A stretch of DNA of 49,781 bases from Acidimicrobiaceae bacterium (GTDB taxonomy: Bacteria; Actinomycetota; Acidimicrobiia; Acidimicrobiales; RAAP-2), in contig PKXJ01000018.1 in assembly GCA_003132305.1 (NCBI GenBank), forward strand, positions 33,780-83,560. The letters run 5' to 3'. A program made the translations under genes and the position numbers. Under the pieces are notes generated by a model. It was not told where the DNA came from and ran no database searches. It saw only the letters and a program-made list of their open reading frames with translations. Numbering within the stretch: the stretch's first letter is position 1; every line of letters begins with the position of its first letter. Positions 1-49,781 of the stretch are shown piece by piece.

Positions 1-62
1 GGGGCGAAGGTGCGCGTCGGGCGACGGCACCGGCGGGAGCCCGGCCGACATCGCCTGGTCGG

Positions 63-488
63 TCAGGGCCACCAGACCGTCGTCGCCGGCTCGACTAATG
101 CCCTGTCATCGTGTGCAGTGTTTGGGTCATGGGATTGCTCGACCGCCGGGCTCGTCTTTGGGCATCTGCCCTTCGGACTCACCCATCTCTTTTCAACCCG
201 CACAACAGCCGGCTCCTTGTCCGGTCCGACCAGGCCGAGCGCTTGGCGAACCGCGTAGGTCGACAGATCAACCGCGTTGGCGATCACCCGGAGGCTCATG
301 CCTCGTACACGCCGGCCGCGTCGCCGAACGGGCGTGCATCGCCCGGCAACATTGGCAGTGGAGGCTGCCTCGTCATCGTCGCCGGCTTCTGGTCCTGTAC
401 GGTCTGATTCATCCCTCTGAGGTGGTCCCTTACTCGTGGCGGGAACACCAGTCAAGTGGTTGCTTATTCTTGGCGGCTGACACAACAA
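63..488 (-). CDS. Possible degenerate ORF with a helix-turn-helix-like segment
   Basis: A 141-codon frame with no family I can name. The middle holds a stretch that reads like a helix-turn-helix (SLRVIANAVDLSTYAVRQAL), while the first ~60 residues are low-complexity, polar and Arg/Asp-rich, and the last ~50 have no recognisable fold. It lies just downstream of the AhpD-like gene on the same strand. The composition suggests a decayed or truncated DNA-binding protein, or a chance ORF. I assign no function. Nothing recognisable is seen in bases 1-62. Confidence 0.2.
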   Translation of the reverse strand: MLCQPPRISNHLTGVPATSKGPPQRDESDRTGPEAGDDDEAASTANVAGRCTPVRRRGRRVRGMSLRVIANAVDLSTYAVRQALGLVGPDKEPAVVRVEKRWVSPKGRCPKTSPAVEQSHDPNTAHDDRALVEPATTVWWP

Positions 489-499
489 ACCAGCTACGA

Positions 500-1057
500 C
501 TACGCATCTGAGTCGCCCACTTCCATATCGGATTCCATCGGGACCGCGAGAGCTGCCAAGACTCGCGGAACCATGACGTACGCCGCTGCAGTCACGACAA
601 TTTCGACGTACTCGCGCTCGTTAAACCAGCTGGCCGCCGCGGCTCGCAGCTCGGGGGGAACGCTGCCGTCGCAAATTGCGTCGGTTAATTCTAATGCGGC
701 GCGCTCTAGTCCATTAAAGGCACTCGACTCGGACCAGTTCGGTAGTTCGGCGATCTGTTTGGCAGTGACACCGACGGCTTCGGCCATGAGGACATGGTGG
801 TGCCACTCATAGGAAGAATCGTGACGAAGTGCCGTACGCAAGATGACGAGCTCGCGAAGCGACCGCGATATCAGGCAGTCATCTCTGAGCGTCCAAATGA
901 AGTCAAGCCACGCACGGACTATTTCAGGCGAGTGCGACAGCGCTCGATAAAGATTGATCTGTTTGGCCCCCCGGTTGGAGAGGACTTCCGCTACGTCCGC
1001 AGGAATCTCGCCGAGGCGAGGCCCGTCAAGAGGTCCTTCGTTTGAGATTGCATCCAT
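500..1057 (-). CDS. Carboxymuconolactone decarboxylase (AhpD-like) family protein
   Basis: A 185-aa all-helical protein of the CMD/AhpD superfamily. The family core is seen as SLRELVILRTALRHDSSYEWHHHVLMAEAVG at about residues 66-96, split here only for orientation: an RELVILR helix followed by a YEWxxH helix (Tyr83-Glu84-Trp85, His87/88). It lacks the CxxC of peroxidase-active AhpD, so it belongs to the cysteine-free branch often linked to aromatic-acid or lactone catabolism. The ATG at 1057 has a good ribosome site (AGGAAGGG, 6 nt upstream). It is monocistronic as far as can be seen, with 700 bp of non-coding DNA upstream. Substrate unknown; a decarboxylase, lactonase or hydrolase role in the same catabolic scheme is possible. 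Confidence 0.85.
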   Translation of the reverse strand: MDAISNEGPLDGPRLGEIPADVAEVLSNRGAKQINLYRALSHSPEIVRAWLDFIWTLRDDCLISRSLRELVILRTALRHDSSYEWHHHVLMAEAVGVTAKQIAELPNWSESSAFNGLERAALELTDAICDGSVPPELRAAAASWFNEREYVEIVVTAAAYVMVPRVLAALAVPMESDMEVGDSDA

Positions 1058-1767
1058 ATGAAACCCTTCCTAGAATCGTGTTGGAATCTCTCGACTAGCG
1101 TTTGGCAAAGGGAATGTTGTGGCACATCGGTGGTCGTGGCGCCCTGGTCTTGGTCTTTTAAAAAAACGTGCCTGGCGTCGTGCCCTCGATCTCGGGTCCG
1201 GGTATGCAGCGGGTGTTAGGGCTTCTGAAATCACGGACCTGCCCCTCGACGCATCGGGCCCGCAGCCAACGATGTGGCACGGCATCGATCCCATGACAAC
1301 TCCGCCTTCGTTACCCGCAGACGAAAATGGGCCCGGAACGATCTGAGCGAACCCGCAATTAAGCGAGATCCCTACGCTGAAGGGATTCGGAATTCGCGAC
1401 AACTGTGTGATGTGTCGCGATGATACCGCTGGTCGCTTCGGAACGATACCTAGTGAACACAAGTTCGATGTGGCCGTCCAAGCAGTTCCCCACATTTGGC
1501 TGTGGCGCCACGATGCATAAGCCACCATTCTTTCGCCGTCGATGGAGGCGCGCCCGGCATGCGTCTTCGATCGTGACATCTGATGTCGATCGCAGGCGGG
1601 CGCTGCGCCTTTGCTGTGCCCCTGGCACGCAGTTGTGATGTCGATATCGACTCTCTCGCGGCGCAAACGATGCGCGTCCGAGAGCCCGTTCCCGTCTACT
1701 CCGCCGACGAGCCATTCCGACGTTCGATCCACCCCAGGATTCATTCGGGTCTGCGAATCGTGCGACA
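1058..1767. other. 710-bp stretch without a recognisable gene
   Basis: Several overlapping open frames exist on both strands, but none gives a protein with family motifs, and their compositions are unlike the neighbouring genes. The stretch must hold the promoter of the AhpD-like gene (start 1057) and the 3' end signals of the acyl-CoA ligase. I see no convincing hairpin terminator or -35/-10 pair. It may be decayed coding DNA. Confidence 0.5.
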
Positions 1768-3429
1768 CTACTCGTGAACCGGCGACGCGGCTCGGTCAGA
1801 ACGTGATGCGAGCGGGGAGATCCGCAACTCCTTACGTAGAAGTTTTCCCAGGCTATTGCGGGGTAATCTCTCGACGAATGCCCACTGCTTTGGGCATTTG
1901 TACGACGCCAATCGAGCCTTAGCGTGGGCTAAAAGTTCTGCGGTATCGAGTTGCCCACCGGCTACAGGAACGATCCAGGCCATCACTTCTTCCCCCCACT
2001 GATCCGAGGCGACTCCCGCCACTGCGGCCTCCAAGACTGCCGGATGGGTCTCGAGGACGAGCTCGACCTCTCGGGGATAAACGTTGTACCCACCCGTAAT
2101 AATCAGTTCCTTGATGCGGCCAGTTATCCTCACGTAACCAGAGTCCGAATCAGATTGTGCGATGTCCCCCGTCCGGAACCAGCCATCCTCATCGATAGCT
2201 TCCACTGTCGCTTGAGGATTCATCCAATACGCGTCGGCCACTTGCGGTCCGCGAACAAGTAGCTCGCCATTCTCACCCGAACGAACTGACGTGCCATCCG
2301 GCCCGACAATCCGTACCTCGACCCCCGGCAGGGGCAGACCGATACATCCCGGCAATCGCGGTCCGTCGTAGGGATTGCTCACGTCGAGCCCAGATTCGGT
2401 GGTCCCGTAGCGCTCAAGTACGGGCTCTCCGAGACAATCAGCTAGACGTCTGAAGAGTTCCTGACTAAGAGGGGCGGAGCCCGACACCGCCAGGCGAAGC
2501 GTCCCTCCTCTACTGGCCATCAGCGCCTCGAGACCCACCCCGGCGCCTAATAGCCGCTCGTACATGGCCGGGACCGCCAAGAGAACCGTGGCTCGACTTT
2601 CCACCGCCGACGCCACGAACGTCCCAGGATCGAACGACCTCATCACTGTCGCGCAGGACCCAGTGACGAGAGCGGCATTCACTCCGCCCAAGCCATGCTG
2701 ATGAGTCAGTGGCAGCGCATGAAAGACAACGTCGTCGGGCGTCCAACGCCACGACCTCGTCACGGCTCGAACGGAAGCCAGCACATTGGTGTGTGTCAAC
2801 AGCACTCCCTTGGGAGTACCAGTCGTACCCGACGTATAGGCGAGTATCGCGGTGGCGTCTTCATCAAAAGCCGCCGGTTCGGCGACGAGACCTTTAGGCA
2901 GAGGTTCATCAAGGCTGATGACCGTTGCGACAGAACCTCTAAAGGTGGCACCACTCGCGCTGTCCGCGAACGCAACGACGGCGCCGCTGTCATCGACCAG
3001 ATGAGCGAGCTCTGGCGCGGCCAGCGCCGGATCGACCAGGACGACAACTCCGCCCGCTCGAAGGACTGCCATGTACGCAATGACAAACGCCAGGCTGTTG
3101 TACCCGCACAAAATGGCTCGATCGCCTGGAACGAAGTTTCGTGTTAACAACCACCCAGCGAGACGTCCCGCGGCGTCGTCAAGCTCGCCGTGGGTTTGCT
3201 CCACACCCTCTTGGGGAAACGCCAGAGCGCGACGATGTGGAAACCGGATCGCGGTCTCGGCAAACTGTTGGGGCAGCGTTCCGCCCTCGAGCCATTCGAA
3301 CGTGGGCCGCGACACTTCTCCAGAACCCACGTGCCGCATCCACGCTCGCAACGTCGAGACATCAATGTTGTCACGTGACCCCACGGCCGTCACGCCTGAC
3401 TGCCTAACGCCCCCGACCAGGCCTCGCAC
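1768..3429 (-). CDS. AMP-forming acyl-CoA ligase (ANL superfamily)
   Basis: A 553-aa class I adenylate-forming enzyme that should activate a carboxylic acid with ATP and couple it to CoA in the cytosol. The P-loop-like A3 motif YTSGTTGTPKG is at residues 198-208, the ERYGTTESG substrate/ATP motif is in the middle, the hinge DGWFRTGDIAQ follows, and the C-terminal catalytic lysine is in PRNSLGK (Lys529). The GTG start at 3429 has GAGG 7 nt upstream and overlaps the crotonase gene by 40 nt; an internal ATG at 3339 is the alternative. The overlap implies co-transcription with the crotonase. Length and motifs fit medium/long-chain or aromatic-acid CoA ligases; the exact acid cannot be read from the sequence. 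Confidence 0.92.
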   Translation of the reverse strand: MRGLVGGVRQSGVTAVGSRDNIDVSTLRAWMRHVGSGEVSRPTFEWLEGGTLPQQFAETAIRFPHRRALAFPQEGVEQTHGELDDAAGRLAGWLLTRNFVPGDRAILCGYNSLAFVIAYMAVLRAGGVVVLVDPALAAPELAHLVDDSGAVVAFADSASGATFRGSVATVISLDEPLPKGLVAEPAAFDEDATAILAYTSGTTGTPKGVLLTHTNVLASVRAVTRSWRWTPDDVVFHALPLTHQHGLGGVNAALVTGSCATVMRSFDPGTFVASAVESRATVLLAVPAMYERLLGAGVGLEALMASRGGTLRLAVSGSAPLSQELFRRLADCLGEPVLERYGTTESGLDVSNPYDGPRLPGCIGLPLPGVEVRIVGPDGTSVRSGENGELLVRGPQVADAYWMNPQATVEAIDEDGWFRTGDIAQSDSDSGYVRITGRIKELIITGGYNVYPREVELVLETHPAVLEAAVAGVASDQWGEEVMAWIVPVAGGQLDTAELLAHAKARLASYKCPKQWAFVERLPRNSLGKLLRKELRISPLASRSDRAASPVHE

Positions 3430-4094
3430 TCCGAGGCCTCAGCCCGAAGGCGCGAGAGAATACCCGATGCGTTCGACGACATTTTGATGCTCGCCGCGGC
3501 CCCATTCGGCGATTGGCCAAGGCCCGTCGCGACCTCAAGTGCTTCTGCTATCGGATCAACACATAGCCGGTCAATTAAGCCAATCGCGTGCGCCTCGGGC
3601 GCGTCAACCCACCGGGCGGTGAGACAGATATCTAGAGCCCGTCCCCTCCCTACCATTTCAGGAAGAGCCCACATGCCGATCGGGACCCCATGATGAACGC
3701 CAGGGAAGCGAAATCGGGCGCCCGGTCCGGCGATCCTCATGTCCGACGCCAAAGCAATTTGCGCCCCTCCCCCCACTGCGGGGCCCTCAATCACGGCAAG
3801 TATCGGACACGGTGACAGAAGCATCGTTTCGTAGAGGTCGTATAGGGCGCGACTTATTTCCGCCCGTTCCGCATCCGCTAACTTCACGTCAGCCCCTGAT
3901 GAAAATGCCTCGGCGTGCGTACTGCCAATCACGACCACGCCTTCGGTCATAGACGACACGTCATCTTTCAACTGCCGGACCAAGTCAAGACCCAGCGAGT
4001 TTCGGCTGGCGAGGTGAGAGAAGCGAAAACGGCTCACTGCGGGCAACGGGTTATCAACAACGTAGGAGCCGCTAGTAAATTGTCGTTCCGTCAT
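3390..4094 (-). CDS. Crotonase-fold (enoyl-CoA hydratase/isomerase family) protein lacking both catalytic Glu
   Basis: A 234-aa crotonase-superfamily protein. The oxyanion-hole segments are present (FSSGADVKL near residues 64-72 and GPAVGGGAQIALASD near 104-118), as is the FRFPGVHHGVPIG strand. In enoyl-CoA hydratases two glutamates act on water, in GGGCELA and in GQPE. Here the first position is Gln112 (GGGAQIALA) and the second is Gly132 (RFPGV). Classical hydratase chemistry is therefore unlikely; isomerase, decarboxylase, thioesterase or C-C lyase activity on a CoA ester is more plausible. It is the first gene of a two-gene unit with the acyl-CoA ligase and lies about 60 bp downstream of a candidate operator (4156-4175). 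Confidence 0.88.
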   Translation of the reverse strand: MTERQFTSGSYVVDNPLPAVSRFRFSHLASRNSLGLDLVRQLKDDVSSMTEGVVVIGSTHAEAFSSGADVKLADAERAEISRALYDLYETMLLSPCPILAVIEGPAVGGGAQIALASDMRIAGPGARFRFPGVHHGVPIGMWALPEMVGRGRALDICLTARWVDAPEAHAIGLIDRLCVDPIAEALEVATGLGQSPNGAAASIKMSSNASGILSRLRAEASECEAWSGALGSQA

Positions 4095-4155
4095 CGCGAC
4101 ATCACGCTCAAACTTCCCTCACCGGACCGTGGGTAACAACAACCCGACCTCTCTT

Positions 4156-4175
4156 GATGTTACATGATATACCAA
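4156..4175. promoter_or_regulatory. Candidate GntR-type operator upstream of crotonase/ligase unit
   Basis: GATGTTACATGATATACCAA lies in the 297-bp gap (4095-4391) between the crotonase start and the nitrilase stop, on the promoter side of the crotonase gene. Its core TGATATACCA is an imperfect inverted repeat of the TGRTA/TAYCA kind typical of FadR/FCD-subfamily GntR regulators. It matches 17 of 20 positions of the site at 29885-29904 upstream of the CoA-transferase. A 100-codon frame through this gap (4108-4410, minus) is rejected as a gene because it would cover this site and has no family motif. Confidence 0.45.
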
Positions 4176-4391
4176 CTTGAATGAAAGGACCCTGGGCCCC
4201 ACGTCTCGCTGCCCGATGATAGAAAGTCTCGACCAACTCCTGGCTCACCCGAGCGATTCCGGCATAAAGTGCCGACCCGCCGACCAGTGCGCCACGACGC
4301 GCCAGTCCACGCCATCGCGACTGGCTCTTCGACGCGACGTGACGCCTTGCATTGACGTCTCGCCAGACTTGAGTCCACAAGGCGAGAGTGA

Positions 4392-5270
4392 TCACGGGTC
4401 CGACGGCCACGACGGCGCGTCATAACCCAATAGCTCGCCGTACACATCGCAACGACGGTCCCCAAGCGGCGACATCCCGGGGCCCCGATCCCTCGCCGCA
4501 GTCACTTGGTCGAGGTCCAACTCGGCCACGACGGTCCCCGGGGTGCAAGCGTCAAGTGGTCCAAGGAGCGCCCGTCCGAAGGGATCGACACACACTGATC
4601 GCCCCAAAAAGGTATATGGCGCCGTCGTGCCAACTTGATCGGCGCAGACGACAAAAGTTCCATTTAGCTTGGCCTGGACGAACACCCCTTCGACCTGTCC
4701 GATACTCTCGGTCGGACCCGGGGCTTTGATATCGAAGCCACTCACCCACGCCGTAGGCACGGCGACGACGTCGGCACCGCGTAGGGCGAGGATTCGAAGC
4801 ACCTCGGGAAATCGAAGATCGTAGCAGAGCGCGACCCCAAGTCGAATATCGCCGAGCTCGAAGATCGGAAGCCCACGGTTGCCGGCGTCAAACACAGTTC
4901 GCTCTTCGCTAAACAGATGGAGCTTCCGGTACGTGCCGAGAATGTTGCCCTCGGGTCCAATGACGACGGCGGAATTGAACAAGCCCCCATTTGCCGCCTC
5001 GGCGAATCCGCCCACCACGGCAACCTGATGAATCCGGGCCTGGTCCGCCCACGCGGACAGGATCAGGCCCGGATCATCGACGCTCTCGGCGGAGGCAAGG
5101 AGAGCCTGATGGTCTAGACGGTAGCCGGAGACAGCAAGCTCCGGCAACACGACGAGGGAGGCCCCGGAGCTGGCGGCGACGCGTATGGCTTCGGTTGTCG
5201 TCTCGAGGTTCGTGGCCAGTTCGGGAGATGAGCAGTCAAGCTGAGAGAGTCCGATGTGGAAGTTCCGCAC
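4392..5270 (-). CDS. Carbon-nitrogen hydrolase (nitrilase superfamily, omega-amidase/amidase type)
   Basis: A cytosolic C-N hydrolase with the complete Glu-Lys-Cys triad: LPELAVSGY (Glu44), GTYRKLHLF (Lys116) and GVALCYDLRFPE (Cys149), counted from the GTG at 5270. That start gives VRNFHIGLSQLDCS, matching the usual family N-terminus, and sits 5 nt after the cyclase stop. A TTG at 5318 would add 16 residues and overlap the cyclase. The CYDLRFPE context is shared by Nit2/omega-amidases and aliphatic amidases rather than true nitrilases. In pyridine-ring degradation an omega-amidase of this family removes ammonia from alpha-ketoglutaramate; a similar role here is inference. Second gene of a unit headed by the cyclase. 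Confidence 0.9.
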   Translation of the reverse strand: MRNFHIGLSQLDCSSPELATNLETTTEAIRVAASSGASLVVLPELAVSGYRLDHQALLASAESVDDPGLILSAWADQARIHQVAVVGGFAEAANGGLFNSAVVIGPEGNILGTYRKLHLFSEERTVFDAGNRGLPIFELGDIRLGVALCYDLRFPEVLRILALRGADVVAVPTAWVSGFDIKAPGPTESIGQVEGVFVQAKLNGTFVVCADQVGTTAPYTFLGRSVCVDPFGRALLGPLDACTPGTVVAELDLDQVTAARDRGPGMSPLGDRRCDVYGELLGYDAPSWPSDP

Positions 5271-5274
5271 GCCG

Positions 5275-6126
5275 TCAAGCCGAATGGCTCGCAAGGGTCC
5301 CCGAGCCGAGTCCCTCAATCACGTCATTGGTGCCGATATCGAAAAACGCCATGATTCGACATGGGCAAGCCTCGCCCCCTTCGATCTTCCAAGGAAACGC
5401 TCCGATGACACACCGAAGATTGAGCACCTCATCAAGGTCTCCGCCCACATTTTCAGCATGGATGCAACCATCCTGGAAGGCCAGGTGGTGCATGGGAAAG
5501 ATGTCACTGCTGACATGGCGCCCGGAGAGATGGTGGGTGTAGTTGTACTCACCGCCGAAGAACTCCAGAGCCTTCATACCCACATGCTTTTCGAACCGGG
5601 CGAGCATGTCTGGACGCATGTCGCGAATCGTGGTGTTCATGGGATGATCACCGGAACCCGCATCGATTCCCCACCATCTGATTTCCATCTCTGCCATCCA
5701 GCGCGCAAGCTCAACGCCGCCACCCGGGTGCATCGTAAAATAGCGGACAAGGTCCTGATTTGGCTGCCCCTGGTAGTACCGGTGGAACCCAGTGTGAATG
5801 ATCAGGATGTCCCCTTTCTTCACCTCTACCTTCGACGTGATGTGTTCGGGCTTGATGATGTCCCAGTCGGAGACAACATCAGACACGTCAACGACGACCC
5901 CCTCGTGAATAAGCTTGGTCAGAGGGAGTGAGGCCATATCGAGACCTCCGTCCGTGCCGTGCATCGGCCCGTCCAAATGTGTCCCGCTATGCAGGGACGT
6001 TTCAATGCGCTGGGAGACGATTTGGTTGGTCTGCAAATTCTGCGTGTAGTAGATCTTGCTTCCTGGGTATCCGACCCACCCTGGTGTATGCAGCCCCCAC
6101 TTGTGGGTCATATCGACAATTTTCAT
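5275..6126 (-). CDS. Cyclase family protein (kynurenine-formamidase/KynB-like metal hydrolase)
   Basis: A 283-aa member of the cyclase (KynB/isatin hydrolase) family, which uses a divalent metal to hydrolyse amides or lactams. The family signature HxGTHxDxPxH is complete: His46-Ser-Gly-Thr-His50-Leu-Asp52-Gly-Pro-Met-His56. Further family segments are KKGDILIIHTG and WWGIDAGSGDHP. It is longer than bacterial KynB (~210 aa) and closer to the larger group of isatin-hydrolase-like proteins. ATG at 6126 has AAGGA 6 nt upstream. The nitrilase gene follows 4 nt after its stop, so the pair probably acts in sequence on a cyclic or formyl amide. A perfect 8+1+8 palindrome lies 29 bp upstream. Confidence 0.9.
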   Translation of the reverse strand: MKIVDMTHKWGLHTPGWVGYPGSKIYYTQNLQTNQIVSQRIETSLHSGTHLDGPMHGTDGGLDMASLPLTKLIHEGVVVDVSDVVSDWDIIKPEHITSKVEVKKGDILIIHTGFHRYYQGQPNQDLVRYFTMHPGGGVELARWMAEMEIRWWGIDAGSGDHPMNTTIRDMRPDMLARFEKHVGMKALEFFGGEYNYTHHLSGRHVSSDIFPMHHLAFQDGCIHAENVGGDLDEVLNLRCVIGAFPWKIEGGEACPCRIMAFFDIGTNDVIEGLGSGTLASHSA

Positions 6127-6154
6127 ACTTATCCTTTAGCCGAGGGGAAGGTAA

Positions 6155-6171
6155 TGGTATAAATTATACCA
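6155..6171. promoter_or_regulatory. Perfect 17-bp palindrome overlapping the cyclase promoter
   Basis: TGGTATAAATTATACCA is an exact inverted repeat (8 + 1 + 8). On the minus strand it contains TATAAT, a perfect -10 box, placed so that transcription would begin about 20-25 nt before the cyclase ATG at 6126. An operator sitting on the -10 element fits repression by a dimeric regulator. The TATACCAA half is shared with sites at 4156-4175 and 31657-31673. Assignment to the GntR gene at 34986 is inference. Confidence 0.6.
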
Positions 6172-6236
6172 AGCTGACTGGTTGCCATGCTGGCGAATCG
6201 CCCTAGCCGCTCGGACCTCTCGGTCTGAGGTCTGAG

Positions 6237-7490
6237 TCAGTCTTCTGCGACAGGCTTGCGCCCGGAGCCATGGTTGAAGCCACCCCGTAACCGGTACCAG
6301 GCGTGCTCGACCAGGCGAACTCTGGGTGTGCGCCAACAACGGAGCGGGTGATGTTCGTCATGCATCAAGCACATATTGCATGACACACAGGCGGGCATGG
6401 TTTCCGGATCAACTTCAAGCCTCCGGACCAGGTCGGGTTGGCGGATGAACGGCCGGGCCAGTGATACGAAGTCTGCATCGCCGCTGTCGATGACCTCCGA
6501 CATGGTCGACGGGCGCCGAATCCCACCGACCAGGATGATGGTGGTGTCGACGCGTGCCCGGAGCTTCGTGGCGAAGTCGCGAAAGTAAGCCTCGGGTTCA
6601 CCCGAGCGAAAGACTCGGTGAAAGAGCAGGTCCTCGACGGCGCGGCGGCGGTCGACCGCCACGTACGGGCGGATCGAAGCCGAAACGTAGTCGCTCATGA
6701 GGTTGGACGATACCTCGATGCCGTCCAGGCCAGCCTCCACGAGTCGAGCCGCACCAGCCACGGCGACATCGACGCCAAGACCTCCGGGAGTATCGACCAA
6801 ATCTGCGAAACCCAGCTTCATCGTCAACGCGATCTCTTTGGGCACGGCCGCGCGGACTTCGCGCACCACGGCCAGCGGGAACTGCAAGCGCGCGTCCGAC
6901 GAACCCCCCCAGCGGTCCGTCCGCTGGTTTGTGAGCGGCGACACGAACTCACTGATCAGGTAGCCGTTCGCTCCATGGATATGAACGCCGTCGAAACCAG
7001 ACTCCGCCGCTCTCCGGGCCGCAGAGGCGAACGCCGTTACTGCCTCATCCACTTCATCGGCGGTGGCCCCCACCACGTGTCGCCCGGTCATGACGTTTGA
7101 CACTGCGGATGGGGCGAGCGGGCGAACACCCGGAACCATCGACTGGCTTCCAGCATGCCCGATTTGACAGAAGATCAGACCGCCTTCCCGGTGGACGGCT
7201 GTGGTCAGGCGCACGAGTCCGGGGATGTGCTCGTCCGAACTGATCCCGGTCTGGAACATTCCATAGCGCCCACGCGGGTGACAGAACATGTGCCCGCTGA
7301 AGGCAACGCCAACCCCGCCTCGGGCAAGAGCGGTGTGCAGCTTGATCATCTGATCGGTGACGAATCCGTCTGGTCCTGCCGTCGACTCGCCGGTGCCGGC
7401 CCGAATAATCCGATTGGAAGTTTGAACCGGGCCGATCACGCCAGGCTGCAAGAACGATGGTCTCCCGGCACCCGGTGTCGGTGACGTCAA
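6237..7490 (-). CDS. Old Yellow Enzyme-family FMN oxidoreductase
   Basis: A 417-aa TIM-barrel flavoenzyme that should reduce activated C=C bonds (enones, enoyl-CoA or aromatic intermediates) with NAD(P)H. Seen are the start of the barrel (LQPGVIGPVQTSNRIIRAGT), the active-site HIHGANGYLISEFVSP (His170/His172, Asn175, Tyr177), NQRTDRWGGS (189-197) and a phosphate-binding FVSLARPFIRQPDL. A cysteine cluster CVSCNMC...C (Cys368, 371, 374, 385) resembles the [4Fe-4S] ligands of 2,4-dienoyl-CoA-reductase-type relatives, but the C-terminal FAD/NADPH domain of that group is absent. TTG start at 7490 with AGGA just upstream; a GTG at 7439 would remove the N-terminal barrel strand. Stands alone, divergent from the cox maturation genes. 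Confidence 0.88.
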   Translation of the reverse strand: MTSPTPGAGRPSFLQPGVIGPVQTSNRIIRAGTGESTAGPDGFVTDQMIKLHTALARGGVGVAFSGHMFCHPRGRYGMFQTGISSDEHIPGLVRLTTAVHREGGLIFCQIGHAGSQSMVPGVRPLAPSAVSNVMTGRHVVGATADEVDEAVTAFASAARRAAESGFDGVHIHGANGYLISEFVSPLTNQRTDRWGGSSDARLQFPLAVVREVRAAVPKEIALTMKLGFADLVDTPGGLGVDVAVAGAARLVEAGLDGIEVSSNLMSDYVSASIRPYVAVDRRRAVEDLLFHRVFRSGEPEAYFRDFATKLRARVDTTIILVGGIRRPSTMSEVIDSGDADFVSLARPFIRQPDLVRRLEVDPETMPACVSCNMCLMHDEHHPLRCWRTPRVRLVEHAWYRLRGGFNHGSGRKPVAED

Positions 7491-7944
7491 CGTCCTACGC
7501 CCTTGTTGTAGTTGACTTCACGAAAGTTGCGCATCAACAATCTGCCTTTCTGGTAGCGAATGCTCGTGGCGAATGTTCCGAGCCATCTCTCCAGAGCATC
7601 GCATACCGCGCTCCTGAGTCCGATGGCCCTTGTCCGACGTGACTCAACTGCTTTAGCACCCTTGCACCGTACCTCTAACGAGTTGCCAGGGAGGGCGCTC
7701 GCTAACGCTCTTTATCGAATGGCATACAAGCGAGTAGGTCACGGACTGAACGTGAGATAACTCTTGCTAGGTTGTGTTGAGGGAAGTTAAGGTGCCAAAA
7801 TCTGCTTGCTGCTCGGCAACATATGAGTTGATCGGGGTCAATACGTCGGTGAGGTTCAGGCATCGTTCGACGCAAGGACCATGAGAAAAGGGGCCCTTAA
7901 GTAGCCCGATCATCGTAGAACCAACCGGGACCTTGGAGGTAATC
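7491..7944. other. Divergent intergenic region
   Basis: About 450 bp between the OYE gene (minus) and the coxD-type gene (plus). It must carry both promoters. Short frames here have no family motifs. I see no palindrome of the TGRTATAYCA kind and no convincing -35/-10 pair. The end of the region carries the strong ribosome site GGAGGT (7935-7940) of the next gene. Confidence 0.5.
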
Positions 7945-7950
7945 GTGGGG

Positions 7951-8877
7951 ATGGAAACCATTGAACGATCCTGGGAGCCGATGGATGAAAAGCTCACCGT
8001 AGAGGTGGTCTCCGCGGCTTTGGTGAAGCACGCCTATCTCGCGGACGAGGGTCTGGCCACCTCGATCTTCTTGTCCATGGCCCTGAACAAGCCGCTTCTG
8101 CTCGAAGGTGAAGCAGGCGTGGGCAAGACCGAAGTGGCCAAGGTGCTGGCCGCGTGGACGGGTGGAAAGTTACTGCGGCTTCAGTGCTACGAGGGTATCG
8201 ACGTGGCCCAGGCGATCTACGAATGGGACTACGCACGTCAGCTGCTTCATCTTCGCACCGCTGAAGCCTCGGGTGCCACGGCCGCCACCGAGGACGAGTT
8301 GTATTCGGAGCGGTTTCTGGTCCGTCGCCCTCTTCTGGCCGCGATCGACCACGGGGCCGGCCCCCCGCCGGTCCTCTTGATCGACGAAGTGGACAGGGCC
8401 GACGATGAGTTCGAGGCAATGCTGCTCGAAGTACTTTCGGACTACACGGTCAGTGTCCCCGAACTCACCACCTTTAGGGCGAAGGTACCCCCGCGAGTGG
8501 TCCTCACGTCGAACCGCACCCGGGACGTGCACGACGCCCTCAAGCGACGTTGTCTCTACCACTGGATCGACCACCCTGACTTCGAACGAGAAGTGGCCAT
8601 CGTGGGGCTGCGAGTTCCCGACGCCTTTCCTGGCCTGGTCCGCCAGGTGGCCGCGGCGGTGGAGGCATTGAGGGACCTACATCTCTATAAGCCACCCGGC
8701 GTCGCCGAGACGATCGATTGGGTGGCGGCTCTCGCCGCCCTCGGGCGCCGCGAGATCGATGAGCGAAGTGTCGCGCTCTCCTTGGGTTCGGTACTCAAGT
8801 ATCAAGAAGACCAAGCCACGGCCCGCAACGCTGGATTAGGCGAACTGGTCCGCGTGGCACTCCAGCGTGGCCACTAA
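7951..8877 (+). CDS. coxD: MoxR-family AAA+ ATPase, CoxD-like maturation factor
   Basis: A ~308-aa AAA+ ATPase. Walker A is GEAGVGKT (residues 53-60 from the ATG at 7951), Walker B is VLLIDEVD (141-148), followed by sensor-1 VLTSNRTRDVHDALKRRC. In carboxydotrophs CoxD is a membrane-linked AAA+ ATPase needed to insert sulfur and copper in the Mo active site; homologues accompany many Cox-type Mo hydroxylases. The gene overlaps the coxE-type gene by 11 nt, and this D-E pair is the usual arrangement. GGAGGT at 7935-7940 serves either a GTG at 7945 or the ATG at 7951. It probably acts in trans for the three large-subunit genes in this window, since no other copy is seen. Confidence 0.92.
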   Translation: METIERSWEPMDEKLTVEVVSAALVKHAYLADEGLATSIFLSMALNKPLLLEGEAGVGKTEVAKVLAAWTGGKLLRLQCYEGIDVAQAIYEWDYARQLLHLRTAEASGATAATEDELYSERFLVRRPLLAAIDHGAGPPPVLLIDEVDRADDEFEAMLLEVLSDYTVSVPELTTFRAKVPPRVVLTSNRTRDVHDALKRRCLYHWIDHPDFEREVAIVGLRVPDAFPGLVRQVAAAVEALRDLHLYKPPGVAETIDWVAALAALGRREIDERSVALSLGSVLKYQEDQATARNAGLGELVRVALQRGH

Positions 8878-10084
8878 GAATCGGCAGAACCCAGCGACCA
8901 ATCTGGGAGAAGAAGATCGCAGCACACTTGAACGCGTCGCCGTCGGCTTCGCCCGACGGCTCCGCACGGCAGGGTTGGTGGTACCCGTCAGCAGAACGAT
9001 CACGTACGCCAGGGCGCTCGACCTCGTCGGACTCTCCAGCCGGGAGCGGGTGTACTGGGCCGGAAGAGCTACCTTGCTCGGCCGGCGCGAGGATGTCGGC
9101 GTGTACGACCGGGTGTTCAGCGCGTACTGGTTGGGAGTCTCGACGGGCGTCCAGACGGATGGGCCCGAGCCGGTGCTGCTGGCGCTTGATGACGTCGAAA
9201 GCGACGCCGACGGCGAACCCGAAGTCGCCCCCGAGCCAGACAAAGAGATGTTGGCAGTTCACTACAGTGCCGTGGAATCGCTGCGCGAGAAGGACTTCGC
9301 CGCCTACTCCGAAGAGGAGTGGGCCGACGCGTATCGGCTGATCGCTGCACTCTCGGTGAGCGCGGAGCTGCGTCGAACGCGACGACAACGCCGGTCACGA
9401 CGACGGCACGGCGCCTTCGATTTCCGTCGAACCGTCCGCCTGGCAATGCACACGGGGGGTGACCTGTTCGTTCACGCCCGAAAGCTGCCAACGGACCAGC
9501 CTCGTCCGGTCGTGCTGCTGGTCGACGTGTCGGGCTCGATGGAATCCCACGCCCGGGCGCTGCTCTGTTTCACCCACGCGGTGACGTGGGCTAATCGATC
9601 GCGGAAAGTCGAAGTATTCGCGCTGGGCACCCGGTTGACTCGTATCACGCTCGAACTGCGTACGCGCGATCCCAACGTGGCACTCGCCGCCGCGTCATCC
9701 GCCGTACTGGACTGGTCGGGAGGGACCCGGCTCGGTGAGAACATCGGGCGATTCAATGACCGGTGGGGCATGCGGGGCGTGGCTCGAGGAGCGGTGGTCG
9801 TCGTGCTGTCAGATGGATGGGATCGAGGTGACCCCGCGCTGATGGCCAGTGAGATGGAACGCTTGAGCCGGGTCGCTCACCGTGTGGTGTGGGTCAATCC
9901 GCTAAAGGCCCTCGAGGGCTTCGCTCCCATCGCGCAGGGAATGGCGGCGGCGCTGCCGTGGGTCGACGACTTCGTCGCCGGCCACTCAATCGATGCGCTC
10001 GAGCACCTCGCTGATGTGATCGCGAACTCCTCTGGGACGAAGAGCTCGCAGAAGATCAATCAGACACTCCTGGCATCGAAATGA
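8867..10084 (+). CDS. coxE: VWA-domain protein, CoxE-like
   Basis: A 405-aa CoxE-family protein with a C-terminal von Willebrand A domain. The MIDAS metal site is VDVSGSMES (Asp220, Ser222, Ser224), followed by GGTRLGENIGRF and VLSDGWDRGD as the further MIDAS loops. The middle is highly basic (RTRRQRRSRRRHG near 170-182) with an acidic linker before it. MoxR ATPase plus VWA protein forms a chaperone pair that remodels a target, here presumably the Mo-hydroxylase apo-enzyme. GTG start overlaps coxD by 11 nt; the stop overlaps the next gene by 4 nt, so the three are translationally coupled. Confidence 0.92.
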   Translation: MATKNRQNPATNLGEEDRSTLERVAVGFARRLRTAGLVVPVSRTITYARALDLVGLSSRERVYWAGRATLLGRREDVGVYDRVFSAYWLGVSTGVQTDGPEPVLLALDDVESDADGEPEVAPEPDKEMLAVHYSAVESLREKDFAAYSEEEWADAYRLIAALSVSAELRRTRRQRRSRRRHGAFDFRRTVRLAMHTGGDLFVHARKLPTDQPRPVVLLVDVSGSMESHARALLCFTHAVTWANRSRKVEVFALGTRLTRITLELRTRDPNVALAAASSAVLDWSGGTRLGENIGRFNDRWGMRGVARGAVVVVLSDGWDRGDPALMASEMERLSRVAHRVVWVNPLKALEGFAPIAQGMAAALPWVDDFVAGHSIDALEHLADVIANSSGTKSSQKINQTLLASK

Positions 10085-10644
10085 TGAAAGTTGGAGCGGC
10101 GGTGTTGGCGGCAGGCGCGGGCCTGCGCTACGTCGCCAGCGGAGGGACGAATCATAAGTTGTTGGAATCGTGGCGAGGTCGTGCGGTGGTGCGTTGGGCG
10201 CTGGAGCACGCCCTCGAAGCTGACCTCGCACGGACGTGGGTCGTGACCGGTGCGGTGGAACTCAACGACGTCATACCGGCGGGTATCGAAGTGCTGGTCA
10301 ACCCCCACTGGGCTGAGGGTCAGGCCACCTCTTTGCAGGTGGCCATTGACGCTGCTCGCCTCGCTGGTCTCGACGCCGTCGTCATTGGACTGGGAGATCA
10401 GCCAATGATTCCGCCTGCGACGTGGCGGTTAATCGCGAACGCGAAGGGGTCGATCGCGGTTGCCACCTATGACGGTCAACGACGAAACCCGGTTCGCTTG
10501 GGTCGCGAGGTGTGGGAGTTACTGCCCGCCGTTGGTGATGAAGGTGCGCGAAGCGTGATGCGCAGTCACCCGGACTTGGTGACGGAGATTCCGTGCGACG
10601 GGGAGCCCACCGACATCGACACCGTCGAAGATCTCACACGATAG
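10081..10644 (+). CDS. MocA-like molybdenum cofactor nucleotidyltransferase
   Basis: A 187-aa nucleotidyltransferase of the MobA/MocA fold. Seen are the NTP-binding VLAAGAGLR loop (8-16) followed by the Lys in NHKLL (Lys26), NPHWAEGQATSL (74-85) and GLGDQPMI (Asp106 binds metal). These are features of MocA, which makes the cytosine-dinucleotide form of Mo cofactor required by xanthine-oxidase-family hydroxylases. Family membership and position directly after coxDE support a role in cofactor supply for the local Mo enzymes. It overlaps coxE by 4 nt (ATGA). Slightly shorter than typical MocA (~190-200 aa). Confidence 0.88.
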   Translation: MMKVGAAVLAAGAGLRYVASGGTNHKLLESWRGRAVVRWALEHALEADLARTWVVTGAVELNDVIPAGIEVLVNPHWAEGQATSLQVAIDAARLAGLDAVVIGLGDQPMIPPATWRLIANAKGSIAVATYDGQRRNPVRLGREVWELLPAVGDEGARSVMRSHPDLVTEIPCDGEPTDIDTVEDLTR

Positions 10645-10717
10645 GACTAACCAACGACGGCCGTGTTCGTATTTCACCGATGGAACCCTGGAACGCGCCC
10701 TTCCATTCGAAATTCAC

Positions 10718-10747
10718 TTGCGTCCCCCGAGTCCAGTGATATATCAT
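10718..10747 (+). promoter_or_regulatory. Candidate leaderless promoter overlapping a palindrome, for the cupin gene
   Basis: TTGCGT (10718-10723), an 18-nt spacer and TATCAT (10742-10747) are followed by 6 nt and then the ATG at 10754, so transcription would start at or next to the start codon; no ribosome site is present. The -10 region is embedded in the perfect inverted repeat TGATATATCA (10737-10746), the same 10-mer found at 47308-47317, where TATCAT is also followed by 6 nt and ATG. The -35 match is weak. Confidence 0.4.
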
Positions 10748-10753
10748 GTTCAA

Positions 10754-11143
10754 ATGTCCTCCAGCACTGCGAATGGTGTGCAGGTTCTCAAACTCGATAG
10801 AAAAGGCACCGAGTTGCCGATTATCGATGGTCTCGGCACGGCACGAGCTGTCATTTGGCCAGGTATGGGTGCAACGGAACGATGCATTAATTACGTCGAG
10901 CTCGAATCAGGATCGTCCACCGTTTGGCTAGAACACGCCACTGAAGCCGTGTACTACGTGATGTCCGGGACGGGCACCGTACATGGCGACGACGCGCCCG
11001 GCGAGTGGCCACTCCTCGAAGGTTCGATAGTGCATATCGGTGATGGTTCGCGCTATCGGTTTCAAGCCCAGGAAGAGGGCCTCACCTTCTTCGGCGGACC
11101 ATGCCCGACAGATCCCGCGATGTTCGAGCACCTTCCGAACTGA
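10754..11143 (+). CDS. Cupin-domain protein
   Basis: A ~129-aa single-domain cupin starting MSSSTANGVQVLKLDRKG. The beta-barrel is visible as ESGSSTVWLEHATEAVYYVMSGTGTVHGDD (motif 1, with an acidic and a His residue) and LLEGSIVHIGDGSRYRFQAQEEGLTFFGG (motif 2). The metal ligands are only partly conserved (one His in motif 1, His in SIVHIGDGS), so it may bind a ligand rather than catalyse. It follows the cofactor gene after ~110 bp with its own candidate promoter. The ATG lies 8 nt after a TGATATATCA palindrome and has no ribosome site, so it is probably translated from a leaderless mRNA. An upstream in-frame start at 10718 would run through that promoter. Role unknown; sensing or isomerising a pathway intermediate is possible. 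Confidence 0.8.
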   Translation: MSSSTANGVQVLKLDRKGTELPIIDGLGTARAVIWPGMGATERCINYVELESGSSTVWLEHATEAVYYVMSGTGTVHGDDAPGEWPLLEGSIVHIGDGSRYRFQAQEEGLTFFGGPCPTDPAMFEHLPN

Positions 11144-11244
11144 CGCCCGTCAGTTCTCGTTGAACATACTGAACGTTACTTGCGGTTAGAACTGCGGAAC
11201 GCGATGAAAACCCAAAAGCAATCGACCGTGGAGGATCTCAGAAG

Positions 11245-11949
11245 ATGGAACTAATCAACGAATTCCGTGTAGACATTTCAATGGCGGAAGCCTGGAACGT
11301 GTTGACCGATCTTGAGAGAATCGCGCCCATGATGCCCGGGGCTCAACTCGAAGAGGTTGAGGGGGACGAATACCGTGGGGTGGTCAAGGTCAAGGTCGGA
11401 CCGATTACGTCCCAGTACAAAGGGGTCATCACCTTCGTCGAGCGTGACGAAGCCGCCGGCAAGGTCGTGCTGCGAGCTTCGGGACGTGATACCAAAGGAC
11501 AGGGCAACGTCAGCGCCATCATCACCGCGACCATGACCCCACTCGGTGACCAGACCCAGGTGAGCATGGTCACCGACCTCACGATTACCGGGAAGGTGGC
11601 CCAGTTCGGCCGAGGCGTGTTGGCCGACGTCAGTTCCAAACTGATCGGCCAGTTCGCCGAGTCCCTCGAAGCCGACCTGAAAAAGGGCGACGTCACCGAC
11701 GAGGGCGGCACGAGCACCACCGAGCCATCTCCCACTCCGCCGAACGACGCTACGAAACTTCCCGACGATAGTTCCGCCACCAGTTCGACGAGTCCAGGTG
11801 TTCGCCGTATCAACTCCCCCGAAGCACAACCGGTCGATCTACTCAACGCGGCTGGTGGCCCGGTGTCCAAGTACTTCCTACGACCACTGATGGCGATCGG
11901 CGCCGTCGTGATGATGGTGGTTCAGCGTCGCCGCCGTTCGCGGGACTGA
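11245..11949 (+). CDS. coxG: CoxG-like SRPBCC protein with C-terminal membrane anchor
   Basis: A 234-aa protein. Residues 1-~145 form a CoxG/SRPBCC fold (MELINEFRVDISMAEAWNVL, PMMPGAQLEEV, VKVKVGPITSQYKGVITF, GRGVLADVSSKLIGQFAESL). Then comes a Ser/Thr/Pro/Asp-rich linker (~150-195) and a C-terminal hydrophobic segment ending in a basic cluster (MAIGAVVMMVVQRRRRSRD). CoxG is known to recruit CO dehydrogenase to the inner membrane; here it would tether the Cox-type Mo hydroxylases so that electrons reach the quinone pool (inference). Ribosome site GGAGG 12 nt upstream of ATG. The last ~60 codons are duplicated as a relic at 14590-14784. A hairpin follows at 11975-12000. Confidence 0.9.
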   Translation: MELINEFRVDISMAEAWNVLTDLERIAPMMPGAQLEEVEGDEYRGVVKVKVGPITSQYKGVITFVERDEAAGKVVLRASGRDTKGQGNVSAIITATMTPLGDQTQVSMVTDLTITGKVAQFGRGVLADVSSKLIGQFAESLEADLKKGDVTDEGGTSTTEPSPTPPNDATKLPDDSSATSSTSPGVRRINSPEAQPVDLLNAAGGPVSKYFLRPLMAIGAVVMMVVQRRRRSRD

Positions 11950-11974
11950 CCTTCCACGGAGCCATCGTAACTAC

Positions 11975-12000
11975 GCCGAGCACCCTCGGGCGGGCTCGGC
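11975..12000 (+). terminator. Hairpin downstream of coxG
   Basis: GCCGAGC (11975-11981) pairs perfectly with GCTCGGC (11994-12000), and the stem extends by a CCC/GGG pairing with one bulged base. It begins 26 bp after the coxG stop. The following bases (TTCGATC) are only weakly T-rich, so it is a plausible but not classical intrinsic terminator ending the maturation unit. Confidence 0.5.
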
Positions 12001-12075
12001 TTCGATCAACCTCTAAGTATCGTGCACATTGATAGTGACGTCAGCGTCGTGGATGGCCGCCGCTTCCGTCGACGC

Positions 12076-12135
12076 GATTCACCGCTGAGCCAAGTCGTCC
12101 TCAAGGGCGAAGCCGAGTCCGTACACGGCAACTTC
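12076..12135 (-). pseudogene. Remnant of the amidase 3' end
   Basis: CACCGCTGAGCCAA followed by TCCTCAAGGGCGAAGCCGAG and TCCGTAC is nearly identical to the last ~18 codons of the amidase gene at 14862-16397. Only this tail is present; the rest of the gene is absent. It forms part of the left direct repeat and shows that a coxG/amidase convergent pair was duplicated around the small island. Confidence 0.75.
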
Positions 12136-12890
12136 GAGCGATCAACTCCAGCCGACTTCGACACGCATGCGGGCCTATTGGTCAACCGGAATTCCGATTT
12201 AGCGTCACCTTCAGCAATAGGTTAGGTAATTCTGTAGGCAGACTGCGCCGTAAATAAACAGTGTGCGATCTTGACGCAGTCGCCGAATCGCTATCGCGTT
12301 ACAACGGTCCCGCCGCGTACATTCGACGCTCAGCAAGGTAGCGACAGAAAAGCGGCCTGAGGACTCAGCCATTCATCACAAATTTCGGTGGGCCGTAGGG
12401 GACTTGAACCTCTCACCCCTTGCATGTCATGTCGCCCTGGAGTATTCGGCCGCGTTCATTGAGATTGGAAACGCCCTATATCGTAAGGGCTTATGTTCAC
12501 ACCCAATCTCCCGCGTCCGAATCGATTCAGACAAATTGCTGAAGTATTTGCTGACATTTTAAGGCTCCTCGAACATCAGTCGATGATCAGAACTCACCCA
12601 CACAAAGCCGAGGAGTCCCTCAATGGTTCGGGGATTTAGTTCTAATCAATCCTAGAGTAATGTGAGCGATGTGCGACCCTTCGTTCGAAGCTGGCGAAAG
12701 AGATCCTATGAAGGTTGTCGTCCGTCGCTCGTTCAATTTGCACGGAGCCTTGCTCGTCAGCCGGCGCGTGGAGGGGTATTCGAACTCGGCGTCGTCGACG
12801 TCGCGTGGCGGGCGATCGTGAACGACTCGCGACAGCCGGAGGAATCCCGCAGGACTGCCGGTCTTGGCCGGCCAATGAGGAGGTAAAACG
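12136..12890. other. Non-coding island DNA with tRNA relic and a possible IS end
   Basis: No protein gene is recognised here. The stretch contains the tRNA-Val fragment (12387-12431) and a GCCCT/AGGGC inverted repeat near 12472-12490. It also has a pair of inverted GGCTCCTCG / CGAGGAGTCC motifs (about 12562 and 12609). The sequence between them (AACTCACCCACACAAAGCCG) resembles ends of ISL3-type elements as I recall them, which would fit the ISL3 transposase relic at 14375; this is weak. The region just before 12891 carries the GGAGGT ribosome site of the AhpD-like gene. Confidence 0.4.
12387..12431 (-). pseudogene. 3' half of tRNA-Val(GAC), likely attachment-site relic
   Basis: Read on the minus strand this gives the second half of a tRNA: the loop ATGACAT with anticodon GAC, the stem half GCAAG, a variable loop, a T-arm with the TTCAAGT loop, the acceptor strand ACGGCCC, discriminator A and CC. 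The 5' half (D-arm and 5' acceptor strand) is missing: after 12431 the sequence no longer matches the expected CAAG anticodon stem. One T-stem pair is mismatched, so it is decayed. Isolated tRNA 3' ends are the usual footprint of integrase-mediated insertion. No integrase is seen in the window. Confidence 0.75.
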
Positions 12891-13361
12891 ATGCGTGTCG
12901 ACTACCGAAGCGTCTTTCCCGCGGCTGTGACGGCCATGGCGGGGCTTGAGCAGGCCGTCCAGTCGAGCTCGCTCGAAGCGGAGTTGCTCGAACTGGTGAA
13001 GCTGCGGGCGTCGCAAATAAATGGCTGTGGCTACTGCGTGGACATGCACACGAAGGACGCGACGAACATGGGCGTCGAGAACCAGCGGCTCCACCTCGTC
13101 GTCGCATGGAAAGAGGCGCCCGTCTACTCACCACGCGAACGCGCGGCGCTCGCCTGGTGCGAGGCACTCACGATGCTGCCAAGCTCGGGAGCGCCCGACG
13201 ACGTCTACGAGCAGGTGGCTGCTCAGTTCGACCCCGAAGAGATCGTGGCGCTCACGCTCGCCATCGTGGCCATCAATGGCTGGAACCGTTTTGCGGTGGG
13301 CCTGCGCGCTCTGGTCGGGAATTATGTTCCTCGGGCGGCTCCAGCGACCACCGCACCGTGA
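12891..13361 (+). CDS. AhpD-like carboxymuconolactone decarboxylase family protein with CxxC
   Basis: A 156-aa AhpD/CMD-fold protein. The redox motif is complete: Cys46-Gly-Tyr-Cys49 followed by His53 in INGCGYCVDMHTKDA, the arrangement used for alkylhydroperoxidase-type thiol chemistry. The preceding ELLELVKLRASQ helix is typical. ATG at 12891 has a strong GGAGGT ribosome site. Its TGA overlaps the GTG of the next gene (GTGA), so the two are coupled. The pair is an insert relative to the coxG-amidase neighbours. Likely a peroxidase or antioxidant protein; substrate unknown. Confidence 0.9.
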   Translation: MRVDYRSVFPAAVTAMAGLEQAVQSSSLEAELLELVKLRASQINGCGYCVDMHTKDATNMGVENQRLHLVVAWKEAPVYSPRERAALAWCEALTMLPSSGAPDDVYEQVAAQFDPEEIVALTLAIVAINGWNRFAVGLRALVGNYVPRAAPATTAP

Positions 13362-14191
13362 AGGAATCCTTCCCGAAGTCTTCTCTCATCGCGAAGTCGA
13401 ACGCGCTGCTCGACGCCCATCGAGCGCGCGTACCATTTGTTCTACCGAACATCTGGGACGTCGCCTCCGCACGCATCGTGGAGGAGGCAGGTTTTCGCGC
13501 CATTGCGACGTCCAGCCGAGCGATCGCCGGTGTGCTCGGCCTGCAGGATGACGATTCGAGCGATCCTGATGTCGTCTTCGACTTTGTCGCTCGCATCGCC
13601 GCCGCGGTCTCCTGTCCGGTGACGGCCGATCTGGAAGCGGGCTACGGACTCGATCCGACGGAGTTGGTCGACCGTCTCCTTTCTGCCGGGGTCGTCGGTT
13701 GCAATCTCGAAGATACCGATCACCACGGAAGTGATGTGCTCGTTGACGGCACGAAGCAGGCCGCATTCCTCGCCGATGTGCGGTCGGCGACGCGTACCCG
13801 CGGCGTGCACATCGTGATCAACGCGCGAGTCGACACCTTCATCCGTCACGTCGGTGACGAACAAGAGCAAGTCGAAGAGGCGCTGCGGCGCGGCCGCCTC
13901 TACCTCGAGGCCGGCGCAGATTGCATCTACCCGATCGCCCTCGGTGATCGTGAACGGATCGCACAGCTCACTGCGACTTTGCCAGGCCCGCTCAACGTGG
14001 TCGCCCGTCGAGGCGGGCTGAGCATCAGTGAACTCGCGGCACTTGGCGTGCGCCGGATCAGTTTTGCATCGGGGCTCTTTCGTCTTGTGAGCGACCAGTT
14101 CGGGGTGATTGTCCGGCGATTGGCTGAATCTCCCGGCTCGGATGCTATTTGGGGGTCTTCCGACGCGAATGCGAAGTCCGCGACGGAATAA
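13358..14191 (+). CDS. Isocitrate lyase/PEP mutase family protein
   Basis: A 277-aa TIM-barrel protein of the ICL/PEP-mutase superfamily. GTG start at 13358 overlaps the previous TGA by 4 nt. Seen are LPNIWDVASARIVEEAGFRAIATSS (substrate-binding start), the Mg-binding DLEAGYG (91-97), GCNLEDTDHH, INARVDTF and EALRRGRLYLEAGADCIYP. The short length and DLEAGYG form match the widespread uncharacterised group near 2-methylisocitrate lyase and oxaloacetate-hydrolase-like enzymes rather than true isocitrate lyase. I do not see the KKCGH catalytic loop of isocitrate lyases, so C-C bond hydrolysis or lysis on a small 2-oxo acid is likely but unproven. Confidence 0.88.
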   Translation: MKESFPKSSLIAKSNALLDAHRARVPFVLPNIWDVASARIVEEAGFRAIATSSRAIAGVLGLQDDDSSDPDVVFDFVARIAAAVSCPVTADLEAGYGLDPTELVDRLLSAGVVGCNLEDTDHHGSDVLVDGTKQAAFLADVRSATRTRGVHIVINARVDTFIRHVGDEQEQVEEALRRGRLYLEAGADCIYPIALGDRERIAQLTATLPGPLNVVARRGGLSISELAALGVRRISFASGLFRLVSDQFGVIVRRLAESPGSDAIWGSSDANAKSATE

Positions 14192-14374
14192 TCGGGTGCT
14201 TCGGCTTGCCGGACAAAAGTTTTGGATGCGAGTAGACAGTCCCTGAGTTGTACTTGATTCGTGGTGATCTAAACGAGCGTGCTAAATGGCGGTCAGCCTC
14301 GGCCATTCAAGTGACACGTACGGGTGGTTTCTAGGTTTGGAGTTGGTAACACAACCGAACCAGGGAGAGCACCC

Positions 14375-14555
14375 GTGCGCACCACACTGTATTCGAACGC
14401 CTGATGGACCTGCCCCGGGTCAGCGTCAATGACGTGGACTTGCAGTCGAACAAAGTGGTCGTCACCGTCAAGCTACGAAACTAAGAAGCTCCGCGGTCCC
14501 CAGTGCGAGTTCACCACCCACGCCCGCTACGACACCCGTCCGGTTGCTTCATCGC
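14375..14555 (+). mobile_element. ISL3-family transposase N-terminal fragment (frameshifted)
   Basis: The frames VFERLMDLPRVSVNDVDL, QSNKVVVTVKLR and then, shifted, KKLRGPQCEFTTHARYDTRP join into the N-terminal region of ISL3-type transposases (VTDVxVxxxxVVVxVxLRxxxLRCPxCxFTTRARYDTRP). There are at least two frame changes: near 14388, between the GTG at 14375 and VFERL, and near 14479, where one extra A makes KLRN-stop. One zinc-finger Cys is replaced by Gly (LRGPQC). The rest of the transposase is missing; the coxG relic follows directly. It marks an old insertion event beside the island. Confidence 0.75.
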
Positions 14556-14589
14556 GCCGCCGCCCGCCGCTCACGAAGACGGCGCGGAG

Positions 14590-14784
14590 CATCCCCACGA
14601 AAGTTCCATCTTCGCCAGTTCACCGAATCCAGGTGTACGCCAGATCCACGCCCTCGAAGCAACGCCGGTCGACCTCTTGAACGCGGCGGGTGGCCCCGTG
14701 TCCAAGTACTTCCTTCGACCGGTCGTGGCGATCGGCGCCATCGTGATGATGGTGGTGATGCGTCGCCGCCGTTCACGAGATTGA
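14590..14784 (+). pseudogene. coxG 3' fragment
   Basis: This encodes PVDLLNAAGGPVSKYFLRP followed by VVAIGAIVMMVVMRRRRSRD and a stop, nearly identical to the C-terminus of the intact coxG (11245-11949), plus part of the Ser/Pro linker upstream. The SRPBCC domain is missing and no ribosome site or start belongs to it. It is the coxG part of the right direct repeat. Confidence 0.85.
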
Positions 14785-14915
14785 CCTTCCACCAGGGTGT
14801 TCGTGATGACGACGGGGGTCCTAGAAAACGACTCGGTCGGCCCCGCGTTCGCTAACGCGACTCACCGCTGAGCCAACTCCTCCTCAAGGGCGAAGCCGAG
14901 TCCGTACGCCGCCAG
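14590..14915 (+). repeat. Right direct repeat (coxG 3' remnant plus amidase 3' end)
   Basis: Counterpart of 11755-12135. It holds the coxG stump, about 75 bp of spacer and the true 3' end of the amidase gene. Similarity to the left copy is high in the coxG tail and in the last ~18 amidase codons and poor in the spacer. Confidence 0.7.
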
Positions 14916-16397
14916 TTCCCCGAATCGTGGACCGATGATCTGAATGCCGACGGGAAGGTCGCCGCGACCAACGCCGCAAGGGACGCTCAGCGCCGGATGA
15001 CCACTGAGATCAAGCGGGCAGGTATTGAGCAACTCCGTGCCACCTCGCGTCATTCGATCCGCCCGTTCACCCATACCTTCAAGAAGTGGGAAGGCCACCG
15101 TTGGCACGGTAGGGGTGACCAGCAGGTCGACGTCAGTGAAGAGCGAATCGATCTCGTGCCGCAGCCGTAAGCGAAGATTGTGGGCCTTGGCGAGAGGCAC
15201 GCCCCACTCCACCTCATTCAAGTACTGGGCGAGAATCAGTCGGACGAGCACGCGGGGCGGCAGGTGATGACTGAAGGTCGTGGACCGGCGAGCACTCGCG
15301 GCGACCGCGTCGACGTCGACACGCCCCAGATGACCGAAACCGAGACCGTTCGATAGCCACATGCCGTAGAGGCCATGGGCGACAACAGCAGAAAAAATGG
15401 GGAGTGACAGGGGCCAAAGCGAGACGCTCACCTCTTGCACGATGGCGCCGGCGTCAGACATCCCTTGAAGGCTCCGTCGAAAGGCGGCCAGCACCTCGGC
15501 TTCGACCAACTCCGGCGATACGGATTCGCGAATGAAGCCAACTCGCGTTCCTTCAAGCCCACGTCCGCGCGCCGATAGGTACTCAGACGCACGGGGCTCA
15601 CCTCGGAGCCACTGCGGGTCGCGCCAGTCCTCACCGGCGATCACTTCCAGTAGTTGGGCGTTGTCCTCCACGTTGGTCGTGATCGGGCCAATATGGTCGA
15701 GCGTATGGTCCATGTACGTCAGCCCGTAGCTCGGCACGAGGCCGTGGGTGGCCTTCATCCCGACCAAACCACACCACGCGGCCGGAATACGAATACTCCC
15801 TGCTTGATCCACGCCGAGGGCCATGTCGACCATGCCACTCGCCACCGCGGCCGCGGATCCACTCGATGACCCGCCAGTGGACGCTGACGGATCGAGCGGA
15901 TTACGCGCGGCACCGAAGTAGGACCCTTCACCCGAGCCAACAGCCATATCCTCCATGTTCGTCTTGCCGACGATGGTCGCTCCGGCCCTCAGTACGCGTT
16001 CAATGACGACGGCGTCTTCTGTAGGAACGAAGTAGGGCCGGCGTCCACCTCCCTCACTCTGAGGGACCCCGGCCACGGCAATGCAGTCCTTCACCGCGAG
16101 ACGCTTACCCTTGAGCGAACCTTCGCCTGCCCCGCGCACGTCGCAGAACCGAACGAATGCGTTGTGGGGATCCTCACCTTCGCCAGGCATCTTCCCCGGG
16201 TCTCGGTGCGTGTGATCGATGGGAACCGAACTCTCTTCGACGTCCTCAAGCTTCTCGAGGGCGGCCATCGCGTCGCCAATCCAATCGGGAAGAAGTCGAG
16301 CGTCTTCTCCGTCCAGTTGCACGCCCACGCGTGCAGCGCACTTCTCAACCATCTCGGACGTTGGTGCTACAAAGTGCGCGAACTGGCGCTTGCTCAT
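14862..16397 (-). CDS. Amidase-signature family amidase
   Basis: A ~511-aa amidase with the complete Ser-cisSer-Lys triad, numbered from the ATG at 16397: Lys103 in AVKDCIA, Ser177 in STGGSSSGSAAAVASG and Ser201 in DQAGSIRIPAAWCGLVG. The 24-residue Ser-Ser spacing is the family standard. An in-frame TTG at 16466 would add 23 poorly conserved residues. It lies 174 bp downstream of operon A's last gene on the same strand and may be read through from it. Predicted to hydrolyse a carboxamide in the cytosol, releasing ammonia; the substrate could be a pathway amide. Its last codons are duplicated at 12076-12135. Confidence 0.92.
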   Translation of the reverse strand: MSKRQFAHFVAPTSEMVEKCAARVGVQLDGEDARLLPDWIGDAMAALEKLEDVEESSVPIDHTHRDPGKMPGEGEDPHNAFVRFCDVRGAGEGSLKGKRLAVKDCIAVAGVPQSEGGGRRPYFVPTEDAVVIERVLRAGATIVGKTNMEDMAVGSGEGSYFGAARNPLDPSASTGGSSSGSAAAVASGMVDMALGVDQAGSIRIPAAWCGLVGMKATHGLVPSYGLTYMDHTLDHIGPITTNVEDNAQLLEVIAGEDWRDPQWLRGEPRASEYLSARGRGLEGTRVGFIRESVSPELVEAEVLAAFRRSLQGMSDAGAIVQEVSVSLWPLSLPIFSAVVAHGLYGMWLSNGLGFGHLGRVDVDAVAASARRSTTFSHHLPPRVLVRLILAQYLNEVEWGVPLAKAHNLRLRLRHEIDSLFTDVDLLVTPTVPTVAFPLLEGMGERADRMTRGGTELLNTCPLDLSGHPALSVPCGVGRGDLPVGIQIIGPRFGELAAYGLGFALEEELAQR

Positions 16398-16571
16398 TGG
16401 CCAGTACGCTGCGCTAGCCGGCGACGCCCTTTGCCTATAGGTCCGCTGCGGTAGTGCGTCGTGCAAATCGACGATTCGTCATGCAGAATCAACTCGGGTC
16501 CTCGTAACACTTGCGCACGTGACCTTTCCTCTTCAATTGCCGATCGGTTCGTCGATCGCGTGCGATGCCGA

Positions 16572-18866
16572 TTAAGTGTTCGCAAGTTCCCATACGGCCT
16601 CAGGCATGATCGGCGTCGAGTGAAGCGTTGCACCGCACGCGAGCGACGATTCAACGGCACTGGCAATGGCCGCCGCCACGGCGGGGATGCCCGCCTCGCC
16701 CACTCCCCTGGCTTTTAGTGGATTGTCTAGAGGCATGCTCGAAGCGAGGACGACCTCCATGGACGGCGCCTCGCTCGCGGTGGGCAGTAAGTAGTCCATG
16801 AAGGTGGTAGCCAACGGGTTGCCTACGTTGTCGTAGGAAAATCGTTCGAACAGTGCTCCGCCGAGCGCTTGAAGGGCACCTCCTTGAAGTTGGCCAACCA
16901 CGACTCCCTCATCTATCAAGGCACCCGCGTCATAGCCCAGTACTAAGTGCTTCACGTGGACGATGCCCGTCCTCGCGTTGGTAACGACCACTGCGCCATG
17001 AGAGCCAAATCCGTACGTTACGGACTCCTTATCAAACCGAGCCCTTGCCGTCAGTCCCTCGCCCATAGGCGATTGCTTGGATCGTCGTTGGGAGAGTTCG
17101 CCCAGCGACATGGCGAAATCTGGTGCGCCCCGTGTGGAGATTCGACCACAGTCGTAAATCAGGTCCTCCGTTCCCACCTCGAACTCCTCAGCGGCCAACT
17201 CTAGAGCGACGCGCAGGAGTTCTTGGCAGGCGAGGTGGACCGCGCTTCCGGACATTACCAAGGAGCGGCTCGCGTACGTGCCGATGCCGACGTCAATGCG
17301 GTCCGTATCAACACGCACGATGTGCACGGAATCAACCGGGATCCCGAGGGCTTTCGATACGACATTGCTCAGCGCCTTCTGCAGCCCCTGACCTAGGTAG
17401 CTCGCGCCCGTCAATACGTCCACCGTGCCGTCATCGCGAACTTCAATGATGGCGTCCTCGAAAGGTCCGAGTCCTGACTTCTCGATGAAACACCCGGTGG
17501 CGTAGCCGACCTTCTCCGACTCGTCGCGTGAAGTGACGTGTTGCAGTTCGTCGGCAAGGGCTTTCGTGCGCCCGTGAACCCTTTCGAACAGTGAGACATA
17601 ATCGCCAGAGTCGAGCACGACTTCCTTGCCCGCCGAACGGATTCCGGATCGGTAGGGCATGTCCGACACTCGGATGAGGTTCCTTCTACGGATCTCATCG
17701 CCCGGAATCTCCAGGCGCGCAGCCACCCGATCGACCATGCGCTCTCGGACGAATGAGGACTCAAAACGTCCTGGGGAGCGATAGGTGCCGGTAGGTGTTC
17801 TATTGCTCACGACGCAGTGGGCAACTCCACTGTACGACTCGAACCGATACGGCCCGGGAATCTCGCCGAGCGTGAGATCCGCCACTCGAAGCCCGACGGT
17901 GCGAATGTAGGCGCCCGAGTCGATCCAGAATTCGGTCGAAATAGCGAGGAGTCGACCACGCTCGTCAGCGGCGATAGACGCGACGTGAATCTGGTCACGC
18001 GATTGGTTCGCCGACAAGAGGTGTTCACGCCGGTCCTCAACCCACGAGACCGTCCGGTTGAGCATCTTTGCGGCCCATGGCACGAGAAAATCTTCCGGAT
18101 AGAACTCTCCGCGAATCCCAAAGGCGCCCCCCACGTCGACCTCGCGCATTCTGATCGATTCCGTTGACAGACCCAGCATGCCAGCGAGTGCCTTCTGGTT
18201 CGCGTGCACCACCTTGGACGCGCCGTAAATCGTGAGTGATCCTTCGGGACCGGGCTCCGCGACGAGTCCGCGTGTCTCCATCGGCACGCCACTGTGACGA
18301 CCGACGGTGATCGTGAGCGTCTCCACCACGTCGGCGGTTTGAAACACGGCTGCGGCGTCGCCGAAACTTGATTCAATGCGTGCGACTTCATTGTCGAGGT
18401 CGAACAGTTGGATCGACCCCGAAGCTTCGCGGCTATCGACGACGGAGTCCAGCGGCTCGATCTCTAGCTCCACGAGCGTCGCGGCGTCCTCCGCGAAGTA
18501 GCGATCAACAGCGACGATCAGTGCGACCGGTTCACCAACGTAGCGGACGCGATCGACGGCGATGACCGGCTGCAGGAAAGGGATGATGACCGGGCTGACG
18601 GAAATTCGTGGCTCGATCACCGGCACGGAGCCCAGGTCAGCACGAACGTCGCTGGCACTGAAGGCGGCAATCACCCCCGGAGCACGACGCACTTCGTCCA
18701 AGCCGACGTTGACGAGGCGGCCGTGCGACACGTCAGAGCGAACGACAAAAAGCGTCGCTTCGCCGATGACGCTGGCGAGGTCGGCAATGTAGCAACCGGC
18801 GCCAGTGACGTAACGGTCCGGGCCGCCAACCACCTCATGCTGCGTGCCAATCAAGGAATCTGACAT
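16572..18866 (-). CDS. Molybdenum hydroxylase large subunit (Cox/xanthine-dehydrogenase type), operon A
   Basis: A 764-aa molybdopterin-binding subunit of the xanthine-oxidase family that would hydroxylate an N-heterocycle or similar substrate with water. Seen are VRYVGEPVALIVA (108-119), VDVGGAFGIRGEFYPED (243-259), WVEDRREHL (275-283), the active-site loop TYRSPGRFE (361-369) and the catalytic Glu724 in GVGEAGIP. The loop is not AYxCSFR, so this is not a form-I CO dehydrogenase, and it also differs from the common AYRGAGR. It is the last gene of operon A; its ATG shares one base with the stop of the XRE regulator. The matching FAD and 2Fe-2S subunits are upstream in the same operon (22266-23150, 21757-22260). 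Confidence 0.93.
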   Translation of the reverse strand: MSDSLIGTQHEVVGGPDRYVTGAGCYIADLASVIGEATLFVVRSDVSHGRLVNVGLDEVRRAPGVIAAFSASDVRADLGSVPVIEPRISVSPVIIPFLQPVIAVDRVRYVGEPVALIVAVDRYFAEDAATLVELEIEPLDSVVDSREASGSIQLFDLDNEVARIESSFGDAAAVFQTADVVETLTITVGRHSGVPMETRGLVAEPGPEGSLTIYGASKVVHANQKALAGMLGLSTESIRMREVDVGGAFGIRGEFYPEDFLVPWAAKMLNRTVSWVEDRREHLLSANQSRDQIHVASIAADERGRLLAISTEFWIDSGAYIRTVGLRVADLTLGEIPGPYRFESYSGVAHCVVSNRTPTGTYRSPGRFESSFVRERMVDRVAARLEIPGDEIRRRNLIRVSDMPYRSGIRSAGKEVVLDSGDYVSLFERVHGRTKALADELQHVTSRDESEKVGYATGCFIEKSGLGPFEDAIIEVRDDGTVDVLTGASYLGQGLQKALSNVVSKALGIPVDSVHIVRVDTDRIDVGIGTYASRSLVMSGSAVHLACQELLRVALELAAEEFEVGTEDLIYDCGRISTRGAPDFAMSLGELSQRRSKQSPMGEGLTARARFDKESVTYGFGSHGAVVVTNARTGIVHVKHLVLGYDAGALIDEGVVVGQLQGGALQALGGALFERFSYDNVGNPLATTFMDYLLPTASEAPSMEVVLASSMPLDNPLKARGVGEAGIPAVAAAIASAVESSLACGATLHSTPIMPEAVWELANT

Positions 18867-19648
18867 TAACTACCTCCATTGCGATCGTCGCTGATCGTTG
18901 GTTCGATACCAAGGCCGCCAAGTGAACGGTGATCGAGGTCGGACTTAACGTTCAACCACATCGCTTTGGTTCTCCCCGATACCTCATTGGTAAATCGATG
19001 GGGCGTTGACGATAAAAACCGGATGCAGTCACCGGCGCGTAACACGTACGATTCGTGCTCCAGTTCGACGCGGAGCGCTCCGGAGATGACGATGCCAATC
19101 TCGTAGCCGCTGTGGTGCGTAAGCACCGGGCCGGAGGTAGCTCCACGACCGACGTATTCGTGTTCGCTTGCCTCGAGACCTCTCGCGTCTTCCTTGATAA
19201 GGAGCCTCCGCGTCATGCCGTTTGACGCGGGTTGCACCAATTGATCCCCTCGACGAACCACCGGATTCGTTGGTTCCGGGCTTGGCCAGAAGAGGTCGGA
19301 AATCGACATCGACAGTGCGTCGCAGATCGCAACGAGAGTACCGATCGAAGGCGATGTTCGTGCCCTCTCGGCGAGGCTCACCATCGAGACTGAGAGCCCC
19401 GTGGATTGGGCAATGTCCAGGATCGACATTCCCAGCGCCTTGCGCCTCACTCGAATACGAATTCCGATATTGCTGAGGACGTCTTTGGAACTCGCTCGCT
19501 GACTTTTCGGAACGGACGGCCCGTCGGAGAATGGTGGGGTCCAACCAGATGTTGGCTTCGAAGGCGGATCCACGTCACTCGCCGTGACCTCGGATTTTGA
19601 GTGGGGACCGCGATGATTTGCTGAACCTGCAGTAGACGGCCCCATCAT
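18866..19648 (-). CDS. XRE-family regulator with C-terminal cupin sensor
   Basis: A ~260-aa DNA-binding protein. A Ser/Pro-rich N-terminal tail (1-55) is followed by an XRE helix-turn-helix (IGIRIRVRRKALGMSILDIA, then QSTGLSVSMVSLAERARTSPS, about 61-117) and a cupin domain (HHSGYEIGIVISGALRVELE, then YVLRAGDCIRFLSSTPHRF, about 175-240). Such HTH-cupin proteins usually repress or activate catabolic genes in response to a ligand bound in the cupin. The ATG at 19648 overlaps the amidohydrolase stop (ATGA) and its stop overlaps the coxL ATG (TAATG). The regulator is therefore embedded in operon A and translated with it, which suggests autoregulation by operon output. Confidence 0.9.
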   Translation of the reverse strand: MMGPSTAGSANHRGPHSKSEVTASDVDPPSKPTSGWTPPFSDGPSVPKSQRASSKDVLSNIGIRIRVRRKALGMSILDIAQSTGLSVSMVSLAERARTSPSIGTLVAICDALSMSISDLFWPSPEPTNPVVRRGDQLVQPASNGMTRRLLIKEDARGLEASEHEYVGRGATSGPVLTHHSGYEIGIVISGALRVELEHESYVLRAGDCIRFLSSTPHRFTNEVSGRTKAMWLNVKSDLDHRSLGGLGIEPTISDDRNGGS

Positions 19649-20664
19649 GAAGTCGTCCCCCGATGAAGTGGGAAGATCCGTTCCGCGTTCGCTCCAAGAA
19701 TCGCGGCTCGGTCCGAACTTCCCAAATAGTCGTCGCCATTGGCGCCTATCAGCGACCAGTCGCTCATGGCAAAGGGGCAGTCGCTTCCGGCGAGGAGCTG
19801 GCTCGAACCGACGAGGTCGATCAAGAACTCGACCACCTTGCGACTGTGGACGACGGTGTCGTAATAGAACCATGAGAGCGCTGAGCTTGTTGTGGAGGGC
19901 GACTGCTTAGGCACCGTAGGAACCCGATCAGTTGCGAGCCAGTGTTCGACACGTCCAAACTGGTAAGGCAAGAACCCGCCTGCGTGCACGAGGACCACCT
20001 TTAGATCAGGGTAGCGGTCGGGTACCCCGGCTCTGATCATCTCCACCGCAGCCCGCGTGGTGAGGTACGGGTAGAAGACCGGGATGAGCAGTTCCCCGGC
20101 AATCGGCGTCTCCGAAGGATCGTACACACCCGGGTGAATCATGATCGGCAGGCCGAGGCGCTCCGCGTTCGCCCACAGTGGTTCGAGGTCGGCGCGCCCG
20201 AGGCCTCCGTTCATGAAGGAGGTGGCGAGAATTCCCCCAACGGCGCCCGCCCGAGCGGCGACGCCCAACTCTTCGGCCGCGAGGCCGCCGTCGAGGTCGG
20301 GAAGTGACGCGAGCCACCGAAGGCTTGCTTGCCTTTCTACGGCCGTCGCGAGTTCGCTCGAGATGAGACGACACCAGTCACTTTGACTCTCTGCGTTCGT
20401 CGGCGCGGCCATCGCGTCAACCCATCCCCCGACGATCGAGAGGTCGACCTGTTGCTCCTTCTGTCGAGCGACGATCGCACTCGCGTCGAGAAGATCGCCC
20501 TTGGCCGGTCGTCCTCGACGTTCCGAGACCTCATCCTCGAGCACTACCGAGGCACGGTCAGGTGACCACTTCGAACGGAAGTCGCGCGGTGGGTGGCCGA
20601 AGACGGCTGACGGCATCAGATGACTGTGCACGTCAATCTTCATCGAGGGTGACGGTTCAGGCAT
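19645..20664 (-). CDS. Amidohydrolase family protein (ACMSD/decarboxylase-like)
   Basis: A ~339-aa TIM-barrel metal enzyme of the amidohydrolase-2 group, which includes aminocarboxymuconate-semialdehyde decarboxylase and gamma-resorcylate decarboxylase. The metal ligands are visible: DVHSH (His13, His15), IMIHPG, VHAGGFLPYQFGR and SDCPFA (Asp). ATG at 20664 has AAAGAGG upstream and overlaps the hydrolase stop by 8 nt; MKIDVHSH at 20643 is an alternative start. This family decarboxylates or hydrolyses hydroxylated aromatic and ring-opened acids, which fits a step after the C-C hydrolase or the Mo hydroxylase of the same operon. Exact reaction not readable. Confidence 0.88.
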   Translation of the reverse strand: MPEPSPSMKIDVHSHLMPSAVFGHPPRDFRSKWSPDRASVVLEDEVSERRGRPAKGDLLDASAIVARQKEQQVDLSIVGGWVDAMAAPTNAESQSDWCRLISSELATAVERQASLRWLASLPDLDGGLAAEELGVAARAGAVGGILATSFMNGGLGRADLEPLWANAERLGLPIMIHPGVYDPSETPIAGELLIPVFYPYLTTRAAVEMIRAGVPDRYPDLKVVLVHAGGFLPYQFGRVEHWLATDRVPTVPKQSPSTTSSALSWFYYDTVVHSRKVVEFLIDLVGSSQLLAGSDCPFAMSDWSLIGANGDDYLGSSDRAAILGANAERIFPLHRGTTS

Positions 20665-21757
20665 TGGCGACCTCTTTAAGTTGAAGGGTAATCCAGTCAG
20701 CCAACTGTGGACGTACTGTCGGCGCAATGTTGTGACAGCAGTGTCCACCATTCGGCTGAATGACTGACTCTACGACGGATCCGCTCGGCTGGTTCAGCGA
20801 AACTTGATCCTCGTACGGCACGATCCGATCGCGTGCACCGTGCGAGATGAGCGTTGGACATTCGATCGAAGCGATCTCCGCCACGGAGTCGATCAGCGAC
20901 GTCGCGACACGTTCAGCCACGTCGGCACTCACGCCACCACAGGCGTACTCAAAGGTTCGGCGCACGCCAGCGGGTAAACGGCTGAAGGATCGTCCAGAGA
21001 CAAGTGGGCTCCACGCGAGGCACGCTTTGAGCCGAGGCTCGTACCCGGCGGCCTGCAGGGCGTAGGTACCACCGAGACTTCGGCCGACCACGCCAATGCC
21101 GTCGGGGTTGATCGATTCGATGGTGAGCAGAGCGGAGACGGCGGCGGAGACCCACGTGTCAAACCGAGCTCCAAGCGGCACGTCGTGCGCCGTCTCCCCT
21201 TGACCAGGGCCGTCGAAGGTGCAGGTGGCAACGCCGCGGACGAGGCAGAGTTCCTCGAACAGCCGACTCTCCTCCTTCGTCGAATCAAGACCGCCGAGCA
21301 AGATTACGCACGGCCACTTTCGATCACGTTCATTCGTCGGGTATCTCAGGAAGGCGCGCACCTTCTTCACTGGATCGGGTCCCGCTCGAGCCAGTTCCCT
21401 AGGAGCGTCGATCATCACCTCGATCGCCGGTGGGCACAGTGACGACGACGCGCGTCGATAGAGCTCAACGCGGCGTGCTTCGGCGAAGCGCTTTTCGTCC
21501 TCGTCCTCGAACCAGTAGAGCTGCGCGGCGTGGGCGCTCATCGCACTGAGCCAGAGCCACTCGCCAACCGACACTTGACTTGCGGACACCGTCTCCATGG
21601 CGAGTCGCTCGTAGCCGTCACTCAGCCCCATCCAAGCATCGAACCATCGAGCCCCACCTTCGACGGCGGCCTTCACGGTCGATAGGTCAGAAAATGGCAC
21701 GCCGTCCGCCCCGAGCCGGCCACCAACCAGAAAGGCGTGGCGTTCCTCTTCGAACAT
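20657..21757 (-). CDS. Alpha/beta hydrolase resembling 2,6-dihydroxypseudooxynicotine hydrolase
   Basis: A 366-aa alpha/beta hydrolase with an N-terminal helical cap (1-~125). The core contains VILLGGLDSTKEES (151-164), TFDGPGQGE (180-188), the nucleophile elbow GVVGRSLGGTYAL (Ser227), SHGARDRIVP (Asp310) and GGHCCHN (His339). The blocks GGLxSTKEES, DGPGQGE, GRSLGG.YAL and GHCCHN are those I recall from the Paenarthrobacter nicotinovorans enzyme that splits the C-C bond between a dihydroxypyridine ring and its acyl side chain. It is encoded between coxS and the amidohydrolase with 1-nt and 8-nt overlaps, so it probably acts on the product of the operon-A Mo hydroxylase. Another C-C or C-O bond substrate is possible. 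Confidence 0.88.
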   Translation of the reverse strand: MFEEERHAFLVGGRLGADGVPFSDLSTVKAAVEGGARWFDAWMGLSDGYERLAMETVSASQVSVGEWLWLSAMSAHAAQLYWFEDEDEKRFAEARRVELYRRASSSLCPPAIEVMIDAPRELARAGPDPVKKVRAFLRYPTNERDRKWPCVILLGGLDSTKEESRLFEELCLVRGVATCTFDGPGQGETAHDVPLGARFDTWVSAAVSALLTIESINPDGIGVVGRSLGGTYALQAAGYEPRLKACLAWSPLVSGRSFSRLPAGVRRTFEYACGGVSADVAERVATSLIDSVAEIASIECPTLISHGARDRIVPYEDQVSLNQPSGSVVESVIQPNGGHCCHNIAPTVRPQLADWITLQLKEVANA

Positions 21758-22260
21758 CAGACTTGGTCGGACGTTGAATCGGCCGTTGGCTCGAGCAGAC
21801 GACGAGCAGCCCGCATGAGCCCCTGATAGCCCGTGCAGCGACAGATGTTCGACGACATCGCCGCCGCAAGATCCGACTCATCGCCCTTCCAGTCCATATG
21901 AATGAGTCCGGTAAGCAACACCACGAAGCCTGGCGTGCAAAAACCGCACTGCAACGCGTCTTCTTCAATGATGACCTGCTGCACCTTGGCGAGCACGGGG
22001 TCGTGTTCACGTCCCTCGACCGTGGTGATCTCCCGGTTCTCAAAGCCAGCGGCGAACAACAGGCAGGACCGAGCCGGGCTTCCGTCGATCAGGACCGTGC
22101 ACGCGCCACAGACGCCTTGTTCACACCCGAGATGTGTACCCGTGAGCCCGCACTGATCACGCAGCACGTCGGCGAGAGTACGGCGAGGTTCGATATCGAC
22201 CTCGTAGGTTTGGCTGTTCACCGTCAGCGTCACTCGACGGTGTTCGGTTCCTTCGGGCAT
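21757..22260 (-). CDS. 2Fe-2S subunit of molybdenum hydroxylase, operon A
   Basis: A ~167-aa small subunit that passes electrons from the Mo centre to FAD. The plant-type cluster ligands are Cys46, Cys51, Cys54 and Cys66 (GCEQGVCGACTVL...SC). The second cluster has Cys105/Cys108 (CGFC) and Cys140/Cys142 (NICRCTGYQG). All eight cysteines are present. The ATG at 22260 (MPEGTEHRRVTLTVNSQ) lies 5 nt after the coxM stop; upstream in-frame codons back to 22476 belong to coxM DNA and are rejected. The next gene starts with a 1-nt overlap (TGATG). Confidence 0.95.
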   Translation of the reverse strand: MPEGTEHRRVTLTVNSQTYEVDIEPRRTLADVLRDQCGLTGTHLGCEQGVCGACTVLIDGSPARSCLLFAAGFENREITTVEGREHDPVLAKVQQVIIEEDALQCGFCTPGFVVLLTGLIHMDWKGDESDLAAAMSSNICRCTGYQGLMRAARRLLEPTADSTSDQV

Positions 22261-22265
22261 TGACG

Positions 22266-23150
22266 TCAACTCACCTTCTCCTGACGTATTCCCGCCCCTC
22301 CAAGGGCGTCGGCCAACGCGTCGTGGACGACAACCTCGACGAGGCTCAGTTGGAACTTTGCGGTGGAATTTATATCGTCGTAAGCGTTGCAGTCGGTCCT
22401 CGCCAGCGCGGCAATCTGTCGCTTCTCGACGCGGTTGAGGGGACATCCAACGAGGGCCAACTCGGCGTTTTGGCATGAAGTGACGCCGCCGGCCACACCG
22501 CCGACTACGACCCGAGCCGCCGACACGACGTCACCCTCGAAAGCGAGATACACCGCGCAGAGGGCCAGCGCGAAATCGCCTGTCCGCCGGCTCACCTCGG
22601 CGAATCCCGCGACACTCCGCTCAGCGGGAGCTGGGAGTTCGACGCGCGTCAGCAGTTCGGCGTCCTCGATCGCGGTGGTGAACGTACCCTGAAAGAACTC
22701 CGAACTCGACAGCCGGCGAACGCCGCCCTTGCTCTGAAGCACGAAATAGCCGCCTAGCGCCGTCACGACGACGGGCCACTCCGCGGCCGGGTCCGCGTGA
22801 ACCAGGCTTCCACCGATCGAACCATGGAGCCGAATTGGGAGATGACCGATCTCTCTGGCCGCCCGACGAAGAAGGCGAGAGCGAAGGTCCCCGGCCTGGA
22901 GTTGTTCGAGTTCGTAGTGACGAACGAGAGCGCCGACCATCCAGTTTTCCAACGCGTCAGTGTGGAGCGTCGCGAGGTCCGCCAACGAGTTGATGTCGAT
23001 GAGCACCGAAGGTTGCGCGAGGCGCATGTTCATCGTTGGGACAAGGCTCTGTCCACCAGCGAGTACCTTCGCGTCCTCGTAGACGGTGAGTGCGTCAAGC
23101 GCCTCCTCCAAGGAGGAGGGGCGTTCGTAGTGAAACGGTGCCGGCTTCAT
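22266..23150 (-). CDS. FAD-binding subunit of molybdenum hydroxylase, operon A
   Basis: A ~294-aa CoxM-type FAD_binding_5 protein. Starting at the ATG at 23150 (MKPAPFHYERPSSLEEAL, the family's usual N-terminus), it shows VLAGGQSLVPTMNMRLAQP and SIGGSLVHADPAAE, the two FAD pyrophosphate-binding loops. An upstream GTG at 23204 would overlap livF by 20 nt and is less likely. It takes electrons from the 2Fe-2S subunit and passes them to the respiratory chain. It comes directly after the four transporter genes, so import and oxidation are on one transcript. Confidence 0.93.
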   Translation of the reverse strand: MKPAPFHYERPSSLEEALDALTVYEDAKVLAGGQSLVPTMNMRLAQPSVLIDINSLADLATLHTDALENWMVGALVRHYELEQLQAGDLRSRLLRRAAREIGHLPIRLHGSIGGSLVHADPAAEWPVVVTALGGYFVLQSKGGVRRLSSSEFFQGTFTTAIEDAELLTRVELPAPAERSVAGFAEVSRRTGDFALALCAVYLAFEGDVVSAARVVVGGVAGGVTSCQNAELALVGCPLNRVEKRQIAALARTDCNAYDDINSTAKFQLSLVEVVVHDALADALGGAGIRQEKVS

Positions 23151-23184
23151 CGTGACGGCGGATCGTTGCGAGTAGCGCCCGAGA

Positions 23185-23934
23185 TCATGCGTCGTCACTT
23201 CCACCGAGGAATGCCGTCGCCAACCTGTCCATGTCGCGAAGCTGCTCGGGATGCTCCGAGATTGCGATCTGCCCGCTGACCAACACGTGGGTCCAGTCAG
23301 CGACGGCGAGTGCCTCCAGGGCCTTTTGTTCGACGAGCAGGACCGCCGTTCCCGCGTCAGCCAACTGACGCACGAAGCGTTGCAAAATCACTTCTGACAT
23401 CTCTGGCGTGAGACTCGCCGTTGGTTCGTCCAGGACGAGCAGCCGAGGTCGCAACATCAAGGCGCGCGCGATGCCGACGAGCTTGCGCTCCCCACCACTG
23501 AGGTTGGCAACCGTTCGACCGTGAAGGGCGCCGATGAGGGGAAACTCCTCAAACAACTCGACAACCCGCTTAGCGATACGTTTCCTACCTAGCAGGTAGC
23601 CCCCGAGTTCAAGGTTCTCGCGCACGGTAAGACTGGCGAAGGTGTCGTCCGACTGAGGAACGTAGCCCATGCCCTGTTTGGCGAGGAGATCCGTACGAAG
23701 ACCGGTCACGTCTTTCCCCTCCAGCAGAACCCGACCCGATTGGATGGGGAGCATCCCGACGATTCCCTTTAACAGCGTGCTCTTGCCAGAACCGTTGGCG
23801 CCGAGCACCAAGATGACCATTCCGGGCCTGACGCCGAGTGAGATTCCCCGCACGGTGGGCGTCCCTCCGTAGCCCGTGACCAACTCCTTGACCTCAAGGA
23901 GTTGTGTTCCGTTTCCAGTGAGGTCAACCGACAA
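23185..23934 (-). CDS. LivF-type ABC transporter ATPase, operon A
   Basis: A 249-aa ATPase of the branched-chain/hydrophobic amino-acid (HAAT) transporter family. Walker A GANGSGKS (45-52), the signature LSGGERKLVGIARALM, Walker B LLVLDEPTASL and a short C-terminus typical of LivF are seen. It overlaps livG by 11 nt. It pairs with LivG to power the importer encoded upstream. Members of this family transport amino acids, but also urea, amides and aromatic acids. Confidence 0.93.
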   Translation of the reverse strand: MSVDLTGNGTQLLEVKELVTGYGGTPTVRGISLGVRPGMVILVLGANGSGKSTLLKGIVGMLPIQSGRVLLEGKDVTGLRTDLLAKQGMGYVPQSDDTFASLTVRENLELGGYLLGRKRIAKRVVELFEEFPLIGALHGRTVANLSGGERKLVGIARALMLRPRLLVLDEPTASLTPEMSEVILQRFVRQLADAGTAVLLVEQKALEALAVADWTHVLVSGQIAISEHPEQLRDMDRLATAFLGGSDDA

Positions 23935-24682
23935 GATAGGCCCCGATCACCGCTTTGTCACGTCGCACGTCGAGCATTGAACCCGACGCGATGATTGCCC
24001 CACGTGCCATGACAACGACGGAGTCACACACGCGCTGCATCGACTCCATCCGGTGCTCAACCATCATCATGGTCATTCCACGCTCTTTCAGCTCTAGCAA
24101 ATAGTTCTCGATGACGTTCATCATTCGCGGGTTCACGCCAGCCATGGGTTCGTCCAAGAGGAGCAGCCTAGCGGGACCCATGGTGGCACGAAGGATTTCC
24201 ACGAGTCTTCGCTCTCCACCGCTCACGTTGCCCGCGTACTCGTCTTCCTTCTTCTCAAGACCAAACGACTTCAGCAGCTCACGAGCGTCGACCACGTCCT
24301 GCTTTTCGTCAGCTCGCCAACGTCGTCCCAGTCCGATGGCCGACCACATCGAGTCTCCCGTTCTCCTGGGAACACCAAGGAGAAGGTTCTCCATCACTGT
24401 CATCCGTGGGAATACGGCCGCGACCTGATACGTGCGCCGGACCTGTCGTGCGGCCATCGCTTGTGGAGGACCACCGCTCACGTCGACGCCGTCGAGAAAC
24501 ACAGAGCCCGAACTCGGTTTCATCGAACCCGCCACGATGTTCAGCAACGTGGATTTACCGGCGCCGTTCGGACCAAGAACACCAAGGATGTGACCCGGCA
24601 TGAGTTCCAAGCTCACATCATCGACGGCAACGACGCCGCCAAAATTTCGGCTGACCGAGCGGCATTCGAGAAGCCCACTCAA
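23924..24682 (-). CDS. LivG-type ABC transporter ATPase, operon A
   Basis: A ~252-aa HAAT-family ATPase. From the TTG at 24682 it reads LSGLLECRSVSRNFGGVVAV, with Walker A GPNGAGKS (37-44), signature VSGGERRLVEILRATM, Walker B LLLLDEPMAG and the LivG-specific VNPRMMNVIE segment. The TTG overlaps the livM stop as TTGA and has AAGGA upstream. The frame stays open to 24871, but that extension lies in livM and has no family similarity, so I prefer the short form, which also matches the usual length (~250 aa). Confidence 0.9.
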   Translation of the reverse strand: MSGLLECRSVSRNFGGVVAVDDVSLELMPGHILGVLGPNGAGKSTLLNIVAGSMKPSSGSVFLDGVDVSGGPPQAMAARQVRRTYQVAAVFPRMTVMENLLLGVPRRTGDSMWSAIGLGRRWRADEKQDVVDARELLKSFGLEKKEDEYAGNVSGGERRLVEILRATMGPARLLLLDEPMAGVNPRMMNVIENYLLELKERGMTMMMVEHRMESMQRVCDSVVVMARGAIIASGSMLDVRRDKAVIGAYLVG

Positions 24683-25737
24683 GGTCTGGCGTCCTTCGAA
24701 GTGCTCAATTCGCCAATCTGTGTACTGCTGGTACGCGGGCGCAACCACCCCTGCACTAGTTGACGTCCCTTCTTCTCTCCGGCCGGAGCGAATCGTCGAT
24801 GGCGCTCGGGAATCAGACCCTGTGGACGGAACCAAAGGAAGAGGAGTGGCAAGAGTCCGATGACGATCCACTGTACCGATACCGTGAAGGTGGGCGAACC
24901 GAAGTGGGGGAGGTACTGGATACCCTCACCGATGCCCGTCGGCACCACCAACGCGCCGACGAGTGCTCCCCAGTTATTGCCGAGGCCACCCACGATGAGG
25001 GCGGTGAACAGCACGAACGTCTCCGGGTAGAGCCAGCCTGACGGCGCCCACGCGGTCACGTACTCGACGAGGACCCCTCCGCTCAATCCCGCCATCGCGC
25101 CACCCATCATCAGAACAGACGCTTGGAGGCGGAAGGGAGAAAACCCTTGCGCCATCGCGGCCGCCTCGTTCTCTCTCAGCGCCCTCAGTCGGCGCCCGAA
25201 TGGCGAGTCGGTGACACGATGAACAATCAGAAAGCACAGCGCGCACAGAAGTAACGAGAAGCCGGCAAAGAACACATTGTACGAAAGTCCGGCAGCGTTG
25301 TTGCCGAAGAGAGCGACGAGTGGATGTGGCACCAACGCCAAGCCAGCAGCACCTCCGACCAATCCGTCTTGGTTCGTCGCAACCGTCGTTGCGATAAGCG
25401 CGGCCACGAGCAAGACGATCGCCAGGTAGTCAGTACGAAGTCTCCGCACGCCGAGTACCGCGACGACCAGGGAGAGCAGCGCCCCGACAACCGCTGCTGC
25501 GATCAATGGCAACGGAAAGGGCCAGTGGGCCCCTCCGATGTACTGCTGAAATCCTGACGGACTCGCCGGACCGAGCGTGAGGACCGCGGCCGTGTACGCG
25601 CCGGCGGCCTGAAAGACGATATAGGCAAAGTTGACGACGCCCGTAACGCCGAACTCGAGACTCAACCCTGCGCACGCCATGGCGTCTACCGCAAAATAGA
25701 CAAGGATCAACGTGACGTAGAAGATGACCACGTTCAC
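24679..25737 (-). CDS. LivM-type ABC transporter permease, operon A
   Basis: A 352-aa membrane permease with multiple hydrophobic segments. Family landmarks are GVTGVVNFAYIVFQAAGAYTA near the N-terminus, RRLRTDYLAIVLLVAALI, FGRRLRALRENEAAAMAQG (the cytoplasmic ATPase-contact loop) and VGGLGNNWGALVGA. GTG start overlaps the livH stop (GTGA). The charged C-terminal tail of ~45 residues is longer than usual. Forms the membrane channel with LivH. Confidence 0.92.
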   Translation of the reverse strand: MNVVIFYVTLILVYFAVDAMACAGLSLEFGVTGVVNFAYIVFQAAGAYTAAVLTLGPASPSGFQQYIGGAHWPFPLPLIAAAVVGALLSLVVAVLGVRRLRTDYLAIVLLVAALIATTVATNQDGLVGGAAGLALVPHPLVALFGNNAAGLSYNVFFAGFSLLLCALCFLIVHRVTDSPFGRRLRALRENEAAAMAQGFSPFRLQASVLMMGGAMAGLSGGVLVEYVTAWAPSGWLYPETFVLFTALIVGGLGNNWGALVGALVVPTGIGEGIQYLPHFGSPTFTVSVQWIVIGLLPLLFLWFRPQGLIPERHRRFAPAGEKKGRQLVQGWLRPRTSSTQIGELSTSKDARP

Positions 25738-26621
25738 AGCACGACGTCCTTTCGCTGTACCCTCTCGGGGAAGAGGCCCGAGGGTCGTACCACCAGAACG
25801 ATGCCCAGCATCGCGAAGGCAATCACGTTCTTGTACGACGGGTTGGTGAGGGCCGCTCCCACTTCACTGACGACACCGACGATCAAGGCGCCCACCATCG
25901 CACCAAGTGGCCGACCGACACCGCCGAGGATGGCGGCCGCGATCAGCGGAACAAGGAAATCACCAGCGGTGCTGTAGGAGAAACTCGACACCGTGATCGC
26001 GATGACGACCCCGGCGATTCCGGAGAAGACCCCCGAGATCAACCACGTGAGATCGATGACCCGCCCGACATTGACCCCGCTCGCTCGCGCGAGTGGTGCG
26101 TTCGTGGCGGTCGCTCGTATCGCCTTGCCAAATAGGGTGAACCTCAACGTAGCCTCGAGCGCCAGAAGCGCAACGATCGCGATCAACACCACCGAAATCT
26201 GCGTTCCGGTGATCCGAATCGCTCCAAGTGAATACGTGTGGGTTACCGGCACCCTGAGCGAGGAGTAGCCAGGTCCGACGATAGCGAGAACGACGTACTG
26301 GATGATGGTCCACACAGCGAGGCTGATGATCACCATGGCGAACGCTCGCACACCACGGCGTATGAAGGGCATGTAGATGAAGCGGTTCAGGGCGTACGAC
26401 GCGACGGCCCCGAAGACCGCGCCCACGGCTATCGTCAGCCATATATTCGCCCCGTGGCGATTGATCTCGAGCGAGACGTACTCGGCGCCACTCATTACAC
26501 CCGCGATCGCGAGGTTCAGCACGTTGGTCACCCCGTACTGAAGGGTGAATCCAACCGCACCCAGTGACAAGATTGCGGCCGTGACGATGCCAAAACCAAG
26601 AGCAGCTATCGCAATGTTCAT
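25734..26621 (-). CDS. LivH-type ABC transporter permease, operon A
   Basis: A 295-aa permease. LSLGAVGFTLQYGVTNVLNLAIAG at the N-terminus, GKAIRATATNAPLARASGVNVGRV (the ATPase-contact loop) and AAAILGGVGRPLGAMVGAL are typical of LivH. About eight hydrophobic segments. ATG at 26621, 63 bp after the binding-protein stop. Together with LivM it forms the heterodimeric pore. Confidence 0.93.
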   Translation of the reverse strand: MNIAIAALGFGIVTAAILSLGAVGFTLQYGVTNVLNLAIAGVMSGAEYVSLEINRHGANIWLTIAVGAVFGAVASYALNRFIYMPFIRRGVRAFAMVIISLAVWTIIQYVVLAIVGPGYSSLRVPVTHTYSLGAIRITGTQISVVLIAIVALLALEATLRFTLFGKAIRATATNAPLARASGVNVGRVIDLTWLISGVFSGIAGVVIAITVSSFSYSTAGDFLVPLIAAAILGGVGRPLGAMVGALIVGVVSEVGAALTNPSYKNVIAFAMLGIVLVVRPSGLFPERVQRKDVVL

Positions 26622-26684
26622 GCCGAACCTTCCGTGGTTCGACGCTGATTAATCGTGTGGCGTACCTGATCGGCGACGACCGCC

Positions 26685-28007
26685 CTACCCACCGCTGCTC
26701 GCCGATGCGATGTTCGCGGAGCTGACGAATCCGACCGATACTTCCGTTTTGTTGGGACCAACCTTGGTGACCGCGAAGCCGGACGTCGAGTTGTGATACT
26801 TGTTGAACACGACGTCGGCGAAGACCCCCGAGTATTGGATCTGGTGGCCAGCAGCCAGTGCAGACTTGCCCTGTGCGAACGTGTGCACGACCACCTTGCC
26901 ACTACCGGGGTTCGTGACTTTCACGATGTCGGCGTTGTAGATTGACGGCTTCGTACTGTGAGCGTCGAGCATGGCGAGGGCCATGATGGTGACCGCGTCG
27001 TACGGCGCTTGGGCGTAAGGATCGTTGAGCCACTGCTTTGGCTTCGGGATCGACTGCTTGAGCAGGGTCGCCTGATACACCGAGAACGCCGCGCCGCTCG
27101 TCGCTGAATACGGGTGGACGCTGCGGTATTTGGCGGCGTAGTCCGCACTTCCGATCGCGCCACTTATGGCCGCGGTCCAGTCAGGCTGCGAAGCGGGGAT
27201 CGGACCAACGAAGGGAAGAACGGTTCCGTTGTTTAACTGCTTGACGTTAGCGAGATACGTGGCCTCGGACTGGGGATCGGCCTCGGAGACGATCACTTGA
27301 GGCTTCGCCGCGAGGAGCTGCGTCACTTCGGTCTGGTACGAGGACTGATCTTGGGCGATCGACTGATTGACCACGAGTCGAATGTGATAGTGCTTCAGAC
27401 CCGCGATCAACGTCGGGACGTTGGCCTGGGAACTCACCGTGTTGCCGAAGACGGCGGCGACCCGGGTGTAGCCCGCTTGCTTGCACCACACGGCGAAGGC
27501 GTAACCACCCGAGTCATCGGCGGCAAGGATGCGATAGAAGTACTTGTACGAGGACTTGTCGAACTCCTTTTGACCGGTGTTGGCAAACATCGGGATTCGA
27601 TCAGTGTTCAAAATGGGTACGACGGCCGACGCCTCATCCGAACTCGGGCCAATTGCGCCTACGAGATTCGACGTCGTTGCGATCGCCTTATCCACGGCAG
27701 GGATAGCGTCAACGGGGTCGCCCTTCGTGTCGACGACTTGACACGACAGCTTCTTTCCGAGCACACCACCGGCGCCATTGATCTTGCCAATTGCGGTCAA
27801 GCATCCGGCTTGCTGTTCCGGACCAAAGGCTGCATCAGGCCCACTGAACGGTTGAATATTTGCGATGACGAGACTTCCGGAAGAGCCGCTTGCGCCACTA
27901 GCGCTGACTCCGATGTTCGATAAGCCCTGGCCAATGAGCAAAGCGCTGATGACTCCGCCCGCTACCAACAACCTCGGTCTACTACCGCAAATAATTCGCT
28001 TCATCAT
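26685..28007 (-). CDS. Periplasmic/lipid-side substrate-binding protein (HAAT type), operon A
   Basis: A ~440-aa type I periplasmic-binding-fold protein. The ATG pair at 28007/28004 is preceded by a G-rich ribosome site (GGGGGGA). The N-terminus has a basic start and a hydrophobic signal segment (LLVAGGVISALLIGQGLSNIGVSASG). The mature domain begins SLVIANIQPFSGPDAAFGPEQQAG, the family's ligand-site start, followed by GPSSDEASAVVPILN and YRILAADDSGGYA. It captures the substrate outside the membrane and defines importer specificity. It shares the overall pattern of the operon-B proteins but is clearly more distant from them than they are from each other. First gene of operon A. Confidence 0.93.
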   Translation of the reverse strand: MMKRIICGSRPRLLVAGGVISALLIGQGLSNIGVSASGASGSSGSLVIANIQPFSGPDAAFGPEQQAGCLTAIGKINGAGGVLGKKLSCQVVDTKGDPVDAIPAVDKAIATTSNLVGAIGPSSDEASAVVPILNTDRIPMFANTGQKEFDKSSYKYFYRILAADDSGGYAFAVWCKQAGYTRVAAVFGNTVSSQANVPTLIAGLKHYHIRLVVNQSIAQDQSSYQTEVTQLLAAKPQVIVSEADPQSEATYLANVKQLNNGTVLPFVGPIPASQPDWTAAISGAIGSADYAAKYRSVHPYSATSGAAFSVYQATLLKQSIPKPKQWLNDPYAQAPYDAVTIMALAMLDAHSTKPSIYNADIVKVTNPGSGKVVVHTFAQGKSALAAGHQIQYSGVFADVVFNKYHNSTSGFAVTKVGPNKTEVSVGFVSSANIASASSGG

Positions 28008-28062
28008 CAAGTCCCCCCAGGACGCACTGCTTCCGAATTTCAGTGCTACTAGATTTATTTGA

Positions 28063-28095
28063 GTAAAACTAATATATCGCCCCACGCCGTGTCAA
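28063..28095 (-). promoter_or_regulatory. Candidate promoter of operon A
   Basis: A perfect -35 box TTGACA (28095-28090 on the minus strand) lies ~85 bp before the first gene of operon A. The -10 is poor: TAGTTT at 18-nt spacing. The spacer contains CGATATATTAG, whose first nine bases equal those of the site at 31657-31673. So this may be an activator- or repressor-controlled promoter, but only one half of the inverted repeat is recognisable. Confidence 0.35.
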
Positions 28096-28243
28096 GGACT
28101 ACTTTGAACATTTTACTCCGTGAGACGTCGGTGCACTATCGGGCCGACTCTGACCTTGTGGACCGGGAAAGGGGACGTAGTCACGTTCGTCGAGCGTGAC
28201 GAGACCATCGACCAAGACGTAACAAGTGTCGCGAGACGTGACA

Positions 28244-28999
28244 TCAGGCGACGGGGCTACTGTCATCTCGACTGAGATGAGGAGTTGCCGTTCCACTTCG
28301 CCACTCACCTGCCCAACTTCTTCGTCCTGTTTCAAACGGGACACTCATCTCCGAAAGTGAGTTGTCAATTAGTAAGCGCGGTTCCGTGGCAGCTTGAACC
28401 TCGTCAACGCTCACACCCGGCGCCACTTCGACTAGCCAGAGCCCGTCGTCGCGGACGTCGAGCACGGCAAGGTCAGTGATGATGCGTTGGACCACACGAC
28501 GACCCGTGTACGGAAGCGTGCACTTGGTCATCACCTTGTGCGTGCCGTCTTTCGCAACGTGCTCCATCATGACGATGACTCGCCTCGCGCCGTGGACCAG
28601 ATCCATCGCGCCGCCCATTCCCTTCACCATCTTCCCCGGGATCATCCAATTGGCAAGATCACCGGCCTTGGACACTTGCATCGCGCCAAGGATGGCGGCG
28701 TCGATACGACCGCCTCGGATCATTCCAAATGACAATGAGGAGTCAAAGAACGATGTACCAGGCAGTGTCGTAATCGTCTCCTTACCGGCGTTGATGAGAT
28801 AGGGATCTTGTTTTCCCGCTTCGGGATAGGGACCTACCCCCAAGATCCCGTTCTCACTTTGTAAGGTGACGTGCACGTCGGGCGGCACGAAATTCGGCAC
28901 CAACGTCGGAAGACCGATTCCCAGGTTGACGTAGTCGCCGTCGTTCAGTTCTTGGGCTACTCGCGCGGCGAGCTCTTCACGCGAGAGCGTCATCGGCAT
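28244..28999 (-). CDS. 3-oxoacid CoA-transferase, subunit B
   Basis: A ~251-aa beta subunit of a class I CoA-transferase. The catalytic glutamate is in [11 protein letters not shown] (Glu49 from ATG 28999), with [13 protein letters not shown] before it and [16 protein letters not shown] after it. ATG 28993 overlaps the alpha-subunit stop as ATGA; ATG 28999 is 6 nt earlier, and either may be used. Together with subunit A it would move CoA from a donor such as succinyl-CoA to a 3-oxo or dicarboxylic acid, such as a ring-cleavage product. Similar to PcaJ/ScoB/AtoA; substrate not assignable. Confidence 0.93.
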
Positions 29000-29745
29000 G
29001 TCCCGTGATCTGGATATCGGACCGTCGTCATCTCGATACGTTTTTCGGACTCCGCGCTTACGGGTACAACGCGCTGGACGAAGATACCGGGGAGATGGAT
29101 TTGGTCGGGATCGAGTTCTCCCAGCCCGACGACCGTTTCCACTTCCGCAATGGTCACCCTTCCGGCCATGGCGCAAAGCGGGTTGAAGTTGCGCGTCGAC
29201 GAGTGGAAGACGAGATTACCCTCGGGGTCACCGAGTGTCGCCCGAACGATCGCGAAATCGGTGACGATGGCTTCTTCGAGGAGATACTGATGACTCGCAA
29301 ACTCTCGAACCTCTTTCGGTGGCGACACGACGGCAACGGATCCGTCCTTGTCGTAGCGCCACGGCTGTCCGCCATCGGCGACCAGTGTGCCCACCCCGCC
29401 CGGTGTGTAGAACGCGGGGATACCGCAGCCACCGGCCCTGAGCCGTTCAGCCAGCGTGCCCTGAGGAATGAGTTCGACCTCGAGTTCACCGCCCAGAAAC
29501 TGGCGGACAAACTCTTTGTTCTCGCCAACGTATGAACTGGTCATGCGGCTTATTCGTCCGGCGACGAGGAGAAGACCGAGACCCCAATCGTCGACGCCAC
29601 CGTTGTTGGACACGACGCGCAGATCCGTGGGTCCGGCCGCGAGCAGCGCTCCAATGAGTTCCGTGGGAATCCCACAGAGTCCGAACCCCCCTACGGCCAG
29701 CGTGGCGCCGTCAGTGATGTCAGCGACTGCCTCTTCGGCCGTCAC
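28990..29745 (-). CDS. 3-oxoacid CoA-transferase, subunit A
   Basis: A 251-aa alpha subunit. [19 protein letters not shown] is the CoA-binding glycine loop, followed by [16 protein letters not shown] and [11 protein letters not shown]. The first usable start is GTG 29745 ([10 protein letters not shown]). The six codons just upstream in frame (VDNKLF) look like the usual N-terminus of this family but contain no ATG, GTG or TTG, so the true start is uncertain. About 140 bp upstream lies a candidate operator (29885-29904). Coupled to subunit B by a 4-10-nt overlap. Confidence 0.92.
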
Positions 29746-30154
29746 AAAGAGCTTGTTATCAACCCGACCGAGCGTGTGTCCGGCGCCACTCGCGCTTTTT
29801 GCGACCTGCGTTCGTCACCAAGTTCCCCCCGCATCGACCTTTTGTCGAACTCGACATTCGCCTCGCGTCCGTCGAAACTCCCCGGATGCTACATGATATG
29901 TCAAAACAACTAGCGGCAACTTCGGGTACGATTCCGGTACGAGCAAAGGGCGCAAGTTCCGGATGTCAACGGGTTTTCGCTGGTCAGATACGTCAACGAC
30001 GCGCCGTACCCTATAGTTTCGCAGCAATGCAGTTAAGCGACCTCGTCCGAGCTATCACGTCAAAGACGGCACGTCTCGTCCAACGTCTCTTGAAATCGAC
30101 TGGCGACGCGCTGCGCAAGCGTTCGGATGTCGTCGATGATCGCTCGAGGCTCTC
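29746..30154. other. Divergent intergenic region between CoA-transferase and amidase
   Basis: 409 bp with no gene. It carries the in-frame upstream codons of subunit A (to about 29803), the candidate operator at 29885-29904 and the promoter of the plus-strand amidase. A GAGG ribosome site lies 6 nt before the amidase ATG at 30155. Confidence 0.5.
29885..29904. promoter_or_regulatory. Candidate GntR-type operator upstream of the CoA-transferase
   Basis: GATGCTACATGATATGTCAA agrees at 17 of 20 positions with the site at 4156-4175. The core TGATATGTCA is an imperfect inverted repeat. Both copies are upstream of minus-strand CoA-metabolism genes and have the same orientation relative to them. 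It could also influence the divergent amidase gene. Confidence 0.45.
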
Positions 30155-31642
30155 ATGATCAGCGCTTCCGTTGACAAAGCCGCGGACGCCATTCGGCGTG
30201 CGGCTCCGTTCGCGACAGAGTCGGCGACCCCGTCTCCGATCGCCCCCACTTCTCGCGCTCGTCCCCTCACGCAGGATCAATGCGGACAACTTGCGGAACT
30301 TTTGAGCGTCATGACGAGCGGCGAAGCGACGTCGTTAGATCTAACGATGAGAGCGGTGGATCGCGCACGAGCGTGGCCCGGCATCGTGGTCGATCTCGAC
30401 CGAGCAGGGCCGCGGGCCCTCGAGGCTGCTGCTGAAGCTGACCGACGGAGGTCGTTGGGTCAGCCTCTGGGCGCGTTGGCCGGGGTGCCGGTGACGGTAA
30501 AGGACAACGTCGACGTTCGCGGTCTCGTCTCCGGACAGGGTGGATGGCTTGGTCGTCACGAGTCGGCCGCTGACAGCGCGTGTTGGTCACGGTTGCTCAA
30601 CGAGGGTTCCGTTCTCATCGGACACACGTCAATGCACGAACTGGCGTGGGGACTCACGACTCCTGGATGTCCGAACCCCTGGGGCACCGGCCTCTCAACT
30701 GGCGGATCCAGTGGTGGTGCGGCCGCGAGCGTCGCCGCAGGTATCGTGCCGATCTCGATCGGTACGGACACCGGCGGATCGATCAGAGTGCCCGCGGCCC
30801 TGTGCGGCGTCGCGGGGCTGCGCCCAACGCACGGAATACCCTCATTGCGGGGAGTAGCGCCCCTGGCCCCGTCGCTCGACACACTCGGAACGATGGCCCT
30901 CAGCGCTGGTGACTGCGTTTTTGTCCACGAACTTTTGTCAAAGCCGGGAACGGCCGCCCCGAGCGAACTCAACGGCGTGCGCGTCGGCGTACTCTTGGGC
31001 TGGCGTGGGCGAGTCAGCGCCCCTGTGGCCGCAGCAATGGAGGCCAGTTGCGCCGTCTTGCGAGAACAGGGTGTGCAGATCTGCGACGTCGAGCTGTCAC
31101 TTGTTCACGTGGCACCTAGCGTCGCCTACGTCATAATGCTCATTGAGTCGTCGCGTCAGTGGCTCGCCGAAGCCGAACGCCAATCAGTCAACGTCGGTGC
31201 CGACGTGCTCGAGCAACTGCGTGAGGGCCAGCGCATCGACACGTCCGACGGCTGTTACGAGATTGCCGTTGCGCTGGCACGATCTCTCCGTGTTGAAACG
31301 ATGGAAGCCTTCCGGTCCCAAGGACTCTCCGCCCTTCTTTCGCCAATGACCGCGTCTTCGGGATTTCGCGACGACGCGGCGACGGTAGCCGTGGCGAACG
31401 ACAGGCAAGTAGCCACAACCGACGCGTTGTCACGCTACGCAGCACTCGCGTCAGTGACCGGACTGCCCGCGTTGTCGCTCCCCGCGGGGCTCGACGACGG
31501 TGTACCCGTTGCGGTGCAACTTATTGGGGGACCCTTCGACGAGAGGATGATCGCGACGGTCGCGCGTCCGATCGAAGAGGGCCCGGGCCACGTGGTCGAC
31601 ATGACAAGAAGAAAACTCGAACCTTCTACTCCAGCCACTTGA
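30155..31642 (+). CDS. Amidase-signature family amidase (second copy)
   Basis: A 495-aa amidase with the full triad: Lys116 in VTVKDNVDV, Ser185 in [17 protein letters not shown] and Ser209 in [18 protein letters not shown]. It is only distantly similar to the amidase at 14862-16397, so it is not a recent duplicate. ATG 30155 with GAGG 6 nt upstream; the first ~35 residues are variable. It precedes the SDR gene by 54 bp, but a candidate operator lies in that gap, so the two may be separately controlled. Likely releases ammonia from a carboxamide intermediate. Confidence 0.92.
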
Positions 31643-31656
31643 GAAGCTCCAAGCCT

Positions 31657-31673
31657 CGATATATTCTATACCA
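31657..31673. promoter_or_regulatory. Candidate operator upstream of the SDR-GntR unit
   Basis: CGATATATTCTATACCA lies 22 bp before the SDR start. It aligns without gaps to the perfect palindrome at 6155-6171 (YGRTATAnnnTATACCA). The unit it would control ends with the GntR/FCD regulator gene (34986), so this would be autoregulation. Close to the start codon, it would overlap the promoter or the +1 region. Confidence 0.5.
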
Positions 31674-31695
31674 AGACCCTGGGTGGAGGAGCAAT

Positions 31696-32502
31696 ATGGA
31701 TCTGCAGTTAATCGACAAGGTGGCGTTCGTCACAGGCGCCAGCAAGGGAATCGGCCGAGCGGTCGCTTCCAACTTGGCCAGCGAGGGCTGCGACGTGATC
31801 ATCACGGCTCGTGGTCAGGAGGAACTGGAGAGAACTGCGGCGGAGATCGCGGCCGACACCGGTCGCCGGGTCTTCGGATTAGCCGGTGACATGAGTAAAG
31901 ACGACGACGTCATGCGCTGTGTCGCAACTGCTAACGAGCTCCTCGGCGACATCGACATCTTGGTTACCTGCGCGGGGTCGTCACCCGGCGGCCTTCTCGA
32001 AGAACTCACCGAAGATCAGTGGATGCAGAGCCTGAACCTCAAGTTCATGGGCTACGTCCGCACGGTTCGTGCGGTCATTCCACAGATGAGGAAACGCGGA
32101 AGTGGCGCCATCGTGCTCGTAGTAGGAAACGATGGTCTGAAGCCGAGCTACTGGGAGATGACTGCGGGGGCGGCGAACGCCGCCGATATCAACTTCGCCT
32201 CGGCGCTCGCCGAACAGTACGGCCGATACGGCGTCCGCGTGAACACGGTCAACCCCGGTCCGGTCAACACGGATCGGTGGGACACCTTGGAGAAGGCGTT
32301 CGCCCGCGACATGGGCACCGATCAGGCGACAGCTCGAAAGAGGGCGAACGCGTCAATTCCGTTGGGGCGGATCACCGAGCCCGATGAGGTCGCCGCCTTG
32401 GTGACGTTCCTTGCATCCGACATCTCGGCCAGTGTCCACGGCGCGCACATTCCGATCGACGGCGCTCAGCGTAAGTCCCTGATGGACCGCGACACGCCAT
32501 GA
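31696..32502 (+). CDS. SDR-family oxidoreductase-like protein lacking the YxxxK pair
   Basis: A ~268-aa Rossmann-fold SDR protein. TGASKGIG (13-20) binds NAD(P), TCAGSSPGG follows, and the C-terminal PGPVNTDRW loop is present. At the place of the catalytic Ser-Tyr-Lys the sequence reads VVGNDGLKPSYWEMTAGAANAADINFASALAEQ (shown in full only to place it): the aligned YxxxK positions appear to be Met and Ala. It may have lost classical dehydrogenase activity or use different residues. ATG at 31696 has GGAGGAGC upstream. First gene of the unit SDR, hydrolase, acyl-CoA dehydrogenase, small ORF, gntR. Confidence 0.88.
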   Translation: MDLQLIDKVAFVTGASKGIGRAVASNLASEGCDVIITARGQEELERTAAEIAADTGRRVFGLAGDMSKDDDVMRCVATANELLGDIDILVTCAGSSPGGLLEELTEDQWMQSLNLKFMGYVRTVRAVIPQMRKRGSGAIVLVVGNDGLKPSYWEMTAGAANAADINFASALAEQYGRYGVRVNTVNPGPVNTDRWDTLEKAFARDMGTDQATARKRANASIPLGRITEPDEVAALVTFLASDISASVHGAHIPIDGAQRKSLMDRDTP

Positions 32503-32637
32503 GGACGTGTTCGACCGTCACCATCGCTCAGCGCCACCCGAAGCACGGCGATCGGATCTACGATCGTGGATCGGTGGCGACGGATCGAATGACGACATCG
32601 AGCAGTACCGACCGCATGACGCACCGGGACTAGCGCG

Positions 32638-33519
32638 GTGGCGTTCGCGAAGACCAGCGACGGCGTCGCGCTCTACTACGAGGAGCACGGTGAGGGAAAA
32701 CCCTTACTGTTCATTCACGAGTTCGCCGGCGACCACCGGTCCTGGTCTCCACAGATTCATCACTTTTCACGACGATATCGATGCATTGTCTACGGCGCTC
32801 GAGGTTTCCCCCCCTCCGATGTTCCAACAGAGTTGGCTGACTACTCGCAACTGAGAGCGGTCGACGACGCGTTGACCGTCCTCGACGCAACTAACGCCGC
32901 TACGGCCCACGTCGTCGGTAACTCAATGGGCGGCTTCACTGCGCTGCACCTCGGGCTTCGACACGCCGACCGGGTCACGGCACTCGTGGTGAGCGGGTGC
33001 GGTTATGGTGCTCATCCGAGTGTTGAGCTAACGTTTCGCGTCGAGTCGGAGAGAATAGCGACCGCGTTTGAATCCGAAGGTTCAGCTAGCGTCGCTGAGT
33101 GGTACGGATTCGGGCCTGCCCGGGTCCAGTACCAGAACAAGGATCCCCACGGCCACGACGAACACTTGCAGCTGCTTCGCGAACATAGCGCGATAGGAGC
33201 CGCGTTGACCATTCGTGGCGTGCAGATGACGAGACCCTCGCTGTACGCGATGCACGATGAACTGTCGGCACTCGATGTCCCGGTACTGATCATCGCCGGC
33301 GACGAGGACGACGGCGTCCTCGAGACAGATCTGATGCTCAAGCGAACGTTGCCCCGATGCGGGCTCGCGGTACTTCCACGATCCGGGCACGTCACCAACC
33401 TCGAAGAGCCAATCTTGTTCAACCAACTGACGGAACAGTTCTTCAACCAAGTCGAACACGGGCGATGGGGACCTCGAGACCCGCGCTCGTTGTCGAGTTC
33501 CATCACCGGCGTCCGATAG
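32638..33519 (+). CDS. Alpha/beta hydrolase
   Basis: A 293-aa alpha/beta hydrolase. The triad is visible: Ser96 in HVVGNSMGGFTAL, Asp222 in LIIAGDEDDGV and His251 in PRSGHVTNLEEP. The oxyanion HEFAG at 27-31 replaces the more common HGxxG. GTG start at 32638. It resembles the ester/enol-lactone/meta-cleavage hydrolase group used in aromatic catabolism (PcaD/MhpC-like), but the substrate is unknown. The 135 bp before it (32503-32637) contain nothing I recognise. Confidence 0.9.
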   Translation: MAFAKTSDGVALYYEEHGEGKPLLFIHEFAGDHRSWSPQIHHFSRRYRCIVYGARGFPPSDVPTELADYSQLRAVDDALTVLDATNAATAHVVGNSMGGFTALHLGLRHADRVTALVVSGCGYGAHPSVELTFRVESERIATAFESEGSASVAEWYGFGPARVQYQNKDPHGHDEHLQLLREHSAIGAALTIRGVQMTRPSLYAMHDELSALDVPVLIIAGDEDDGVLETDLMLKRTLPRCGLAVLPRSGHVTNLEEPILFNQLTEQFFNQVEHGRWGPRDPRSLSSSITGVR

Positions 33520-33576
33520 AGAACACACAACCACGGCCGACACCTTGCGTCCGGCCCCGGATCCTTAGGAGTGACC

Positions 33577-34761
33577 ATGTTGAATTCACAGACGACCGCG
33601 AAGTTCTCGACGGATCTCCTCGCGCTCGACACACTCCTCGACGACGACGAACGAGCCATCCGCGAAACCGTTCGTCGGTTCTGCGACGACAAGATTCGTC
33701 CGCACGTCGCCACCTGGTACGAGGACGCTCGACTACCCGTGAGGGATCTCGTCAAAGAACTCGGTTCGCTCGGACTCTTGGGAATGCACCTCGAGGGCTA
33801 CGGCTGCGCCGGCACCAGCGCGACGGCGTACGGACTGGCCTGTTTGGAACTGGAGGCCGCCGACTCCGGCATCCGCAGCCTCGTGTCTGTACAGGGTTCG
33901 CTGGCAATGTTCGCAATTCACCACTTCGGCAGTGAGGAGCAAAAGAGTGAGTGGCTCCCGAGAATGGCCACCGGTGACGCGATCGGTTGTTTCGGTCTGA
34001 CGGAACCTGACTTCGGCTCCGATCCCGGTGGCATGCGCACACGAGCCGTTCGAGACGGCAGCGACTGGATCGTGAACGGCACCAAGATGTGGATAACGAA
34101 CGGCTCTGTTGCCGACGTCGCCATCGTCTGGGCTCGCACCGATGAAGGTGTTCGGGGTTTCGTTGTTCCCTGTGACTCCCCCGGCTTCTCCGCCCCGGAG
34201 ATCAATAACAAGCTGTCACTGCGCGCGTCAGTCACCAGTGAGCTGGTTTTAGACAACGTCCGGCTTCCGGACACGGCCATGCTCCCCGAGGCCCGAGAAC
34301 TTCGGGGCCCCTTGTCGTGTCTCTCCGAGGCACGCTTTGGCATCGTCTTCGGATCACTCGGCGCCGCACGAGACTGCCTTGAGACTGCGATCGACTACGC
34401 GCAACACCGTCTGGTGTTTGACCGGCCCTTGGCCGCGTATCAACTGACGCAGGAAAAGCTGGCCAACATGGCAGTCGAACTCGGCAAGGGAATGTTGCTC
34501 GCCCTACACCTCGGTCGACTAAAGGATGCCGGCCAGATTCGCGCCGAGCAGATCAGTTTCGGCAAACTCAACAACGTTCGTGAATCAATTGCCATCGCCC
34601 GTGAGTGCCGCACGATCCTCGCGGCGAATGGGATCACGCTCGACTATCCGATCATGCGCCACGCCAACAACCTTGAGTCGGTACTCACCTACGAGGGCAC
34701 CTCTGAGATTCACCTGCTCGTCATCGGTCAATCTCTCACTGGTGTGTCAGCGTTTCGCTGA
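33577..34761 (+). CDS. Acyl-CoA dehydrogenase, glutaryl-CoA dehydrogenase-like
   Basis: A 394-aa FAD enzyme. Seen are GCFGLTEPDFGSDPGGM (FAD/substrate binding), IVNGTKMWITNG, QLTQEKLANMAVE and the catalytic base in LTYEGTSEIH (Glu373). The stretch SGIRSLVSVQGSL keeps the Arg that in glutaryl-CoA dehydrogenase contacts the distal carboxylate, as I recall, and the overall motif set is that of GcdH. It would oxidise and decarboxylate glutaryl-CoA (or a related dicarboxyl-CoA) to crotonyl-CoA. ATG 33577 has AGGAG with 5-nt spacing; a GTG 6 nt upstream lies in that ribosome site and is rejected. Confidence 0.9.
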   Translation: MLNSQTTAKFSTDLLALDTLLDDDERAIRETVRRFCDDKIRPHVATWYEDARLPVRDLVKELGSLGLLGMHLEGYGCAGTSATAYGLACLELEAADSGIRSLVSVQGSLAMFAIHHFGSEEQKSEWLPRMATGDAIGCFGLTEPDFGSDPGGMRTRAVRDGSDWIVNGTKMWITNGSVADVAIVWARTDEGVRGFVVPCDSPGFSAPEINNKLSLRASVTSELVLDNVRLPDTAMLPEARELRGPLSCLSEARFGIVFGSLGAARDCLETAIDYAQHRLVFDRPLAAYQLTQEKLANMAVELGKGMLLALHLGRLKDAGQIRAEQISFGKLNNVRESIAIARECRTILAANGITLDYPIMRHANNLESVLTYEGTSEIHLLVIGQSLTGVSAFR

Positions 34762-34780
34762 ACCTGAACAAAGGAGCCCA

Positions 34781-34957
34781 ATGAGCGAGCAACGACTCAA
34801 CGTCCAACGTGTACCCGAAGGAACCTCGGTCGGATGGCTCACCACTCACGCGATTGCTCCCGCCTGCTCGTGGATTGACGACCTCACGTCATGGCGACCC
34901 GACTTCGTAAAACCAAGTCGAAACCGCCGCGGGTTACCCAACTACGATTATATTTAG
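34781..34957 (+). CDS. Small hypothetical protein
   Basis: A 58-codon frame starting MSEQRLNVQRVPEGTSVGWL and ending GLPNYDYI. It has a good ribosome site (AAAGGAG, 6 nt before the ATG), starts 19 bp after the acyl-CoA dehydrogenase stop and ends 28 bp before gntR, so it fits neatly in the operon. I recognise no family. It could be a genuine small protein or the N-terminal stump of a lost gene (a CoA-transferase often follows GcdH); neither can be shown here. Confidence 0.5.
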   Translation: MSEQRLNVQRVPEGTSVGWLTTHAIAPACSWIDDLTSWRPDFVKPSRNRRGLPNYDYI

Positions 34958-34985
34958 GTTGATCCTCAACCGCTAGAGGAGGCAC

Positions 34986-35708
34986 GTGGCGGGCTACGAC
35001 AGTTCAGCAGGTCCGAGGACTTATCTGAGTAAGAGCGCGCTTGTCGCTGCCGGATTACGAGAGATGATAATGACCGGCGATCTGGCGCCGGGCGTACCAC
35101 TTCGTCAGCGAGACTTGGCGGAGCGCTTCGGGGTCAGTCCGACACCCGTGCGAGAAGCGATTCGCATGCTCGAATCCGAAGGCCTCATCAAGACCGATTC
35201 GCACAAGAGTTCCACCGTGCGCGAACCCGACGCGGGCGCCGCTCAAGAGAGATACCAGATCAGAGCGGCGTTGGAGGGTTTAGCTTCGAACCTGGCGGCC
35301 AGCAAGATTACGGATCAAGACCTGGCGCAACTGGTCGCTTACAACGAGCGCCTCTTGGATCCCTCGCTGACTGACGTTGAAGTGCAGGAGATTAACCGAC
35401 AGCTTCACTTCCATGTCTACCTCGTCGCGGGATCACCCCTGCTGCTCTCGTTGATGCGACTGCTGTGGCAGTCGTTCCCTCACGGACCGCAGTACTTACG
35501 CCCGCGCGAAGAGTCACTGGCTGAACACCGCCAACTCATCGAAGCGCTTGGCCGACACGATTCCGAAGCGGCCCAAGCGATAACCCACGGGCACATCATT
35601 GGAGCGATCCCTTACGCCGTCACTCCGCAGAAGAAACGTGGTCGGTCGAAGCAGCCGCGGAAGCAACCATCGCACGCACACGCATCGGAGATAGCGGAAG
35701 GCGTGTAG
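34986..35708 (+). CDS. GntR-family transcriptional regulator, FCD (FadR) subfamily
   Basis: A 240-aa regulator. The N-terminal winged HTH spans about residues 20-80 (LREMIMTGDLAPGVPLRQRD, LAERFGVSPTPVREAIRMLE, SEGLIKT). The C-terminal FCD helical ligand domain (87-~215) keeps the metal-type His/Asn set (NRQLHFHVYLVAGS, EESLAEHRQL, ITHGHIIG). GTG 34986 with AGGAGG. FCD regulators bind small organic acids and repress catabolic genes through short inverted repeats; matching repeats occur upstream of at least five units in this window. Its last ~30 codons overlap, antisense, the 3' end of the coxL gene at 35620 by 89 bp; the basic tail (KKRGRSKQPRKQPSHAHA) is unusual for the family. Confidence 0.92.
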   Translation: MAGYDSSAGPRTYLSKSALVAAGLREMIMTGDLAPGVPLRQRDLAERFGVSPTPVREAIRMLESEGLIKTDSHKSSTVREPDAGAAQERYQIRAALEGLASNLAASKITDQDLAQLVAYNERLLDPSLTDVEVQEINRQLHFHVYLVAGSPLLLSLMRLLWQSFPHGPQYLRPREESLAEHRQLIEALGRHDSEAAQAITHGHIIGAIPYAVTPQKKRGRSKQPRKQPSHAHASEIAEGV

Positions 35709-37950
35709 GCGCCTCCACTTTGCCGATCGCGTTCCCGACGGCACTGGCAATCGTCGCACCACAGGCCGTGAGGCCGCCCTCGCCCGCTCCTTTGGCGCCG
35801 AGCGGATTGCTCGACGAGGGATGGCTCTCGGTGATGAGGGTGCCCACGGTCGGAGCGTCGCCCGCCGTAGGGAGTAGATAGTCGATAAGTGTGGCGGAGA
35901 GCGGCTGACCGTCCGGACCGTACACCAACTCCTCGAGCAGCGCGCCACCAATGCCTTGGATCGCCCCACCGATGAGTTGACCTTCGACGGTCATTGGATT
36001 CATAGCGCGGCCCACTTCGTAGGCGACGAAGTAGCGAAGGACGGAAACAGCGCCAGTGTCGCCGTCTACGCGCACTTGAGCAAAGTGAACGCCGTAGGGA
36101 TACGTCATGTGCTCGACCGAGAACTTCCTTCGTGCGCCGAGCACCTTGCAGCCAAGGTCTACACCGGCTGGCGGATTGCCAATCACCGCCGCCACGTCGC
36201 CAAGACTCATCGCGCGCTCACTGGAACCGTTCACTTCAACCCGTCCGTCTCGCAGTGTGAGTTCCTCCGGCGAGACCTCCAGTAACGTCGCGGCGACCTG
36301 GAGAGCCAGGTCCGACGTGGCCCTCGCAGCCATCAACACCGCACTGCCGCCCACCACCGTGGAACGACTCGCCCACGATCCCATGCCGTCGTCCATGGAC
36401 GCGGTCTCCCCTCCGACGACGTCAACCGAGGCGATGTTGACGGTGAGTTCGTCAGCAGCAATCTGCGCCATGATCGTCTCGATGCCCTGCCCGAGGGACG
36501 TGCCACCGATAGAGACCTGGATGCCGCCTTCTCGATCGATCTCGACGGCGGCGGTCTCATAAGGTCCGAGCCCACTCTTTTCGAGGAAGACGGCCATGCC
36601 GGTACCCACCAACTGGCCCTGGGCTCGAAGTTGGGTCGCTTCATTCTGCCACGACGAGTAGTCCGCCTCGACCAGCGCCACTTCCAAGAGACTTTGGTAG
36701 TCCGCGTCGTCCAACACGACGCTGGTGCCCAGCGCGATGAGGCCACGGTCCATCGGAAGTTCCTCGGCCGAAAGCAGGTTCACTCGTCGAATCTCAAGCG
36801 GGTCGATTCCCAACTGGACTGCCGCGATGTCGAGAAGGCGCTCCCTCGCGAACGTTCCCTCGTACCGTCCCGGCGCCCGATACGTCCCGCACGGCGTCTT
36901 GTTCGTCAGCACGATATGGCAGACGCCCTCGTAGGCGGGTAACCGGTACGGACCGGGCAGCATCGTAATGGTGAGTTCGGGCACGGTGAGACCGTGCGTG
37001 CGCACGTAGCCGCCGTTGCCGTGCCAGACCTCGTCGCGCAGGCCGAGAAGGTGTCCCGAACGGTCGAACGCTCCAGAAATTAGGTGGCGTTGATCGCGCG
37101 AATGGTTGGTCGACACGAGATGTTCCGCTCGATCCTCCACCCATTTAATAGGTCGACCTAACCGCAGTGCCAAGTACGGCACCAGAAAGTCTTCGGGGTA
37201 CAACTCCCCTCGCACCCCGAAGCCGCCGCCGGCGTCCGTGCGATGGATGTTCACCTGGTACTCCGTCAAACCAATCGCCGCAGCGATAACTCGCCGGTTG
37301 TAGTGCGGCACCTTGGTGGCGCCCCAGATGTCCAACCGTTCGTCGTCGGGACTCCACTCGGCCACGAGACCGCGGGTCTCGATGGGAACGGCGGTCTGGC
37401 GTCCGATGGTCACGTCGATCTCGACGACGTGCTCGGCCGAGGCGAACGACGCGTCGACGTCGCCGAAGGAAGCGCGCAAAACAGCGACCTCGTTGCTGTG
37501 GCCCGGCACCATCTGCACGTCAGAGGCCGCGCTCTGCTCCGCGTCGAGCAGTACAGGAAGTTCGTCGTATTCGACGATGACGCGCTCGGCGGCGTCTTCG
37601 GCGAGATAGGGATCGGTGGCAACGATGACGGCGACAGGCTCGCCCACGTAGCGAACTCGCTCGGTCGCGAGCACCGGCTGCAAGTAGGGAGCCATCTCAT
37701 CCTTCAGTGGGCTGACTCTCACGGGAATCACTGGCAGCTCGACGTCGCGACCGCAGATCACCGCGAGGACACCGTCGGACTCTTGAGCCTCCGTCAGGTC
37801 GATGGATCGGATGAGGGCGTGCGCAGAGGTGGATCTGACGACTCGCATCCACAGCTGTCCGGGGCGAGTCTCGTCATCGACGAAGAAACCCCGACCGGTG
37901 AGCAGTCGGGGATCCTCGTGCCGAAGAACACGGCTCCCGACGTACTTCAC
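35620..37950 (-). CDS. Molybdenum hydroxylase large subunit, operon B (first paralogue)
   Basis: A 776-aa Mo-binding subunit. Seen are VRYVGEPVAVIVA (99-111), DAGGGFGVRGELYPEDF (239-255), WVEDRAEHL (270-278), the active-site loop TYRAPGRYE (356-364) and the catalytic Glu724 in GAGEGG. Its loop and the surrounding RGLVAEWSPD and YPEDFLVP blocks are close to those of the operon-A subunit (TYRSPGRFE), so the two form one subgroup distinct from the 38426 protein. Not a form-I CO dehydrogenase. Last gene of operon B; its start overlaps the coxS stop by 4 nt. The 3' end overlaps gntR tail-to-tail by 89 bp. Confidence 0.93.
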   Translation of the reverse strand: MKYVGSRVLRHEDPRLLTGRGFFVDDETRPGQLWMRVVRSTSAHALIRSIDLTEAQESDGVLAVICGRDVELPVIPVRVSPLKDEMAPYLQPVLATERVRYVGEPVAVIVATDPYLAEDAAERVIVEYDELPVLLDAEQSAASDVQMVPGHSNEVAVLRASFGDVDASFASAEHVVEIDVTIGRQTAVPIETRGLVAEWSPDDERLDIWGATKVPHYNRRVIAAAIGLTEYQVNIHRTDAGGGFGVRGELYPEDFLVPYLALRLGRPIKWVEDRAEHLVSTNHSRDQRHLISGAFDRSGHLLGLRDEVWHGNGGYVRTHGLTVPELTITMLPGPYRLPAYEGVCHIVLTNKTPCGTYRAPGRYEGTFARERLLDIAAVQLGIDPLEIRRVNLLSAEELPMDRGLIALGTSVVLDDADYQSLLEVALVEADYSSWQNEATQLRAQGQLVGTGMAVFLEKSGLGPYETAAVEIDREGGIQVSIGGTSLGQGIETIMAQIAADELTVNIASVDVVGGETASMDDGMGSWASRSTVVGGSAVLMAARATSDLALQVAATLLEVSPEELTLRDGRVEVNGSSERAMSLGDVAAVIGNPPAGVDLGCKVLGARRKFSVEHMTYPYGVHFAQVRVDGDTGAVSVLRYFVAYEVGRAMNPMTVEGQLIGGAIQGIGGALLEELVYGPDGQPLSATLIDYLLPTAGDAPTVGTLITESHPSSSNPLGAKGAGEGGLTACGATIASAVGNAIGKVEAPTRLPLSPMRVRAMVASAAASTDHVSSAE

Positions 37951-38429
37951 GTGGCGATGGCGTCCGAGTCGGCGGCCAACCGGGCCGCGCGAAGGATTCC
38001 CGCGTACCCCGTGCAGCGACAGATGTTCGACGCGACCACGTCACGTATCTCGTCATCGGAGGGATTAGGATTCTCGCGCAGCAACGCCGTCAGCAACATC
38101 AAGAAGCCGGGTGTGCAAAATCCGCACTGGAGGCCGTGCTCGGTCATGAACGCCTGTTGCAGGGTGTTCAGGTTCTCAGGGGTGCCGAGTCCCTCGACGG
38201 TCTCGACCTCACGGCCATCGGCCTGGACGCCAAACATGAGACACGACCGGGCCGGGAGGCCATCTACCAACACCGTGCACGCGCCACAGACGCCGTGTTC
38301 GCAACCGAGGTGCGTGCCGGTGAGACCGAGGTCGTGGCGCAACACGTCGGCCAGGGTGCGCCTCGATTCGACCGTTACCGCCCTTCGTTCACCATTGATC
38401 GTGATCTCGATGTCGTGGATGTCTTTCAC
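37947..38429 (-). CDS. 2Fe-2S subunit of molybdenum hydroxylase, operon B
   Basis: A 160-aa small subunit with all cluster ligands: Cys43, Cys48, Cys51, Cys63 (GCEHGVCGACTVL...SC), Cys102/Cys105 (CGFC) and Cys137/Cys139 (NICRCTGYAG). It lies between two large-subunit genes with 4-nt overlaps on each side, so one small subunit may serve both. It is clearly related to the operon-A small subunit (long shared stretches such as SRRTLADVLR/PRRTLADVLR and LTGTHLGCE). Confidence 0.95.
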   Translation of the reverse strand: MKDIHDIEITINGERRAVTVESRRTLADVLRHDLGLTGTHLGCEHGVCGACTVLVDGLPARSCLMFGVQADGREVETVEGLGTPENLNTLQQAFMTEHGLQCGFCTPGFLMLLTALLRENPNPSDDEIRDVVASNICRCTGYAGILRAARLAADSDAIAT

Positions 38430-40825
38430 GGAACAACTCCTCGGTCGGCGGACGCGAGCTCCATGACGGCGATCACGTCCGATGGTCGAATGGGTACGCG
38501 TTCCAGTTGAACGCCGAGATGAACCAGCGCGTTATTGACGGCGTTGAGCACCGCGGCCGGAGCACCGATCGTGCCCCCCTCGCCCATGCCTTTCGCGCCC
38601 ATAGGCGTACGGTCGGTCGGTGTCGAGAAGTGATGAACTTCGACGATGGGTAGATCGGTGGCGGTCGGCAGAAGGTAGTCGACGAAACTCCCCGCGAGCG
38701 GCTGACCCTCGGGGCTGTAGACCAGCTCCTCCAAGAGTGCGCCACCGATGCCTTGGGCCACGCCACCGGTGACTTGTCCGTCCACGATCATGGGATTAAT
38801 CATCACACCACAGTCTTCGACGACGACGTAACGAAGTATGGTGACGCCGCCAGTCTGGGGATCGATTTCGACGATGGCGGCGTGCGTGGCGTTGGAGTAG
38901 GTCCCTTGTGGGTCGAAGCTCTCGGTCGCCTCGAGGCCTCGCCCGAGATCTTTGGGTAAGCGATTCGACGCGTGGTGAGCGACGCGCGCGAGTTCTTCGA
39001 CCGCGATCGAGCGCGACGGCGAGCCCTTCACCTGCGCCCGCCCGTCAGCGAGCACCAGGTCCTGCGGCGCGGCTTCCAGCAGGTGCGCGGCAATTTGGCG
39101 CAACTTCTCTGCGAGCGTGTTCGCCGCGCTGTCGAGCGCACCACCGCCCGCCACGACGGATCGACTGGCGAACGTGCCCCATCCGTGAGGAACGAGGTCG
39201 GTGTCGCCTTGTCGTATTGAAATGCGGCTCGGATCGATCCCGAGTCGGTCAGCGACAATCTGGGCGTAGGTCGTGGCGTGTCCTTGCCCGTGGGAGTGCG
39301 TACCCACCATCATGACGACGCTGCCGTTGGGATCCATTCGAATCGTGGCCTGCTCGTAGCCCGGCACGATGGACATCTTGCGCGCGCCGAAGGCGTCGGT
39401 GCCGTAGGCCGTTGGTTCACAGAAGGAAGAGATGCCGAGGCCGAGCAGTCGACCGTCGCTGCGCGCGTCCGCTTGTTTGGTGGGCCACGAGTCGTACTCG
39501 ACCAACTCGGCGCAGCGAGCCAGCGACTCTCGATAACTGCCCGCGTCGTAGAGTGCCCCGTTCACGTTGCGGTACGGGAACTCCGATCGAGCGACGAGGT
39601 TGCGGTCTCGGATCTCGATCGGACCGATGCCCACGGCCTTGGCCGCCTTCTCCATCAGCCTCTCCATGGCGAGCACCGCCTGGGGACGGCTCACCCCACG
39701 GTACGGGGCGATCGGCGGCTTGTTGGTCGCTACCCCGCGTGACCGCACGCGGTACATGGGAACGCGGTAGGCCCCGGGTAGCTCGTTCGCCGCCATGAGC
39801 ACCTCGACGCCGCACGAGTACGGAAAGCAGGAGTAGGCGCCGACGTCACACATGATGTCCGCTCGCAGCGCCTGCAGTGCGCCCAGCTCGTCAAAGGCAC
39901 CCGACAGGGTGTAGCGCTGCTCGCGGCTCTGGAAACCTGCGGTCAATCCCTCGCGCCGGTCCTCGATCCACTTCACGGGTCGTCCGAGCAGGCGAGAGGC
40001 CGCGGCCACCAGCACCTCTTCTCGGGCCACGACGCACTTGACCCCGAAGCCGCCACCGACGTCGGGTGATATGACCCGAACACGTGACTCGCCCAGACCC
40101 AGCGAGGCTGCGACGGCCGTGCGCACGGTGTGGGGCACCTGGGTCGATGAATGCAGCACTACCTGCTGGGTTCGATCGTCGTAGTACGAGAGACAGGCTC
40201 GCCCCTCCATCGGCGAGGCCGCCAAGCGTCCGGTTGAGACTTCGACGTCGACCACGTGAGGGGCCTGCTCGAAGACCCTATCGAGGTCCGGCGACGGATC
40301 CAACGTGATGTCGACGAGCACGTTGTTCGGCGCCGCCTCGTGAACCGCTGCGGCGCCGTTGGCCAGGGCCGCTTCGAAATCAGCCACCGCCGCCGTGACA
40401 CCGTACGTCACGTCGACGGCTTCGGCACCATCTTCGGCGGCGTAGGGCGAGTCGGCCAGGACGGCTGCAATCGGCTCACCGACGTGGCGCACCACTTCCG
40501 CGGCGAGGATTGGCATGTCGGTCACCGTGAACTCGGCTCGGTCTAGGTAGCCGCGTATCGGGATCACGTCACGGATGTGGTCGGCCGTTAGGACCGCCAC
40601 CACGCCCGGCACCAACAGCGCCTCGGTGACGTCGATACCCTCGATCGAGGCCGCCGCGAAGTTGCTGCGCACAAACACCAGATGCAACGTTCCCGGCAGA
40701 TCGATGTCGTCGACGAATACGCCGCGGCCGGTCAGTAGGTAGGGGTCCTCGACTCGGGGCATCCGACGGCCGACCCAACCGCCCTGCGGTGGCTCATCGC
40801 GATCCGGCGTCTCGTCACTCACCAT
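38426..40825 (-). CDS. Molybdenum hydroxylase large subunit, operon B (second paralogue)
   Basis: A 799-aa Mo-binding subunit with a charged N-terminal tail (~20 residues). Seen are VRHVGEPIAAVLA (112-124), PDVGGGFGVKCVVAREE (254-270), WIEDRREGLTAGFQSREQ, the active-site loop PYRGVSRPQ (374-382) and the catalytic Glu749 in GMGEGG. The PYRGVSRPQ loop is closer to the usual AYRGxGRPE form of aldehyde/isoquinoline-type enzymes than to the TYRxPGR loops of the other two. Its GTG/ATG region overlaps coxM by 11 nt and its stop overlaps coxS by 4 nt. With coxM and coxS it could form a complete LMS enzyme. Confidence 0.93.
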   Translation of the reverse strand: MVSDETPDRDEPPQGGWVGRRMPRVEDPYLLTGRGVFVDDIDLPGTLHLVFVRSNFAAASIEGIDVTEALLVPGVVAVLTADHIRDVIPIRGYLDRAEFTVTDMPILAAEVVRHVGEPIAAVLADSPYAAEDGAEAVDVTYGVTAAVADFEAALANGAAAVHEAAPNNVLVDITLDPSPDLDRVFEQAPHVVDVEVSTGRLAASPMEGRACLSYYDDRTQQVVLHSSTQVPHTVRTAVAASLGLGESRVRVISPDVGGGFGVKCVVAREEVLVAAASRLLGRPVKWIEDRREGLTAGFQSREQRYTLSGAFDELGALQALRADIMCDVGAYSCFPYSCGVEVLMAANELPGAYRVPMYRVRSRGVATNKPPIAPYRGVSRPQAVLAMERLMEKAAKAVGIGPIEIRDRNLVARSEFPYRNVNGALYDAGSYRESLARCAELVEYDSWPTKQADARSDGRLLGLGISSFCEPTAYGTDAFGARKMSIVPGYEQATIRMDPNGSVVMMVGTHSHGQGHATTYAQIVADRLGIDPSRISIRQGDTDLVPHGWGTFASRSVVAGGGALDSAANTLAEKLRQIAAHLLEAAPQDLVLADGRAQVKGSPSRSIAVEELARVAHHASNRLPKDLGRGLEATESFDPQGTYSNATHAAIVEIDPQTGGVTILRYVVVEDCGVMINPMIVDGQVTGGVAQGIGGALLEELVYSPEGQPLAGSFVDYLLPTATDLPIVEVHHFSTPTDRTPMGAKGMGEGGTIGAPAAVLNAVNNALVHLGVQLERVPIRPSDVIAVMELASADRGVVP

Positions 40826-41678
40826 GGGCGATCGCCTCGTCCAGCGCCCGTCTAACCAACACCTCAGTCAGATGACGTCGGTAGGCGGCGGAGCCGTTCA
40901 GGTCCTCAGGCGGGTCGACGGCGCGGGCCGCCGCCGCCGCCGCTTCTCCGATCGCCTCCGCGTTGATCGTGGCGCCGGTCAACACACTCTCCGCGTCGGC
41001 GACACGGATGACGGTACTGTCGACGCCGCCGATGACGATGCGCGCGTCGGTGCAGTGATCGCCCGACATCTGCACCGCGGCCGCAGCCGCCACAATGGCG
41101 AAGTCACCGTGGCGACGAGAGAATTCGTGCAGAGCGGCGTGGGGCCACGCGGTTCGGATGCGGACCTCGGTGAGCATCTCGTCCTCGGCGAGATCCGTCT
41201 GCAAGAAGCCGGTGAAGAAGTCACCAATGGGAACGACCCGCTCGCCTTGGGGACCCACCGCAACCACCTCGGCGTCGAGAAGCAGGGCGAGCATGCACCA
41301 TTCGGCGGCCGGATCGGCGTGGGCGATGCTGCCACCGAAGGTACCTACCGAGCGGATTGCGTAGTGACCGATCCAGTGCGCTGACCGGGGAAGAACTGAG
41401 AATCGCTCCGACGCCACCGGATCGTCGAGTCGCTCGACAGCGCGATGAGACGTCAGTGCTCCGATACGCAGCCCCTCCTCGTTCGAGGTGATGTAATTCA
41501 AAGCGTCCACGAGGGAGATGTCGATCAACGCCGACGGCCGGGCCAATCGAAAGTTCATCATCCCGACCAAACTCTGACCGCCGGCAAGCAGTTTGGCATC
41601 GCCGCCTAAGCGCGTGAGCAGACTGACAGCCTCGTCGACCGAGCGCACCCGGTGGTACTCGAATGCGCTGGGCTTCAT
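40815..41678 (-). CDS. FAD-binding subunit of molybdenum hydroxylase, operon B
   Basis: A 287-aa CoxM-type subunit: MKPSAFEYHRVRSVDEAV, KLLAGGQSLVGMMNFRLARP and GTFGGSIAHADPAAEW are the FAD-binding landmarks. It overlaps livF by 4 nt and the large subunit by 11 nt. The only FAD subunit in operon B, so it is probably shared if both large subunits are active. Confidence 0.94.
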   Translation of the reverse strand: MKPSAFEYHRVRSVDEAVSLLTRLGGDAKLLAGGQSLVGMMNFRLARPSALIDISLVDALNYITSNEEGLRIGALTSHRAVERLDDPVASERFSVLPRSAHWIGHYAIRSVGTFGGSIAHADPAAEWCMLALLLDAEVVAVGPQGERVVPIGDFFTGFLQTDLAEDEMLTEVRIRTAWPHAALHEFSRRHGDFAIVAAAAAVQMSGDHCTDARIVIGGVDSTVIRVADAESVLTGATINAEAIGEAAAAAARAVDPPEDLNGSAAYRRHLTEVLVRRALDEAIAHGE

Positions 41679-42487
41679 GCTGTTTCTATTTGCGCTGAAC
41701 GACCGCCGCGAGTGGCCTTGCGAACATCCACGCCAGACCCATCAACCCGTCCAAGAAAGATCTCTCCCAGATCGGGCCGAGTCAACAGGTCGGGGGCCGA
41801 CGCGGACAAGACAACCCGTCCCAGAGCGAGAACGTACGCCCAGTTCGAGATCTCGAGCGCCGCCAGGGCTTTCTGCTCAACGAGCAGCACCGACGTGCCA
41901 TGTTGCGCCAAGCTGCGGACCTCTTCGGTCAAAAGCCGACGCGACAACTCTGCGGACAGACCGGACGTCGGCTCATCGAGAAGAAGCACCCGGGGTCGGT
42001 TCATCAGCGCGCGTCCAATGGCCAGCAACTTACGCTCGCCACCGCTCAACTTGGCCGCCCGACGCGTCATGAGTGCCTTCAGTGCGGGGAGATGGGCTGC
42101 CACTTCGTCAATTCGATCAGACACCTGCGCCCGCTTCATGAGATAACCACCCATCTCAAGATTCTCCCGGACGGTTAGCGGACTGAAAACGTCATCATTC
42201 TGAGGAACGTAACCAATGCCCATGCGGGCCAATAGGTTGGTCTTGATATTGGTGATATTGACAGACTCCAACTCGATCGATCCGGAGCTGACGACCAGGA
42301 GCCCCGCGACAGCTTTCAGTAGGGTGCTCTTCCCAGCGCCGTTCGGCCCGACAACCGTAACGATCTCCCCGGCACCGAGCACCGCGGTGGCTCCGCAGAC
42401 TATCGGTGGGCCCCCATAGCCCGCCACGACATCGGACATCGTCACAATGGCAGCAGGCCGCATCGTCTCAGCCAGCGAGATAGGCAT
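41675..42487 (-). CDS. LivF-type ABC transporter ATPase, operon B
   Basis: A ~270-aa ATPase. Walker A GPNGAGKS (47-54), signature LSGGERKLLAIGRALM and Walker B LLLDEPTSGL. The ATG at 42487 (MPISLAETMR) overlaps livG by 20 nt; an ATG at 42463 lies 4 nt after the livG stop and is a possible alternative. It is somewhat longer at the C-terminus than the operon-A LivF (a Ser/Arg-rich tail). Stop overlaps coxM as ATGA. Confidence 0.92.
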   Translation of the reverse strand: MPISLAETMRPAAIVTMSDVVAGYGGPPIVCGATAVLGAGEIVTVVGPNGAGKSTLLKAVAGLLVVSSGSIELESVNITNIKTNLLARMGIGYVPQNDDVFSPLTVRENLEMGGYLMKRAQVSDRIDEVAAHLPALKALMTRRAAKLSGGERKLLAIGRALMNRPRVLLLDEPTSGLSAELSRRLLTEEVRSLAQHGTSVLLVEQKALAALEISNWAYVLALGRVVLSASAPDLLTRPDLGEIFLGRVDGSGVDVRKATRGGRSAQIETA

Positions 42488-43256
42488 TGAGCACCCCGGT
42501 ATTCTTGAGCAGTTCTTCCATTTTACCTGTGGCAATGACCTTCCCCTGAGCCATGAAAACCACGGATTCGCACAAACGGTCGACCACGTCCAATTCGTGT
42601 TCGATCAGTAGCATAGTGAGTCCCTCTTTAGCTAAGTCCGAGAGATAACCCTCGATCACCCGAGCCAGGGTCGGGTTGATCCCCGCCATCGGTTCGTCAA
42701 GGAGCAGTAGTTTTGGTTCGGCCATCAAACTGCGCATGATTTCGAGTAACCGTTTTTGGCCGCCACTCAAGTTGCCGGCGTATTCGTCTCTTTTTTCAGA
42801 CATGGCGAATCGGTCCATGAGGCCAAAGGCCTTCACCAACACGGCTTCCTCCTGCTCACGCCAGTACCGCTTGCCAATGACTAACGTCCGGAAGCGCTCG
42901 CCGCGTTGATCTGGCACGCCAACTAGCAGGTTCTCCAAGACAGTGAGCCGGCCGAACTCACTGGACATCTGGTAGGTACGAACGAGACCGAGCCGAGCTC
43001 TCTCATGGGGTTTGAGCGCCGTGATATCACGCCCATCCATCAAGACCTGACCCGAGGTTGGGCGTAATGCTCCGCCGATCAAGTCCACCACGGTGGATTT
43101 CCCGGCGCCATTGGGACCGATCAGGGCTGTGATGCAACCGGACTGGGCTTCAAATGAGGCCCCGTCGACAGCCCAGACACCGCCGAAGTCACGTCGCAGA
43201 TCTCGGACCTCGAGAAAGGACTGAACCGGAACGTTAGGAACTTCGTTGAGCGACAT
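42468..43256 (-). CDS. LivG-type ABC transporter ATPase, operon B
   Basis: A 262-aa ATPase. Walker A GPNGAGKS (47-54), signature LSGGQKRLLEIMRSLM, Walker B LLLLDEPMAGINPTLARVIE and the LivG C-terminus (GKMEELLKNTGVLNAYLAG). Starts 2 nt after the livM stop. A perfect hairpin in the livM 3' end lies ~40 nt before its start codon in the mRNA. Confidence 0.93.
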   Translation of the reverse strand: MSLNEVPNVPVQSFLEVRDLRRDFGGVWAVDGASFEAQSGCITALIGPNGAGKSTVVDLIGGALRPTSGQVLMDGRDITALKPHERARLGLVRTYQMSSEFGRLTVLENLLVGVPDQRGERFRTLVIGKRYWREQEEAVLVKAFGLMDRFAMSEKRDEYAGNLSGGQKRLLEIMRSLMAEPKLLLLDEPMAGINPTLARVIEGYLSDLAKEGLTMLLIEHELDVVDRLCESVVFMAQGKVIATGKMEELLKNTGVLNAYLAG

Positions 43257-43258
43257 GA

Positions 43259-44290
43259 TCAGTCGACCTCACCTTTTGCTTCAGCCGTCGTCATTTCTGG
43301 TCGGGTCGGACTTTGATCCGACCCGACCAGAAGAATCGCGGGCACTTTAAAACGTCGGCGGCGCTCGGGAATGATCCCGCGGGGCCAGAACCAGAGGAAG
43401 ATCGGGGCCAGTATTCCGATGACGACCCACTGCATAGCGTCAACCAGTCCAGGACGACCGAAGGGGGGAATGAACCGCGTCGCTTCGTTGAAGGCGATCG
43501 GCACCAGCAACGCACCCATGATCACGCCCGCGTTGTTACCCGTACCCCCGACGATCACCGCCGTCAATATGACAAATGTTTCAACGTACAGCCACGAACC
43601 AGGCGACCACGCGCCAATGAACTCAACCAACAGAGCACCACTTATTCCGGCGATCGCGTTACTGAAAACGAATATGAAGAGCCGCAACTTCACAACGTCC
43701 TTGCCCAGCGCTTGGGCCGCGTCCTGGTTGTCACGGGTGGCGCGAAGAGTCCGGCCCAACGGGGACGACGTCACTCGATGCACGAACAGATACACGATGA
43801 CACAAATGGCCGCAGTCACGCCGACGTACAACCACGGATAGCCGCCCGACGAAACCAGCGACGACAGCGGTTCGGGAATCAGCGCCAATCCCGCCGGTCC
43901 GTTGAACAGGCCCAGTTCATTGGTCACCACGAGGGTCGCAATGACGGAGATGACCAACATCACCATGGCCTGATAGTCAGCCCGCAGTCGACGTAGGGCG
44001 ATGAGGCCAACGACGTAGGCGAGTGCGGCAGCCACGACCCCCGCTACCAAGATCGGAATCGGGAATGGCAGCGTCCACCCCAGAATGTAGTGCTGGAATC
44101 CTCCGTTGCCCGACGAGGGACCAAGGGTCAGCACCGCAGCGGTGTAGGCACCGACTGCTTGGAACATGATGAAGGCAAAATTCAATATGCCAGCCACTCC
44201 GTACTGAAGGTTGAAACTCCAGCAGGCCAAAATATCGACGCCTAGGTATACCAGGATCGTCGTCACGTAATACACCATCGACTGACTCAT
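43259..44290 (-). CDS. LivM-type ABC transporter permease, operon B
   Basis: A 343-aa permease with the same landmarks as the operon-A LivM (GVAGILNFAFIMFQAVGAYTA, RRLRADYQAMVMLV, LGRTLRATRDNQDAAQALG, VGGTGNNAGVIMGA). ATG overlaps the livH stop by 4 nt. The hydrophilic C-terminal tail is encoded in part by a perfect inverted repeat (43295-43332). Confidence 0.93.
   Translation of the reverse strand: MSQSMVYYVTTILVYLGVDILACWSFNLQYGVAGILNFAFIMFQAVGAYTAAVLTLGPSSGNGGFQHYILGWTLPFPIPILVAGVVAAALAYVVGLIALRRLRADYQAMVMLVISVIATLVVTNELGLFNGPAGLALIPEPLSSLVSSGGYPWLYVGVTAAICVIVYLFVHRVTSSPLGRTLRATRDNQDAAQALGKDVVKLRLFIFVFSNAIAGISGALLVEFIGAWSPGSWLYVETFVILTAVIVGGTGNNAGVIMGALLVPIAFNEATRFIPPFGRPGLVDAMQWVVIGILAPIFLWFWPRGIIPERRRRFKVPAILLVGSDQSPTRPEMTTAEAKGEVD
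43295..43332 (-). repeat. Perfect 16-bp inverted repeat inside the livM 3' end
   Basis: TTCTGGTCGGGTCGGA (43295-43310) is the exact reverse complement of 43317-43332, with a 6-base loop (CTTTGA). In the operon-B mRNA this makes a very stable hairpin within the last ~25 codons of livM and ~40 nt before the livG start. No U-run follows, so it is not a standard terminator. It may protect the upstream transport mRNA, cause partial termination or control livG translation (inference). Confidence 0.85.
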
Positions 44291-45180
44291 GCGTTCGAGC
44301 TCCTCACCGCATCCGCATTCCCGAAAAGACCACCCGGTCGAACCAGGAGCACGATAACCAGCACGACAAACGCGATGACCTCTTTATAGCTCGGGCTCAT
44401 ATACGCCGCACTCACCTCGGTGGCGATCCCAAGTATCACGGCACCCACCAGCGCACCCAGTGGCCTACCCACCCCGCCGAGCATGGCGGCGGCGATGATG
44501 ACCACGAGAAAGTCATTGCCGGTGGTGCTCTGAAAACTCGTCGTATTGAGGACCAGTACCACACCCGCCAGTCCGCACAGCGCTCCCGACATCAGCCAGG
44601 CTACGTCGATAACCCGATCGGTGGCGATCCCCGAAATCTGAGCCAAGGCGGGATTGGCCGCGGTAGCCCGCATCGCCTTTCCCAGTCGCGTCTGTGTCAG
44701 CAGCAACTGAACGACAATCATGACCGCGATGGCCAGTCCCATGATCATGAACTGGATGGACGTAAAGTACATGCCAACCACGTGGTATGTCTTGGTTTGA
44801 GCGACCTTGTAACTAAAGAAGTTAGCGCCAAACCAACCCAGTATAAAGTTCTGGATGACGATGCCCGTCGAAAGTGTCACGATGACCATCCCGAAAAGTT
44901 TGGTGCCATGGCGCACAAAGGGCGTGTACACGTAACGGTTGAGCAGGGCGGACGCGATTGCGCCAAACACTGCGCCCGCCAGAAGCGATTCGGCCAGAGT
45001 ACCGCCAATCACATTGACGCCATAACCCACAAGCGCCGACGCAGTCATCAGGTCACCGAAGGCGAGGTTGAGGATGTTGGTAACACCAAATTGCAATGTG
45101 AATCCAACCGCCGCCAGAGCCAAAATGGATGCGGTGACGAGTCCGAATCCGAGTGAATAGACCGGCACTACCGCTGTCAT
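44287..45180 (-). CDS. LivH-type ABC transporter permease, operon B
   Basis: A 297-aa permease. LALAAVGFTLQFGVTNILNLAFGD, GKAMRATAANPALAQISGIATDRV and AAAMLGGVGRPLGALVGAV mark LivH. ATG at 45180, 43 bp after the binding-protein stop. Its first ~49 codons are duplicated at 48351-48499. Confidence 0.93.
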   Translation of the reverse strand: MTAVVPVYSLGFGLVTASILALAAVGFTLQFGVTNILNLAFGDLMTASALVGYGVNVIGGTLAESLLAGAVFGAIASALLNRYVYTPFVRHGTKLFGMVIVTLSTGIVIQNFILGWFGANFFSYKVAQTKTYHVVGMYFTSIQFMIMGLAIAVMIVVQLLLTQTRLGKAMRATAANPALAQISGIATDRVIDVAWLMSGALCGLAGVVLVLNTTSFQSTTGNDFLVVIIAAAMLGGVGRPLGALVGAVILGIATEVSAAYMSPSYKEVIAFVVLVIVLLVRPGGLFGNADAVRSSNA

Positions 45181-46459
45181 TACGGTCGCAATTCCTCTGT
45201 CCGCCGAACTATTCGCTGGGTCATCACTTGGCCAAATTCACTTGAGCGGCAGATAAGACGGCTCCACGCTGGCCGTCCGAACTCACCATTTCGAACAAGC
45301 CCGGTGAGTTATTAGACCGGTCGAAGTGTATTTCGCCAGTCGCACCAACGTACTTAATTTCCTTGCCCGCCAAGAGCTCCTTCTTGCCTTGGGCAAAGGA
45401 ATGAACGACGACGGCCCCTGGAGAACCGTTGGCTACCTTCACGATGAACCGGATGTAGGCCGAGGGAGTGGTGCTCTTGGCCGCCTGCATTGCCAAAGCC
45501 ATCAAGATGACACTGTCGTAGTTCGATTCGGGATAGGTGTTGGTGATCCACTGACTAGCTGGTTGGGAGACCTTCGTCCAAACGGACCTCAAGGCTTTGG
45601 TCCACGCGACGATCGCCGGACCCTTAGTGGGAGCGTACGGCTGAGTACCGACGTAGTACTTCTTCAGGTTCTTAGCACCGATGGCCCCCCTGACGGCCGA
45701 GAACCACGGAGATTGGATGGTGGCTGTCGTTCCGACAATTGGCACGAGGTGGTACAGCTGTTGAAGTTCCGCAAAGAACGTAGCACTGGTCTGAGGATCT
45801 GCTTCCATGAAGATCACATCGGGCTTGGCCGCAGCCACCGCCTCAACCTCACTTCGATACGAACTTTGATCTAGTGGGAGCGTTTCGGAAAGGGCGATCT
45901 TGCCCCCCAGGTGCTTAAAACCAGCGGTCACGGTCGGTAGCGTGCCTTGAGCACCGATGTCGTTGCCAAAAACGGCGACCGCCCTCTTGTAGCCCTTGTC
46001 CTTGGCGTACACGGCCATGGCGTATCCGCCCGCATCGTCGGCTGGCTGTATCCGGAAGTAATAGTGGTACGAGTTCTTATCGAAGATCGCCTGGCCGGTG
46101 TCAGCGAACATCGGCATCTTGCTGCGATTGAAGATCGGGACGGTGGCGCTCGCTTCATCAGAACTCGGGCCGAGGATACCGACTAAATTCGACGTTGTCG
46201 CAATCAACTGCGACGCGGCGGGTACGGCGTCAGCGGGATCGCCACGGCTGTCAGAAGCCTTGCAGTTGAGCGTCTTATGTTTGAGGATGCCGCCAGCGGC
46301 CTCAATAGCGGCGGCGGCCGGGAGACATCCCGCCATCTGTTCGGGCCCGAAGCTCGCGTCTGGCCCACTAAACGGGTTGAACACGCCAATCGTGAGCGCG
46401 GCCGTTCCCGTGTCAACGCTCGAGCCGCTCGCGATGCCGGCCGCAGCGAAGGAGGCCAG
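45035..46459 (-). repeat. Segment duplicated at 48350-49781
   Basis: The livH 5' end (first ~49 codons), the 43-bp gap and nearly all of the binding-protein gene recur about 3.32 kb to the right in the same orientation. The left (livH) boundary of the second copy is at GCCGACGCAG, where it joins an IS1182 fragment. The right boundary is outside the window. Confidence 0.9.
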
Positions 46460-46540
46460 CATCAACGAGCCTGCTGCGACTACGCGACCTGGACGAAAAA
46501 CGGACGCCACTTTGTCGTGATGACCTTGTTTACGGTTCAT
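45224..46540 (-). CDS. Substrate-binding protein (HAAT type), operon B
   Basis: A 438-aa binding protein. Basic N-terminus and hydrophobic signal (VVAAGSLMLASFAAAGIASG), then LTIGVFNPFSGPDASFGPEQ, GPSSDEASATVPIFNRS and YYFRIQPADDAGGYA. The ATG at 46540 has GGAAGGA 9 nt upstream. First gene of operon B. A second, divergent copy lies 3.3 kb upstream (48537-49781). The two are nearly identical up to LPLDQSSYRSEVEAV and differ most around residues 290-345, the second-lobe region. Confidence 0.94.
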   Translation of the reverse strand: MNRKQGHHDKVASVFRPGRVVAAGSLMLASFAAAGIASGSSVDTGTAALTIGVFNPFSGPDASFGPEQMAGCLPAAAAIEAAGGILKHKTLNCKASDSRGDPADAVPAASQLIATTSNLVGILGPSSDEASATVPIFNRSKMPMFADTGQAIFDKNSYHYYFRIQPADDAGGYAMAVYAKDKGYKRAVAVFGNDIGAQGTLPTVTAGFKHLGGKIALSETLPLDQSSYRSEVEAVAAAKPDVIFMEADPQTSATFFAELQQLYHLVPIVGTTATIQSPWFSAVRGAIGAKNLKKYYVGTQPYAPTKGPAIVAWTKALRSVWTKVSQPASQWITNTYPESNYDSVILMALAMQAAKSTTPSAYIRFIVKVANGSPGAVVVHSFAQGKKELLAGKEIKYVGATGEIHFDRSNNSPGLFEMVSSDGQRGAVLSAAQVNLAK

Positions 46541-47030
46541 GTGGATGATCCTTCCTTATTGCTCGGTGTGGTGGGCACGTGCGGTAAAACGGTAATTAGA
46601 TTTCGCGATGGTAGTTTGTCCTTCAACGTCAGCCGCGGGCAATCACGCAATTCGGGCGTCGGCCTCTCGATAAGCCGGCGACAGAGTTCAGTCATGTGGC
46701 GGCTCGCTCAGGGATATCAGCGCCGGTGGCCTTAGGAAATGCAATATCAGCGGGGCACGGTCCACCAGCGCTGACGATGGCCGATCCTTATGGAACACCT
46801 GAATACTCATCAGATCCATCCTTCCGCCACGCCTGGGTAGGAGCCAACGCGTCCGTTCTTTCCAAAGAGGCCGCTTGCAGTACCGTCATCCCTCGTCCGA
46901 AGAGAAAGTGAAGAATCCCAACAGAGGGAAGACGAGCGCAACGTGGTCAGATCGTCAGTGTCGTCCGAAAGATAACCCAGTCGCTGGGCTCCAATGAAGA
47001 ACCGGCGACTCGTCACAGACCGTACGCTCA
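46541..47030. other. Upstream region of operon B without a recognised gene
   Basis: 490 bp with only short, motif-free frames. It must hold the operon-B promoter. The stretch TTGAAG, 17 nt, AAATCT on the minus strand (about 46633-46605) is a weak candidate. No TGRTATAYCA-type repeat is seen here. Confidence 0.4.
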
Positions 47031-47300
47031 TCACGGATCCTTGAGGGAGCACCGTTCCTGGAGTCGAGTGATTGCACCCTCTGGCACTCTTGAGCCCTTC
47101 TTTACACAACTGGCCCACTGATCGTCATGTCTGAACCCGACAGCCGAGGAGTCCCCGGCACGCGCATCTTCCCTGATAGAAAGTCGAGTTGACCCGTAGA
47201 TCGCCATCGCGTGGGCGCTGAGTGAACCGGCCGAAGGAGAACGCCGAGCGGCATTCCTGTGCATGATTGGCACGACGTCAGCCAAATGACCCTGAGACAT
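47031..47300 (-). CDS. Hypothetical 89-codon ORF behind a strong promoter
   Basis: Starts MSQGHLADVVPIMHRNAARR and has no recognisable domain; the composition is Ser/Ala/Arg-rich and may be non-functional. What supports it is the promoter directly before it (TTGACA, 17 nt, TATCAT, 6 nt, ATG), which would give a leaderless mRNA. It may be the residue of a gene lost when the adjacent debris formed. Confidence 0.25.
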   Translation of the reverse strand: MSQGHLADVVPIMHRNAARRSPSAGSLSAHAMAIYGSTRLSIREDARAGDSSAVGFRHDDQWASCVKKGSRVPEGAITRLQERCSLKDP

Positions 47301-47306
47301 TGGGGG

Positions 47307-47335
47307 ATGATATATCAGATTTCCTAGTGTGTCAA
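47307..47335 (-). promoter_or_regulatory. Promoter with embedded TGATATATCA palindrome
   Basis: On the minus strand TTGACA (47335-47330), a 17-nt spacer and TATCAT (47312-47307) form a near-consensus promoter. The perfect 10-bp inverted repeat TGATATATCA (47308-47317) overlaps the -10 box. The same palindrome-over--10 layout with ATG 6 nt downstream occurs at the cupin gene (10737-10756). Confidence 0.5.
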
Positions 47336-47384
47336 GTCGAGCGTCACGATGTCGGATGACCGAAGTCAACGTCGCACTGGCGGT

Positions 47385-47862
47385 GCGGTCACGCGCCGCG
47401 TAGTCGCCAGAAGCCAACTGTACACCGAGGAGCACGAGAAGCACCGCGAGTGGTACGGTCCAAGCGCCCGACGTGTCGAAGGGGCTACCGACTGTCACCG
47501 GACCAACAGAAACGATCAAGTAACCCAGTCCTTAAACCATGCCCGAGAGCGCAATCGCTTCATCGCGGTTCGCGGCTCGAACGACCATCATCGTAGTTGG
47601 CAAGACCATTCGAAGAGCGTTGCCCCCAACCGATGAGCACCGCCCAGAGGACGTCGAAATAGTGGGGATCGAAGAGCAGCCCGGACGTACCTACCGCGGT
47701 GGTACCGACCGTGACAACAATGCCCACGCGTTGATCAACCATCTTGTGAGAGACCAATGGAGTGACGAAAGCACCCACGATTCCAACGATGCTCACCAGG
47801 GCGAGCAAGTAGCCAGCGGTCTCAATCGGCGTGCCACGGTCATGGAAGATTGTGGAAAGCCA
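47385..47862 (-). pseudogene. MFS permease pseudogene (CynX/NimT-like), C-terminal half
   Basis: Three frame pieces join into the second half of a 12-TM permease. They are WLSTIFHDRGTPIETAGYLL through FDVLWAVLIGWGQ, then in another frame MVLPTTMMVVRAANRDEAIA-LSGMV with a stop, then YLIVSVGPVTVGSPFDTSGA-WTVPLAVLLVLLGVQ-LASGDYAARDR. At least two frameshifts plus a stop separate them, and the N-terminal half is absent. The 5' break at ~47862 coincides with the IS1182 fragment, suggesting the insertion destroyed the gene. Confidence 0.8.
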
Positions 47863-48350
47863 CGTCACCGATCTCTTGGAGCGAAGTGGGCAACGCTCGG
47901 TCCCTCCTTCGAGGGCGGCGGGGGTCATTGGGCTCCAACGTCTGGAGGGTCTCTCGGACCGTGAGGCGGTCGAGCGTTACTGCTTCGACAACCGTTGGCG
48001 CTACGCCGCTGGCGTCGGTGGCTACGACACCAACGGATGGGTCAGCTTTTCTCACACCGTGATCGTTGACATGCGCGAACCACTGCGCAACTCAGCTCGC
48101 CCCGACCGGATCTTCGACGTCGCACTCGGTGTCGCCCACGAAGCGGGACTGATGGGGCGCAAGCGAGTGCTCGACTCCCTCCTCTCTACGAGGCGGTGGC
48201 GACCATGGACACCGTGACACTCATCCGCTCGGCTATTCGAGGACTATAGAAGGTGGCGAATCGCGAGCTCGCCACCGAGTCGCGCGCCGTGTTGACATCG
48301 AACGACGACTACGCGAGTTCGGCCAAGCCGCAGATCGACTGGGACGAGAA
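47863..48350 (+). mobile_element. IS1182-family transposase fragment (frameshifted)
   Basis: The frames LQRLEGLSDREAVERYCFDN, RWRYAAGVGGYDTNGWVSFS, DRIFDVALGVAHEAG and RKRVLDS continue in another frame as LYEAVATMDTVTLIRSAIRG-L-stop-KVANREL...AKPQIDWDE. This is the N-terminal third of an IS1182-type transposase. A 1-nt loss near 48183 and a TAG at 48247-48249 disable it. It ends abruptly at 48350, where the duplicated livH stump begins; no terminal inverted repeats are seen. Confidence 0.85.
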
Positions 48351-48499
48351 GCCGACGCAGTCATCAGGTCACCGAAGGCGAGGTTGAGGATGTTGGCAAC
48401 ACCAAATTCCAATGTGAATCCAACCGCCGCCAGAGCCAAAATGGATGCGGTGACGAGTCCGAACGCGAATGAATAGACCAGCACTACCCCTGTCGCCAT
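48351..48499 (-). pseudogene. livH 5' fragment (duplicate)
   Basis: Encodes MATGVVLVYSFAFGLVTASI followed by LALAAVGFTLEFGVANILNL and AFGDLMTASA, matching the first ~49 residues of LivH at 44287-45180, and then runs into IS1182-derived sequence. Not functional as a permease. It shows that the upstream binding-protein gene was once followed by its own livH. Confidence 0.9.
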
Positions 48500-48536
48500 A
48501 GTCGTAATTCCTGTGTGCAGCCAGTCACTCGCGGGG

Positions 48537-49781
48537 TTATCCCTTGGCTGTATTTACTTGAGCGGCGGTTAAGATGGCGACTGTAGTAGTGGCGTTGCCG
48601 TTCGGACTCGCCATTTCGAACAAGCCCGGTGAGTTGTTATACCGGTCTAAGTGAATTGCACCAGTCGCACCAACGTACTCAATTGACTTGCCGGCCAAGA
48701 GCTCCTTCTTGCCCTGGGCAAAGGAATAAACGAGGACGGCCCCTGGAGAACCGTTGGCTACCTTCACAATGAATCGGGTGTAGACCGAAGGAGTGGTGCT
48801 CTTGGCCGCCTGCATTGCCAAAGCCATCAAGTTGACACTATCCCAGGCCGATTGGGCATAGCTGTTGTAAGTCCACTGCTTAGCTGGTTGAGGAACCTTC
48901 GTCTGAACCAACTTTAATGCTGCGATCCACGCGACTTGCGCCGGACCCGTAGTGGGAGAGTACGGCTGAGCACCGACGTAGTACTTCTTCAGGTTCTTGG
49001 CACCGATGGCGCCACTGACGGCCTTGAGCCATTGAGGTTGGGTAGCGTCCGTTCCGATAATTGGCACGAGGTGGTACAGCTGTTGAAGTTCCGCAAAGAA
49101 CGTAGCACTGGTCTGTGGATCTGCTTCCGTGAAGATCACATCGGGCTTGGCCGCAACTACTGCCTCAACCTCACTTCGATACGAGCTTTGATCTAGTGGG
49201 AGCGTTTCGGAAAGGGCGATCTTGCCCCCCAGGTGCTTAAAACCAGCGGTCACGGTCGGTAGCGTACCTTGAGAACTAATGTCGCTGCCAAAAACGGTAA
49301 CCGCTCTCTTGTAGCCCTTGTCCTTGGCGTACACGGCCATGGCGTATCCGGTCGCATCGTCGGGTGGCGTAATCCGATAGAAATAGCGGTACGAACTCTT
49401 GTCGAAGGTAGCCTGGCCAGTGTCACCGAACATCGGCATCTTGCTGCGATTGAAGATTGGGACGGTGGCACTCGCTTCATCGGAACTGGGACCAACAATG
49501 CCCACGAGATTCGAAGTCGTAGCAACCAACTGCGACGCGGCGGGTACGGCGTCAGCCGGATCACCACGGCTGTCAGAGATCTTGCAGTTGAGCGTCTTAT
49601 GTTTGAGGATGCCGCCAGCGGCCTCAATAGCGGCGGCGGCCGGGAGGCATCCAGCAATCATTAGGGCCCCAAAGCCCGCGTCTGCCCCACTAAACGGGTT
49701 GAACACGCCAATCGTGAGCGCGGCCGTTCCCGTGTCAACGCTCGAGCCGCTCGCGATGCCGGCCGCAGCGAAGGAGGCCAG
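48537..49781 (-). CDS. Substrate-binding protein (HAAT type), second operon-B copy, 5' end outside window
   Basis: The reading frame is open to the window edge; the start codon and signal-peptide start lie beyond 49781. The visible part begins in the signal region (LASFAAAGIASGSSVDTG as in the paralogue) and continues LTIGVFNPFSGADAGFG, GPSSDEASATVPIFNRS, YRITPPDDATGYA. Compared with the 45224 protein it is highly similar, with differences clustered in KAVSGAIGAKNLKKYYVGAQ, PYSPTTGPAQVAWIAALKLV and QWTYNSYAQSAWDSVNLMA. The frame is intact and the stop matches, so it could still work with the LivHMGF of operon B in trans. Confidence 0.9.
   Translation of the reverse strand: MASFAAAGIASGSSVDTGTAALTIGVFNPFSGADAGFGALMIAGCLPAAAAIEAAGGILKHKTLNCKISDSRGDPADAVPAASQLVATTSNLVGIVGPSSDEASATVPIFNRSKMPMFGDTGQATFDKSSYRYFYRITPPDDATGYAMAVYAKDKGYKRAVTVFGSDISSQGTLPTVTAGFKHLGGKIALSETLPLDQSSYRSEVEAVVAAKPDVIFTEADPQTSATFFAELQQLYHLVPIIGTDATQPQWLKAVSGAIGAKNLKKYYVGAQPYSPTTGPAQVAWIAALKLVQTKVPQPAKQWTYNSYAQSAWDSVNLMALAMQAAKSTTPSVYTRFIVKVANGSPGAVLVYSFAQGKKELLAGKSIEYVGATGAIHLDRYNNSPGLFEMASPNGNATTTVAILTAAQVNTAKG

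Follow-up and report, generated by a model that had tools for sequence, protein, structure and literature searches.

The closest described systems are 2,6-dihydroxypseudooxynicotine hydrolase (DHPONH) of the nicotine pathway and the C-C hydrolases AntI and Ayg1p. According to PMC11165489, Asp175 of AntI and Asp188 of Ayg1p contact a ring hydroxyl, and Asp188 belongs to a network that drives an enol-keto shift. A review (PMC6122326) assigns the acid-base role in DHPONH to Glu248; position 248 of the Paenarthrobacter sequence (L044) is Trp, and comparison with Ayg1p points to Glu148 as the likely residue. For pyridine ring opening, in the hxn nicotinate pathway of Aspergillus nidulans an OYE reduces a hydroxypyridine, the ring is opened at the imide stage and an amide is then hydrolysed (PMC9304392). 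Where the nicotine gene cluster itself came from still eludes the authors of PMC10494377, by their own account.

Here we describe a DHPONH-like hydrolase gene in an Acidimicrobiaceae genome, within a stretch of 49,781 nucleotides of contig PKXJ01000018.1 (the window, Table 1). The open reading frame is intact and encodes 366 amino acids. All four motif blocks noted in an earlier sequence-only reading are present, namely GGLDSTKEES (residues 155-164), DGPGQGE, GRSLGGTYAL and GHCCHN, as is the catalytic triad, whose members align in order with Ser217, Asp300 and His329 of DHPONH. The same reading had called for comparison with DHPONH and other C-C hydrolases: a phmmer search of the PDB returned DHPONH (2jbw) as the nearest solved relative, with 203 bits and an E value of 5e-59, and AntI as the second-best kind with 63 bits. 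Identity to the DHPONH of plasmid pCZY is 36.8% across 348 columns, and the hydrolase is 36-41% identical to 18 nicotine-locus copies that are themselves 52-100% identical to the reference DHPONH.

Table 1. Features of the window (positions within the 49,781-nucleotide stretch)
Feature	Position	Strand	Remarks
Enoyl-CoA hydratase and acyl-CoA ligase	1768..4094	-	candidates for lower part
Carbon-nitrogen hydrolase (nitrilase family)	4392..5318	-	
PF04199 cyclase-family protein	5275..6126	-	
OYE-type flavin reductase	6237..7490	-	
MoxR, CoxE/VWA, MobA-like, CoxG genes	7933..11949	+	MobA-like named by eye
Amidase (PF01425)	14862..16466	-	
Mo large subunit A (moL_A)	16572..18866	-	best solved relative KDH (7dqx, 499 bits)
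XRE-cupin regulator	18866..19873	-	probable start 19648, by eye
PF04909 amidohydrolase, ACMSD / uracil-5-carboxylate decarboxylase superfamily	19645..20751	-	probable start 20643, by eye
DHPONH-like alpha/beta hydrolase	20657..21757	-	Ser227, Asp310, His339; Asp158 in GGLDS loop
2Fe-2S small subunit, Mo enzyme A	21757..22476	-	probable start 22260, by eye
FAD medium subunit, Mo enzyme A	22266..23204	-	
Branched-chain-type ABC importer	23185..28085	-	substrate-binding protein PF13458, two permeases, two ATPases
3-oxoacid CoA-transferase family subunits A and B	28244..29745	-	
Glutaryl-CoA dehydrogenase (GCDH)	33571..34761	+	3swo, 631 bits
Mo large subunit B1, KDH type	35620..37950	-	7dqx, 690 bits; 44% to kdhC
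2Fe-2S subunit, Mo enzyme B	37947..38429	-	
Mo large subunit B2	38426..40825	-	best solved relative quinoline 2-oxidoreductase (1t3q, 565 bits)
FAD medium subunit, Mo enzyme B	40815..41678	-	

Structure prediction gave a concordant picture. Folding from the single sequence was useless (pLDDT 34), and an alignment was therefore used, affording an AlphaFold2 model (pLDDT 77) with an N-terminal helical cap as in DHPONH; the 15 other rows of this 16-row alignment are all DHPONH copies, which may favour likeness to DHPONH. With this model as query, 2jbw ranked first in a fold search (Z 42.8 over 347 residues) and AntI scored Z 36.4. FrsA and esterases share the fold but score far lower than DHPONH by both sequence and fold, and we rejected assignment of the protein as an ordinary esterase or as FrsA.

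Phylogenetic analysis placed the hydrolase on the DHPONH side, with support of 100/99 and 100/100 in two trees, and not among distant esterases, so the DHPONH-type assignment of the sequence-only reading holds by sequence, fold and tree alike. Relatives were collected by contig scans, which returned no loci with the window protein alone and 18 with a two-row alignment (A2); the tree omits the G448 copy, which has an internal stop, matches below 230 columns, and duplicates (e.g. L038, identical to L039). In both trees the window hydrolase lies outside the clade of 17 nicotine-locus copies, on a very long branch of 1.79 changes per column. AU tests rejected neither its union with the nicotine clade (p-AU 0.18) nor the grouping of the other 21 clade members without it (p-AU 0.323). 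Five residues, G155, S164, R226, C340 and H342 in window numbering, are invariant in 22 clade rows and absent from the 24 other rows, and they flank the oxyanion loop, the catalytic Ser and the His. By tree position and by these residues, the protein belongs to a wider DHPONH clade of Mo-associated hydrolases.

Within that clade the window protein is divergent, retaining 83 of the 125 positions invariant among the nicotine rows. The oxyanion-loop Glu148 of 17 nicotine and four sister rows is Asp158, which occupies the place of AntI Asp175 and, by motif, of Ayg1p Asp188. DHPONH residues Y81, R91, Q95 and D328, which the four sister rows all retain, are replaced by A, K, E and G; the pocket side may thus differ from that of DHPONH.

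The genomic neighborhood is that of a molybdenum hydroxylase. The hydrolase start overlaps the 2Fe-2S gene of Mo enzyme A by one base, as expected from the sequence-only placement of the gene between the 2Fe-2S and large-subunit genes, but on the other side the PF04909 amidohydrolase and the XRE-cupin regulator intervene before the large subunit. moL_A starts 1.8 kb downstream of the hydrolase, and moL_B1 lies 14 kb away. The amidohydrolase is a possible decarboxylase, judged by its matches to ACMSD (1.5e-21) and uracil-5-carboxylate decarboxylase (1.6e-16). In other genomes, relatives of the regulator come first in a conserved run of Mo-enzyme genes, and the MoxR, CoxE/VWA, MobA-like and CoxG genes probably serve Mo-enzyme maturation. 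The permeases and ATPases of the importer were assigned by visual inspection and from their matches to Shinella genes annotated as ABC genes. Promoter and terminator scans scored below the shuffled mean.

Comparison of the Mo subunits bears out the Mo-hydroxylase setting that had been claimed for the hydrolase. Subunits A and B1, 37-44% identical to kdhC, grouped with KDH in a large-subunit tree, and B2 joined the presumed nicotine dehydrogenases, which are the second Mo large subunits found at nicotine loci; the PDB matches agree. The rows of this tree come only from loci fetched in this analysis, and some members of its KDH group may therefore have a different function. Matches below 600 columns were left out (broken G142 subunits and partial second subunits of L043-L048), as were all rows of eight near-duplicate loci (L035, L038, L041, L044, L045, L046, L048 and L056).

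Clusters related to that of the window recur in other genomes. A Mo large-subunit gene lies near the DHPONH-clade hydrolase in 23 of 23 loci and near none of the DHPONH-like hydrolases at 11 loci outside the clade. One contig stretch of genome G142 carries genes for the hydrolase, XRE-cupin regulator, nitrilase and amidohydrolase, KDH-like and M-L-S-L Mo genes, and a cyclase gene; this last gene, which ends the cluster contig, matches the window PF04199 protein with 80% identity over 149 aa. Seven f56 loci hold a Mo gene run with neither hydrolase nor cyclase in the stretch read. OYE kin adjoin DHPONH-like genes in three f35 genomes; the absence of an OYE match at 1e-40 from G142 and G683 indicates that it is not a constant part of such clusters. 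Among seven genomes searched, DhpH was found in G418, G335 and G683, and not in G142, G448, G086 or the window's own genome. The OYE genes of G418 and G335 lie in clusters that also hold DhpH, yet G448 has the same cluster kind as G418 and no detectable DhpH.

Nicotine-specific genes were sought among 41 window proteins, where 6-hydroxy-L-nicotine oxidase, DhpH and the cyclase of pCZY had no match at E 1e-4, in keeping with the lack of such genes reported from sequence alone. By blastp the window cyclase-family protein did not match the nicotine cyclase, though both are PF04199, and we do not regard it as an orthologue. Similarly, the window nitrilase shares 28% identity with the nicotine-cluster carbon-nitrogen hydrolase (omega-amidase); its orthology to the nicotine NIT was rejected and, with no specific omega-amidase match, its earlier label as omega-amidase-like is weak. 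Pfam scans of 21 window proteins revealed neither a ring-cleaving dioxygenase nor a polyketide synthase.

The glutaryl-CoA dehydrogenase gene is closest to characterised GCDH: 3swo scores 631 bits against 237 for the next kind of enzyme, the name GCDH is borne by nine of the ten top PDB matches (by one as "putative"), and the product carries a TYEGT motif, whose Glu we take to be the catalytic residue. This gene occurs once in the window's genome at E 1e-60 and in one of 15 other same-genus genomes searched. Glutaryl-CoA dehydrogenase is also used in lysine and tryptophan breakdown, and the genes of G142 and G683 lie on a contig other than that of the cluster. G683 carries both this gene and DhpH, so the two are not mutually exclusive.

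Overall, homology, catalytic residues, predicted fold and a recurrent gene neighborhood, from which we infer every substrate and reaction, indicate that the protein probably hydrolyses a C-C bond of a hydroxylated aryl or heteroaryl ketone. We narrowly favour a serine C-C hydrolase of DHPONH-like action whose ketone substrate is not 2,6-dihydroxypseudooxynicotine, within a proposed course from Mo hydroxylation to glutaryl-CoA; an acyl-pyridine-like compound is our best guess for the substrate. The nicotine-type C-C hydrolase proposed from sequence alone is upheld as to enzyme kind and KDH-type surroundings, and falls short in that the protein lies outside the nicotine-enzyme clade, differs at pocket-side positions and has a nitrilase neighbor with no specific omega-amidase character.

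In the proposed course, the Mo enzymes would hydroxylate the ring of an N-heteroaromatic ketone, most likely of pyridine type, with B2 (quinoline/nicotine-dehydrogenase type) acting first and a KDH-type subunit (B1 or A) second. The resulting acyl-dihydroxypyridine could tautomerise to a vinylogous 1,3-diketone. Asp158 would move a proton and Ser227 would attack the side-chain carbonyl held in the oxyanion hole; the ring would leave as 2,6-dihydroxypyridine if the analogy to DHPONH is exact, and water would then free the side-chain acid. This product assignment, drawn by analogy, is possible, at somewhat short of even chances. The ring would bypass 2,3,6-trihydroxypyridine because DhpH was not found, and OYE, the PF04199 cyclase and the nitrilase could take it through an imide tautomer to a C5 diacid, glutarate or glutaconate, which CoA-transferase or ligase and glutaryl-CoA dehydrogenase would convert to crotonyl-CoA. 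With evidence on both sides, an exit through glutaryl-CoA is doubtful.

The same evidence bears on other readings. The hydrolase could free the substrate as an esterase or amidase, with C-C cleavage being decarboxylation by the adjoining amidohydrolase, for example of 2,6-dihydroxynicotinate to 2,6-dihydroxypyridine; the decarboxylase-superfamily matches of that neighbor in the same gene run, and the fold shared with FrsA and esterases, lend this some weight, but the far lower scores of the latter and clade-specific residues identical to those of the DHPONH group make it unlikely. A carbocyclic polyphenol ketone, such as an acyl-resorcinol or acyl-phloroglucinol, would be the substrate if the enzyme resembled the polyketide-trimming Ayg1p and AntI, as its Asp158 in place of Glu and the second rank of AntI by sequence and fold might suggest. 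Against this stand neighboring Mo hydroxylases nearest to N-heterocycle enzymes, several C-N hydrolases and the lack of a ring-cleaving dioxygenase in the Pfam-scanned set, and we give this reading little credence.

That the protein is a true DHPONH of the nicotine pathway, diverged fast or separated from its other genes, we consider very improbable. DHPONH is its best match, KDH-type Mo subunits lie nearby and grouping with the nicotine clade was not rejected, but its identity to the nicotine-locus copies is well below theirs to the reference, both trees place it outside their clade, the regulator is of another kind (XRE-cupin), and neither 6-hydroxynicotine oxidase in the window nor DhpH in the genome was detected.

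Taken at its widest, the favoured reading of a C-C hydrolase acting on a non-nicotine ketone would make the region a complete, undescribed aerobic route for an acyl N-heterocycle. It would comprise two Mo hydroxylations, in part by a single enzyme whose two large subunits share one set of small and medium subunits, C-C hydrolysis to 2,6-dihydroxypyridine, imide opening of this product to glutarate or glutaconate in place of further hydroxylation, and glutaryl-CoA dehydrogenase, with the Mo-plus-hydrolase pair older than the nicotine pathway and recruited by it. As a whole this is rather unlikely. Among titles and opening lines of abstracts in the open-licence literature, on dihydroxypyridine in connection with glutarimide, OYE, glutaryl-CoA dehydrogenase or glutaconate, on pyridine in connection with glutaryl-CoA or glutarate semialdehyde, on acetylpyridine clusters and on pseudooxynicotine in metagenome-assembled genomes, no description of such a bacterial route was found. 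The lower route, if true, would represent a second pathway for 2,6-dihydroxypyridine utilisation.

Among known systems, AntI (6hxa, 8qbh) and Ayg1p/Wdyg1p (8qd1, 8qd7) share the fold, the triad and an Asp in the GLD(S/G) loop beside the oxyanion hole. They remove acyl chains by a cut on or close to a hydroxylated ring, chemistry to which that of the window hydrolase may be likened; their setting is biosynthetic, and fold-alignment identity is 21% for AntI and 15-17% for Ayg1p/Wdyg1p. KDH (7dqx) and quinoline 2-oxidoreductase (1t3q) or nicotine dehydrogenase are three-subunit Mo hydroxylases like the window enzymes, although enzyme B differs in that its two large-subunit genes are accompanied by single genes for the small and medium subunits. 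Unlike the proposed route, the hxn pathway acts on 2,3,6-trihydroxypyridine, has no C-C hydrolase and ends in alpha-hydroxyglutarate; its imidase, HxnM, is a PuuE/peptidoglycan-deacetylase-type enzyme and is not known to belong to PF04199. DHPONH (2jbw; Paenarthrobacter plasmid type) is alike in helical-cap predicted fold, Ser-Asp-His triad, GGL(E/D)STKEES, GRSLGG and GHCCHN blocks and a neighboring KDH-type Mo hydroxylase, and differs, at about 37% identity, in having Glu148 where the window protein has Asp158 and at some cap-side positions. Its locus also has another regulator, importer and lower genes, and a side-chain amine oxidase for which no match was found in the window. Pairs of a Mo hydroxylase and a DHPONH-like hydrolase outside the nicotine clade, in the window's genome and in G142, whose clusters share only the core with known nicotine genes, and in G418, G335 and G683, which also have DhpH, are natural outgroups for the question of nicotine-cluster origin, and the hydrolase locus may help to show the source of part of the nicotine pathway.

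The DHPONH-like gene of the window most likely encodes an enzyme that cleaves C-C bonds, its substrate being a ketone produced by the Mo enzymes encoded around it. Pfam and NCBIfam yielded general alpha/beta hydrolase matches only (S33, 9e-10; FrsA-like, 3e-6). Among solved structures, DHPONH (2,6-dihydroxypseudooxynicotine hydrolase, PDB 2jbw) was the standout (E 5e-59, 203 bits, residues 13-356 aligned), followed by two AntI sequences at 63 bits; the remaining five listed rows reached at most 36 bits, with Ayg1p at 29. A predicted model (pLDDT 77, pTM 0.83) likewise gave 2jbw as top fold match (TM up to 0.86; Z 42.8 across 347 residues, rmsd 2.5), ahead of AntI (Z 36.4), FrsA (32.6) and Ayg1p (31.2), a ranking that may be biased toward 2jbw by the 16-row model alignment, which comprised the hydrolase and 15 DHPONH copies. 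The kinship with DHPONH proposed in the sequence-only reading is real and specific, with 2jbw first by sequence and predicted fold and the protein on the DHPONH side of the tree.

Positions of the features discussed (window positions unless a locus or contig is given)
Feature	Position	Strand	Remark
DHPONH-like alpha/beta hydrolase	20657-21757	-	Open through 366 codons
Mo enzyme A large subunit	16572-18866
Mo enzyme B large subunit B1	35620-37950
Mo enzyme B large subunit B2	38426-40825
OYE	6237-7490
PF04199 cyclase	5275-6126
Nitrilase	4392-5318
Glutaryl-CoA dehydrogenase	33571-34761
ABC substrate-binding protein	45224-46540
ABC substrate-binding protein	48537-49706		Resembles the preceding by eye
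ABC substrate-binding protein	L094:7022-8389		Like both preceding (72% and 75%, respectively)
PEP mutase/isocitrate lyase family	13106-14191
Carboxymuconolactone-decarboxylase family	500-1057
Carboxymuconolactone-decarboxylase family	12891-13361
IS630-type transposase-like ORF	L094:11369-12115		Right of window; resemblance by eye
Third Mo enzyme	L094:12510-19477		Also L095, contig C19
Second DHPONH-like hydrolase	G000:C16:184937-185947		L002, L026; window's genome
Ala-type DHPONH-like, Shinella plasmid	L006:9070
Ala-type DHPONH-like, Ensifer plasmid	L007:9073
Ala-type DHPONH-like, Rhizobium plasmid	L008:9004

A profile search of genome contigs with a two-row alignment returned 18 loci, here called nicotine loci from their gene content. 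A homologue of kdhC, the ketone dehydrogenase (KDH) large-subunit gene, lay within the fetched stretch in 17 of the 18 (61-100% identity); in L047 there is instead a different Mo large subunit, together with a homologue of 6-hydroxynicotine oxidase. The DHPONH copies of the 18 loci share 52-100% identity with the one on the nicotine plasmid pCZY and 36-41% with the window hydrolase. Counting the window's own, 5/397 same-order genomes matched at E 1e-45 and 2/396 same-phylum genomes at E 1e-50. The window's genome is taken as actinobacterial, since it carries four WhiB genes and this family turned up in 1/14 control genomes, that of Corynebacterium. Matches at E 1e-20 in 12/26 other same-genus genomes (31-33% identity) belong, where placed in the tree, to another subfamily. 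The window's genome also has a second DHPONH-like hydrolase, 32% identical, adjoining another branched-chain-type ABC importer. No gene for a Mo large subunit appeared across the 16 kb examined there, and similar copies occur in 12/26 other same-genus genomes.

Phylogeny was proposed earlier as the check for a place among esterases far from DHPONH. A maximum-likelihood tree of 46 rows instead separated the window hydrolase, 17 nicotine rows and four sister rows (genomes G142, G418, G335 and G683) from 24 others (support 100/99), a split kept at 100/100 after removal of six long-branched rows. The nicotine rows formed one clade excluding the window (98/96, and 99/96 on the reduced set), with a terminal branch of 1.79 for the window hydrolase and a program warning of unsure placement. 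Because constraining it with the nicotine rows (p-AU 0.183) and constraining the other 21 clade members together without it (p-AU 0.323) were both not rejected, the sequences place it on the DHPONH side with either branching point fitting. In G448 (L056/L051) a DHPONH-like gene is shortened by an in-frame stop, whereas in G418 and G335 the reading frame spans 357 residues.

The triad noted earlier is intact: in the alignment with DHPONH, Ser227 pairs with Ser217, Asp310 with Asp300 and His339 with His329. Of 125 positions invariant across the 17 nicotine rows, the window protein keeps 83, compared with 79-105 in the sister rows and 53-67 in the 24 others. G155, S164, R226, C340 and H342, which border the oxyanion loop, nucleophile and catalytic His, are shared by every nicotine and sister row and the window, and occur in none of the 24 others. 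The oxyanion-loop residue is Glu in 21/46 rows, namely the nicotine and sister rows, and Asp in 25/46, including Asp158 of the window. Passages of PMC11165489 describe the matching Asp of AntI as touching the hydroxyl of bound naphthol, and propose that an Asp of a like loop in Ayg1p aids the enol-keto shift preceding C-C bond breakage. With triad, clade-only residues and loop Asp, the protein therefore has the catalytic residues needed to remove an acyl chain from a hydroxylated ring. A review passage (PMC6122326) names Glu248 as the catalytic acid-base of DHPONH; contrary to this, residue 248 of the DHPONH sequence L044 is Trp, and Glu148 would appear to fit better. In 3/3 rhizobial DHPONH-like rows the nucleophile Ser is Ala (GMAFGG) with Asp and His retained, possibly reflecting different chemistry or a pseudo-enzyme. 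The Shinella and Rhizobium genes share a similar order (dioxygenase, SDR, 3-keto-5-aminohexanoate cleavage protein, zinc alcohol dehydrogenase, cupin, gamma carbonic anhydrase).

The hydrolase gene shares one base with the gene for the 2Fe-2S subunit of Mo enzyme A. Downstream of the hydrolase lie a PF04909 amidohydrolase (ACMSD, 1.5e-21; uracil-5-carboxylate decarboxylase, 1.6e-16), an XRE-cupin regulator, the Mo large subunit and an amidase. The upstream side holds an FAD subunit, an ABC importer of branched-chain type and a CoA-transferase. Mo large-subunit genes were matched at E 1e-30 in 23/23 hydrolase-clade loci excluding the window (that of G142 at the stretch edge, 151 bits) versus 0/11 outside loci (L028 spanning only 3.3 kb), the annotated Mo-binding protein of Shinella L006 being beyond the queries' reach; the Fisher value of 3.5e-9 is overstated, since loci are kin. 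KDH (7dqx) is the best solved relative of subunits A (499 bits; next 316) and B1 (690; next 410), and quinoline 2-oxidoreductase that of B2 (565; next 487). A 28-row tree, drawn solely from fetched loci and with two window genes repeated, grouped A and B1 with KDH and the G418, G335 and G683 subunits (SH-aLRT 100), and B2 with second Mo large subunits of nicotine loci (98). A third Mo enzyme right of the window, its large subunit 28% identical to A, adjoins a UbiD-type decarboxylase, PF01979 amidohydrolase, XdhC and one more set of ABC importer genes; contig C19 bears all four Mo large subunits detected in this genome at 1e-20.

Much of this neighbourhood recurs in G142, of the same order and a different family. 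One contig stretch there holds amidase, hydrolase, XRE-cupin, nitrilase, amidohydrolase, SDR, KDH-like large subunit, CoxG and a Mo run medium-large(B2)-small-large(B1), several cluster genes matching piecewise or with a stop. At the contig end is a cyclase that shares 80% identity with that of the window across 149 residues; a second copy (53%) lies on another contig. G418, G335 and G448 combine the hydrolase with Mo genes and an OYE (49-50% identical to the one in the window). DhpH forms 2,3,6-trihydroxypyridine in nicotine breakdown; farther along in G418 and G335 lie a homologue of it (38-39%) and one of the nicotine-type cyclase (32-34%). In G683 a DhpH (44-45%) occurs as well as the hydrolase and KDH-like subunits. 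The window-type regulator occurs in eight genomes of genus g76 (family f56), and at seven loci (L108-L110, L113-L116) leads the run XRE-cupin, SDR, nitrilase, medium, B2, small, B1, one run being truncated by the contig edge ahead of the small subunit. The Mo genes of these runs are ordered as in the window and G142, and the seven stretches examined contain neither hydrolase nor cyclase, so the two-large-subunit run looks like a stable unit and the hydrolase like an addition.

As a candidate nicotine enzyme, the hydrolase lacks several marks of DHPONH: it has Asp158 rather than Glu, lies outside the nicotine-row clade, and no DhpH was found in its genome. Nor was DhpH found in G142, G448 or G086; the same search detected it in G418, G335 and G683. 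We infer the lower route from the genes at hand. The window encodes a glutaryl-CoA dehydrogenase (3swo, 631 bits; 9/10 best rows so named; next kind 237), at E 1e-60 the one copy in its genome. At this threshold it occurs in 1/15 other same-genus genomes and once each in G142 and G683, on another contig, and is absent from three f35 genomes. Together with the lack of a DhpH match and consecutive genes for OYE, cyclase, nitrilase, enoyl-CoA hydratase and acyl-CoA ligase between 7490 and 1768, this suggests that 2,6-dihydroxypyridine, or a like imide, would be ring-opened to a C5 diacid. Against such a route, G683 has DhpH and glutaryl-CoA dehydrogenase together, and no OYE of the window kind was found at 1e-40 in G142 or G683; an OYE-free route via glutaconimide and glutaconate is equally open. 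For the C5-diacid route with OYE, the fungal hxn pathway, as described in part of PMC9304392, offers a precedent, since it combines OYE with imide opening, using enzymes of different kinds.
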